The position numbers and the translations under genes were made by a program. A DNA stretch of 64,000 bases from Phlegmacium glaucopus (taxonomy: Eukaryota; Basidiomycota; Agaricomycetes; Agaricales; Cortinariaceae), in the NCBI GenBank assembly GCA_015039465.1, contig MU130361.1, positions 451,212 to 515,211 of the forward strand, read 5' to 3'. Numbering within the stretch: position 1 is the stretch's first letter; every line of letters starts with the position of its first letter. Under the pieces are notes generated by a model. The model worked only from the letters and a program-made list of their open reading frames with translations. It was not told where the DNA came from and did no database searches. Of the stretch, positions 1 through 64,000 are shown one piece after another.

Positions 1-766
1 TGTATCCAAAAGAACAAACACTCTTCCCGAAAGCGCCCGCTACGCTAAACGTGCTTTTAGCCGTGAAACCCTGGTCCGGCCAACCGACTGGTTGCCCTGT
101 GCACTAGGTTTCTGCAAGTCGAAAGTTTAGGCTTTAGACTTCGACTTCTCGGGCTCTTTCAGGACTCGCAGACCTGTTGAGCTAAAAAAACCGTCTACTT
201 ACGGCTTTAAGTTTGGTCGACATGGTCTGTGACTCCCTCGTCCTCCCACCCAACTTTTTTATGAAATTTATGCATCTTATTCTTTAAAAGCGCCGACTTG
301 GAGCAGAGTTCTCTACTTCTGCTACTACGCAGAAGTAGCTACTTTTTTTGAACAACAAACACATTCACTCCTGAACGTACACTTACTAACCAAGACGGCG
401 AGTGCAATAGAATAGGATTCTACTCGGAAAGTCCGAGTAGCGCCTTATTCTATTGACAACGCAAACAAAGGGGTTATTTACAAAGTCCCTCTACTATCAA
501 CTTTCCTCTAAACCTTTAACATAAAGATCTACTGTTCTATTGTATCCAAAAGAACAAACACTCTTCCCGAAAGCGCCCGCTACGCTAAACGTGCTTTTAG
601 CCGTGAAACCCTGGTCCGGCCAACCGACTGGTTGCCCTGTGCACTAGGTTTCTGCAAGTCGAAAGTTTAGGCTTTAGACTTCGACTTCTCGGGCTCTTTC
701 AGGACTCGCAGACCTGTTGAGCTAAAAAAACCGTCTACTTACGGCTTTAAGTTTGGTCGACATGGT
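1..766. repeat. Mirror-reversed repeat, one 540-bp unit plus 226 bp of a second
   Basis: Bases 1-226 and 541-766 are essentially identical direct repeats, so the segment is a 540-bp unit followed by part of a second. Read backwards without complementing, the unit matches the normally oriented repeat at about 3960-4435. For example, backwards from 226 it reads TGGTACAGCTGGTTTGAATT, and 4184 onward reads TGGTACAGCCGGTTTGAATT, with only about one mismatch in the first 77 bases. Backwards from 540 it matches the forward bases 1029-1120. Neither ordinary strand of 1-766 shows this match. No gene is visible. Where mirror sequence gives way to normal sequence, between 767 and 1028, cannot be placed. 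Confidence 0.85.
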
Positions 767-1153
767 TCTGTCTCACCTTGAGTGTTGACCGTCCAACCTA
801 CTCCGTTTCTGCGGTTTGACAGTGGGTTTGCTCAAGTGAGACTCAGGTCTCGGAGAATAAGCGTGCAAAGTACCTAGATTTGTAGTGCCAAGTAAATAGA
901 AATCCTTTGTTTATATTCCTGTCTTTTCGTCTCATTTTACGCTTTCACAATTCGATGTCTTTACGCTCATGCCTTAAAGTTGACAGGTGTCGTCATTATT
1001 CTAAGTTACTTTGCAATACCAGTTACGCTATCTTGTCATCTAGAAATACAATTTCCAAATCTCCTTTCAACTATCATCTCCCTGAAACATTTATTGGGGA
1101 AACAAACGCAACAGTTATCTTATCAACAGAACTTTGTTAGCTTTACTCTCTCG
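767..1153. other. Flank between mirror repeat and ZNF511-like gene
   Basis: No convincing gene. Bases 1029-1120 are a normally oriented partial copy of the repeat that appears mirrored at 441-540. The stretch just below 1154 is the presumed 3' UTR of the minus-strand zinc-finger gene. Confidence 0.5.
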
Positions 1154-2762
1154 TCACGCCATAGCCTGATCACCCCCTCTACGTCTCCCTCTTCCATTCC
1201 CACGTACAGAATACCCATTTCGTCCCCTGAAAACCCTACCACGACCTGGCACAGCTAGGGCACCAGGCCCTAATGGCACAACGTCCACCTCCATTACATC
1301 CACTCCAGTCCCAACGCTGCCTTTGTCAGGCCTACCGTGTTTTCCACCACGACTCCCACCGCCACGAGCGCCACCACGGCCCTGCCCACGGGGAATAAAC
1401 CCACCACTCTTCCCACCTCTGCCAAACCGGACAGAGTTTGGGACCAGAGATAATGAGTTGAGGGATTCAGTCAAGTTCGTCAAGTCGTTGTTGTTGTTAG
1501 TGGTACTGCCATCAGTATTACGGTTATGGTTAGCGACGTGCGTATCTGGATGCGAAGACAAAGATGATTGTGGAGAATGCACGCCGATCGTTCGTCGGGG
1601 TAGCATCCTAGGCGTTGCTTCCACATCGTCGGGTTCCTCCTCTTCTTCCTCCTCTTCATCGTCTTCGTCATTGTCATCATCTTCGTCATCATCAATAGCC
1701 ATTCCATCCTTCACACCAACTCTATGACTCTTCATATCCACCGCGCCTACTCCTCTCCCCTCCTTCCCTTCATCCTTCTCTTCCCTCGCCTTCCATTCCT
1801 TCCTAATCAAACTAGCCCCTTCACCCCACTTCTTCAACAACCCCCCGACACCTTTATTAGTCACCGCAAAGAAATATTCTTTGGGGAACGCGTGTGCTTG
1901 GATAAGGTGTAGCCTTCGGGCTTTGGGGGTTAGGAAGTTGCGCCCGCAGGTGGGAGAGGGAAGGTGACATTGAAACTAGCAGTTGGGATGGTTAGTTCAT
2001 AAGGACGAGAACAAAGAGGTAGACTTACAATTTTGTCACCACGTTCTTTACGGAGAGATGCTATCGGGTCGTGGCATTCCGTTTGGTGCTAGAAGAAAGA
2101 TATTTTTGGTTAGCAGTGCTCGTCCAAGTATTATCAATATTCTGAAAGAAAGAAGAAAAAAAAAGAAAACATAACTCGATATCTGATACGGGATCATGTC
2201 TACAAACATGAAAAGCAGCGGCACCGAACTCAAGGAACCACACAGAAAAGAAAAAAAAAAAAGACACGCGATAACCGCCCAAGCCACTCACCAATTCCAA
2301 CAACCTCTCATCCGGAAAAACACATCCACAGCCTTTCACGCCACACACATGAGCATGATACGTAGCATAATGTCTTTCAAGATCATTCGTATCAGCGATT
2401 GGTGTTGCATGTCGATGACATGTCGGAGGAAGTGTACACAATAAAGGATGTCGAGTAACTGGTAAAGCAGTCGTGCCACCACCACTATTAACACTGGCGA
2501 ATGTAGACGCTTTAACAGTTGAACCCGAAGATGTAGACGTCCCACCGATAGATCGGGGAGATGATGAACTAGGAGCGATACGCGTGGATTTATGTGGTGG
2601 GTGATTGTTATAAGGCGACCCCAACGAATGTGTACTACCAGATGTAGGAGATGAGTTTGACGAAGTAGATGATTGAGAAGGTGTACGTGGTCGTTTAACC
2701 GATGTCATTGCGAGTGGGGTGGTTGTTGCAGACGACATGGTCGTTGCGAAAGAGGATGCCAC
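1154..2762 (-). CDS. C2H2 zinc-finger protein, ZNF511-like, with RGG-rich tail
   Basis: Three exons: 2762-2292, 2088-2029 and 1975-1154 (about 450 aa). The donors are GTGAGT and GTAAGT and both junctions are phase 0. Exon 1 gives a Ser/Thr-rich leader and a first C2H2 finger (CTLPPTCHRH...LERHYATYH), then begins a second finger (CGVKGCGCVFPDERLLEL). The 60-bp exon 2 supplies its HQTECHDP histidines. Exon 3 supplies a third finger (CHLPSPTCGRNF...HLIQAH) and then FPKEYFF. This finger order and spacing is that of ZNF511-type proteins, whose molecular role is poorly known. The C-terminus has a long acidic run (EEEEEEEE) followed by RGG/GRGR repeats, suggesting RNA binding (inference). The first intron is 203 bp, long for this genome, and pyrimidine-rich. 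A tRNA gene lies 67 bp upstream of the start. Confidence 0.85.
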
Positions 2763-2829
2763 TCGGAGATAAAAAGAAAATCATAGAAGGGATGACTAAC
2801 AAAACGACTTCATTCCAGTGCAACGTATG

Positions 2830-2915
2830 TGCCCCATGGCTGAGTTGGTTACAGCGTCCGACTGTTAGCTAGCCTGATTATCGGAAGGTCGTGAGTTCGA
2901 GCCTCACTGGGGCAG
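2830..2915 (+). tRNA. tRNA-Asn(GTT) with 12-nt intron
   Basis: The 7-bp acceptor stem TGCCCCA/TGGGGCA is perfect, with discriminator G at 2915. The D arm is GCTGAGTTGGTTACAGC. The anticodon stem TCCGA/TCGGA encloses the loop CTGTTA-A with anticodon GTT, interrupted after position 37 by a 12-nt intron (about 2868-2879). The T arm is GTGAG-TTCGAGC-CTCAC. The body closely resembles yeast tRNA-Asn. It starts 67 bp upstream of the divergent zinc-finger gene. Confidence 0.9.
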
Positions 2916-3035
2916 CAATATTTTTAATTTTTGAATGTTATTGCGGCATCCTTGTTTTGCATGGGGATATCGGGATATTTGATCGACAGGCTGTCCAATA
3001 ATTAATTATATGACTATACCAGTCATTCAGCTTGT

Positions 3036-3132
3036 ACGTATCGAAGAACATAGATTTCAATTTCAGGGCGCACAAGAAACAAGGATGAAATTTTGAAGAA
3101 GAATATTAGAAGGAGGATCTCAGTCTCGATGA
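3036..3132. repeat. Dispersed ~95-bp repeat, copy 1
   Basis: The stretch from TACGTATCGAAG to GGAGGATCTCAG recurs at about 7750-7855 in the same orientation with scattered differences. It is non-coding and flanks small inverted-repeat elements in both places. Confidence 0.55.
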
Positions 3133-3478
3133 ATTGCATGGTCCGATACCTCAGGCTGGAGCATCGGGAACTAAACGGTCTACCCTACTCAGACCAGCTC
3201 TCAGACCCCGGGCAATAGCAGAAAAGGCCGTATCCAGCAATTGGGACTTCTGTCCGGACGCTAGGTACCCATTTTTGTAAGGCCTTGCCCAAAATTTTCG
3301 GACTTGGATTTTGCGGCCAAATTTTGTCCGAATTGGTGGATACAGCCTGCCAATGGCGAAAAAATCGCCTCTGGCCGCCAGGAGACTCTCAGAATGTTTT
3401 GTAGCACCCGAAACATGGAATTCAGGACGGAAATAAGATAATTACCACAGTATACCATCAAAAACCCTATCCATAGTC

Positions 3479-3746
3479 TACTGTACCATTTCGATCAATT
3501 CGGCCGTCCCCTGTCCCCGGCCTTGTGGACGTGGCCGAAATCGGTCGCTTGTCCCCTGTCCCCTCCCGAGTGGCTGGGGTTAAAACTATTTCTAGCTGGC
3601 CAAATATTATATGACCCCTGGATGAATTTGACCCTAGCTGACTTTTCAGTAATTGTCCCCGGTCCCCCGGCTGGTGGCCGGAAATAAAATTCCGTCCATT
3701 GTGTCCCCTGTCCCCCCTGGCCGAATTGATCGAAATGGTACAGTAT
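3479..3746. mobile_element. 268-bp MITE-like inverted-repeat element
   Basis: Near-perfect 27-bp terminal inverted repeats begin TACTGTACCATTTCGATCAA and end with the reverse complement. The interior is rich in GTCCCCTGTCCCC and TGGCCGA motifs and has no ORF of note. The superfamily is unassigned. Confidence 0.6.
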
Positions 3747-3959
3747 AGTACAGTATTCACCCTACTCCGCTTTCTAAAGAGTTTCAACGCAGCTGTTAAA
3801 TTCTTTCTCGCCGCGCTGAAGTTGCCCGAAATCGTGTTATATCAGGCCACTTAAAAATATCCATGATTGAAACCACACTTCCATTTATAACTTCGCTTTG
3901 CCACTAAGTACACTATTTATGTCCGGAATTCGGAGATGGCTGTCTGGAAGGAGACTTCA

Positions 3960-4435
3960 GCCATAATCCGCGATGAGCCTTTCAGGCTCATCTTAGGATA
4001 AGATAACGGCAAAGCGGCAGAACCAATCATGGCACTCTAAACCTCACTTACACAAACAACCTTAATCTTCATCGATAAGCCACTTGCCGCCTTCACCTTG
4101 AAAGTTGGTTCAGCCGCGAAAAAAATATCTCTTCAACGTCTTTAAAGTATTTTTCGACTCACCCACCTGCTCCCTTCAGTGTCTGGTACAGCCGGTTTGA
4201 ATTTCGGCATTCATCTGCCAAAAAAATCGAGTTGTCCAGACGCTCAGGACTTTCTCGGGCGCCTCAGTTTCATATTTTTGATTTGAAAGCTGAACGCCTT
4301 GGGATCACATGACCCGTTGGTCAGCCAACTGGCTCGGTCCCAAAGTGTGATCTTTTGTGGAAATCGCACCGCCCGTGAAAGCCTTCCGCACAAGCAAGAA
4401 AACCTATACTAGATTATCTTGTTATCATACCTGAA
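3960..4435 (+). repeat. Normal-orientation copy of the mirrored repeat
   Basis: This copy contains a small hairpin GATGAGCC-TTTC-GGCTCATC at about 3973-3992 and then the TGGTACAGCCGG... block from 4184. It is the reference for recognising that 1-766 is reversed without complementation. No coding sequence is seen. Confidence 0.7.
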
Positions 4436-4614
4436 CATCAAAATATAATCTTATTCCCAAAATCGCCATCACCCACATTTATTGGTGGTAAAAACACTTA
4501 TAGTTATCCTATCTAAATTTTGGGCTACTTCTGTCCGGATTGGACTCATGGCCAAAACACCAAAATGCTAAAATTCTGTCCGGATTGGCATACGGCCTTT
4601 TCTGCTATTCCTCC

Positions 4615-6281
4615 CTACTCTGACGTCTGTGAACCTCCCTGAGACGGATTTTCCACGTTTTCTGGTATGTTTTGGGCATGCAGATCCTGCGCTGACATAC
4701 TATGGGATAAGGCAGTAACGGCTTTCTTCTGTTTAGGAGTCCAGTCGAATGCAGCTATTGTCGCTTGGAAGCTCGCATTTGCCAGCTTCGCTTTCGCTCT
4801 TTGCTCAAATGTCCGGCTCACATAAAGGTTGTCGAACTGGCGGAGATATACCATGTACATAAATGCCAGTTGTAGAGCCCTGGGCTCATATTTCGCAGGC
4901 TCGTTCTCCGTCCTATGAAATTGAGCAAGGCCCAGACGCGCGCCAATAATATTCCACATGCCTTTATCATCGATCTTTCACAAGCGACCCGTTAGATGCG
5001 ATTTGATTCAAGAAAATTGATTGGACCGACATTTTTTGATCCACCTTCTGAAAATACTTGAACATGCAGGGCGTGCAAATCAACTGTCTGCTCGTCTATG
5101 ATGAGAAGGCGTGTATCAAGGTTGAGACCCTTTCGTTGATAATAGCCTTTATATGCAAGGTCGAATCGTTTCTTATCGAGAGGATTGATGCCGTAGTTCA
5201 GACCTGGTACGAGCATCCGTTGTAGGCTCGCACGGTGATTTTCCACGAACTGAATCATTTTTTCGGGTGTGTTGTGGGCATGGAGATCCCGCGCTGACAT
5301 ATAGGATAAGCTTATAACGACTACCATCTGTTCAGGAGACCAGTTGAATGGAGCCATTTCCGCTTGTAAGCTTGCATCTGCCTGCTGCATTTTCATTCTT
5401 TGCTTCATTATTTGGCTCACATAGAAGTTGTCGAACTGGAAGAGATATTCCTTATAAATGTGTGCCAGTTGTTGAGCTCCAGGCTCAGATTTCGCAGGTC
5501 CGTTCTCCGTATAAAATTGAGCAAGACCCAGACGTGCGCCAATAAAATTCCACAGGTCTTTATCATCGATCTATCACAAGCGACCCGTTAGATGCGATTT
5601 GATTGAAGAAAATTGATTGGACCAACGGTTTTTAATCCACCTTCTAACAATACTTGACCATGCAAGGCGTGCAAATCAATTGTCTGGCTGTCTATGGTGA
5701 GAACTTGAAGGCGCTCATCAACTTGAAGCTTGAGACCCCTTTCTTGACAAAATTCTTTATATGCACGGCCAAATCGTGTCTTGCCAAGAGGACTGATGAT
5801 GTCCTTCAGAGCTTTCACGCCTTTTTCCTTTCTGTAAAAAATTAATGAGCTTCGGTAGAAAATTAAGGCAGAATTAGTTGAATACGCACAATTCGGCGGC
5901 GAGCATACCTGCCTGGCGCGTCGACCATTGCACATAATTTCTTGATTTAGCCAAGTCTATATTTAGCTTTTCCAAGCTCAGCATCAATGGTGCTTCCTGC
6001 GGTGTGCCTCTACTGGCGTCAAGTTGTTGGCTCATCTTAGCTATTTGACTTTCAATTTGGGAAATGCTATATTGAACCGAATCGGCGCGCCTGGTAAGTC
6101 CTTGAAGGGATAAAACTTTATCGGACTCGGACAGTGCAGGCGTCATATTTCTCGAAGGACCTTGAGCCACGTTAGGATTTGATTGAATGTTGACTGGATG
6201 AGGAGAAGGAGGAGGTTGACGGATCGCTTCGTTCGACGTTCCGGGAGAAGAGAAGATATCGCTAGGCGAGGAAGGGTTCAT
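4615..6281 (-). CDS. Tandem double-ARID DNA-binding protein
   Basis: Exons: 6281-5909; a second ending at 5627 (start uncertain, 5831 or 5811); 5570-5031; 4974-4615. About 484 aa. Exon 1 gives a Pro/Ser-rich leader and a coiled-coil-like stretch. Two ARID domains follow, each with the pattern DLHALHxQVxxEGG and then W-N-x-I-G-A-R-L-G-L-A-Q-F. Each is interrupted at the same point by a 56-bp phase-0 intron (5571-5626 and 4975-5030). ARID proteins bind DNA. Fungal relatives include the SWI/SNF subunit Swi1, so a chromatin role is likely (inference). The whole ARID half, intron included, has been duplicated inside the gene. Between the copies lies a repeated segment with NWSPEQ / DWTPKQ and AHNTPE / AQNIPE. 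The exon 1/2 junction does not keep phase with the best splice sites, so that joint is uncertain. Confidence 0.75.
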
Positions 6282-6756
6282 CCTTCACAAAACAGGGTAT
6301 ACTGTAAGGAAGTAATTAGCTACGAGTCCAGAAAGCGTTAGACACCCAAAGTAACAAGACTACCTGAAAAGTAGACGAATAATCGTCGGTTTTAGACGAT
6401 TCAGTCTTGAGAGGATGTTGTAAGAGAGAGTGTTTAATGTTTCTAGAGTAAGAGAAAGATGAATAGCGAGGTCCTGTTTTTCTTGTAGTCTACTACTGTC
6501 GAAATTCTACTCGTATATATATGTTTTGGAAAACAAAGAGATCCGAAATACTGAGTCTGAGATCAATTGTATCTACTTCTAAAAGGAAAATGGCTGATTT
6601 CCAACCTATTACGAGTGATAGTAAGGGAAACAAGTTACAAAGAGACCCATTCGGGTTTCAGATGGGCGGGTTACGACCTTGTGCATGATGGTGATAGTAT
6701 GGTGATGTGATGATCCAACTCTGATCCAACTCCGGCTGGTTTGTTCATAGTAACAG
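6282..6756. other. Upstream region of ARID gene
   Basis: AT-rich with no supported gene. It presumably holds the 5' UTR and promoter of the minus-strand ARID gene. Confidence 0.4.
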
Positions 6757-7575
6757 AGAGGTTCCGCGCTTAGAGGACCTCCGTCTATTGCGCAAACGGT
6801 TAGATCCCAATCCGGACAAATTTTCTGAATTTTCGCAAAACGGCCGGGTGCCAATCCGGACAGAAAGTGGTCAAAACCCGAAACTAGCCAGATCCTGGGA
6901 CCGGACAAGATCCCCCAGAGGTCTATATGCCCTCAGGCTGCAGTCCGGACATCAAGTCCCATGGTGAATAGTCTAATTGTGTATAACACTTTGTGCAGCT
7001 TTCCAGTAGCCAAAAGTTCAAGTCTCCTATAGTGCACCGTGTGCACGATATATATTTGTTTTTATTTTATTTTATGCTATCGTCGCTCCAGTTTCTTCGC
7101 CTCATTGACACCAAGCTATCTCCTGCACAGTCGGGGGTGTCTTCCATTGAATTGTCATCAGTGGATGTCGACCGTTATCGAGCGTTGCAGGATGGCCAAA
7201 AGGAACTCACAACAGCCCTAAAACTCTCAAAAAAAAATGCGGCGGTGCAAGCGAGAATTTAGACTAGATTATGGTTCAAGTTAAAACTTATTTATTATAT
7301 ATCTAAATATCAATTTTTGTGTCTTCCTATGTGCTCTGTAAGGCTCCCTACACTGTTTGCGCTGGCCTGGAGCCTCTGGACAGGCCAGATCCGCCTATCC
7401 GGACGGATTTTCGGTGAAAATTACCCAAATCCAGCAGCCCGGACAAAATTCCAAAATTTGAGGTCAGGCCGGGACCGCCGGGTACAATCCGGACAAAAAC
7501 TGCTAAATGGCGTCCGGACAAAACCCCCGTCTTCGTGATCTAGCCGTTTGCGCTATAGACGGGTCCTGCGCTTAG
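6757..7575. mobile_element. 0.8-kb element with ~45-bp inverted ends
   Basis: The left end GCGCTTAGAGGACCTCCGTC and the right end reading GACGGGTCCTGCGCTTAGC are imperfect inverted repeats, each followed by GCGCAAACGG-type sequence. The interior carries TCCGGACA motifs like those in the element at 3213-4609. A short open frame at 6993-7262 (+) has one helical-looking stretch (VDVDRYRALQDGQKELTTAL) and may be a captured exon. I do not recognise it. Confidence 0.45.
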
Positions 7576-8036
7576 CCACGTTACATACAATATAAGTTAT
7601 ATATAACATACAAGCCACCCTGCAGCAACTAAACACACGTACAGTCCGACAGATGAACTGATGGGTAGGTACTGAAAAGAATTGGAGGTGCGATAAGCAA
7701 ATTTTCACCACCATCAGGCAACAAGGAAGAAAACAAGCCGTTCGGTTTCTACGTATCGAAGGGCATAAATTTCACAGTTTCAGGGCGTACAAGAAACCGG
7801 GGGCGAAGGGTGAAATTTGAAGAAGAAAATTGGAAGGAGGATCTCAGATTCTCGACTTCCATAATTTTAAGCGCTTGGAAAAAAACCACCCGCTTTTAAA
7901 AAAGATGAAGGAAGAAGATCAATGAAGGAAAACGTCTGCTCGTTATCAGAAGACGTAAAGGGGTAAAGGTAGAGGAATCCGGTCCGGGTATGAGAGGAAT
8001 AAAGGAAATGTATAGATGTAGGAGGGTAGGGGTGAT
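7576..8036. repeat. Intergenic; second copy of 95-bp repeat
   Basis: Bases 7750-7855 repeat 3036-3132. The rest is AT-rich and is probably the 3' flank of the minus-strand membrane-protein gene. No gene seen. Confidence 0.45.
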
Positions 8037-10008
8037 CTAGATACCGCCATAAGCGTCTTCGGCATCGTACATGGAATAAGTGATGGTGCGCTTCTTCTCA
8101 ATGGGAACGGCGGGACGTGCAGTCGATGCAGGCGGAGGAGCAGATGAGAATGCCGTTGAATCAGTAGCAGCGAAAGAAGTATCTTCATTGGGTGTGAACG
8201 GAATTCCAAAGCTCGACGCCAGAGGGCTCGGGGTAGTCGGGAACTTCTGGTCTGCCACATTCAATCCACCAGAATATCCATGTTCAACAGCTACAGTTGT
8301 GGCGTTTCTCAAACCACTGTATTTAATCATAGAGGTCCGATGTTCGATGTTGATTTCAGGTAGCGTGGGTGGAGTCGAATCGATACGGTACCTTGATGAA
8401 ACAGTGAACGCAGGGGAAGGTGGGACTGGGAAATCGAGAGTGTTCGATGATGAACTACTTTCTCCTGACTTAGGACGCGAACTGGGGTTGAGGTTCCTAT
8501 GATTGATGGCAAATTGAGCGTTTGGGCTAGGCGGCACAAATTCTGGATCAGCAAAGGGATGAATCTCTTCCGACATGGGGGGAAGAGGCGGAAGATCCCT
8601 CTGGGTGTCTAAGGCCTGTAATCCTCGTGGAACCTCAGTGTTCAATCTCCTAGAAATCTCTAGATATTGGGCAGCCTGGAAGGGCGACACACTAGACCTG
8701 CTGAGATCGACATAATCGTTGGCCGGCACGGTTTCTTTCGGCAGGGAAAGGCTCGAAGGAGCTTGACGGGAATGACCATCGGAAGAAGATTGTGCCGAAA
8801 GTTGGCGTGTGAGAACAGGTCCGTTCACATTGGCATCCATTGGAAATTGCCTAGGTAAAATTTGTCGATCGTAATGCTGCTCTTTGCGAGGGGGAATGGG
8901 CGGTTGCACAGGTAAAAATGGCGACTGATTATGGATGGCAGGTGCGAAGATTGGATGAATCGAGTTCGAAGACGACTTCAGATTCATAATTTGACCTGGT
9001 GCATGTGACGCAAGGTGGGATATAAAGTTTACGTGGTTCTCTGAGTATCCGTCAGAGTGTTCTTTACCATAGTTGTAAGTGGGACCGGGTGCGCCATACT
9101 GTGTACCAAAGGTAGGTGCTGGTGATGATGCAAGACGTTTCTCAATCATAGTGGGGGGACGAGGATTAAAGCCACGCGAAATTGTATCCTCATGAGTTGG
9201 TGTGTCGCCAAGTTCTACAGCGGAACGACGGAAAGCTTTAGGATCGAAATCAGTTATGTCGTTGTCACGTTTACGAGATCGACGCTACAGATTACGATGA
9301 GAAGGGAAGAGCTTCAATGACCATTTAAAACAAACCAGGATGAAGGCTATAATCACAACCAAAACGATGACGCCTATGATACCAGCTCCGATCCCACCTG
9401 CGACTACACTGGCACTTGCACCGCTTGAAGCTACAGCAATACCTGTCGTACTTGTACGTGGGGTGGCAGTAGTCGAAATGGTCTGTAGCAGTAAACTGGT
9501 CCTTGTTATAGGTACCGGGGTAACAGGGTGCTGGTCGTTTGAATCAGCGAGTACACCCTTATCTGTAAAACACTAAAAGACGAACAGTAGTCGACGTGAC
9601 AGTCTGGGAAGTACTTGTTGAAGTCGAGGATGTCGTCGTTGTGCTATTGGTAGTGGTGCTAGTGGTGCTAGTGGTGCTAGTGGTTGAGGTTGAGGTGCTA
9701 AGTGACGTAGTCGAGGTTGATGCCTCGGTAGAAGAGGTGGATAAACCAAGAACACTATGAACAACGGGCTGAACTGAAGGAGAAAATCATTTCAGCCACA
9801 GATTGCAGTCCTCAGAACATCCAGGTATATGCCTGAGTCAATGCAGATACTCACCTAGCTTCGTAACGCCGGAAACAAGACCTGGAACAAGTCCGTTTGG
9901 GACAATGGAGGGTAAAGGACCAAAGATTGCCGTTGGAGAAAATCCCGACTGAGGGTGTCGAGCTCGATGTCCAAAGGCACGACGATGAAGATGATGAGAG
10001 TCTGCCAT
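8037..10008 (-). CDS. Ser/Thr-rich single-pass membrane protein
   Basis: Four exons (10008-9855, 9773-9615, 9562-9336, 9284-8037) keep phase and give about 595 aa. There is a short N-terminus without an obvious signal peptide, then a Ser/Thr run built of STT/TST repeats (residues about 75-105), then one strong transmembrane segment (ASVVAGGIGAGIIGVIVLVV, residues about 155-180). The RRSRKRDND that follows sits right after the intron and marks the cytoplasmic side. The remaining ~400 residues are Pro/Ser-rich and probably disordered. The layout resembles fungal Mid2/Wsc-like cell-wall sensor topology, but no cysteine-rich ectodomain is present, so the function is not assigned. The intron at 9563-9614 is the least certain. 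Confidence 0.7.
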
Positions 10009-10290
10009 TTTTTTTCCGGGTTGACGTTAATGGAATGATGGATAGATGATAAAGGATAGAGGTAAAAAAGAATGTGGTAAGTCACCCGAAAGAAAACGGG
10101 GTGGACGACGACGACTACGACGACGCGACAGAAAGAAGGGAAGGCTGGGAGAGGAAGGGAGCAAATGCCAAAAGGGAACGGATTGGGAAAAGAAATTTGA
10201 AAGGTACCGTTTCCATCTCAACTCACAATCAGGAGGACCACACTATCAGGCACAATAGCATCCAAGCACGTGTACCGTCACGTGGCTTAC

Positions 10291-10500
10291 CTTGACCTCT
10301 TCTCCATCCAGGCGATCACATGATCGGTTCAGCACCCTTTCGTTCACCGTATGATTCAGATACTTGCCAACATCATTCAACGGTACTCGCTCTTGCTCGC
10401 TGGCTTTCACTCCAAAGTACGTTACAACTCTCCTTTCCTTCAAGTCTAATTGAGTGCGTAATACATCCGCCGGAATCACGTCAACGCACGGATCAGATGC
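10291..10500 (-). CDS. Possible internal exon of an unidentified small gene
   Basis: A 70-codon open exon is bounded by an acceptor (GATAG at 10501-10505) and a good donor (AAG|GTAAGC at 10290). It encodes a hydrophilic segment containing DLKERRVVTYFGVKASEQER. A next exon in phase could begin near 10221 and run to 10027. An upstream start could be the ATG of MALAIWSLGFG near 10570, but that would need an unusually short intron. I do not recognise the protein. It lies between the membrane-protein gene and the secreted-protein gene on the same strand. Confidence 0.35.
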
Positions 10501-10601
10501 CTATCTACGTAATACTTGCGTATCAGCCTCGTATACACCGAATCCCAGAGACCAAATGGCCAAAGCCATGTGTTAATATTTCTAACGACACTCGGGAAAA
10601 A

Positions 10602-12267
10602 TTATTTCTCTTCAGCCTTGAACATCCAAGTATACGGCTCAGTACTGAGGGCAGTGAACTTCGAATCAGATGCAGCCAGCCTTCCATTTGCACGTCGTTG
10701 AGCTGTCTGTGTGGGTTTAGGTGACATACTGTCCGTGGTGGGGCTTAAAGTTGTCGCTGCTGGAGACCCAGCAGCAGACGCAGACGCAGACGCGGCGATT
10801 CTGGATGCAATGGCTGCAGCGTCGATTGATCTTGTAGCTATATTAGACGACGTCGACACAGAAGCCAATCCCACGGCCGTTGTTCCGGTCGCGGCAGAAG
10901 ACGGTATCGGAGCACCAACAAGTTGAACATCCAGAGCACTTGAAGTCCCTTGAGCAGCGGCGTTCGAAGTAGAGGACGAGACTCCAGCAGAAGTTGACTC
11001 TGCATTGAAGACCGTGACCGTCTTGGTCATAGTCATAGTCCTTTCGGCCGTGGTAGGATTTTCTTGAGTCCCTACATCCGCGGCCATTGCATTCGCAGGT
11101 GCGAACACCAATGTCACAGTCGAATTCTGCGCCGTCGGATTTAGTGGAATATCTTCTCGATTAGCGAACAACGTAGCGGCAGCTGTAATAGCAGAGGATG
11201 TGGCTGTTGCATTTGACAAAGTCGTCGAATTCTGATTGACTGGAGAACCGGCTGCTGCCGTATCGGCGCCGTCTGCACCAGAATCCAAGCTTGGTTCAAG
11301 CGTATTCGACGTCCCGTTGTACATGAAGATCTGGCTCTTGTTGCCCATTTCAGGATTCGCCCGGTTGGCGCAAGGTTCCATAGTCATATACTCGTCGTCG
11401 CCTTGCGGAGGGTTGGAATTGTATGTCGCGCAGGTAGGGGTTTCCCCCGGTGCACCCATCTGGAGCGTCACAGGCGTAAGGTCAGATGTTGACTCCATGC
11501 TAGGGGCCTTGACCATTAGGAACTCCGTCTTTTGTGTCTCTGACGCGTACAAAGTCCAGGTTCCACCACCTTTAGGAGCAGCGAAAAGTGTCGCAATCTG
11601 TCGGCCCTTGGATGAACCATAGACGGGACTCTATGCTCTATTAGCACCGTTTTTGATAAGGTGAATGGTAATTACACACCACCAAGGCCACGTTACCAGG
11701 TATTGCGTCTTGTCCGCGTCTCGAAAGCGGCGTCTCGTCGATCCCTCTCAACATTCTAACCCTGGGTCGGCGTCGGCGTCCGTGAACCGGTCGCCTCGAA
11801 TGAGATACAACATACTCGCTTCCATGACTATCAGGGATCAGAACCGACCTAGGTACAATCTCTGCGGGATTGCTGTAGTCTCCATGCTTTCTACACTGGC
11901 ACATGGCTCCATGCGTATTATCATCACGCTTTAGACGAGCGAACGCAATATCAGCAAACAGCGCTACGGGACTGAAATGTAACCATTCATGCATTCTCTA
12001 TCAAAGGAGTTAATGTCAACATTATAAATAGATCGTTATGAAATAATGACTCACCACCTTGGAATGTTTTGTCTTCGATTGGGGAGGCAAGGGGAGGACA
12101 TATTGCGCGGACGGTCGATCAGAAGTCACATTATGGCAGCAACCATGGTGGTCAAAGGAACGGGTTTGAATTGCAGCGGCGCCAACACCCCAACGAGGAG
12201 AGAAAGTCAGAGTAGTAAGACTGCAGAACGCGGCCAGGAGCGCAAAGCGAGCGTTAAGAACGAGCAT
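10602..12267 (-). CDS. Secreted or cell-surface Ala/Ser/Thr-rich protein
   Basis: The first exon, 12267-12055, starts with a signal-peptide-like sequence (MLVLNARFALLAAFCSLTTL) and ends at a GTGAGT donor. The last exon, 11630-10602, is 343 codons and opens with SPVYGSSKGRQIATLFAAPK. It contains two cysteine-bearing loops (PTCATYN, EPCANRANPE), several N-glycosylation sequons (NGT, NST, NAT) and a long Ala/Ser/Thr-rich low-complexity tail. One or two short exons between 11631 and 12054 cannot be fixed: candidate pieces in different frames are present. No transmembrane helix or GPI signal is evident at the C-terminus. Likely an extracellular protein of unknown role, not a recognised enzyme. Confidence 0.6.
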
Positions 12268-13562
12268 AACAAAAGTGTGTAAACAGGGGGAAATCGTGAA
12301 GCGCTTCAGGGGTTATATGGATCCTAAGTAAAAAAAATAATAGGCGACCCGTCGCAGGAAAGAATGTCGGTAGTAGATAGAGCAGAAATGTTTGTATGAG
12401 AAAAAAAGTAAGAAAAGATCACCAGGATCGGAAAAAGTATGAAGGTGCGGGGGAAAGAAAGAATTGAGCGACATTCAAAATGGACTGGATTATATACCAT
12501 AGTTTTTGTTTTGTTGACTTTGTTTTCCGTCGTCGATGGAATTGTTGGCCTCTCGCAATTTGAGTCCTGCCTGGCACTCGTCCGCTTTTATGAAGATGTA
12601 TCCCCTATTTAGGGAGCTAATGATCGATGTACTCGAGTCCTTTGAATCAAGCTCAAGCTCAAAGCCTAGGGTGCTTCCTCCATGTCAATCGAATAGTACT
12701 GTCAGGAAGTAATAACCATCACTAAAAAAATACATAGCAAGAACGTAGTGAGCCTGATACGACCCGGTTGCCTCGCGGTTTGGGGAACATTAGCGTCGAG
12801 TCTCTGCGTCGCCTTTAACTGTTAACAATGGTTTTCCGATGGTGAGAATAAGCCCAGAGGATCGTATATCTGTGAGACACAACCGTTAATGCTTTGCAGA
12901 AGAGACCTCCAAGAGTGGGGCTTGCAGTAAAAGTCTCAGAATCCCGCCCTAAATCCAGAAGCACTCAGTAAAGCGATATCAAACCTCTCTAGTCCCATTT
13001 GAATTTGAACCGTTCCTAAACATGCTGAGTGTATTGGTTATTCGCATCTCCACCGGCTTAAAAGAGCTATTTGGACCTTGGGGTCTGATATAAGTGATAC
13101 AAAAGATTGAAAAGATAAGGTATTGGACCACTCACTACTCGTCTTTGAAACTGCCTTATCTTCCAGGAAATAATGTCTAATTTCCGACTTGGACTCCAAT
13201 CAGCAGCTTACTTTGCATCAGTTGAAGATAACCCATGATTGGGAAGGTAAATCCTTTAGGTCCAGCGCTGTAACCTCACCACCTATTGTAAATCACTGGC
13301 GGTTGCGACAACAGGTGATATACACAGAATCAGAAAAAGTCTAGAAGCTTTCGATTTCTAGACGGAGATAGGTGCATTCAGCTTTTTCCAGCAACCCAGC
13401 TCGAGAGAGGTATGTGTAATATTTTCCACAGTTGTGGACTGACATCGGTATATCTTGGGGTTTGAAACGAACCGGTGAAGAAGAAGGATGCTTCGAACTT
13501 TTTATCGTCACATGGTCTCGAACTCAGTGGTGGGAAAAAAATATTCGTGGTGGCCACAAGTC
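12268..13562. other. Intergenic stretch without supported gene
   Basis: About 1.3 kb. The left part is presumably the promoter of the minus-strand secreted-protein gene. I found no coding exon with convincing splice sites. Confidence 0.4.
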
Positions 13563-13816
13563 TTACAGCCGTTTTCATAACGATAGGCCCTGACGTTTCC
13601 TGCCTGTTTAGACCGTGTTTGGCTGTATCGGAAGATCTGGTCCAAAAGAAGTACGAGCCGACGGTCTGCCGTCGATGGGTGAACGTTTGGAAGAATCCGA
13701 TTCCGGACGGCAGACCGTCGGCTCGTACTTCTTTTGGACCAGATCTTTCGATACAGCCAAACACGGTCTAAACAAGCAGGAAACGTCAGGGCCTATCGTT
13801 ATGAAAACGGCTGTAA
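13563..13816. repeat. 111-bp-arm palindrome
   Basis: Left arm 13563-13673 and right arm 13706-13816 are inverted copies with about two mismatches in 111 bp, separated by a 32-bp loop. They would form a very stable cruciform or hairpin RNA. The arms begin TTACAGCCGTTTTCATAACG. No transposase is associated. It lies about 210 bp upstream of the first recognised exon of the thioesterase gene. Confidence 0.85.
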
Positions 13817-14026
13817 TTTGAATAAGTGCTACTACTAGGCTCGATCAGCGATCCCTATCACTGTACCTCAGCGCGTCCCGCGTCCCGAATCATGCTTAGA
13901 CGCAAGGTATCTGGCTTGATTCATATTGCTGTCAAGGCCAAACGATGCAAGTCTTCGTCTATCAGCGTCTGTAATCATTGACTATCCAGTAGGCTTCAAT
14001 GGTTAACTGAAATAATATTCGTTTAG

Positions 14027-14901
14027 GCACTTCAAGCCGCTTTTCGTGACCCCACTTCTCCATTCCATATACCACCCGGCTCTCAAGGACCCGAATCTCC
14101 AGACAGTCCACCACTGTTGCAGAATCTAACGATGTCCAGCTCGGAATCGCATCCAGAACTCATAGTTGATCCTCTTGAACAAGCCCGAGAGAAACTCCGA
14201 GTTGCAGGATTTGACCCAAAGTCATTTTGGGAACAGCACATCGTTTGGGGTGACCATGATGCATTCCAGTGGGTTCAATTATCCAACTATGGTTGAACGC
14301 TGAAAATGAAATGGTCCTTATATTTAGACATGTCAATAATGTGCGATATGGTAAGGCATCTTGATCTGGAGCCTTTCCTTTATGAGACGCACTGAAATTC
14401 TTTGACTTAGCTCGTTTCTTCGAATCGGTAAGTTAGTTCGTTAACATGTTACTATCAAATGACTAAATCCTATTGTTGGATAGTCGCGTATCAAATGGAT
14501 GATATCTATGGGAGACGAACTAGGCGGGCCAAGTCGTGGAAAGGCCATGATGAATGGTCAAGGAATATCCCTCATCCTCAAATCAATGGAACTGCGATTC
14601 AGACGTCCTGTCACGTATCCCGATACTGTGAGTAGCATTATATCAACTTCACTTTGTGGGCCAGAATATATTTTGACTTACATTGCCATAGCTGTTAATT
14701 GGATACCGTCTATTACCTCCTACAAAAGACCAGGATCCTTCTACATTCCATGCTGCTGCATCTGCATATTCCCTGGCTCAAAATGCCTTTGTTACCCACT
14801 CCACAGATACTCTTGTATGGTATGACTATGATAAGCTTAAGAAGTGTGACCCAGGGGAAAGAGCATGGCAGGTATTACAAGGACGAATGGCCCAAGAATA
14901 A
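14027..14901 (+). CDS. HotDog-fold thioesterase-like protein (5' end unresolved)
   Basis: Exons 14027-14268, 14328-14350, 14411-14427, 14484-14627 and 14692-14901 keep phase. They include a 23-bp and a 17-bp micro-exon. The core HIVWGDHDAFQHVNNVRY, followed by RFFESSRIKW, is the 4-hydroxybenzoyl-CoA thioesterase-type HotDog signature, in which the Asp of GDHDAF and the following helix form the active-site region. Downstream are the strand segments GISLILKSMELRFRRPVTYP and TLVWYDYDKLKK. The exon opening at 14027 has good coding sequence upstream of the first in-frame ATG (14132), so one or more 5' exons are probably missing from my model. The 111-bp palindrome sits just upstream and may have disturbed the promoter (inference). 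Confidence 0.8.
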
Positions 14902-15100
14902 TTATCCGGGTTTACCCTTACATGCCCCTTTCTCTCCCACATGAAGTTGGAACCACCCAGTAATTTATTGAAATTCTAAGAGATGGATGCTATTAATATT
15001 TGGAAATTGGAAACTTAGAACTAGGGCAGTCAGGGTTAACTGGAAAATAACCAAGACTGCCACTGGACTAGACCTAACTAACTAACACAGACCACAAATA

Positions 15101-16360
15101 TAGGGCTGCGCACCGTACCCGTAACGACGGGTACGATGGCCGGTTCTTACGGGTAAACACCCGTCCCATTTGGACCTTGAGCTCAGATTTTGACAGCCGT
15201 ATGTCAACGGCCGTAACGGCCGTCATACGGGTTGACGGGTGTGTGGGCATTTTTGTGTGAAATTCTTAAGTTTTCGTGGGTATTTGGCACAAATTGCATT
15301 GCGTTCGGGCCCTTGTCATTGTAAATTAATTATTTGTGCGATAAATCAATTGAAAATCACATTTTTAGTTGCCTTGCTTCGCCTTCTTTATTTCAAACTC
15401 TGTGCTGGCTGATCTATTTTTGTCAAATAATGATGAATATCTTCCATTCCAGGTCTGCTGCACTACAAAATGTATTTTTTATACAATTAAATATACTACA
15501 TTACTAGTGGTCAACTCCGTCGACATAACACCTTGCTCCTCTTTTCTTTTGGGCAATGAAATTGTGACATCTAAATAAGTTGAATACAAAATGTGACATG
15601 GTTATCGGTAAGCTCGGTTTTCTCCAGTCAAAGTGGGTGGAGAGAAAATAAAGGTAGAAAGGAGACAGGTGGCCATTGTTCCTGGATACACGTTCACAAA
15701 TTACAAATTGCAGGGACAAACATTGGAATATATTATCGTGGACCTCACAAAGTCTCCCTCGGGCAAGCTATCACCATTCAGTGTATATGTCATGCTTTCA
15801 AGAAGTAGGGGTCAGAAGTCAATTCGGATATTAAAGGATTTTGATCCTGAGCTATTTATGCAATATCCCTCGCAGGATCTGAGGCGAGAGATGGAAAGGC
15901 TGGAAAGGCTGGATGCGAAGACCAAGGTTGACTATGAGCGGAGTCAAGATTGCTGATACAACCGCAATGAACAATGACACTTTTGAGAGGGGAAGGTGAA
16001 CATAGAGGGACGCCGACATGACAGTTTCATCAAATAGATTTGGGATCAAAAAAAGTTATAACATTTCGGTACTTTTAGTGAGTTTAGCCATGAATGACAC
16101 CGTATCTTATTTATTTGTGTTATGTGTCAATACCGTTAGGTAACAAATGTATACTTTAGACCCCGGAGAGACCTTGCTTTAGCGCAAGGTAACTCATAAG
16201 TACTATTTTTCTTTAAAAAAAACTCTTACTCGCAGTAGTCATTGTATGTAGTGTGCTGACAGCCGTTTTCCTACCCAGCCGTACCATCCAGGGTTGGAGG
16301 GAGAAATTTGTGGCCATAATTTAATGGTTGTACCCGTAATACAGCCGGTGTGCAGCCCTA
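15101..16360. mobile_element. Non-autonomous hAT-like element, 1260 bp, with 8-bp target duplication
   Basis: It starts TAGGGCTGCGCACCG and ends with the inverted CGGTGTGCAGCCCTA. It is flanked by a perfect 8-bp duplication CACAAATA (15093-15100 and 16361-16368), the hallmark of hAT insertions. Subterminal regions contain ACGGGTA/TACCCGT repeats. Instead of a hAT transposase, the interior holds a PIF1 helicase fragment (separate entry). Confidence 0.85.
15633..15956 (+). pseudogene. PIF1/Helitron helicase C-terminal fragment
   Basis: The open frame encodes VPGYTFTNYKLQGQTLEYII, then SPFSVYVMLSRSRG and an RLERLDAKTK tail. These match the last helicase motifs (the Y-x-x-QGQT motif, then V/A-LSRSRG) of PIF1-like helicases found in fungal Helitrons. 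No N-terminal helicase motifs or Rep domain are present. It is a remnant carried inside the hAT-like element at 15101-16360. Confidence 0.8.
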
Positions 16361-16486
16361 CACAAATACTGTGTACTTTACAGTGTACACTCAGCTCCTC
16401 CACATTATTTGGTCAAAGTCTGGTCAAATGAATTTTAGAGTAGAAAAATGACTGGACTGTATGTCTGGTCTGTGTCAGAGGATACC

Positions 16487-16762
16487 TGTTATGGCACAAC
16501 TAGAACCTGGGAACCAAGTTGAAGTCCAAGGTGCTTATCTTTGATAAGCACCTTGCACCTATATACTACATGCATGAGAGTTAATATGACTATATACAGC
16601 TAGTACATAATAGAAGGCACAGGTGTGTCAGAAATAACATGTCAAGAATAGAGTTGATGTGTGACTGCAGTCAGGGATGTCATTGGCAAGGGGACTACTA
16701 CCAGGATAGTAAGCTACACTGTAACAAGTAACACAGTTACCGAACACACACAGTGTAGTTGT
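16487..16762 (+). repeat. LTR-like fragment with conserved hairpin
   Basis: It begins TGTTATGGCACAACTAG and contains GGGAACCAAGTTGAA, then a perfect 12-bp hairpin at 16528-16554 (AAGGTGCTTATC / GATAAGCACCTT), then CCTATATACTAC. The same order is found in reverse at 49855-50183 and more distantly at 44660-44800. The right edge is unclear. Confidence 0.55.
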
Positions 16763-16770
16763 GTTGCTCG

Positions 16771-18690
16771 TGTTGAATATTTTCAAGCATCTGAACAGCT
16801 CTTCCTGATTAGGAATGATTAGTAAGCACAATAGGATATGAGTAGTAGCAGTACTGTACTGTTTTACTCACTCGTTTGCAAGGTGCTCGACCTGTGCTGG
16901 CCAAACATAAATCATATTATCATCTACTTAATCACTGAGTCTGATAAATTCCAACACAAACAAGTCACGGGTGGCACCCATCCTAAAAAGCCAATTTGAA
17001 GTCTCGGAATTGGAACTCAGTACTCAATGTTTGCAATCTCGACAATCGAAGCCCTGTCTGACTTGCAGGCATTTTGAAGTCATCACCACTCAGAAGCACT
17101 CAAGGGACCACAATAACACTCACCAGCATTTACCTAGGGAGCAGCAGGTTGCTATTGGGAGATGGATGGGAGGGTTAGGGTCAGATTGTGCAGAGGAGGG
17201 TTTGAAGGTTCAGTAGATTGGATTGGGAGATGGGGAAGTGTTGGAACTGTTAAGTGCAACACCTCTGACCACCCGAGTTGAGGGAAAGTGCAAGATGCAC
17301 CTCTGACCACTCAGAATGGGGGCAAGTGCCAACACCACTGAACGAGTTCATAACAACACAGTTTTTCATTATCAGACAATTTCTTTCACACCTTGAGGCA
17401 CCATGGTGATGTACCTGCAGTGAGGTCAGACTGCAAGTAGTAAGGTAGTTTGTGGGGTTAATGTAGATTTCCTCAATAGAGTTTAGGAGAAGTTTGCGGT
17501 ATTGAAATACACAAGGAGAGAAAACTGCGAAGATAGCGAAGTTCACAAATAATAGTGAAGTACGTGAAGTAGTTTAAAGAATGAGACTATTGACTTAGAA
17601 TGTTGCTGCAAAGTTTATGGGATCAAAACACTGGCCATCTCTTGTTCACCTTGCCTCCTACTTGCTACAGATACTTAATATAAGAGTTGTAAACTAACCA
17701 GGTGCGGATATGTGAAACAGTAATGTAAAAATTGAGTTAATGCAAAATCACATTGACCCAGTAGTTTGGTAACAAAGGAATAGGAGACAAAGTAAAAATA
17801 AAGATGATGAGTAAGGAGGTCAGTTGAATGACCTCCTGTTTCGAAAGAATGATAAAAATATATATATGGAAAGATGCAAGAAAGTAAATGCAAACAACAT
17901 GGACCATAATAAAACCAATGCAAGGGATGCACGGAGAGGTAAGGAATGCGTACATGAACTGTGAAAGACCGCGAGATTAGATAGTGGCTGTGCAAAGATG
18001 TAGCTGCAAAGGAGTGAATATGGCTAAGTCCACTGCAGCTAGTGAGAGTTGTAGATATGTTGAAGTATGAAGTGTGAAGAGGTATGAGGGTGCTTTGGAT
18101 AGTTATGAGGGTTGTAGAAGTGATGTGTGAGACATGTGCAAAGAGTAGGTGATATTGTAGGACATGCAAATGATAGTGCGAGAGTTACTGACAACTGCGG
18201 CTGAGAGTGTGAGTGATAATGGTAACCACAAGGTATCTGCGAGTGTCTGTGAAGTTGTTAAACTGCAAAAATAACCTGTTTACGAACCTAGAGGTTATAT
18301 GGGTCCTATCAATGGATGCACTACAACATGTTTTTCATCCATTTGCTACATTCATTTTATTCAAATCATTGACACTTGCTTTTCACCTCATCACTTGATT
18401 TTCACCACAATCTAGGTTTACTCAGATCTCCCATGGGTTGGGGGATGGTTATTATTGGTTTATGGGGGTGCATAGTTTTGAGCTTTGCAATGCTCGAGGG
18501 GGTGTGTTGAATATTTTCGAGCATCTGAACAGCTCTTCCTAATTAGGAATGATTAGTAAGCACAATAGGATATGAGTAGTAGCAGTACTGTACCATTTTA
18601 CTCCCCCATTTGCAAGGCACTCGACCTGCGCTGGCCAAACACAAATCATATTATCATCTACTTAATCACTGAGTCCGATAAATTCCAACA
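16771..18690. mobile_element. Small LTR retroelement without coding capacity (TRIM/LARD-like), 1920 bp
   Basis: Two 186-bp direct repeats (16771-16956 and 18505-18690) are over 90% alike. Both start TGTTGAATATTTTC and end AATTCCAACA, the TG...CA form of LTRs. A purine-rich GAGGGGGTG abuts the right LTR like a polypurine tract. Flanks are GCTCG and GCTTG, a possible diverged 5-bp target duplication. The interior has no gag or pol. Its right half (about 17409-18203) is shared with 27006-27799. Confidence 0.7.
17409..18203. repeat. Dispersed ~790-bp repeat, copy 1
   Basis: The stretch from GATGTACCTGCAGTGAGG to TACTGACAACTGCGG recurs at 27006-27799 with high similarity and the same orientation. 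It forms the interior of the small LTR element here. No protein is recognised. Confidence 0.6.
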
Positions 18691-18949
18691 GCTTGGTTCG
18701 GGCAAACACCACCAAACACCCTATGATTTGGGCTGGGTAAACTGTAGTCTGGTGGTGGGTGGGTTTGACTGAACATGTGGTTTACAATGCAGCATACCAA
18801 TAGCATCACTGCTGAGCCGGCTAATTGAGACTTGGCAAGGGTGATTGGCTGAAAGCTTCTGCAGTGGGTCTAGGCATAATACCGCAGAGAATAACACCAA
18901 ATCATCTAAGGATGACATGTAATGCCGGTGAAATGACTACTCAGGGATG

Positions 18950-20290
18950 ATAAAGAAAATAGGACTTTTGGAGATATAAAATCTCTACTCAATCTTATAC
19001 TCAATCAAATCTGTGTAAAAGATGAATTCGGGTTTCCTGGAAAGTTTAACCGTTCCAAAATTAAGAAATTCACTTCAACTTATACAACACCAAAAACTAA
19101 TGATTTGGATCAGTTTTAAAGTGTGATCAAACTTTTTGAGTGAGTTTTACAATTTATGGATTGCACCAACAATCTAGCAAGAAGTTCCTTAAATCTTCTA
19201 GATTGATTTTCAACAATATATTTTGCACAGACAAGTCCAAGACTCAATGTGACTTAAACAACCAAAATTGCACACACTAAGGGACTCCTGTACCCTTGCT
19301 GTGACTAACACAATAAATTGCACACACTAAGGGAACTCTTGTACCCTTGCTGTGACTAACAAAACACCAACTTAAACACCTCAACAACACACACAAGTTC
19401 TCTGTGACACTGTGACAAAGTCACAAAAACTCGTACTCAAATATACTTGACTTGGATAAAGCAAATAATATTTCAACAACTCTGTACACCTCTGAGAATT
19501 CAATAATCTATTTTCCTTGACCACTTGCTAATTTCCAACTCTGGTTCAGAGCTGTACTCAATAGAAAATGTGGGGGGGAAGCAAGAGGTATCAAAATCTA
19601 CTGTAACTACAGTTCTGGTTGCCTTTATATACATACAAATATTTACAAAAGGGGAAATAGCTAGAAAAGTCTTTATACAATCTCTTTGAAACAAATGATA
19701 CAGCTGTCAGAGACAGGTAGATTAATTAATTGATTGATACTCTGGGCTACTCTGGGTTTGTGATTAATTAATCACTCCCACATCAACTCCGAGCCCAGAG
19801 TTATATTTGTTTCATATGTCTATCATTTATTGCACAATTTCCGATGATTTTTGGAACGTTCCGAAACTTTCCCACGGTATAAATCTCAACCGTTTGGTCT
19901 CGTATGAGCGCCTGTTTGGAACTCCGAGCGATTCTCCCACGGTCTAAAACATCGGCATGCTTTGTGTGACTTTGCCCCCTGTGTTTAGGTACTGTTTCTG
20001 TATAATATAGAGTTATCATGGAGTTTATGGTTTTAACTCTTGACTATATTATTTTGTAGCATTGAATAAATAGTCATTTGACCATATTCAAAAACTACTA
20101 AGTGTTTGAGTCAACAGAAACAGTAATTAGCAGTTGTAGGGCATACAACTCCAATTCTGTTATTTAATTATCAGTTGTATTTAACAGTTGGGTGCACTTA
20201 TTGATTTAATAATGCTGAAATAATAGACAAAATTTGCAAAATCCATGCATATGCAATTTTGAGTCATATCACCGGTTGACTGCCAAGCCA
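18950..20290 (+). repeat. Repeat family D, plus-strand copy
   Basis: Related in inverse orientation to 21250-22530 and 24798-25950: shared blocks include TCTCTACTCAA, the GGATCA/GATCAAACTTTT region, and CAGTTGTAGGG...ACAACT near 20130. AT-rich, LTR-like in composition, with no ORF. Boundaries are approximate. Confidence 0.5.
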
Positions 20291-20735
20291 GCTAAGTAAG
20301 ATATGGCAAGGTGATTGGGTGAGAGGTACTGCATCCGGTTTGGGCATGATATTTAATCTGGCAGAGAATACAGCCGAATGATTGATGTGTAAAGAGCACC
20401 CATTGTCTTCAAAATCTCCATATCCTGGACTCCCTACTACCCATATATCTTATAGTAATTAATGCATACATGGTACTCTGTACTGATTGCTTATTGTTGC
20501 CAATGAACTGTGGTTCTCATTGGCAGGATGAAGTGGCTTGTGACTACTGATCTGTAATGTGGAGTCGGGCATATCAGATACAAGCATGGTGGCCAAACCA
20601 GGCAATGTTGATCAGCTGAAAGGTACTATATAGCCGTGTCGGGCTGTACAACCTAGCAGAGAATACAGCTTCAAAATTTTCATATTCTTGACTCCCTACT
20701 ACCCATATATTTGGTACTGGAACTGCTTTGCACCT
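20291..20735. repeat. Degenerate repeats with GGCAGAGAATACAGC motif
   Basis: Three diverged copies of a motif around TGGCAAGG(G)TGATTGG ... GCAGAGAATA occur near 18830-18890, 20300-20380 and 20590-20670. No gene. Confidence 0.4.
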
Positions 20736-20739
20736 GACT

Positions 20740-21130
20740 TATGACTACTTGGACCAATAACCATCCTTCACAGTAAAATCATCCAAATCCCAGTGGTCAA
20801 TGGCATCAATTACTGGGCAAAGCTCATGAGAAACCATCTTGTTGATTTTGTGTTTGAGTATGGCAAATGATTTGGCTGCCGAATCGGCCAACTTGACTCA
20901 TTCAACTTTGGCCATGTAGAGATGGTGAGCAGCATCCTTGTAGCTTAGACCTAACCATTACATGAGGGCTTTGATCTCTGCATGAATCATTAAAGCCTCA
21001 TAATGTGTCAAACTCTGTCAACTTGTGAGATGAATTTGAGCAACTGAAATGAAGATTGTTTTTACTCACTGGGTCAAGTGGGGTCCTGATCAATTCAGCT
21101 GCGATGGTAGATGAGGGCTGACCATTATTG
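20740..21130 (-). pseudogene. Decayed ORF, family unknown
   Basis: On the minus strand the frame reads YEALMIHAEIKAL, LGLSYKDAAHHLYMAKVE and KLADSAAKSFAILKHKINKM in good coding style, but is broken by at least two in-frame stop codons. It resembles hypothetical proteins associated with agaricomycete transposons. I cannot name a domain. Confidence 0.45.
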
Positions 21131-21373
21131 TTGCATGGCTAAAGTGAGTGGAAAAATGGCAGAGTGGCAGTGTGTACATGGGCAGGTAAATTCATTGGCA
21201 ATGGGTCCGAGTTGGTGAGTAGGTGAGTAGGTAGATTGTTCAACATAGAAACGGTGATATGATTTAAATCTGCATAAGCATGGTTTTTGCAATTTTTATC
21301 TATTATTTCAGCATAAATAATAATTAATGCACCAATAACTGGTTAATACAACTGATAATAAACAAGGGAATCA

Positions 21374-22957
21374 GAGTTGTCTACCCTACAACTGCTGATT
21401 AGACCTATTACTGTGTGACTTAAATGCATATAGTTAATAAGTGTGGTCAATAGACTATCATTTGTTACACTACAAATTGCATGTCTGGATTAAAACCAAT
21501 AAATCCATGAATATCCTTATAGACTTGGCACAGGAAAAGTTAAATAAACAATATTGGGTTAGCAAATGTCATGGGGTGTGATTTTGGAGCAACAGAATAT
21601 TATTAATAAATATTCAGGGGAAGGTTGGTGCCCTAGCAACAGTGGAAGCAGAATAACCAAGATAGTGGAACCATGTGATTGTGTGGGAATCATGATGATT
21701 AAGGATAGGGGGAGTGCTGAACAATCATAAAGATTGTTTCCAGGCACAATAGGCACAGTTACCATCAAGAGGGGTGGAAACTACCTAAAATTAGCAACAT
21801 GGGGCTAAAAATAGAACAACCCCTATGTTTCCAGGAACAATGAGTGCACATGGTGCATTATCTATTTTTAAATATCTCAAATGTATAAAACACCTCCCAG
21901 GGTTTGTAAATAGTCAGAAAATTGGATTCTTTCTTTCCCCCCCTCATTTGCAACCTAGTACAGCTCACTGTCTTAGACATTGAGCAAGAACACTTGTCTT
22001 TGAGTAGTGGACTTGAAAATAAATCAGTTTCTCAGAGTTGTTTGACTTGTTGCAATAATTGTTGAATTGTTGTAAAAGTTGTTGTTGTGTTAAAGTCATA
22101 GCAGAAGCAAGAGGGCTTCTTGTGTATGCAATTGTGTTAAAGTCATAACAGAAGCAAGGGGTCTTCTTGTGTATGCAATTGTGTTGAAGTTGTAACAAAG
22201 TCTTGGACTTTTGTGTACACAAGTTTAAATCAATCAGTAAAGTCTTAGGAATTCTTTGACTGATTGTTGGTGCAAGCCATAAATTGCAAAACCACTTAAA
22301 AGTTTGATCATCCTTGAATTGATCCAAATTATTGTTGTTATTGTGTGTACTAGTTGAAGTGAAATTCAAAGTCTTGGAAAGGTTATACTTTCTAGAAAAC
22401 CCAACTTGCATTATAAGATTGTATAAAGTATTGATTGAGTTATTGTTTTGAGTAGAGATTTTTATAATCTTGAAAATACACCTTTTCTCAACAACCTCTG
22501 TGCAGTTACATCAACGGAAATGTTAGTAAGAACAAATATTTTTAAGCATTAACTGACCTCAAATGTAGGGTCAATACAATCCATCTGCTCCTTCATTTTG
22601 ATGGCTGCCAGTGCCTGCTCTGTGCTCGGAGCGAGGAAGTCCGGGACAATATATTGCTTCCCTTTGTATTCTCTGACTCTGTAACCGCCGTGGAGGCGAG
22701 TGCTTACAGGTTGGCCCTGTGGTCCCTCAATGCTATTGCGAGCAACATCAGCAGGATAGATCTGTTCCATGATGGTATTTGATAAGGACCAAATGTCATG
22801 TGATATAAACAAACATCACATGGTTTCGATGATTTTTGATGATTGCCCATGATGTGGCATGGGAACATTAAATGAAAGTTGAACTTCATCAAGATTTGTC
22901 TTCTCCAACATATATAGATAGCCACACCTTGACTGACACCTGCTTGCTGTTTCATAC
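21374..22957 (-). repeat. 1.58-kb direct repeat, copy 1 (family D LTR-like)
   Basis: Nearly identical to 24798-26395 in the same orientation, differing by small indels and scattered substitutions. It ends abruptly at a 25-base A run. Its minus-strand portion 22812-22549 encodes an unrecognised open segment containing DVARNSIEGPQGQPVST and followed by a possible GTCAGT donor. Confidence 0.75.
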
Positions 22958-22982
22958 AAAAAAAAAAAAAAAAAAAAAAAAA
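22958..22982. repeat. Exact 25-base A run at a junction
   Basis: It separates the 1.58-kb repeat copy from an unrelated gag-protease fragment. In the second repeat copy the sequence continues CATACAACACATGG with no A run. Possibly a gap placeholder. Confidence 0.8.
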
Positions 22983-24772
22983 CTATCGAACTCTCGGAGA
23001 TAATCCGGAACTCCTTCTTTCGTTTCCAATTGTGTGTGGCGCTGGAAAGCTTCCGCAAGACGTTGGGAGATGGTGGAGGTGGCTCGGATATCTGCCTGCA
23101 GTGGTAGTAGGCCAGTGGCAAATATTCTGTCGCCGTCCTCAAATTCAGGGTTTGGGCTACTTTCCTCCTCATCCTCCTCATCACAATCTTCTACATGAGC
23201 CGGAAGTGGGCCGGTCAAACATTTTTCAATTCGGCATATTTCCGCCTTTTGAATTTTTCGTTCTTCTCGGATTTCATTCCTGCATTCCGAACAACAACGG
23301 GGTGGACAGCGGGACATTTTGACTTCTCCAGTTGCCCAGTCAATCTCCGGGTTGTGCATCTTAAGCCAGGAATGTCCGAGAATCAAGGTTTGTTTTCCTA
23401 GTCCAGTAACCGCGAACAAGGATCTCTCGGAGTGTCCTTTATACCTGAGTATCAGATCAACCACTTTCGTGATCGATCCGGCTTCATTTGGGGTACCGTC
23501 AACATTAAATACCGGAATCGGGTTTGACAGGGATTTTGTTGTGAGCCTGTTAGTTTTGACATAGTCTCTGTCAATAAACCTTCCGTCGGCTCCGGAGTCT
23601 ATTAAGGACAGAAAGGAGTTTACTTCTCCAGTGTTGGTCATTTCAATGCTGACTTTGAGTTCCAGTGATTTTGAGTCAGTGTCGAGGGAGCCAATAGTGA
23701 ACTTTTTTGGGAGGGTTCTTTCCCATCGGGGTCGGAACACTCGGATTTTTTTTGGAATTTCTGATGTTTGTACAACTTGAATGTTTTCAACCGTCTCGTC
23801 TATTTCATCAATGCTATCTACATGTAAAACAGAGAACCGGTTGGTTGTTGACAGCGAGGGCGTGCAGTTCACTCGCTGTTTTGGCAAAAATCCTTTAAAT
23901 CCTCGGTCGGACTTTCGTGTTCAGTGTTCTCCGAAGGTTCCGTCGGTTCTGGATCAGGCACTTTGTCATATTCGGCCAGCCGGAACTCCAAGAGGGTATG
24001 GAGTTCGTCATTGGACATTGTTCGGACGTCAAAACGTTTTTCGCAATGTCTCCCGATGTGTCCGACGCCTCCGCACCGGAAGCATGACAGTGGTACAGAG
24101 CCTGCTTTTCGGGCCGTGTCGATATCCATGGGTACAGGGTTTCCCGGAGTTGGCACGAGGTGTGCGTTCCTCTGTGGCGGATTTGACGGACTGAATTGGA
24201 GTGTGGTAGTACCGATTGGTCGAGAAGTGGTTGCTGCCGGACTTTTGTAAGCTGACTGGAAGGCCTCGTTAGTAGCTTGGTTTTTGTCTATTGTCCGTGC
24301 CATTCTGTACCATCCCGTCGGATCTGTATCGGACGGTCTTCCGGAAGCCATTGTAGCAATGGAGTTCTGAATCTGGGCATTCGGGCCTCTTCGGAATTTT
24401 ACTACAATAGTTTTTGGATTGGTGTATCCTGAATCCGTGATTAGGTCTTGGAATTCGTCCACATATTCTTCCAAAGACTGTGTTTTCTGGAAATATCCAG
24501 TTGACTCTAGTCGGTTAATGGCAACCGAGTCCGCATTTGCGGGACAGAACTCTTTTTTGAAGTCGTCTCGGAAATCAGACCAATCCAGGAACCGGGTTGA
24601 CTCAGGGTTTTCCGTTTCCCATCAGAAAACTCTGGCTGCCCACTTTGATGCTCTTCCGGATTTCATGTAGGACATGGCCCAGATGATTTTTGTTTGCTCG
24701 TCCGAGAATTCGTCGGAACAGAGCCGGATGTACGTTTGGCAGGAGTGAAGGAATGCTGTTCCTTTGGATCGT
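22983..24772 (-). pseudogene. Ty3/gypsy gag and protease fragment
   Basis: On the minus strand the gag frame (about 24770-23869) carries LEEYVDEFQDLITDSGYTNP and a CCHC zinc knuckle, CFRCGGVGHIGRHC. One TGA interrupts it near 24620. A second frame (23887-22983) carries the aspartic-protease motif LIDSGADGRFID and LILGHSWLKMHNPEIDW, a usual Ty3/gypsy order. Reverse transcriptase, RNase H and integrase are absent. The fragment is cut off on both sides by 25-base A runs, so it may be a contig placed between gaps rather than a true insertion. Confidence 0.8.
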
Positions 24773-24797
24773 AAAAAAAAAAAAAAAAAAAAAAAAA
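24773..24797. repeat. Exact 25-base A run at a junction
   Basis: It separates the gag fragment from the second 1.58-kb repeat copy. The corresponding place in copy 1 (near 21374) reads CAGAGTTGTC with no A run. Confidence 0.8.
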
Positions 24798-26395
24798 GTT
24801 GTCTACCCTACAACTGCTGATTAGACCTATTACTGTGTGACTTAAATGCATATAGTTAATAAGTGTGGTCAATAGACTATCATTTGTTACACTACAAATT
24901 GCATGTCTGGATTAAAAACCAATAAATCCATGAATATTCTTATAGACTTGGCACAGGAAAAGTTAAATAAACAATATTGGGTTAGCAAATGTCATGGGGT
25001 GTGATTGTGGAGCAACAGAATATTATTAATAAATATTCAGGGGAAGGTTGGTGCCCGAGCAACAGTGGAAGCAGAATAACCAAGATAGTGGAACCATGTG
25101 ATTGTGTGTGGGAATCATGATGATTAAGGATAGGGGGAGTGCTGAACAATCATAAAGATTGTTTCCAGGCACAATAGGCACAGTTACCATCAAGAGGGGT
25201 GGAAACTACCTAAAATTAGCAACATGGGGCTAAAAATAGAACAACCCCTATGTTTCCAGGAACAATGAGTGCACATGGTGCATTATCTATTTTTAAATAT
25301 CTCAAATGTATAAAACACCTCCCAGGGTTTGTAAATAGTCAGAAAATTGGATTCTTTCTTTCCCCCCCTCATTTGCAACCTAGTACAGCTCACTGTCTTA
25401 GACATTGAGCAAGAACACTTGTCTTTGAGTAGTGGACTTGAAAATAAATCAGTTTCTCAGAGTTGTTTGACTTGTTGCAATAATTGTTGAATTGTTGTAA
25501 AAGTTGTTGTTGTGTTAAAGTCATAGCAGAAGTGGTTGAGCTTCTTGTCTTCTGTGTATGCAATTGTGTTGAAGTCATAACAGAAGCAAGGGGTCTTCTT
25601 GTGTATGCAATTGTGTTGAAGTTGTAACAAAGTCTTGGACTTTTGTGTACACAAGTTTTAAATCAATCAGTAAAGTCTTAGGAATTCTTTGACTGATTGT
25701 TGGTGCAAGCCATAAATTGCAAAGCTACTTAAAAGTTTGATCATCCTTGAATTGATCCAAATTATTGTTGTTGTTGTGTGTACTAGTTAGAAGTGAAATT
25801 CAAAGTCTTGGAAAGGTTATACTTTCTAGAAAACCCAACTTGCATTATTAAGATTGTATAAAGTATTGATTGAGTTATTGTTTTGAGTAGAGATTTTTAT
25901 AATCTTGAAAATACACCTTTTCTCAACAACCTCTGTGCAGTTACATCAACGGAAATGTTAGTAAGAACAAATATTTTTAAGCATTAACTGACCTCAAATG
26001 TAGGGTCAATACAATCCATCTGCTCCTTCATTTTGATGGCTGCCAGTGCCTGCTCTGTGCTCAGAGCGAGGAAGTCCGGGACAATATATTGCTTCCCTTT
26101 GTATTCTCTGACTCTGTAACTGCGGTGGAGGCAAGTGCTTACAGGTTGGCCCTGTGGTCCCTCAATGCTATTGCGAGCAACATCAGCAGGATAGATCTGT
26201 TCCATGATGGTATTTGATAAGGACTGAATGTCATGTGATATAAACAAACATCACATGGTTTCGGTGATTTTCAATGATTGCCCATGATGTGGCATGGGAA
26301 CATTAAATGAAAGTTGAACTTCATCAAGATTTGTCTTCTCCAACATATATAGATAGCCACACCTTGACTGACACCTGCTTGCTGTTTCATACAAC
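24798..26395 (-). repeat. 1.58-kb direct repeat, copy 2 (family D LTR-like)
   Basis: Second copy of 21374-22957. Unlike copy 1 it continues past the shared end into unique sequence with minus-strand open segments of unknown family (about 26251-26523). Confidence 0.75.
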
Positions 26396-26670
26396 ACATG
26401 GCCAACATGACACCTACCAAAATTTGTGAAGCATTGGTTGGCTGCAATGACCAAGTCCGGCTGGGAGTAGAAGAAGGCAGTATTCACACTACAATGCAGC
26501 ACATTGGCTGCAGACTGGTACAACAGGCAGCTTGGAATAAGTACAAATACTAACTATGAACCCAGAGGGATATCTTTGCATTACAATCAAGTGATGCAAA
26601 TTGAGGAGCCTTCTATGGACATTTATATCTATACAGTTTCCTAAGGTCTTGGAACCAGCAGGAAGAACAA

Positions 26671-27034
26671 ATGGCTCCCAACTTTGTGGCTCGGCAGCAG
26701 GCAGCTCTCCGAGAGTTTGATCGGTCCGCACCTGTCTCCCAGCCAGGTGTCCATTCAACTGCTGCACCCATTAGACCTGCTGCACCCACCCCAATTGCCA
26801 TACTGCTTGAGTTGCTCCAGTTGTCATACCTGCTCCAGTTGCTGTACCTGCCCAAGTTGCCGCACCCACAAAAACCAAAGCAAAGGCAGTATCCACTGCC
26901 ACATCAATTGTCACACCAGCATCACATCCACAACAGAGCCAGCCTGCCACTGCTGCACCTGCCACCTGTGTCTCAACAGATGCCCGAACAGCACCTGCTG
27001 CTGCTGATGTACCTGCAGTGAGGTCAGACCGCAA
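26671..27034 (+). pseudogene. Pro/Ala-rich gag-like fragment
   Basis: Begins with an ATG frame (MAPNFVARQQAALREFDRSA) and continues in another frame as PAPVAVPAQVAAPTKTKAKA and similar, implying a frameshift. The composition resembles the low-complexity part of retroelement gag-like proteins. No zinc knuckle is seen. Confidence 0.35.
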
Positions 27035-27799
27035 GTAGTATAGTAGTTCGTGGGGTTAATGTAGATTTCCTCAATGGAGTTTAGGGGAGTTGTGGTACTG
27101 AAATATGCAAGGAGAGAAAACTGCGAAGATAGCGAAGTTCACGAATAATAGTGAAGTACACAAAATAGCTTTAAAGAATGAGACTATTGACTTAGAACAT
27201 TGCTGCAAAGTTTATGGGATCAAAACTCTGGCCGTCTCTTGTTCACCGTACCTCCTACTTGCTACAGATACTTAATACAAGAGTTGTAAACTAACCAGGT
27301 GCGGATATGTGAAACAGTAATGTAAAAATTGAGCTAATGCAAAATCACATTGACCCAGTAGTTTGGTAACGAAGGAATAGGAGGCAAAGTAAAAATAAAG
27401 CTGATGAGTAAGGAGGTCAGTTGAATGACCTCCTGTTTTGAAGTATATGATAAAATATATATATGGAAAAATGAAAGAAAGCAAGTGCAAAATAACATGG
27501 ACCATAATAAAACCAATGCAAGGGATAGATGGAGAGGTAAGAAATGTGTATGTGAACTGTGAAAGACCGCGAGATTAGATAGTGGCTGTGTGAAGGTGTG
27601 TCTGCAAAGGAGTGAATATGGCTAAGTCCACTGTGGCTAGTGAGAGCTGTAGATATGTTGAAGTATGAGGTGCAAAGAGGAATGAGGGTGCTTTGGATAG
27701 TTATGAGGGTCATATAAGTGATGTGTGAGGCATGTGCAAAGAGCCGATGATATTGTAGGATATGCGAATGAGAGTGCGAGGGTTACTGACAACCGCGGT
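27006..27799. repeat. Dispersed ~790-bp repeat, copy 2
   Basis: Second copy of 17409-18203. It begins at the end of the Pro/Ala-rich fragment and ends TTACTGACAACCGCGG next to the family C LTR. Confidence 0.6.
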
Positions 27800-27817
27800 A
27801 TAAATCATTGTTTGTGT

Positions 27818-28892
27818 TGTTATATAACACCAACCAGAGAGCAGTGGACCAGTCTTTAGGTCAAGAGTGTTAGGGGACACCCGACTTTAACCCAAACCTC
27901 AACTCTAGAATCATACACCCCACCTTTCCGACGACCTCCGACCTTCCGTCCAACTCCGCTTCCGTCACCGGTTGACTCCGGAATCCCGTAGTTCCGCTCC
28001 GACTCCGGTCCTCCGATTCACTCCGTCTTTTATTTCTATTTTTCATATCGCACCACTTCTTATTTAATTAATTAATTATTATCGTATCATTCCTTTATTT
28101 ATTTTATATCTCCGTTATGTCCATATTAGTACTTAAACACCCCCAGCCTAGCAGGGATCCCCATCCTTTCCTCTTTGGATCCCCTGCTAGGTAAGTCACT
28201 TGTAGATATCTTTTCTGAAATATTATTAACTTTGGATCCCCTGCTAGCTTGACTGAGTCAGCATTGCAGTTGCCCTAACAAAGAGACTCCCTGTTATTTG
28301 TTTAGGGAAGGCTTAGCCTTGACTTATAACACACTTGAAAGGTGGTTGAGGCACAAGAGTAAGGAAGAGGATGAGGATGAAAAAGAAAGAGTCTTTGGTG
28401 AGACTATAGTGGTTGACAGTAGAGGACAATGACAGTAAAGGACTGAAAAAGCAAACTTAGAGGGAGGAATTCACTGGAATTCCACTGAGATGATGACTGT
28501 TGGGGACTAAGAATGAATTGAGGGAAACTACCTATCCTGGTACAAAAGAGCAGTATTTATACCCTAAGGATGAGGCTATGTAGAACAATAAAAAGAAAGA
28601 AGTACGCGCTGTCAAAGGAAGAAAGATAAAGAGAGGACAGCTGCAAGAAGAAAAGAACAATGGAAAAGAAGAAGGAACAATAAAAAAATCTGTAAAGTGT
28701 CAAAGTGCGAGAGAAAAGAAAAGAAGGCAGTGTACATAGTCCAATAGCAAAAATATATCAACTCCATAGGCGTGTGGTCATGTCAAAAAATGTGAAAGGT
28801 CCTGAGTCAACACTTGAAAGGTGCAGCCTTGTTCCCGAGAAAACACTACTTGCCCATGATCCCATGTCGCGCAGCCTTGATAACACTTGACA
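27818..28892 (-). repeat. Family C LTR-like repeat, copy A, interrupted
   Basis: Begins TGTTATATAACACCAACCAG and ends TAACACTTGACA. Without its insertion it is about 660 bp. On the minus strand it contains GGTATAAATACTGCTC (a TATA-box-like sequence), suggesting the element reads leftward. It is split by a solo LTR (27868-28280). Related copies: 30140-36470 (split), 33713-34195, 38680-39440 (inverted) and 39465-39595. Confidence 0.6.
27868..28280. mobile_element. Solo LTR, 413 bp, with 5-bp target duplication
   Basis: Starts TGTTAGGGGACACC and ends GCAGTTGCCCTAACA. It is flanked by perfect AAGAG duplications (27863-27867 and 28281-28285). Homologous in inverse orientation to 44210-44654. Inserted into the family C LTR. 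Confidence 0.85.
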
Positions 28893-30120
28893 CACTGCGA
28901 GAATAATCCTCTGCTGCTGATTCATCTGCAATTCCTGCTTGGTTGTGATCCTCCTGGACTTCCTAAGTTGTCATAAAGAGGGTGGGAAGGCTTCATGTAC
29001 CGCATGAATGATGGTTTTGGCAGTGAATGATAGGATAAGAGGTAGATAATTGAGGATAGGGGACTGAGTGTGATCCAAGAGCGAGGGATGGCAAGATAGA
29101 TGGCTGAAGTGAAAACTTGTGGGTCCATAGCCACAACGACAATGACAAAGCCTCTGACATAATGGGAGATGTGGCTGATGCGTCCATAAAGAGGCCGTTC
29201 TTGAAATGATGGACCAAAGATACGATCGGATGCAAGCTGATGACCGATGCGAATAGTAGATTGATTGATCGCTTTGTTGGATCACTAGCCAAGGGACAAA
29301 TGGATGGTAGATGCTTAGGAGCATGTTGATAGTGTAAACAATGGAGAGCATAGTGTGAGACATTGAGAATATGATGAGCGATGAGGATGATAACGTTGAA
29401 TGAATGATTTCTTGACCAGGAACGTGATTCAGGGCTGCTTCCAAAATAGGTAAGTGAATTCAAAGTCCACTTATTTTCATGATGGCAACTTTTAAGCTTT
29501 CTTCTCATGCTACCAATCAGTATTGGTGCATGATAGCGGGTGAGAGTGCATGTGATAATGGTAACCGCAAGATATCTGTGAGTGTCTGCGAAGTTGTTAA
29601 ACTGTGAAAATAACCTGTTTACAAACCTAGAGGCTATATAGATCCTATCACCACTCACCCTCAGAAACCCCCTGTTGCACGGATGATAGCAGCATCCCAG
29701 CCCTACCCACAAGCATCATCTTCTGCTCAACCACCTCCTAGACCAGCCACACGAGTTCTTATATTGGGGCAGGAGGCCATTCATGTCTGTCATCCTCCAC
29801 CGGCACCTGTTGAGCCTGTGCAATCATTCCAGATGGATTGAAGATGAAGGTGATGAAGATTATGAACATCAGTTGTCCACATCATGTTCTGAGGCCAAGG
29901 ATCGGCAATCAGCACAATCCAATTTGGGCTACAAAAGGAGGATTCCAAAGCGAGCAGGTGGGTTCCATGAGCCTGCCTGTAGAAGATGGAGGTCTTTACA
30001 CTAAGCCACTAATTCTGATTGGATTCTGATTGGACTAATCGGAGTCTGATTGTATTCCGAGCAGTCCAATCAGACTTAAATTTGGCTGGAGCACCAGCCA
30101 TTTTCAAATTTTGAGTCCGA
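28893..30120 (-). repeat. Family C internal region
   Basis: The block beginning CACTGCGAGAATAATCCTCTGC is shared with 36471-36685, 38465-38680 (inverted) and 39590-40200. The 29538-29650 block repeats 18204-18310. A short plus-strand frame at about 29683-29844 (PPPRPATRVLILGQEAIHV) looks gag-like. No intact gene. Confidence 0.45.
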
Positions 30121-30480
30121 TATAAATCATTGTTTGTGTTGTTATATAACACCAACCAGAGAGCAATGGACTAGTCTTTAAGTCAAAAGCCTCCCTGTTG
30201 TTTGTTTAGGGAAGGTATAACCTAGACTTGTGTAGGGGGAAAGAATAGAGATGAGGAAGGATGAGGATGAAGATCTTGGAAGGTGACTGAGGTAGAGGAT
30301 GAGGATGAGGATGAATAAGAGAGAGTCTTCAGTAAGACTATAGAAGTAGACAGTATGGGACAGTAACAGATAAAAGGCTGAAAAAGCGAACTTGAGGGAG
30401 GAATTCACATTTACTTTACCCTCCCTGGGTTAATCCATATGGAATGGATGGAATCCATATGGATTCCATAAAATAAAGGG

Positions 30481-30575
30481 TGGATTCCATGGAATATACA
30501 GATGGAATCCATGAAATAGGGATGGATTCCATGGAATATACAGATGGAATCCATGAAATAGGGATGGATTCCATG
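30481..30575. repeat. 42-bp minisatellite, about 2.3 copies
   Basis: The unit contains GGATTCCATGGAATATACAG plus its near-complement GGAATCCATGAAATAGGG. The same sequence recurs at 34195-34370. Part of the composite element's left end. Confidence 0.75.
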
Positions 30576-30579
30576 TTGT

Positions 30580-30960
30580 TACATGTTACGTGTTGTATGT
30601 TGTTTGCTGTTTGGCCCATGTTGCATGTTGCATACTTGTTGTTTGGTCCATGCTGTAGGTTTGTTGTATACTACTTGGTCCATGTTGTATGTTTGTTGTA
30701 TGCTGCTTGGTGGGTGTTTGGTGTTTGCTGCGTGTTGTGTGCTACATGGTCCGTGCTGTTTGGTCCATGCTGTTTGGTCCATGCTGCATCTTGTTTGCTG
30801 TTTGTTACATGTTGCTGCATGTTGGCGCTTGGTGTGTATGTTACACATATTGGTGCTGCTTTTGGTGGTTACTGTGCAGGTTCGCTCCGTATGTTGGTGA
30901 TTACTGCTGCTTGCCGTACATGTTGCTGCTGCTGAGACTGGTGTTGGGGGGTCGGTCGTG
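30580..30960. repeat. G/T-rich simple sequence
   Basis: Strand-asymmetric tract of TTG, TGTTG and GGTCCATG variants. Long open frames on both strands here are compositional artefacts. Confidence 0.6.
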
Positions 30961-31201
30961 AAAAGTAAAATAAAATTATCCATTTCTACTAACGTTTGGG
31001 GGGAGGAGGGGTGAACCCCAAAAGTAAAATAAAATACGATACTAATAAGTGTGACCGTCGTTAGGGGGTCCCATAACATAAAATAAAATGATAAAATTAT
31101 CCTAACAATAATCATAATTATATTATACCTTATTTATTATATTTATAATGGTACTTTTTTGGAATTGTTGTTGACTTACTTTATTTTATCTTATAATTGG
31201 A

Positions 31202-31465
31202 CCAGGTATACCTTAGGTAGGAACCTAAGGTACCTTATATGTCTACCTTAGGTAGGGACATAAGGTACCTTGTCCATACCTTAGGTAGGGATATAAGGTA
31301 CCTTAGGTAGGGATAAGGTACCTAAGGTAGACATATAAGGTACCTTAGGTAGGGATAAAGTACCTAAGGTAGACATATAAGGTACCTTAGGTAGGGATAA
31401 AGTACCTAAGGTAGACATATAAGGTACCTTAGGTAGGGATAAAGTACCTAAGGTAGACATATAAG
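31202..31465. repeat. 42-bp tandem repeat of GGTACCTTAGGTAGG type
   Basis: At least three near-perfect units of 42 bp (unit includes GGTACCTTAGGTAGGGATAA then GTACCTAAGGTAGAC), preceded by shorter variants. Each unit is partly self-complementary. The array runs directly into a 27-base A run. Confidence 0.85.
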
Positions 31466-31492
31466 AAAAAAAAAAAAAAAAAAAAAAAAAAA
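31466..31492. repeat. 27-base A run at a junction
   Basis: Separates the minisatellite from the mirror-reversed helicase segment. Confidence 0.8.
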
Positions 31493-32030
31493 CATATGAT
31501 GTAAGTGACAAGAAGGAGGACTGAGAAGAAAATCATCATGGAAATTAGCCAAAGGACTACATGTAGATCTATCAGGATGTATGTTAACGGGTACACTTTT
31601 TTGACCTCTGGCATTTAGATTAGGATGTACGAAGTTACTGACGGGAACTGAGAACAAGTGACAGTATCGTTTACGTTCAGTTTAACCTTTAACAGCAGCA
31701 GCTTCACCTTAGCGGTTTAGGAGACGTCTACCACTGTTACATTAGGCACCTTATTTGTGATGAAAAGGTCGTTTAACAAGTAGAGGTGAGTACTAAGATG
31801 TAAAATCGTGAGAAGGAGACTAAAGGTCATGGGAATTGGAACAGGGTAACGTTTCAGGAAAGCTTCGTAGGTTTAAAGCTTCGTCGTATTGACCTGTAGG
31901 TTGAAAGTCAAATTCTACACGTTCACCTTCACTTGAACTCTGGTTACTTAAGTCTATGAGACCTCTTATACCGACGTTTAGTAAGTAGGGAAGTAGGAGA
32001 AATACTTACTGGATTGCAATTGTAATGATA
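31493..32030. other. PIF1-helicase coding sequence in mirror (reversed, uncomplemented) order
   Basis: None of the six normal frames gives a recognisable protein. Reading bases from about 32030 down to 31493 without complementing gives one long frame containing YSPEYLNSLVSSSLPL, LKLKVGCPVMLLRNLDASKG, LCNGTRLRVLEIRGRV, LRRRQFPI, AFAMTVNKSQGQSL and LYVGLSRCTSGNRLKV. These are the ordered C-terminal motifs of PIF1/Helitron helicases. Only one stop (TGA, probably from CGA) interrupts about 160 codons. Farther up there is an intron-like stretch ending TTAG. The segment abuts the 27-base A run. Its right end could extend to about 32100. Confidence 0.9.
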
Positions 32031-32099
32031 AGATTTGTTGATTCTATTTTTCAATAAGAGTGTTCACTGTTAGGATATAAGACTGAGTCCACTGTTGTG

Positions 32100-32350
32100 A
32101 TGCAGCCAGGGGTCCAGGGGGTGGAGCCCCCGGCAAGCCCTGAATCTGTGCTGGAGGTCAGAAAAGCGGAGCGGCGCCGTGCCGAAGGCACGGGTTCACG
32201 GCTTGTTTATTTCCAATGCCAGGATCCAGCCAGAATGGTCAGGATTTATTTCTGATGCTATGACCAGTAATTACCACCAGTAATGACCCCAGGTTCCAGG
32301 ACACACATAAGAGGCAAAGGAAAGCATTCACTGGCAGGTGTATAAACAAC
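32100..32350. other. GC-richer stretch, no gene
   Basis: Contains GGGGTCCAGGGGGTGGAGCC and a GCCGTGCCGAAGGCACGG hairpin. No coding evidence. Confidence 0.35.
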
Positions 32351-32840
32351 AATAACATGTATGCAAATTAGTCGGTCGTTGCAGCCTCATCCTCCAAATG
32401 ACAACTCCATCTGGATCACCAAGTTCACTGTTGTTTTCACCAGTAGGGTCAAAGTCTTCATCATGTGAGTCCATCACAAAGCCTGCAGCTTTGACAATTA
32501 CATGCCATTTGCTCTCTGAGAGTTTCTTGATGGTTTGGAAGTGGGTGGCAGCATGAGTAGGCCATGGTATACAGACAAAGCTGGTCTTTGTATCTTTGTT
32601 GGGACGGTCGCTGGAACACCAAAGTTTAAGGGCACATTCTTGCTAGAATCATAAATGCTGCTTGTCAGTGAAGGGATCAGTTGATCACAGGGCAATAACT
32701 CACTGCAGCAGCACATAGTGATAGTGCACCTGCTGGAAAGCCATAAAACTTGTCTGTTTTTGCCACAAGTTGGTGATGCACTGCAAAGATCTCTATGATA
32801 ACAGATGAGTGATAGGCACCTGACTGAAGGCAAAGGTTAA
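32350..32840 (-). pseudogene. Decayed ORF, family unknown
   Basis: On the minus strand one frame reads WPTHAATHFQTIKKLSESKW then AAGFVMDSHDEDFDPTG and DPDGVVIWRMRLQ. A second frame carries SSIYDSSKNVPLNFGVP. The frames are disjoint, implying frameshifts or introns. I cannot assign a domain. Confidence 0.35.
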
Positions 32841-33133
32841 ATAATTGAAATATGAAGCAAAATCACAGAAAGGAACTTACTTTTGTGTCAGGATCATGAT
32901 ATATATGTATATTGCAGGTCTTGGAGCTGATCTGCAATGTACTCCTTTCATTGCTCTCTTGAATTATTGTATGGCTCGTTCTCTAACAATTTAGTGAGCC
33001 TCTGTAAAGCATACTTACTGATAGAACTGGGCCAGTTCCAGATGGCAGAGCTTGCCTATGTAAGGGGACACTCCATTTTACCTACACCACCCAATCGGGA
33101 TTTGCTTCTTGACCAACACCCATCTGGAGCCAA

Positions 33134-33428
33134 TTGTTACATTCCATTATACATTACTCTGGTCCAGCTCTGTTGGAGTTGTCTCCAGTAGTCCATACTC
33201 CATTCCAGTACTTTCCCTTGTATCCGGATCTACTCTTCCTACATCCAACTCTGAGACTTCTCTGTATCATTCCGGCTCTTCCGACGTTACTCCAAACCCA
33301 TTACCATATCTTCGCCACAATAACTATTTCTTTGTCATCACTTTCCCACTATCAGTCAGCACACCTGCTACAGATTATTCACCCAAGAATGCAGGACCTT
33401 CCAGGAGCAGAACACAGCACTTTATATT
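33134..33428 (+). repeat. Family F1 LTR, 5' fragment
   Basis: Matches the first ~295 bp of the 572-bp LTR at 48936-49507, from TTACATTCCATTATAC to GCACTTTATATT. Truncated where a TAGGGACTAGCATGG-type hAT end begins. Confidence 0.7.
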
Positions 33429-33712
33429 AGGGACTAGCATGGTCACAACCGATAACAACTGGGGAATGTCACGGGTGTGGGTTTTGAAAAAACCCGAGGG
33501 TATATAACCTGTGGATGGGTATGCATCCAAAACCAACAGGAAGAATACTTAAAATAATTATTTTATTATTTACTGGTAGTAAATCAACTGCAGGTGACTT
33601 AATCATGCTGACCGGCAAATCCCAGGACACCTGTCAAACCTGTGTCACGGGTACGGGTTAGGCAGGGGTTACAAAGTTGCAACCTGTTATAAATCATTGT
33701 TTGTGTTGTTAT

Positions 33713-34195
33713 AAAACACCAACCAGAGGGAACTGGACCAGACTTTAGGTCAGAATATCCCCCTGTGTTCGTTTAGGGAAGGTATAACCAGAGACTAGTA
33801 AGCACACTTGGTTAGAAGAGAGTAGAGGAGGGTGAGGATGAAGATCTTGGAAGGTGACTGAGGTAGAGGATGAGGATGAGGATGGGTAAGAAAGAGTCTT
33901 CAGTAAGACTAGCAGTAGACAGTATAGGACAGTAACAGATAAAAGGCTGAAAAAGCAAACTTGAGGGAGGAATTCACTGGAACTCCACTGAGATGATGAC
34001 TGTTGGGGAGTAAGAATGAATTGAGGTGAACTACCTATCCTGGTACAAAAGAGCAGTATTTATACCCTAAGGGATGAGGCTATGTAGAAGAAAAGAACAA
34101 TGGAAAAGAAGAAGGAACAATAAAAAAATCTGTAAAGTGTCAAAGTGCGAGAGAAAAGAAAAGAAGGCAGTGTACATAGTCCAATAGCAAAAATA
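33713..34195 (-). repeat. Family C LTR-like repeat, truncated copy
   Basis: Starts TGTTATAAAACACCAACC and follows copy A up to CAATAGCAAAAATA, where it meets the CCATGGAATATACAG minisatellite. Confidence 0.55.
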
Positions 34196-34639
34196 GATGG
34201 ATTCCATGGAATATACAGATGGAATCCATGAATAGGGATGGATTCCATGGAATATACAGATGTAAAAGATGCCATCATGGAATATGCAGATTGGAATTCC
34301 TTACCTATTATGGAATACAGGGATGGATTCCATCTGTATATTCCATGGAATCCAAGGATGGATTCCATATGGACCAGGTTAATATTCTATTTTATTTCAT
34401 TCAGTTGTTGTTAAGGTTTTTTCATGGTAATATTTATATTATTTATTCCATATTATATTAATACTAATAACAATCCTATTAAAATAGTAAAATAAAATAC
34501 AATACCCTGGGGGATTGCTGCCAGTGTGAATAATCATAGCATAAAATGAAATGAAAACCCCAAGTGGGGAGGAGGGGGGTTTGCAATCATCTTTACCTAT
34601 TAAAATAAAATGAAAAGTGCTGGCTGGGGGGTTGTGGTC

Positions 34640-35110
34640 AGAGTCGTCGTCGTTGTACATGCCGTTCGTCGTCATTAGTGGTTGTATGCCTCGCTTGGAC
34701 GTGTCATTGGTGGTTTTCGTCGTGGTTATACACATTGTATGTGTGGTTCGCGGTTGTACGTCGTTGTACATTGTTTGTCGTTTGTTCTACGTCGTACCTG
34801 GTTTGTCGTACCTGGTTTGTCGTGCCTGGTACATCGTGTGTTGTGCGTCGTTTGTGGTTTGTGGGTGGTTCGTCGTATGTTGTTTGTATGTTGTACCTGG
34901 TTCATCATATGTTGTTTGGATGTCGTACCTGGTTTGTTGTTCATACGTTGTACGTTGTACCCGGTTTGTCGTTTGTTGTATGTTGTGCATTGTACATTGT
35001 TTGTGGTTTGTGGGTGGTTTGTTGTACATTGTTTGTACGTCGTACCTGGTTTGTGGTTTGTGGTTTGTGTTTGTTGTTATTGTATGTTGTACATCACCTA
35101 TTGTAATGTG
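34640..35110. repeat. G/T-rich simple sequence (GTCGTACCTGGTTT units)
   Basis: Irregular repeats of GTACCTGGTTTGTCGT and TTGTTTGT. Open frames on both strands are compositional. Confidence 0.6.
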
Positions 35111-35612
35111 TAAGTAGTGAAATAGATTAGAATAAAAAAAAACCCCCCCTGATGAGGGGGGGATACCATTGTTACGCGTTTGTCGATGTTCTTGTTTGTC
35201 TTCGTCGTCGTCGTCATTTGTGTTGGTTTGTGTTCTTTTGTGTTATTGTGTCGTATGCCTATTATATCGTGTTATTAGTGAAATAGATGAGAAAAAAAAA
35301 CAAAAAAACCCCTGTGAGGGGATTACCGTTGTTGTAGTCATCGTCGTCATCATCCTTGTGCTGGGGTCGTCCTTGTGCTGGGGTCGTCATGTGTTGTTGT
35401 TGTTTGTTGACGTCCATCATCTCAGTTGGAACGAGTGAGGGATGGTGGTGGCGATGGTGGGAGATGGTAAAGGTGGTGATGGTGATGGTGATGGTGACAG
35501 TGATGGTGATGGTGGCAAAGGGTATAAGTTACTATAATGGACAGCGTGAAAAAGGCATGTCACGAGCTTTGGGCTGTGACAGGTTAATTAGATATTATTT
35601 TTCCTAATATGA

Positions 35613-35695
35613 AAGCCAACATGGCTCAGTGGGCTGGAGCACTGGATAATATTACTAAGGCTGAGGGTTCAATTCATGCAGGATGCATATTTATT
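35613..35695 (+). repeat. tRNA-derived SINE-like sequence
   Basis: Has an A-box-like TGGCTCAGTGGG (35622-35633) and a B-box-like GGTTCAATTC (35666-35675) at tRNA-like spacing, but the flanks do not form an acceptor stem. It is therefore a pol III promoter relic (SINE head or tRNA pseudogene), not a functional tRNA. Confidence 0.45.
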
Positions 35696-35718
35696 TTTAT
35701 GGATCTAGTCCATGGAAT

Positions 35719-35814
35719 CCATATGGAATCTTAGTATGGAGTCCATATGGAATCTTAGTATGGAGTCCATATGGAATCTTAGTATGGAGTCCATATGGAA
35801 TTTTAGTATGGAAT
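35719..35814. repeat. 24-bp tandem repeat, four copies
   Basis: The unit begins CCATATGGAATCTTAGTATG. Four head-to-tail copies, the last diverged. Subterminal region of the composite hAT-like element. Confidence 0.85.
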
Positions 35815-37032
35815 CCATCATGGATATACCTTAATCCATGTGGAATGATGATGGACTCCCTATGGAATAGATATTATGGAATCCATATGGAATCCACATG
35901 GAATGATGATGGACTCCATATGGAACATGACCATTCCATGGCCATTCCATATGGAATCCATGGTGTCTATGGAATGAGAAAATAGCTGGTGCCTCAGCCA
36001 AAAGTCATTCCATATGGATTAACCCGGGGAGTGTAAAGACCTCGAATTCACTGGAACTCCACTGAGATGATGACTGTAGGGGACTAAGAATGAATTGGGG
36101 GAAAACTACCTATCCTGGTACAAAAGAGCAGTATTTACCCCCTAAGGATGAGGCTATGTAGAACAATAAAAAAGAAAGAAGTACGCGCTGTCAAAGGAAG
36201 AAAGATAAAGAGAGGACAGCTGCAAGAAGAAAAGAACAATGGAAAAGAAGAAGGAACAATAAAAAAATCTGTAAAGTGTCAAAGTGCGAGAGAAAAGAAG
36301 AGAAGGCAGTGTACATAATCCAATAGCAAAAATATATTAACTCTATAGGCATGTGGTCATGTCAAAAATGTGAAAGGTCCCGAGTCAACACTTGAAAGGC
36401 GCAGCCTTGTTCCTGAGAAAATACTACTTGCCCATGATCCCATGTCATGCAGCCTTGATAACACTTGACACACTGAGAATAATCCTCTGCTGCTGATTCA
36501 TCTGCAACTCCTGCTTAGTTGTGATCCTCCTGGACTTCCTAAATTGTCATAAAGAGGGTTGGAAGGCTTCAGGTACTGCATAAATGATGGTTTTGGCAGT
36601 GAATGATAAGATAAGAGGTAGATAATTGAGGATAAGGGACTGAGTGAGATCCAGGAGTGAGGTATGGCAAGATAGATAGCTGATGTAGGGACTAGCATGG
36701 TCACAACCGGTAACAACCAGTGTGACAACCACGGTTCAACCAAATACGGTATGGTACGGTACGGTTTCTATGGTTCCTGGAACTACCATACTAATTTAGG
36801 TAGCTCAGGGTCCACATAGGGTTCACGGTGGGCTGCAACTTTGTTGCCCTCATTGTGGACCCAATACTGGACCAATTTCTTTAAAATTAGGTGCATTAGA
36901 GCAGTACTTTTCTGTCCCCCACCAGATCTGATCAGATCTGATCAGAATTGTTATATCTGACCAGTTCTGCTCAGATCTGCTCAGATTCTGCTTGGATTCT
37001 GAGTGGATCCAAGTGGATCTGAGAAAATAGAG

Positions 37033-37057
37033 AAAAAAAAAAAAAAAAAAAAAAAAA
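37033..37057. repeat. Exact 25-base A run at a junction
   Basis: Lies between the inner end of the palindrome's left arm and the transposase fragment. The related copy at 41235-41265 has ordinary sequence at this place. Confidence 0.8.
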
Positions 37058-37071
37058 TGATTGCAAAACAG

Positions 37072-37737
37072 GATGGTTCAAGGAGCATTTGAAATATTCA
37101 GCTGCAGAAATCAAGAGGATCAAAACAATAGTTGTTAAGACATGGAAGTCAAAATATGCACCCCAGGATCAGCCAGAGAGCTCACAGGTTCAGAAGAAGG
37201 ACAAGAGTCGCAAACGCACAGATTCAGCAGAAGGACAAGAGTCACAAAGGGAAATTGGTACATCTCAGCTCTTGATCATATTGTTACCTTTAACTCACAT
37301 CACCTAGGAGTTTTCAAAGTGGGCAACCAACCCTGATCAAGCACAGAAGAAACATGGATATGATTATATTGAAACCTACCTCAGTGAGCCCACACCTACC
37401 AAAGAATCTATTACTGCAGCTGGTGGTTATCTCAATTACTGGGCCACTGCTCTCAAGACATGCCATTCAGTTGCTCAGATGGCACTGGACTACATTTCTG
37501 CACCTGGTATTTCTAATTTTATCTTCATGATTTTATCTAACCATATATACATCAACATCTGTGGATGCAGAACATGCATTTTCAACTGGTCGTCGCCAAG
37601 TAAACTTCATGCAACATAATATGAGTTCTCAGACCTTCCAATCACAAATGGCTGTTGGTTCATGGGTTAAAACACCCCTGAACCCTGGCCTCTCCAAAAT
37701 TTCTAAAATTATTGCTGATCAACATCACTCAAAGTAA
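37072..37737 (+). pseudogene. hAT transposase C-terminal fragment, copy 1
   Basis: Encodes WFKEHLKYSAAEIKRIKT, then WATNPDQAQKKHGYDYIE and GGYLNYWATALKTCHSVAQM. After an apparent intron from 37507 comes TSVDAEHAFSTGRRQVNFMQ and SSQTFQSQMAVGSW, the hAT C-terminal dimerisation signature. The intron acceptor that reads TATATACAG in the second copy is TATATACAT here, so splicing is probably lost. The N-terminal catalytic region is absent. Confidence 0.8.
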
Positions 37738-37971
37738 TGTAGAAAAATAATGTAGTTCACACAAATTTGTACAACTCTAACTTGTTGATGGTCATTTAAA
37801 TTCTATTTCACATTTCATTCCCAATTTATGTGTGTTGTCCTGATCAAACACTCTCTAATGGAGGTCTTTGCTGTAAGCCACCTAATCTGATCAGATCTGA
37901 GCAGATTTGGCAGGCATTCTGAGCAGATCTGCTCAGATGGTCAGATCTGAGCAGAATGGAAACTATATACC

Positions 37972-38066
37972 TCCCTAACCTTAATAAAACCCTAACCAAA
38001 CCTTAACCCAAACCTTAACCAAACCTTAACCAAACCTTAACCAAACTACTTAACCAAACCTTAACA
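37972..38066. repeat. Telomere-like CCTTAACCAAA repeat
   Basis: About eight irregular units of CCTTAACCAAA with CCCTAACC variants. It resembles, but is not, the canonical TTAGGG array. Confidence 0.7.
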
Positions 38067-38679
38067 CTCAGAAGTAGCTAGTAGGTCTCTATTTTCTCAG
38101 ATCCACTTGAATCCACTCAGAATCTAAGCAGATCTGAGCAGATCTGGTCAGATATAACAATTCTGATCAGATCTGATCAGATCTGGTGGAACAGAAAAGT
38201 ACTGCATCAATGCTCATCATATGTGTGTCGGGGATCAGAAAAGTACTGCTCTAATGCACCTAATTTTAAAGAAATTGGTCCAGTATTGGGTCCACAATGA
38301 GGGCAACAAAGTTGCAGCCCACCGTGAACCCTATGTGGACCCTGAGCTACCTAAATTAGTATGGTAGTTCCAGGAACCATAGAAACCGTACCGTACCATA
38401 CCGTATTTGGTTGAACCGTGGTTGTCACACTGGTTGTTACCGGTTGTGACCATGCTAGTCCCTACATCAGCTATCTATCTTGCCATACCTCGCTCCTGGA
38501 TCTCACTCAGTCCCCTATCCTCAATTATCTACCTCTTATCTTATCATTCACTGCCAAAACCATCATTCATGCGGTACCTGAAGCCTTCCCACCCTCTTTA
38601 TGACAATTTAGGAAGTCCAGGAGGATCACGACTAAGCAGGAATTGCAGATGAATCAGCAGCAGAGGATTATTCTCGCAG

Positions 38680-39440
38680 TGTGTCAAGTGTTATCAAGGC
38701 TGCGCGACATGGGATCATGGGCAAGTAGTATTTTCTCGGGAACAAGGCTGCGCCTTTCAAGTGTTGACTCAGGACCTTTCACATTTTTGACATGACCACA
38801 TGCCTATGGAGTTGATATATTTTTGCTATTGGACTATGTACACTGCCTTCCTTTCTTTTCTCTCGCACTTTGACACATTACAGATTATTTTACTGTTCCT
38901 TTTCTTTTCCATTGTTCTTTTCTTCTCGCAGCTGTCCTCTCTTCATCATTCTTCCTTTGACAGCGCATACTTCTTTCTTTTTTATTGTTTTACATAGCCT
39001 CATCCTTAGGGTATAAATACTGCTCTTTTGTACCAGGATAGGTAGTTCAGTTCAATTCATTCTTACCCCCTAACAATCATCATCTCAGTGGAATTCCAGT
39101 GAATTCCTTCCTCAAGTTCGCTTTTTTCTGCCTTTAACTGTCAATCTATCCCCACTGTCAATTACTATAGTCTTGCTGAAGACTCCCTCTTATTCTTCCT
39201 CATCCTCTTCCTTAACCCCTCTGAGTTCGCTTTTTCAGTCCTTTACTGTCAACCCACTGTCAACTGCTATAGTCTTACTGAAGACTCTTCCTCATTCATC
39301 CTCATCCTTCTCATCTCTATTCTCACCCCCTACCTCTGTGTGATACAAGTCTAAGGTTATACCTTCCCTAAACGAACAGCAGGGAGGCTTTTGACTTAAA
39401 GACTAGTCCATTGCTCTCTGGTTGGTGTTTATATACAACA
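38680..39440 (+). repeat. Family C LTR-like repeat, inverted copy
   Basis: From TGTCAAGTGTTATCAAGGC to the GGTTGGTGTTTATATACAAC end. On this strand GGTATAAATACTGCTC is the TATA-like element. It forms most of the palindrome's right arm and extends beyond it, and is followed at 39465 by another truncated copy in the opposite direction. Confidence 0.55.
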
Positions 39441-39464
39441 ACAACAACGATTTATAGCATGTGG

Positions 39465-40205
39465 TCATGTCAAAAATGTGAAAGGTCCTGAGTCAACACT
39501 TGAAAGGTGCAGCCTTGTTCCCGTAGTATTTTTGAGAAAATACTACTTGCCCATGATCCCATGTCATGCAGCCTTGATAACACTTGACACACTGCAAGAA
39601 TAATCCTCTGCTGCTGATTCATCTGCAATTCCTGCTTAGTCATGATCCTCCTGGACTTCCTAAGTTGTCATAAAGCGGGTGGGAAGGCTTCATGTACCAC
39701 ATGAATGATGGTTTTGGCAGTGAATGATAAGATAAGAGGTAGGTAATTGAGGATAGGGGACTGAGTGTGATCCAAGAGCGAGGGATGGCAAGATAGATGG
39801 CTGAAGCAAAAACTTGTGGGTCCATAGCCACAACAACAATGACAAAGCCTCTGACATAATGGGAGATGTGGCTGATGTGTCCATAAAGAGGCTGTTCTTG
39901 AAATGATGGACCAAAGATACGATCAAACACAAGCCGATGACTGATGCGAATAGTAGATTGATTGCTTTGCTGGATCACTAGCCAAGGAACAAATGGATGG
40001 TAGATGCTTAGGAGCATGTCAATAGTGTAAACAATAGACAGCATAGTGTGAGACATTGCAAATAAGATGAGCAATGAGGACAATATCGTTGAACGAATGA
40101 TTTGTTGACCAGGAATGCGATTCAGGGCCGCTTCCAAAATAGGTAAGTGAATTCAAAGTCCACTTATTTTCATGATGGCAACTTTTAAGCTTTCTTCTCA
40201 TGCTA
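39465..40205 (-). repeat. Family C fragment with internal flank
   Basis: Begins GCATGTGGTCATGTCAAAAATG and runs through CACTGCAAGAATAATCC into the internal block seen at 28893-29520. No intact gene. Confidence 0.5.
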
Positions 40206-40589
40206 CCAATCAGTATTGGTGTGCGATACCATGCCTGTGCCCGCAGGCACCCATGGTACCAACCCGTATGGGTTTGTAAACCCATGACATTCCCTAGTAA
40301 CAACCGGTGTGATGACTGCGGTTCAACCAAATGCGGTATGGTACGGTATGGTTTCCATGGTTCCTGGAACTACCATACTAATTTAGGTAGCTCAGGGTCC
40401 ACATAGGGTTCACAGTGGGCTGCAACTTTGTTGCCCTCATTGTGGACCCAATACTGGACCAATTTCTTTAAAATTAGGTGCATTAGAGAGTGTTTGATCA
40501 GGACAACACACATAAATTGAGAATGAAATGTGAAATAGAATTTAAATGACCATAAACGAGTTAGAGTTGTACAAATTTGTGTGAACTAC

Positions 40590-41275
40590 TTCATTTTTCT
40601 ACATTACTTTGAGTGATGTTGATTAGCAATAATTTTGGAAATTTTGGAGAGGCCAGGGTTCAGGGGTGTTTTAACCCATGAACCAACAGCCATTTGTGAT
40701 TGGAAGGTCTGAGAACTCATATTATGTTGCATGAAGTTTACTTGGCAATGACCAGTTGAAAATGCATGTTCTGCATCCACAGATGTTGCTGTATATATGG
40801 TTAGATAAAATCATGAAGATAAAATTAGAAATACCAGGTGCAGAAATGTAGTCCAGTGCCATCTGAGCAACTGAAGGGCATGTCTTGAGAGCAGTGGCCC
40901 AGTAATTGAGATAACCACCAGCTGCAGTAATAGATTCTTTGGTAGGTGTGGGCTCACTGAGGTAGGTTTCAATATGATCATATCCATGTTTCTTCTGTGC
41001 TTGATCAGGATTGGTTGCCCACTTTGAAAACTCCTAGGTGATGTGAGTTGAAGGTAACAATATGATCAAGAGCTGAAATATACCAATTTCCCTTTGCGAC
41101 TCTTGTCCTTCTTCTGAACCTGTGAGCTCTCTGGCTGATCATGGGGTGCATATTTTGACTTCCATGCCTTCACAACTATTGTTTTGATCCTCTTGATTTC
41201 TGCAGCTGAATATTTGAAATGCTCCTTGAACCATCCTGTTTTGTGATCAGGACACATAACTATGACATTCAAATT
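40590..41275 (-). pseudogene. hAT transposase C-terminal fragment, copy 2
   Basis: Minus-strand homologue of 37072-37737 with the intron acceptor (TATATACAG) intact, restoring the junction P-A-TSVDAEHAF. It also retains KYSAAEIKRIKTIVVKAWKS. It is truncated upstream and not flanked by both hAT ends. Confidence 0.75.
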
Positions 41276-41525
41276 TGAGAAATGAAAATATAGAGATGAT
41301 AGAAATTATATTGCCATCAAGCCATTTGTCAAGTGGCTTCAAGCTGGCCACTTGACCAAATGGCTTGATGGAAATATCAATTCTAATAAATCCCACAAAA
41401 TTCTATAAATATTTACACATATCAAGGACCCTATAATTGAGGGGGGTCATCTCACAGCACTAAGCAATCAGAGTACATGGTGTCATGTTATTTGCAAAAT
41501 ACTAAAAGTGCTTTAAGCCAGTCTC

Positions 41526-42098
41526 TGTTAAGTTTGAGAACTCTATTCCAGAGTATCAGATGGAGTTTGATTGGAACGGAACCATGGAACAGAAAAGGAC
41601 TATAGCCTCAGTGTATGTGCTGTGCTACCCTAAACCTTCATGTCCTAATTTTGGAGTAAGAATGGAATGGAGTGGAACCGGAAGTTGCAGGAACTTAGAG
41701 GAAGAATAGGAGGAGGAAACTAGGTTGATATTCGAACTGAGGAAAACATACAAGTTTTGAGTACTTAAATAATAAAAGGAATTGCAACCGAAATATAAAG
41801 TATAAATATAAAGTGCTGCGTTCTGCTCCTGGAAGGTCCTGCATTCTTGGGGTGAGTAATCCATAGCTGGTGTGCTGACTGATAGTGGGAATGTGATGAC
41901 AAAGAAATAGTGGTTGTGGCAAAGAAGTGGTAATGGGTTTGGAGTATAGACGGAGGAGCCAGAATGACACAGAAAGGTCTCGGAGTTGAACATAGGAAGA
42001 GTAGTTCGGGATGTGAGGGAAAGCACTGTATGGAGTACAGACTACCAGAGACAGCTCCGATGGAGCTGGACCGGAGTAACATATGATGGAATGTAACA
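41526..42098 (-). mobile_element. Family F1 solo LTR, 573 bp
   Basis: On the plus strand it runs from TGTTAAGTTTGAGAACTC to GGAATGTAACA. It is flanked by perfect GTCTC duplications (41521-41525 and 42099-42103). Its full-length relatives are 50327-50899 and 48936-49507. Confidence 0.85.
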
Positions 42099-42103
42099 GT
42101 CTC

Positions 42104-42531
42104 AACAACACTAGCAGGGACTTAGAAGAACAATAAGAGGGGGAAACTATGTTGATATTTGAACTAAGGAAAACATACAAGTTTCAAGTACTTAAATAAT
42201 AAAAGGAATAGCAACCAAAATATAAAGGATAAATATAAAGTGCTGCATTCTGCTCCCAGAAGGTCCTGCATTCTTGGGTGAATAATCCATAGTGGGTGTG
42301 ATGACTGATAGTGGGACAGTGATGACAAAGAAATAGTTGTTATGTCAAAGATGTGGTAATGGGTTCGGAGTAACATCGGAAGAGCTGGAATGATACAGAG
42401 AAGTCTCGGAGTTGGATGTAGGAAGAGTAGATCCGGAAACAAGGGAAAGTACTGGAATGGAGTATGGAGTACCGGAGACAACTCCGACAGAGCTGGACCA
42501 GAGTAATGTATAATGTATAATGGAATGTAAC
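42104..42531 (-). repeat. Family F1 LTR, truncated copy
   Basis: Matches the F1 LTR from AGCAGGGACTTAGA onward to GGAATGTAACA, lacking the first ~150 bp. Confidence 0.7.
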
Positions 42532-44209
42532 AGGGTTCAAGCACTGCAGATGGTATTCATGGTGCATTTGCATCCTATTGGGATACAATGTGAGTCAACT
42601 ACTATAGATGGAGTGTAAAAGAGGCATCATACATGGACCACTTACCAAAATCTTACCAGGGATAATGATTGCTATTCTGGGGCATACTCTTATGATCAAA
42701 AGCAAGACAAGGTCCTTGGATGTCCTGCTAGAGCCTCAGCAGTCAGATCTGTGCTCCAAGCTGTTAAAACAGGAGCATGCACAAAGGGTGCTTTGGCCAC
42801 TTAGAATCATGCTGAAGCTATAACAATTGAAGAAATCTGGAAGTTAATGAACTGGTCTGAGAAGAATTGTCCAAATGAGAAGCTCACCTCAACACCAGTT
42901 GAGAACATGGAAGAGTTAAAACTTTGCCTCAAGCATGGGCTGATGCATGCATTCATGACATCAGCATTCACACTATGGACCAGGTTAGTTATCAGAATTT
43001 GATGCTAAACTATCCGGTATAATTATTATCCACTTTCAGATGCTTTGAGCTTCTTAGCGTACAAGTTGGAGACATTGAAAATGGGTGTATTGGCCCAGCT
43101 CCATACTACATACCACACTTCAGAATTCACCTGGACTCCTGGAGAACTGCAAAGGATGGCAGAAGGAAAAGGGATATGATGGTCCCAGAACAAGTACGTA
43201 CTGTGCAATGGTCAACCATAGGGGTCTCTATGTGATTGCCAAACCACAAGCTGACATGAACCAAAAAAAAGGCAATATATATGACATCTATCAGCAGGAG
43301 GTTTCCAAAATTGACATGAGCACTCACCCTCCCTGCTGGAAGAATTTCCTCACCACTCAGATAGTGTTAAGGAACAACTGCCAAGGTTAAACCAAGACAG
43401 CCACTCAATCAGTCACACTAGTGGAGAACCCTGTAAGTGTTGTTATTGACCAAGGTGCAGAACCTATATCTGCACCTTAACTACTTATACTAATTGTACA
43501 TGATCTGTGCACTTGTTTGTACTTATGTATGTAGTGATAAGAATCAGCCATGGGTAATACTAAACTTCTAAGCGGATAGCTAACTGGCCTTGTGACTAAG
43601 GCATAATGACTAAGACTATGGATCTAGGTCTGGGAGACGACGGGTAAGGGTAGGTGCTAAGGTAGTAAGCTCATGATGGGATGTCACATGGTGACAGAGG
43701 GTGTTGGGTAGTGCTGTAGGCCTAGGCAATAATGTAGGGTTGCCATACAATGGGTGAGATTGAGGTGACAGGTGGTGTTATGTGTAGACTGGGAGGTGTA
43801 GAGTAGGATCAAAGGGAGATCCCCTGACAGATAGAACAAGAGCTTGAGGAGAATGACTTTATTTTCCCTTATATTGCTCCCAATGGAGTAATCCACATCA
43901 AACAACACATGAGCTACACTGCTCTCCAGGGCTTGCTCACCAAATTTTTGGATGGCACTGACATCATGAAACATTACACTACCCATTGCTTCCAGTGAGG
44001 TGGAGCACAATACCAATCTATGTTCACACCAATTGGGATGTGGTGGTCATTGAGCTGGATAAGGTGGTGGGGTGGCTGGGCAATCAGAGAACATGTATGG
44101 CCTCTGAAAATAATGATAATCAGTCCAAGTATACTCAAACCGAGAATTATCCAGGTTGATACACTGATCAAGTACCTGGTTGACTCCCTTCAAGTTATTT
44201 TTAAGGGAT

Positions 44210-44654
44210 TGTTAGGGCAACTGCGATGCCGACTTAGTCAAGCTAGCAAGGGATCCTAAATTAATATATTATAAATGTGACTATAACTAACTCACCTAGC
44301 AGGGGATCCTAAAAGGAAAAGATAGGGATCCCTGCTAAGGTGAGGAGCTATTTAAGTACAGATATGGACATAACACACATATGAAAATAAATAAATAAAT
44401 GATATGAGAGTAAAATAATAAAAGTGGTGTCATGTAATATAATGAAATAATAATTACAAAGTTGTAAGTTTGGTTTGGGTTGGGTCCAATCAGGAGTTAT
44501 GGTAGCATCAGGCCCAATCAGTCAGACAAGCAATCAAGTTTGCCAATGAGGTGGAATGTAGATGTTTGGGAGTTGAGTCGGGTTTGGGAGTGAGACTGGG
44601 TTTGGGACCGATCGGGAGTCAGGAGTTGGGCTTGAAATCAGGTGTCCCCTAACA
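44210..44654. mobile_element. Solo LTR, 445 bp, inside the recombinase gene
   Basis: Starts TGTTAGGGCAACTGCG and ends GTGTCCCCTAACA. Inverse-orientation homologue of 27868-28280. Flanks GGGAT and GGGAC form a probable 5-bp duplication with one change. Confidence 0.8.
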
Positions 44655-44659
44655 GGGAC

Positions 44660-44966
44660 GTCAACTATAATGTAGAACAGCACTGTGACTTAGAGAAGAT
44701 GGAAGTTGCTAGTAACCAAGTTTAATACAAAGGTGTTGTCTATGGACAACACCTGCTACCCTATATACAGAAGGCCCCAGGTAACTACCCTAGGACCTGA
44801 TAACAATCATATAGTAAATATAGACATAGAGGACACATTCCATAAGAACATGTGATAACTATCTACTCAGAGACGCACATGTGTACACTACTAAGGAACA
44901 TTTGTTAGTACTACTAGTAACCGTTCATAATACCATACTAGCAGGAGGTTGTGATGGAGTGAGTAA
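44660..44966 (+). repeat. LTR-like fragment with hairpin
   Basis: Contains TAGTAACCAAGTTTAATAC, then a hairpin at 44731-44754 (AGGTGTTGTC / GACAACACCT), then CCCTATATACAG, the same order as at 16487 and, inverted, 49855. Boundaries not determined. Confidence 0.45.
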
Positions 44967-45290
44967 GTGTATGGGTGTACCTATGTAGTGTCTAACAGTT
45001 ATGAGTCAGGACATGGAGGCACTCTTCATCCAATTCCTCTGGATCCTGAGAAGACTTTCATGGGTGACCACCTTTCTCTCAAGCCTGTGACTACTGAGGA
45101 ATTTTTCCAGTTGAAGCATAGCATCAGCCATATGGATGAGAAACTCGATGCCATTGCATCAAATATTTCATTGGCCATGGAAGGGTCCTTGGATCTTGTC
45201 TCCTGTGCTGTTCCTGAGTGCTCACAAATGCATCAGGAAAACTGTAAATTGTATATTTTGCACCATTGGTCAAAGAAATAGCAAAAAGCT

Positions 45291-46579
45291 GCACCATTAT
45301 GGATAATTGTACATAATTGTACACTTTGGATCAAATGGATCAAATGGTGCACAGTGAACAGAATGGAACATTGGTAAAAATATCCCCTGAAGAATGGTGC
45401 ATCCTTCTACATCATTTTGCACTTTTTTTGACACAGCTTGCACAAAAATGATACATTATTCTGTTCACTTTAATAATTAAACCAGTGAATTGTCATGGTA
45501 GCGCACAATCAAAATTTATTGGGACTACATATGTACAATGAGATCTATGGAAATACTAATATAGTATTATAGTCTGTGAACGGAGACCATATCTCCAACA
45601 TGAGACTAAGTAAGGCAATGAAGCATTGGTGGTGGTAACTGAATTTATATGTATGAGCAGGGTGGGAGTGAGACTGCAGTGTGTGTTGACGATTTGATGA
45701 CGTGGCAGTGTGCAGAGGGTGCTTTGATGGTTGCCTGGGGTTTCATTGTCAGCGGGTGGGGAAGTGCACTGCGGTTCACCTCCTTACATACCTTGGCAGG
45801 TCTCTCACAAGATGGGGCTTGTCTATTGCTTCCTACCTGCCCATACACCCAGCAAAATCCATCAACATTCGGCCTACATCCCTTAGTAGAGGGGAGTGGC
45901 AAGGTGGCAACAAGATCAGGAGCTGAGGTACCTAAAAAGAATGAAAAATATTAGCACATGTACAGTAAGAGAGCTATAAACAAAATACTCACTTTTTAAT
46001 GCATGCTGCCACCTCCATCAAGCCTAGGGGATGTTGTGGTTGGGAAGGAACTCATGCGGTTTATTTGGTTGAATCGAATTCCAACATTCAACAAACATGA
46101 TCATGTGTTCTGTCTGAGTTTGAATTGACTTGCAACAAAATGCCGATTCATCCTAGTCTTGCGAGCCATCTGTTTAAGACAGATGGGGATGAGACTAGAC
46201 CCATGCAACCTGTGAACATGTCCCATCATCAGTACCAATCGCCAGAAAAGGAGACTGATGTTCATCTCATCACTCTATGTTTGATGCCTTCCTTACTTCT
46301 TCCCCACTCTGAGCCGCCCACTGGAAAATTTCACCTTTCATTGGCTCACTGTCTTTACCCTTCTCATGTATTAGTAATTTATCTAATTATATACATGTGT
46401 AGAACTACATAACTGTCTGCCTTGACAATGGTGTGTACATGATGCACAATGAGCCATCTTTTGTGCACCATTTATGAACAATTCTGAGGAGTCAAAAAAT
46501 CCTTTATTCATTGACTGTTGGTGGTGCAGCCTACACACTGATTGTGTCCAGATCCCTTTGCCATCTCCTATAAATCCTC
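45291..46579. other. Transposon-island sequence, no gene recognised
   Basis: Includes GGATCAAATGGATCAAATGG and TGTACATAATTGTACA simple motifs. Open frames at 45649-45954 and 46125-46412 (+) have no recognisable domain. Confidence 0.35.
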
Positions 46580-46925
46580 ACCATGTGTGCTCTGGCTTGG
46601 ACTCATCAACTATAGCCAACTCAGAGGCTACCTCATTTGTCTGAGTCCAATCTGCTCTTCCTATCTCCAGGGTGTCCATTCCTGATCTAGGCCATGGTCC
46701 TGGTGCATGGAGGAGAGCAATAATGCAATGGCAAGAGGTTGATCCAGTAACAAATTGCATGCTGAAAGACTGGCCCAAACATTGGTATACTGGTGTGATG
46801 AGGACAGTCACTGGAAGTAAAAAGTCTCAATGGCAGATTGTGTTCAAAGAGTACAAAAGGTATAAAGTCCTTGCACCCCTGTTTTTGATTCAAAACTGAC
46901 TGTCAATATGATCTGGTGGATCTAG
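46580..46925 (+). pseudogene. N-terminal fragment related to the recombinase family
   Basis: Encodes IPDLGHGPGAWRRAIMQW, then LKDWPKHWYTGVMRTVTGSK and KEYKRY, a segment I associate with the N-terminal (GCR1_C-like) part of fungal recombinase-type elements. It stands alone, with no catalytic domain downstream. Confidence 0.4.
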
Positions 46926-47037
46926 GCTAGGTCAAAGCAACACTTGTTTCCTTGAGGAATACCCCAATGCCAACAAAAGCATAAACAACCTTTTGAACAT
47001 GATACAGGCTAAGACAAGCCAAACCCACAACAGCAAG

Positions 47038-47645
47038 TAGTGTTTAAAAGTCCGGTCCAGTCTGGTTTTTTGACCCCTCAGGGCCTTTAACCGAGACCAT
47101 AACCGGTCCACCTCAGTCCTAGGACCAAAAAAAACCGGACTGGACCGCTTAGGACCGGTTTACATAAGTTTTTTTCGGTCCTAGGACTGGTCCTGGTCCT
47201 AACTGGTCTTAATCAGTCTGTAACTGGTCTTCTGGTGACAAATATATATTTTTGTGTCAGAAACGGTTGTTAAGTTTAATAATGGCTTCTGAACCAGCCC
47301 AAGAACGTTGACTTTTGTTAGGATTTGGATTTTCTACAGTAATACTAGTAAAATGCCTTATTTTAGCGAATATTTTAGACTATTTTACAGATCTATTTAT
47401 TTCTCAGCCAGTTTTTATTGGATTTTTATGATATTGGGGCTCGTTGGAAAGAGGTAAATTAGGGCTACTCTTTTGCCAGTTTAAACCAGTCTGAACCTCA
47501 AAAGACCGGTTAATTGAGACCAGTCTTTTTCCGGTCTTTGATTCTCAAAAATCAAAAGACCGGACCACTGGTCCAGTCTTTTTCCAGTCCAGTCCGGTCT
47601 GGTTATGGTCTTTTTCTGGTCTTGTAACCAGACCTTCAAACACTA
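47038..47645. mobile_element. hAT-type MITE, 608 bp
   Basis: Perfect 8-bp duplications ACAGCAAG (47030-47037 and 47646-47653). Ends TAGTGTTTAAAAGTCCGGTC and the inverted CCAGACCTTCAAACACTA. Dense CCGGTC/GACCGG subterminal motifs. No ORF. Confidence 0.85.
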
Positions 47646-47798
47646 ACAGCAAGAAACATGCAATGGACACAACATAAGGTTATCATTGATTCCATTCCCC
47701 CTTTTTCCCAGTCAACAGCCTACAGGAGACTTGAGCTATAGATTTACCTATCATCTTACTATTCAAGTTGAGTATATACTGCAAAACTTTGTATGTTA

Positions 47799-48215
47799 CA
47801 CTGCTGCGGTGGGACTATTTTGTAGCTATCCAAAATCCAATCCAAATGTGCAAAATTTTATAAATATATTTTGATTTTCACAAAAAGAAACCATAATTTT
47901 ATCTTTTGTATAAAACAAAATTGCTCCAAAATTGAACATATCGGCATCCTATTGTTTTTTAAAAAATCATTTCCAAAATGTCACCACTTTCTATATAAGT
48001 TAAATTTTATTGACTTATATAGAAAGTGGTGACATTTTGCAAATGATTTTCAAAAAAACAATAGGATGCCGATATGTTCAATTTTGGGAGCAATTGTGTT
48101 TTATACAAAAGATAAAATTATGGTTTCTTTTTGTGAAAATCAAAATATATTTATAAAATTTTGCATATTTGGATCGGATTTTGGATGGCTACAAAATAGT
48201 CCCACCGCAGCAGTG
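47799..48215. mobile_element. 417-bp fold-back MITE with CACTG ends
   Basis: Nearly the whole element is one palindrome with arms of about 200 bp, beginning CACTGCTGCGGTGGGAC and ending with its complement. It is flanked by TTA on both sides (47796-47798 and 48216-48218). The CACTG termini with a 3-bp duplication fit CACTA/EnSpm-type (or possibly PIF-Harbinger) elements. Confidence 0.8.
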
Positions 48216-48739
48216 TTATAACCTTCACAACTAATGATGAGCATGGTGGATTCAGTGGTCCCAGTGGCCATTGGAGATTGCATTATTTGGCAGGTGGCAA
48301 CATGGGGAGATTGGTGGTGGTGTAAAAGTTGGAAGCTTACGAGGGAAGCAGGACAGGAACAACTTTGAAACACTTGAAGAATATAGGTGGCAGCTATGTA
48401 TAGTGACAATGCGGCTGTGCATCATTTTTGGCTAATGTATTCAGGTACACCAAAACCCTGCAGTCCCATGGGAGGTGCAGGTCCACTGCCTAAATACAGG
48501 CCTTTGGCTAATTTAGAGTGGAGGAGGGGCATATGCCAGGGCACCCAGGTGAAGGAGGGGAGGGGGAAAGAAAGGGCTGGATAAGGGGCAGGCTAGCACT
48601 GTGGGGGGGGCCAAGCAAGGGAACTTGATTTGTGATCAAACCCTGGTTGCCTAATGTGGCCATGATCCAGCTAAACCTGTGTAAATTGTTTGACATAAGT
48701 AAATATATTACTTAAATGTTTGCCTTGGGATATAGTGGT

Positions 48740-48910
48740 TCAGATAACTTCAGAATGGTTTGAACCAGTTCAGAACTGGTTCTCAGATTTCTGGCCAATC
48801 AAGAACCAGAACCAGAACCAGGTGGCTGAGGCAGAACCAGAACCAGAACTGAACCAGAAACATGGTTCAGTTTGGTTGGTTCTGGTTCTCTGGACTGGTT
48901 CAGAACTGAA
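48740..48910. repeat. AGAACC-rich simple repeat
   Basis: Runs of AGAACCAGAACC and the complement GGTTCTGGTTCT. No gene. Confidence 0.6.
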
Positions 48911-48935
48911 CTTTGGCATCCAATTGGCATCCCTA

Positions 48936-49507
48936 TGTTACATTCCATTATACGTGACTCCAGTCCAGCTCCATCGGAGTTGTCTCCGGTACTCCATACT
49001 CTGTCCAGTATCTTCCCTTGTATCCAGATCTACTCTTCCTTCATCCAACTCCGAGACTTCTCTGTATCATTCCAGCTCTTCCAACAATACTCCAAACCCA
49101 TTTCCACATCTTTGCCATAACAACTATTTCTTTGTCATCACTTTCCCACTATCAGTCAGCACACCCGCTATGGATTATTCACCCAAGAATGCAGGACTTT
49201 CCAGGAGCAGAACACAGCACTTTATATTTATCCTTTATATTTTGGTTGCTATTCCTTTTAATATTTAAGTACTCAAAACTTGTATGTATTCCTCAGTTTG
49301 AATATCAACTTGGTTTCCTCCTCCTATTCTTCCTCTAAGTTCCTGCAACTTCCGGTTCCACTCCATTCCATTCTTACTCCAAAATTGGGACACAAAGGTT
49401 TAGGGAAGCACAGCACATACACTGAGGCTGAAGTCCTTATCTGTTCCGTGGTTCCGTTCCGATCAAACTCTGTCCAATACTCCAAAATAGAGTTCCCAAA
49501 CTTAACA
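48936..49507 (+). mobile_element. Family F1 solo LTR, 572 bp
   Basis: TGTTACATTCCATTATACG ... CCCAAACTTAACA, flanked by perfect CCCTA duplications (48931-48935 and 49508-49512). Confidence 0.88.
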
Positions 49508-49854
49508 CCCTAAGACCATAAGTAAAAATTTATTTGTTTAAGAGGTATTGGCCCCCTCTCCCCATCAGCAATTTGTCAATTTAGTTTCCAGTTTCCAGTG
49601 GTTTTTTGGGGTTTTTGGGTTTTGAGAAACCTGGAAACCAGAAATGGAAAAAAGTAGTTACTATATTTAATCTACTAGAATAATAACTATTAAGTCTAGG
49701 ACTAGCAAACACTAGTGAAGAATTAAGTGCACAGAGAGGTGGCCTTTATATAATCAACTGGCCTCAGGGTTAGTTCGGTAGAAGCTCCCAGAATATTCCA
49801 TTGTTCCAACTTGTTCCAATTGTCAATGTTGATGGAATGTTCTAGTGAACTAAC

Positions 49855-50183
49855 TGTTAGGGGACACTCATTGTGTCCGCCCCTAGTTACGCTTAGCTAC
49901 TCATACTTTCACTTTCACTCTATGATTGTATCACTTGCCGTGTTCCCCATCCTACCCTTTATGGACTCCCTCTTATTGTTGTAGTAGTTGACACTTCGCC
50001 GATGACATCGTGAGATGTCAGTTTCTATTCTCGTACTTATCACACGCACCCTACCTTCTATTACGTCCTAGCCGTATATAGTCGTATTGGCTCACACACT
50101 TGTAGTATATAGGTGTAAGGTGGTTATCGAAGATAACCACCTTAGAATTCAACTTGGTTCCCAGGTCCTTACGTTCCCTAACA
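49855..50183 (-). mobile_element. Solo LTR, 329 bp, with hairpin
   Basis: TGTTAGGGGACACTCATTG ... ACGTTCCCTAACA, flanked by perfect CTAAC duplications (49850-49854 and 50184-50188). Contains the hairpin 50116-50144 (TAAGGTGGTTATC / GATAACCACCTTA). Its complement reads GGGAACCAAGTTGAATTC before the hairpin, as at 16487. Confidence 0.85.
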
Positions 50184-50326
50184 CTAACCCTGAGGCCTTT
50201 TAGTTATATAAGGCCACCACTTTTTGTTCAATTGACCCACTGGCATCTGCTGGTTGTATATACTCTTATTATGTAATACATATATATGTAACATGTGTGG
50301 TTTCCGGGAAATGGGACCTAGGTCTC

Positions 50327-50899
50327 TGTTAAGTTTGAGAACTCTATTCCAGAGTATCGGACAGAGTTTGATTGGAACAGAACCATGGAACGGATAAGGA
50401 CTCCAGCCTCAGCATATATGCTGTGCTTCCCTAAACCTTTGTGCCCTAATTTCGGAGTAGGAATGGAACAGAGTGGAACCAGAAGTTGCAGGGACTTAGA
50501 GGAAGAATAAGAGGGGGAAACTATGTTGATATTTGAACTAAGGAAAACATACAAGTTTTGAGTACTTAGATAATAAAAGGAATAGCAACCAAAATATAAA
50601 GGATAAATATAAAGTGCTGCGTTCTGCTCCCAGAAGGTCCTGCATTCTTGGGTGAATAATCCATAGTGGGTGTGATGACTGATAGTGGGAAAGTGATGAC
50701 AAAGAAATAGTGGTTGTGGTGAGGATGTGGTATTGGGTTTGGAGTAATGTCGGAAGAGCCGGAATGATACAGAGAAGTCTCAGAGTTGGATGTAGGAAGA
50801 GTTGATCCAGAAACAAGGGAAAGTACTGGAACAGAGCACGGACTACCAGAGACAACTCCGACAGAGCTGGACCGGAGTGACATATAACGGAATGTAACA
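50327..50899 (-). mobile_element. Family F1 solo LTR, 573 bp
   Basis: TGTTAAGTTTGAGAACTC ... GGAATGTAACA, flanked by GTCTC on both sides (50322-50326 and 50900-50904). Confidence 0.88.
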
Positions 50900-50904
50900 G
50901 TCTC

Positions 50905-52057
50905 CAAGTTTCCGAGTTTCCTGGTTTTTGTCAGTTTTTGTCAGTTTTTTGGGTTCAGAAACCGGTAAAAACTAAAATGCAGGATTACTGATGCCCTGTG
51001 TGGCCCAGAAAAAATCTTGCATATTTTATACATATATTATATATTCTTGATATTTCGTAGTACTACCTCAGTCCATCATTTCGAGACTGAGGTCCCCTTG
51101 CAGTTCTGAGTCTTCTGACTTCCTCTCATCACGTGATCAAATGAATACCGTCTTCCTCAGTTGTCACAATCCTATTAACACTGAGGTACGTATTGTATCG
51201 TACAAACCTAAGAGTTAAATACATGGAATGTCATCTAAGTTAATATAAAGTTGTCACCCCTATTGACACTGAGTATCTTACGTTGTACGACGTCTAGGTT
51301 ACCATGCAAGTCACCTGATAAATACTGATGAGGAGCTGATGATCTCACAGCTCGAGCTGGCAATTCAGCTGAGGGTTGGGATCCTGCACTTAATCCCTCT
51401 CATTGGTCTAGAATATTTAGCTAGCTACTGTAGTAAGCCGATTTTGCATTTTTTTTTAAGTGTTGCTGTTCCCACGTTCCCACGCCATAAAATGATGGAC
51501 TCTGAGGTTCACGGCCAAATGTTTGGCATTGTTATGTCGATCAGGGTTATGTATTCCTGAGGTTCGCAGCAGCAGTGATCTGTTCAGTTGTGCAGCCATC
51601 AAGCTCATATTTTACCCCAGATATCCTCTCTGTACCTCCTTGTATATTCCATCTGCTGTTTTTATACCACGAACAACCGGATTTTCTCAATTTCGCGAAA
51701 TAAACTTTGTATCTTTATCTCGCCGACAGTGGCCTCGAATATTCACTTCCTAGCAACTTCCTAGTCCAGAACTCGTTAATCGCCTTTGTTCATTGGACCG
51801 ATCTGTTTTTTTGCAATCGCTCTCCAATAACGCTTGCCATTTCACCAGACTGGTCGGCAGCATCTCGCAAGCGTTTTTTCTTTTTCGCACCGACCTGCAG
51901 GGTTAATACATTTCTGACATTCTGCTAGAGCAGTCGTGGATAATACATAATTTTAATACCACTTGGTAAGTGAACATACTTCATGCTATGATTCACCATA
52001 CTTAGACTTTGTAGCATACTCCGCATTTGTACCATCGGAACTTATACAATCTGAGCA
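50905..52057. other. Boundary between transposon island and gene block
   Basis: No repeat family recognised after about 51060 and no supported gene. The right part should hold the promoter and 5' UTR of the Ras GEF gene. Confidence 0.4.
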
Positions 52058-55000
52058 ATGCACTCTCGCCTTGCAGTCGACACCACCATTGGGATGACCG
52101 CTGGTCCATCATCTGTTAAATCTCACTTCCGAAAGCGGAGCGACCCCCCTTCAAATTTGGCAGGTCCTAGCAATGTAGTTCGACGGGGTCGTAGTAATTC
52201 CAATGCATCTACCTCGTCTTCATTGTCTATAGTCTCTCCGGCTGCCTCCTCAACAAATGCTTCCACAACCTCCCTTACCCTACCGCCTGCAAGAAGCAGG
52301 CGCCACTCGCGTTCTGAGAGCCCCGCCATCGAGGAAGCCGTCCGACTTGGTCCCGAATATGTTCTCGCCATGCATGATTATTTTCCTCAACATCAGAGCG
52401 CCACTTGTCTTTCGTTTCGCGCAGGACAGGTCATTCATGTTTTAAACAGAGATTCGAGTGGCTGGTGGGATGGCGAACTTGAAGGGCGGCGAGGATGGTT
52501 TCCTAGTAATTACGTCAACGCCGAAATAACATCACTCACGGAAGAGGAACCCTTGGGCATGCAACCGGTGAGTTTTTTCCCATGGTCAAATGAACGCGAT
52601 GTTCTAAATGTTAAGCAGTCCAAGCGTGGACATATATACAGTCCATCCACCGGGTCGGCAACTTCATGGGCTACAATTTCTTCCAGGAACCATACCACCC
52701 AACATGATCACGGACACGATCAATCATCCGATTCAATAGAAGATATGGACCCTTATTGTCCACCGATAATGATACCACTCTTACATGGTCTCTCCCTTCT
52801 CCAGAATGCTGTACAAGCGAGTCGTGTGACACATTTTCAACCCTCTACAGCATGTATTATTTCGTGTGTCCGTTCCATCCTCGCCGCAACAGGGACTCTA
52901 CAACGGGATGCCCCTATATTACAGCGTTTCGCCGTGTTGACAGATGAGCGCAGACGGATACTGACTATCCTCGCTTCACTCGTCGCACAAGCCAAAAAGG
53001 CGTCTGAAGGAAATTTGGAAGTAGGTGCACGGGAAGTAGAAGTGGAAAATATGCTACGGCTTGGGGGCCAGGTTTTCTCTCATGTACGAACGTTTCTGGG
53101 GGTTGCTGTCAAATGCGGTATAGAACTACCAGAAGAACAAAATTCGCCTCGGACAGCTACTCCTGGTATCGAAAATTTCCGAAATTATGGTGAAGATAAA
53201 CCTTCACCGACGCTTACACCTACTCCACGTCGAGGGCGGAATCTAGATGACATCGTAGCCAGACCAGGAATGCGTATTATCGGACCTCGGTCACGAGAAG
53301 GACCTGATCCTATAAACAGTCCAAACTTGTCTAGATCCCTTGCTCGTGCGAGGCAAGAGCAACATCTTCTAAGGGGCGGAATGGCCGGTCGACATAAAAC
53401 TGGAACTTCCATCAGTAGTGTCTCTTCCACATCGTCATTCTCGTCACAGGATTCCACGTCCCCACCCCCCTTCCCTTGCGGGCCTTCCACTGCGGCACAA
53501 GTTATGGAAGCTTTACGCTTCACTCACGATCACTATCTCTCTACCATTGCGGCTTTCATTGGCCATGCACACTCGCATTCTCGAACTTCTCACGCATCCA
53601 GTACTGGCGTCTTGTACGACCTCGTGAAGGAAATTGTAGAGATGGTTTGTAAACTGCTCACTATCGTGGAGGCGGTCATGCAACATCCTGACGTCCCAGG
53701 GCACAGAGTAGGAGACTTGAAATCAGCTAAGGAAGGCCTATACAACGTTACGAGCTCATTGGCTGAGTCGGTGCGGCTTCTGACGCTCTCCTTACCCCCT
53801 ACCATGTCGGAAGAGGCAGAAAAACAAATTTTACTGCGATCTGCGACTGGAGCCTTGAAAGCTGGAGCTGATTGTGTGGCAGCAGTTAAAGTCTGTCTGA
53901 ACCGTTCGCTGGGCGATAGACCATTCATCGTCAATCTGCCGGATGTTGACAATGTCATGGCCCAGCCTTTCACCTCATCCAAACAAGAACAGGACCAGAA
54001 TGCTGCGAGCTTAAACAATGCTAAGAACGTCCATCTTTCGAATGGGATGGAGGATGAAGATCTGACTATACAAGCTCAGACACCACCATCCTTTCGAAAA
54101 CGAGAGATTTCTTCAGGATCTGACAATAGTAGCTTGTCAAAGTCATCTTGGGTTCCTTCGGACGAGACACACATTACTGCTCCTGAGGAACGCAAACCCG
54201 TCGCCCCCATTGCCATATCTGACGCAAAAGTTGAACGCGATTTTCCCTCTCCGAATTCCATTGATCAAACGGAGGATGACGGGAGTAACTATCCGGGAGA
54301 GAAGATCATTCAAGGAGAACCACCCCTTGTACCTCTTGAACCAATCCCGGAATATAACCAGGATCCTTCTGCTTGGATGCTTGGTCATGATTATTCGCTG
54401 GAAGATGTTGCTTATAATAACGAAGGTCATCTTGTTGGTGCCACCATGCAAGCTCTAGTCGAAAAGATGACTCCTCACGATAGCATTGTAGACCCTGCCT
54501 TTTCAGCTGTCTTCTTCCTGACATTCCGATTGTTTTCATCTCCGTCGGATCTGTTGGATACCATCATATCGCGATATAACCTACTACCCCCACCTAATAT
54601 TTCAAATGAGGATCTGCATCTCTGGCAACAGCGAAAGGGCATTCCGGTGCGACTACGAGTGTCTAATTTTATTAAGATGTGGGTCGAGTTCCACTGGCGA
54701 GCGGGAGTTGATGATGTTGCTCTATCAGCATTGACGACATTTACTCGTGACGGACTGGCGATTCTCTTCCAAGGCCCAGCTCAACGGATACTGGACCTTG
54801 TTAACATGCGCAAGCAATCGTCTGACCTTATAAGTCTCAAAGCTGACCGCAGTCGTGACCCCGGGATGTCTATCAATCCACCGATGTCTCCAACGCCTAC
54901 GAGTGAAATACCCCGACCCACGATGACGAAAACTCTCCTCGTTTCTCTCAGGAAGAAAGATTTCGGGAATATCTCTGTTACTGACTTTGACGCACTGGAG

Positions 55001-56057
55001 TTATCGCGGCAGTTAACCATTAAGGAATGCAACCTTTATTGTGCCATTCAACCGGAGGAAATTTTGGAAACTGGCCAGGAAGGTGCAAAGTCCCCCGTGA
55101 ACGTCAGAGCCGTAAGCTCTTTGAGCACGGCCATTACAGGCTGGGTGGCAGAAAGTATTCTAAGCGAGCCTGACATCAAGAAACGGACTCTATTGGTTAA
55201 ATTCTTTGTTAAGGTCGCTGATGTAAGTTATTCGTTTCCCCCACTATACCTCATAATTGAATACATTATCCGCAGCGTTGTACTGGTCTTAACAACTATA
55301 GCACCTCACGGTCGATACTTGCAGCTCTGGACTCGTCAACAATCTCGAGACTCCATCAGACATGGCAAGTAAGTATCAGTCAACCCTATCCATGTGATTC
55401 AATTTGAAAGACTTGCTTGCCTAGAACCTTCCACAAAAGTACAAGCTTCAACTTGAAGCATTGAGAAGACTGGCTGATCACAGTCGGAATTATCATGAGT
55501 ATCGCAGCAAGCTACGTAATACAGCCCCGCCTGCTGTCCCATTTTTAGGTGTGACCTTCAAGGTGTAATTCAATTCATTAGTACTTACTTTTTCCAAGGT
55601 TTGTATCTGACCGACGTTACATTCTGTCGCGAAGGGAATCCTTCTCACCGTGCATCACCTATGAATGTAAACAAAAAGCTTCTCAACTTCAATAAATACC
55701 ACAAGCTTGCCAGGATCGTGCAAGGCAAGTGTTATTACAAGTAAATTAAATATATGCTGACATCTCAGATTAGATATGCAACGTTTTCAAGTCGCTTATA
55801 ATCTTAAAGCCATCCCAGAAGTTCAGGAATATCTCAATGTTGCTTTAGATAATTCTAAGCACCATGGTGATCTTCAAGATCTTTATCGTCGAAGGTATGA
55901 TCATCTTCATTTTCCCAGTAATCCCTCCTATTCATTGTTGTCGAAAAGTCTTTTGGTTGAACCAAAGAACACCGCAGATACACCCCCTACCAGCGATATG
56001 CGACAGCTCTTCAGTTGGGCAACTCGTTTCCAACCTCAGGCCACATCATCATCATAG
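52058..56057 (+). CDS. Cdc25-type Ras guanine-nucleotide exchange factor with SH3 domain
   Basis: Exons 52058-55222, 55276-55368, 55425-55548, 55599-55724 and 55774-56057 keep phase (about 1263 aa). An extra in-frame 51-bp intron at 52569-52619 (GTGAGT...AAGCAG) is likely and would shorten the protein by 17 aa. N-terminal SH3 domain: YVLAMHDYFPQ ... SGWWDGELEGRRGWFPSNYV (residues about 103-155). RasGEF N-domain: FSAVFFLTFRLFSSPSDLLD. Catalytic Cdc25 domain: LELSRQLTIKECNLYCAIQP, RTLLVKFFVKVAD, then GLNNYSTSRSILAALDSSTI, LYLTDVTFCREGNP and VQDMQRFQVAYNL. It activates Ras by GDP release at the plasma membrane, upstream of cAMP/MAPK signalling in fungi. The last intron uses a GC-AG boundary (AAG|GCAAGT). 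Confidence 0.93.
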
Positions 56058-56398
56058 CAATAATGTTACCATCATGATCACGGACCATTTATTTTTTTAT
56101 GTTTACTTTGTTTTTCTTATATGGTGTGTAACCAGTTGTTAATTTCTATTTCTGTGTCTTCTTTTTCGGGCCTGTTGCCAATTGTTCGATCTTGCTTTGT
56201 TTCTTTCAATGTTTCATTTTATTCATCGCATCTACACAATAACTACTCTGCGCTGTTTTCTACCGTGTAGCTACCTAGGATTCAACATTAACATCTTTCT
56301 ATTATGAGTAGATTCCTGTGATGATACCCAAAGCTGGAGGCATCGTAGAAGTCGAAAAAAGATTATGATGCGTAATAGTAATAACGGCGCCAATCTTA
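56058..56398. other. Convergent 3' region
   Basis: Short intergenic between the Ras GEF (+) and F-box/WD40 (-) genes. T-rich; presumably holds both polyadenylation regions. Confidence 0.5.
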
Positions 56399-58009
56399 TT
56401 AATATTCGCTGCCAAGACCTGAGCCTTTATGAGGGTACCTCAAGACGTGATACGTGGCTCGATTTGAGCCTTTCTTCTGCTTGAGGTTATCAACGCCTCG
56501 GATTGGAGGTATTGGCGGATATGTGTCCATTGTGACGCCAGGACCCTAACATGAAAGAGAAGTAAAGATCTCAATTCATTAAGTATGAGAGTAAGATACT
56601 CACAAAGTCATAAACGAATGGTCGACTCTGCGTGACGCCAAAGAATCTTGAGCTTTCAAGAACCACCGAGTAGACTGGAGAAGGATCATTTCCTGGAGCA
56701 TGAACGCTCCACCCATTCTTCGGTGATCGAACGTCCCAGAAGGACACAACGCTGTGCCTAGCCGTGCCAGCCGCAATATAGCTCGCGGAACCCCCACCAC
56801 ATGAGACCGAGTAAATGGGCTCGTAAGACCATCGATCGGCAACAGAAAGAACTGGCCGTAGAGGGGCGGGTGTAAACGGTTTTCCAGAAATGGGTTCTGG
56901 AGAGCTTCGAGAGGATGATCGCAAGTCATAACATCTGACGTATCCATCAAACCATCCTGAGACCAGGATTTGCGGAGATGAACCCCAGGGAGAATTCGAG
57001 GGACCGCGAGATAAGCCATAAACGGCGCAGAATTGTGGTCTATCTGTGGCTGACTCAGCGCCTTTTGATGTATGCAAAACTGCGAAAGGCCGAGGGGAGA
57101 GTTGACTTTCTGTGATGCTGTGTACGTTCAATGGGGTGGATGATGCAGTTCCGAATGCGGCGTAAGGGGTTGAGGACTGTAAACAAAGATGGGAAACCCA
57201 GCTCCTGGCATTCAGTTCTATGATGGAACTGCTGAAATCCGTATGTTCTGGGTGACAGTTGTCCAGCCTAGCGTAACCATTCGTGGATAGGGATAAAATG
57301 GAATTTGCTTCGGACGAAAGACTTTCAACAAAGTCACCATTGGGCATAGGATCGAGGTTTTTCTGAGTGACGGATAGTGGTACTGATTGGTTGACATGGT
57401 CGACAGTCGCCTGCGTCAGCAAAACGCGCTCGATGGCACGGTCTTGAAAGGCAACATGGAGTGTCCTGTCGAATCCCCCGTCATCGATGAACGTTAAGTC
57501 TGTGATATTGCGTCCAATTTCGGGTGGACCTAGCGATATAACACCCTCGAATATAACGGAAGGAGACGTAGCATTGTGAGATGCGTTAAATGCATAGGAG
57601 TAGAGGTTGCCACCAGCGCCGACAATGAGTCGTGATGGGCTGATTGCTAACACTGGCTGCAGCTTTCCTTTCCACGTTCGAGAAAGAGGTCGTGCGATGA
57701 ATTCCGAACGATCCCAGGCGAAATCGGTCAAAACATCGTATAAAACACGGATTCGGGGTGACCAGAGGGATCTAGCCTTTGAAAGGCTACAAGATGGGCG
57801 TGGATGGGTGCGTAGGTAGCCTGGCCATCCGAAAGTTGTTACCTAGCCTCAACAAAGATTGAAGTTGCCAAAGGAGACAAAGTGAATAGTCAATAACTCA
57901 CAAAGGTATGCATGGTACGACATGCCAAGGAGAGAGCCAGGAGTTCGTTTACTCCCAGGAGTTCGAGGATAAGAATCAATATATCTTCTGGCAGAGAAGT
58001 GGGGTCCAT
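56399..58009 (-). CDS. F-box/WD40-repeat protein
   Basis: Exons 58009-57902, 57842-56604 and 56545-56399 keep phase (about 497 aa). The N-terminus LPEDILILILELLGVNELLA, followed by LSLACRTMHTF, is an F-box, which recruits Skp1/cullin in SCF ubiquitin ligases. It is followed by a linker and a beta-propeller-like region: SRLIVGAGGNLYSYAF, DRTLHVAFQDRAIERVLL, PQILVSGWFDGYVRCYDL and YIAAGTARHSVVSFWDVRSP are recognisable WD-type blades. The third exon adds a basic, Pro-rich tail ending GSGLGSEY. Likely a substrate receptor for ubiquitination; the substrate is unknown. Confidence 0.85.
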
Positions 58010-58355
58010 GATGGGCTCCTTGTTCAGGTTATTTAATTCTAGGTTCTTATAGGAAAAGAACCAAGCTAGTAGTAGTAGTTGAGTACTCTTGTGAGCCGAA
58101 AAAGTTAAATTTACGGGAGTTCTGGGAAGTGATGAAATAGTAATGATGTTTGTGAATTATCCAAGGATATTGGGGGGTTTATATAGAGCTCAGCAAGTCA
58201 TTATCTGTGAGTGTGGCGGCACCGTAAAAATCAAAGGGAGTCACATGATTTATATATCGTTCTGAGATCAACGCAGAAGCTAAGTACTCGCATTGCGCAA
58301 TAATCCTTCTTTGGAACGAATTTAGTCCCTCTACATAGGACAACAATTTTAGGAA
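58010..58355. promoter_or_regulatory. Divergent promoter region
   Basis: 346 bp separate the divergent start codons of the F-box/WD40 (-) and Miro (+) genes. It contains TTTATATAGAGC near 58180. No specific factor site is claimed. Confidence 0.5.
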
Positions 58356-61046
<2,691 letters not shown>

Positions 61047-61222
61047 TATCCTAGATGAGCGTGTGAAATTAGAGATTCGAAGCCGAAAGCCGACGTGTAA
61101 GATCCGAATCTGAGGCATGGCGAATGAACAATGACTTGTAAACAGGAACCTTTTCTAAGTCCTTGAGCTCATAATCTATCACATAGCGTTGCTCTCTTTA
61201 CCAGACTGTCAAATATCAAACC
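61047..61222. other. Short intergenic
   Basis: 176 bp between Miro and the VWA gene, both on the plus strand. Should contain the Miro terminator and VWA promoter. Confidence 0.5.
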
Positions 61223-62967
61223 ATGGATGAAGATATGAGTATGGATCCAGGCTCCGGCCTTCAACCAGCCTTCGAAGAACAACCGCGGCAGCAAGTCTTC
61301 AATGCACAGATGAACATTGGAGATCCGGGTCGAAAGCAATTGCAAGTTGCCTTCTTTATCACTGACCGTATCGCTGATGACCCAACTGGTTTACGCAGGG
61401 ATCTAGTCTTCATTCAGGATTGTACAGGTAGTCAAGGCACCTACATATCATCTGCAACTAAGAATATCGAGTCCATCTGTGCCAATATTTTTGAGTCCGG
61501 AAAACTTCAAAGTCCAGAGGATCTCAGAGTAGGACTTGTCGCCTTTCGCGATCATCCACCACAAGACCATACCTACGTTACCAAGAACTTTGGTTTCTCA
61601 TCCGATATCAGCCAGGTCCATAAACACTTATCTGGTTTGTATGCTTCGGGGGGTGGCGATGGACCGGAAGCAGTCACCGCCGCGTTGGCCGAAGCCCTAA
61701 ACATGGATTGGAGGGAGTACGCTAGTAAGATGGTCGTTCTTATCGCCGATGCGCCGCCTCATGGTATCGGCGAATACGGAGACGGTCAGTATTTCCATTT
61801 TCTCATTGTTTTTCACTCAAATGCCTGGCTATCTCTTCAGGATTCGATGAAGGTTCTCCTGATGGTCATGATCCATTGCAATTAGCACGAACGATGGCAA
61901 GCCGCGGAATCACTCTGGCAAGTCTCAGCTGTCAAGAATTTTCCGGTACAAGACCTGCTGACTTTCTCTTAGTTCTTTGTGGCCTGCGAGCCCGCATTGA
62001 GCGGATATTCAGTTAGTCCCCAACCCCTTTCGACCTGTAACAATCGAGTTTTCATAGCTCTCCATTAGTTTGCGACCGATTTTTATGAAGCCATTACCAC
62101 CATCACCTCTGGGCTTATGTTGCCCCTTCTAACAGCCGACCTACTCTCTCATGCTATCGTTGGCAGCGTATTGGAGAATCTAGACATGGAACGTCTCGTA
62201 CGAGAAGTTGGGCATGCAGTTGCACAGCGCATCCTTGGCAATAACGAAAGTGTGGACGATGTTGCTCGAGAACTACACGAAAAACTCCTATTGAGGAACG
62301 AAAGCACGAAGAAAGTCGTCATCGAAAGTATATACAAAGAGTCAGACGAAGCCAAGCATAATGTCGCAGTCTTCACTCAAGCACCCTCGTTGGAGGAAGC
62401 ACGAACGATGCTTAGAAGGGTACAATACCTTTTGACTCACTTATCCATTTGACGGAGCTCAAAGCTTCTTCATTCATTATACAGGTACATGGCACACGAT
62501 TTACAGATAAATACCTAGCAGCCCGGCATGCACTGAACCGGAGTTCATATGCCAGTTATAGCAGCTTTTCCTCGTCGCCAAAAGTCCCGCCATCACCAAA
62601 ATTTGTTGCTCCAGCTTCTCCACCACGAAAAGTCGTCACAGATTTTGCAACCTTTGGGGCACCTAAATCGGCAAGTGTGTTCGGAACGGCAGTGGCATCA
62701 ACACCCTTTTCACTGGCAGGCGGCAAGGCGGCATTTGGCGGCATGCAAAAGGCAGCAGGACGTTCTGCGTTCGATGAAGAAGATGATGATGAAGACGATG
62801 GGAGACAAAAGGTTGAATTGAGGGAAAGTTCAATATCTCTCGATCAGGTTTGTGATTCTTCGTTCCTTTTTCATTCTTTCAATGGATGACTGCTCAATTG
62901 TTGCTTTTTACCCTCGCAGGCCAGAAGAATTGCTATGCAGAGCGCGTGGAGAGGTGCACGCGCCTGA
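61223..62967 (+). CDS. VWA-domain protein
   Basis: Exons 61223-61784, 61841-61917, 61973-62011, 62069-62419, 62485-62847 and 62920-62967 keep phase (479 aa). The von Willebrand factor A domain begins DLVFIQDCTGSQGTYI, whose D-x-T-G-S replaces the usual DxSxS of the MIDAS metal site, and continues LRVGLVAFRDHPP, GGGDGPEAVTAAL and MVVLIADAPPHGIGE. This is the VWA form found in fungal alpha-kinase-related (vwkA-type) proteins, but no kinase domain follows. The C-terminal half is Ser/Pro-rich with an acidic run (DEEDDDEDD) and an Arg-rich end. The second intron is GC-AG (CTG|GCAAGT). Function unknown; protein-protein scaffolding is plausible. Confidence 0.85.
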
Positions 62968-63418
62968 TATTCCGTCTATGCCCATGCATATCTTGTACGA
63001 TTGATTATCCAACTACACCCCTCACTCAGTCAATATTATTACTGACTCCAAGTCGAAAGTCGGGGAGTAAAGATCTGCAGCTAGCACATTTTACATCTAC
63101 TGTAGACATCTCCGTACGAACGTATTTTGTTGACTTCACCTCAAAACAAACCTTGTCCGGTTTTCACCTCCCAAGCATTATCACCCCTTCCTCATTTGTT
63201 TTATGCACTAAACACTTGGATTGCCTTTTCATTTCTGTTTCAGTCTTGTTGTAACATAGCGATTTCTTATTTATGTAAATAAAGGGATCTAATAAATTTT
63301 GAGGGAAAGTGAATTATGGTTGTTTGGGATATATAAAGCTTCCACAGAATCTAGTCTTAATAACTAGTAAACCAGGGACGGAGTTGCGAGAGGTCGCGAG
63401 AGGTATCTGACTCTTATC
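62968..63418. other. Convergent 3' region
   Basis: Contains AATAAA-like GTAAATAAAGGG near 63276. No gene. Confidence 0.45.
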
Positions 63419-64000
63419 CTATTCTGCGTCTGCATGTTTCCGTTTCTTCTTCCGTTTCTTGGGCTCATTTAGGACCTCTGGAACAGTAGAACTGCAGATC
63501 TCTAGTTTTGTCGAGTTTCCTGAGCATTTGGTTTCCAGGGATTTTGAACCATGATTAGACTTCTCCACATCCTTGGCCTGAGCCTTTTCAAGCCTTTTCA
63601 GCCTCTTCTTCTCCTCTTTCTTCCGCCATCTGCGGTCAGCTTGACTCTCGTCCCCTGAAAACGTGTTCCCCTCGATGACACCAATGTCTTCTATCTTTTG
63701 GTCTTTCTGTGAGATTGGGGGGAGTGAGGACTTGCCAAAGGTACGGGAGTTAGCTTCCGTATCCTCAGTATTCTCCCTATGCTTCTCCTTTTCATTCTTT
63801 TCACGTCTTTCAGCCTTCTTTTCTTTCTTCTCCTTTCTCTGTCTCTTTCGCTCTCTCTTCGTCTCCTCATCTTCATCCTCAGTCCCGCTTTCCTTCGTTT
63901 CGCGTGCTTTTCGCTTCGATTTGGAAACCTTGAGATTGACGCGCACATTTTCATCAGCAGTTTGAATTTCCATAATTTCTTCTATTGATACAGTTTTCGC
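63419..64000 (-). CDS. Lysine-rich low-complexity protein, C-terminal part (may run off the edge)
   Basis: The minus-strand frame is open from the window edge to a stop at 63419. An internal ATG at 63973 could be a start, but the upstream codons (AKTVSIEEI) are also open, so the protein may be partial. It is a charged, coiled-coil-prone Lys/Glu/Arg-rich sequence (KRERKRQRKEKKEKKAERRE) ending KKRKKKRKHADAE, a bipartite-type nuclear or nucleolar signal. It resembles tails of ribosome-biogenesis factors, but no domain identifies it. Confidence 0.6.
   Translation of the reverse strand, partial: AKTVSIEEIMEIQTADENVRVNLKVSKSKRKARETKESGTEDEDEETKRERKRQRKEKKEKKAERREKNEKEKHRENTEDTEANSRTFGKSSLPPISQKDQKIEDIGVIEGNTFSGDESQADRRWRKKEEKKRLKRLEKAQAKDVEKSNHGSKSLETKCSGNSTKLEICSSTVPEVLNEPKKRKKKRKHADAE

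What the first reader, a model, noticed from the sequence alone, without database searches (positions are those of the whole stretch)
31493..32030. Helicase gene written in mirror order (reversed, not complemented)
Reading this segment backwards without complementing yields about 160 codons of a PIF1/Helitron helicase C-terminus with the correct order of motifs (LKVGCPVMLLRNLD, NGTRLRVLE, RRRQFPI, MTVNKSQGQSL, LYVGLSRCTSGNR) and only one stop. Neither real strand encodes it. Chance cannot explain a long, ordered family match. No known inversion, transposition or repair process makes parallel-reversed DNA, so either the record holds a handling error (complement or reverse applied alone) or this is something new. 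The first is far more likely, but it would corrupt any annotation here.
Basis: seen in the sequence. Interest (0 to 1): 0.95.

Follow-up and report, generated by a model that had tools for sequence, protein, structure and literature searches.

The report
Assembly gap edges written backwards
A piece of a mushroom genome record really is spelled backwards without being complemented, but it lies at an assembly join, and the same fault recurs at other joins of that genome, so it is very probably a genome-assembly error and not new biology.

Summary
Read backwards without complementing, about 31491-31997 encodes a Pif1-type helicase C-terminus (Pif1_2B E=2.3e-15). The same DNA exists in normal order elsewhere in the genome, five times almost whole at 94-98%.

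Layout: normal to 30575; mirrored 30576-31465; a 25-A spacer; mirrored 31491-31997; normal from 31998. Turning each piece round in place restores a 42-bp tandem phase (100% against 19%) and a gapless 709-bp match to a normal copy. Window 1-1028 is mirrored too and abuts an N run.

Runs of exactly 25 A occur 157 times on one strand and once on the other; runs of exactly 23 A once on each: a machine-made spacer. Of 7 mirrored helicase places, 6 touch an N run or this spacer; beside the seventh, mirrored sequence reaches an N run 1.8 kb away. Other genes are mirrored at spacers. Gap-free sequence showed no mirror match.

Best explanation: a gap-patching step wrote some gap-edge fills reversed but not complemented. 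PBJelly resembles it but is not proven. Mirror DNA in the organism: under 1%.

The parts
1..1028 (.). mirrored (reversed, not complemented) tract in place, abutting an N run that ends just before the window
   Evidence: N run ends at C129:451211; mirror matches 3-448 to 3964-4407 (83%) and 529-771 to 4180-4426 (87%); a 540-bp tandem period is restored to 100% of 95 bases only with the junction after 1028, next best 45% among junctions 900-1199, as given 17%; composition bins 1-500 and 501-1000 mirror-like, but bin 1001-1500, mostly outside the tract, is too
30576..31465 (.). mirrored tract of 890 bases, left of the spacer; holds a mirrored 42-bp tandem array
   Evidence: 30576-31401 is the mirror of 34191-35001 at 96% over 828 columns; the other order is the one found elsewhere; 42-bp phase across 30575/30576 is 100% when reverted, 19% as given
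31466..31490 (+). A spacer at an assembly join; the run reads as 27 A (31466-31492), 25 of them spacer if the right tract starts at 31491
   Evidence: exact A25 runs 157 on + and 1 on - strand, exact A23 1 and 1; reverted alignments: tract 31490-31998 scores 1216 bits (24 A left), 31491-31997 scores 1214 bits (25 A left)
31491..31997 (.). mirrored tract of about 507 bases, right of the spacer: C-terminus of a Pif1-type helicase in mirror order
31998..32211 (+). normal-order continuation of the same repeat; the mirrored tract joins here
   Evidence: matches L009 2009-2222 at 96.7% in normal order
34191..35001 (+). normal-order partner of 30576-31401, used to orient the left tract
22958..22982 (+). 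25-A run of the spacer kind; flanks not mirror-like by composition
24773..24797 (+). 25-A run of the spacer kind; flanks not mirror-like by composition
37033..37057 (+). 25-A run of the spacer kind; flanks not mirror-like by composition except one 300-bp bin 900-1200 bases to the right

Best explanation
The mirrored segment is an error of genome assembly. A gap between two scaffolded contigs was patched from both edges. The two extensions (890 and about 507 bases) did not meet, so a fixed-length spacer was put between them, and both extensions were written into the record reversed but not complemented. Shown here: reversal in place, position at joins, the fixed-length spacer, and recurrence. 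Inferred: that the reversed stretch is the fill added by a gap-patching program, and that the fault is a missing complement step for fills built on one strand. The source DNA is an ordinary Pif1/Helitron-type helicase gene and its neighbouring repeats in a mushroom.
For: Normal-order copies of the same exon, five almost whole at 94-98%. Reverting each piece in place gives a gapless 709-bp match at 98% to a normal copy and restores tandem phase from 19% to 100%, and likewise at 1-1028. Of 7 mirrored helicase places, 6 touch an N run or the A spacer: C129, C171:857380, C145:202491, C132:272346, C171:232300, C145:797929; at the seventh, C171:1336498-1336851, mirrored sequence at 1337454-1338687 runs up to an N run. 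Exact A25 runs 157 against 1 by strand, exact A23 1 and 1. Six junctions could be placed, near L009 positions 1636, 1840, 2003, 2009, 2034 and 2037. Mirrored pieces align to normal copies without gaps over 236 to 2036 bases, so they are good sequence simply turned round. Edges of two other spacers encode a reverse transcriptase (RVT_2 6.5e-46) and ankyrin repeats (6.8e-48) in mirror reading; the real strands of the first have no open frame of 75 codons, and the longest normal frames of the second reach no Pfam cut-off. Mirror-only bases fall from 852 in the first 250 bp beside spacers to 0 beyond 1250 bp; 51.5 kb of interior window and 20 gap-free loci gave no mirror match.
Against: Only a minority of spacer edges are mirrored: 4 of the 22 edges with any match, of 60 examined. 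The spacer is A, not N, although N runs exist. The gapless matches are better than I would expect of lightly corrected long-read fill. Four of the six placed junctions lie within 35 bases of each other, two only 3 apart. In four of the other loci some bases between mirrored match and junction or N run could not be assigned (271 in C171:232k, 602 in C171:1336k; 866 in C171:857k and about 550 in C145:202k lie beyond the fetched reference). A composition model gave bin 30501-31000, mostly mirrored, a normal score, and bins 1001-1500 and 34501-35500, judged normal, a mirror-like one. The tool's N can also mean a withheld stretch, so N runs are not proven gaps. Raw reads were not available.
Confidence: 0.97

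Rival explanations
1. DNA in the living fungus really holds parallel-reversed segments, made by an unknown copying process.
For: The mirrored sequence is real in the record and recurs in several loci.
Against: Six of 7 mirrored helicase places touch an N run or machine-made spacer and the seventh is followed by mirrored sequence that does; 117 kb of gap-free sequence gave no mirror match within itself. No known polymerase or repair step makes such a product (established knowledge).
Confidence: 0.005
2. A mirrored mobile element arose once and then spread by transposition, so the copies share an ancestor.
For: Several mirrored copies at 97-99% identity to normal ones; four of six placed junctions lie within 35 bases.
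Against: Tracts are reversed in place within an otherwise normal copy, no two of the six placed junctions coincide exactly, and the tracts lead to an N run or spacer. Tandem arrays, ankyrin and reverse-transcriptase sequence are mirrored too.
Confidence: 0.003
3. A fault introduced after assembly, when the record was converted or copied for storage, rather than by gap patching.
For: The A's instead of N's suggest a later conversion step; I could not see the original deposit.
Against: A file-wide conversion would not pick out stretches beside gaps and spacers only.
Confidence: 0.02
4. Chance open frame or a degenerate repeat that reads as a helicase backwards.
For: None beyond the low complexity of some neighbouring repeats.
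Against: Pif1_2B 2.3e-15 and five normal-order DNA copies at 94-98% over 505-506 bases.
Confidence: 0.001

Closest known systems
PBJelly gap patching with overfilled or inflated gaps (PMC3504050; gapFinisher paper PMC6733440; passages seen of both)
   Same: Gap flanks are extended from both sides; extensions may not overlap (overfilled gaps); short gaps are set to exactly 25 bases. Hybrid fungal genomes from JGI were patched with it (PMC7550596, passage).
   Different: The spacer here is A, not N; reversal without complementing is not described in the passages I saw; this assembly's own methods are unknown.
Pif1/Helitron-type helicases
   Same: The mirror reading is an ordinary member: Pif1_2B domain, best relative 87% identical.
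   Different: Only the written order differs, as far as tested; the rest of a Helitron was not looked for.
Biological inversions and inverted repeats (recalled)
   Same: A segment turned round in place.
   Different: A biological inversion gives the reverse complement; this is the plain reverse.

Membership tests
Pif1/Helitron helicase gene (mirror reading) | Pif1 2B domain and C-terminal helicase motifs in order | tested here: met
   PF21530 E=2.3e-15; 7049 of 7148 scored candidates match
Pif1/Helitron helicase gene (mirror reading) | Rep/HUH nuclease domain and Helitron ends in the same element | not tested
PBJelly-type gap patch | spacer of exactly 25 bases | tested here: met
   exact A25 157 on + and 1 on -; exact A23 1 and 1. 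For this particular run 24 or 25
PBJelly-type gap patch | spacer made of N (the paper's gaps are runs of N) | tested here: not met
   the spacer is A; so it is not filed as PBJelly output
PBJelly-type gap patch | non-overlapping extensions on both sides of the gap | tested here: met
   890 and about 507 bases on the two sides of the A run, taking the reversed pieces to be the extensions
PBJelly-type gap patch | hybrid short-read plus PacBio assembly | not testable with these tools
Biological parallel reversal | mirrored tracts away from assembly joins | tested here: not met
   0 mirror matches within 117 kb of gap-free sequence: 51.5 kb of window, 20 loci; the seven helicase tracts lead to joins

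The most novel reading that the evidence does not exclude
A systematic software fault, not described in the papers I could search, writes gap-edge fills reversed but not complemented, and mirrored tracts of roughly 0.2-3 kb sit beside gaps in other public assemblies made with the same pipeline, where they corrupt repeat libraries and gene models.
Probability: 0.4. Interest if true: 0.45.

Novelty: not a real feature. Interest (0 to 1): 0.2.

Why it matters
It tests a striking claim (parallel-reversed DNA) directly and finds an ordinary cause, and it shows a class of error that annotation and alignment do not notice by themselves, because mirrored DNA matches nothing. Anyone using this genome should distrust tracts beside N runs and A25 spacers. 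A simple screen, the reversed assembly against itself, would find the fault in other records.

Tried and rejected
A mirrored transposon family: rejected, no two of the six placed junctions coincide exactly and the tracts lead to a gap or spacer. Took 34191-35001 as possibly the mirrored member because of its CG-rich, mirror-like composition: rejected, because its order is shared by three other long copies and a 130-bp one, while the other order has one 77-bp match, in a locus that itself holds an A25 spacer. Composition is therefore only supporting: 10 of 128 bins of 500 bases were negative, four of them mostly inside mirrored tracts. Of ten mirror frames printed I sent six to Pfam; two matched, those of L054, L053, L043 and L049 did not. 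A first survey had two loci with mirrored pieces (L067, L068) in its reference; I repeated it without them: again 4 of 22 edges mirrored, and only the normal-order counts beyond 750 bp changed. Named the organism only as a relative of Crassisporium and Galerina, by a RasGEF frame at 76% and 72%; no assembly name found ('259 scaffolds' + genome + agaric; '60.5 Mb' + PBJelly + fungus: 0 papers each). Searches for the fault itself listed nothing that by title or start of abstract describes reversed, uncomplemented gap fill; most listed papers I saw only in the listing. I saw passages of PMC3504050, PMC4580222, PMC8848313, PMC6733440 and PMC7550596, none in full.

Full report
What was checked. The piece matches Pif1_2B_dom at E=2.3e-15; 7049 of 7148 scored candidates of the protein collection match, best 87% identity. 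It is not chance.

Normal copies exist. The window is C129:451212-515211 of a 60.5-Mb genome in 259 contigs. The reversed DNA finds 13 places in normal order; five cover 505-506 of 506 bases at 94-98%. The unreversed DNA finds 27 matches: 7, the window's own included, cover parts of the mirrored piece, and 20 match only within query bases 506-608, which are ordinary DNA. The tool calls such counts lower bounds.

The reversal is in place. In the normal copies the helicase exon is followed directly by what stands at 31998 onward in the window. Turning the right piece round in place gives one gapless alignment of 708-709 bases at 98% to the copy at C23 (L009); as given, only the 214 bases to the right align. 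On the left, 30576-31401 is the mirror of 34191-35001 (96%, 828 columns). The order of 34390-35001 is found in three other long copies and a 130-bp one, that of 30576-31200 only in one 77-bp match. Turning 30576-31465 round restores the 42-bp tandem array across the junction: 100% of straddling positions agree, against 19% as given. Between the two mirrored pieces is a run of 27 A (31466-31492). Two alignments place the right tract's start at 31490 (1216 bits, 24 A left over) or 31491 (1214 bits, 25 A left over); I take 25 because of what follows.

The A25 run is man-made. Runs of exactly 25 A occur 157 times on the + strand and once on the - strand; runs of exactly 23 A occur once on each. 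A natural run would favour neither strand nor one length. The window holds four A runs of 25, 25, 27 and 25, and no other A or T run of 13 or more.

The fault recurs. Window 1-1028 is mirrored: the bases just before the window are N, and a 540-bp tandem repeat is restored to 100% (95 bases) only when the junction is set after 1028. Of the six other mirrored helicase places, five touch an N run: C171:857380, C145:202491, C132:272346, C171:232300 and C145:797929. The sixth, C171:1336498-1336851, lies 1.8 kb from an N run, and the stretch beside that N run, 1337454-1338687, is mirrored too. Six junctions could be placed, near L009 positions 1636, 1840, 2003, 2009, 2034 and 2037: none identical, though four lie within 35 bases. 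Mirrored pieces align to normal copies with no gap over 236 to 2036 bases, like normal copies among themselves (0 or 1 gap opening).

Other families. Of 30 spacer loci (the first 30 of the 158 found; 60 edges) compared with 117 kb of gap-free sequence, 22 edges had any match and 4 of these had mirror matches: left of L043, L045 and L046, right of L064. The left edge of L046 is normal far from the spacer and mirrored near it. By distance from the spacer, mirror-only against normal-only bases per 250-bp bin were 852/1524, 892/2029, 866/1977, 500/1412, 99/1211, 0/1050 and 0/2. As controls, the 51.5 kb of interior window sequence and the 20 gap-free loci of the reference, reversed, had no match of 60 bases or more to that reference. 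I had left out of the reference the loci with N runs or A runs of 25 or more, window 1-4500, 21301-26500, 30401-32000 and 36901-38100, and eight loci by hand (L001, L007, L021, L023, L065, L067, L068, L069). The mirror reading right of L064 is a reverse transcriptase (RVT_2, 6.5e-46) and that right of L036 ankyrin repeats (6.8e-48); four other mirror frames sent had no match. The longest normal frames right of L036 reach no Pfam cut-off.

Results against. Most spacer edges with a match are in normal order (18 of 22 purely so). A composition model trained on the window misjudged 30501-31000, 1001-1500 and 34501-35500. The spacer is A where N would be expected. In four loci some bases between the mirrored match and the junction or N run stay unassigned. 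N in this tool may also mean a withheld stretch, though N boundaries that coincide with mirrored tracts make ordinary gaps more likely.

Mechanism. A gap-patching step extended contig ends into gaps, left an N run or a fixed 25-base spacer where the extensions did not meet, and wrote some extensions reversed without complementing. PBJelly works in this way in part: it extends gap flanks, flags gaps whose two extensions do not overlap as overfilled (PMC3504050, passages), and inflates short gaps to exactly 25 bp (PMC6733440, passage). JGI used it to patch hybrid fungal assemblies (PMC7550596, passage). The A's do not fit, so I name it as the nearest kind (about even odds, a judgement), not as the culprit.

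Organism. The RasGEF frame at 52055-55369 is closest among named proteins to Crassisporium funariophilum (76%) and Galerina marginata (72%), so this is an agaric mushroom; the placement in Agaricales is recalled.

Noticed in passing
21375-26394: Two 97.8% direct repeats (21375-22959, 24797-26394) each end on an A25 spacer and enclose a frame (22955-23920, -) with a weak retroviral-protease match just below Pfam's cut-off: perhaps an LTR element whose internal part is joined by spacers.
   Followed up: partly
36044-41249: Repeats in direct and inverted copies around the A25 spacer at 37033-37057; its flanks look normal-order by composition.
   Followed up: partly
47798-48216: A stretch that is its own reverse complement at 94.6% (423 columns): a long palindromic repeat.
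   Followed up: no
13563-13816: A stretch that is its own reverse complement at 90% (257 columns).
   Followed up: no
L047:1-386 and 2639-3027: The two ends of this spacer locus relate as plain complements in the same left-right order (86%), as if one arm of an inverted repeat were mirrored; not resolved.
   Followed up: no
L005:1709-1979: 271 bases between the mirrored helicase piece and the normal junction match neither order of the three reference copies used.
   Followed up: no
31466-31490 and the other A25 runs: The spacer is made of A while true N runs exist in the same genome; no reason found.
   Followed up: no
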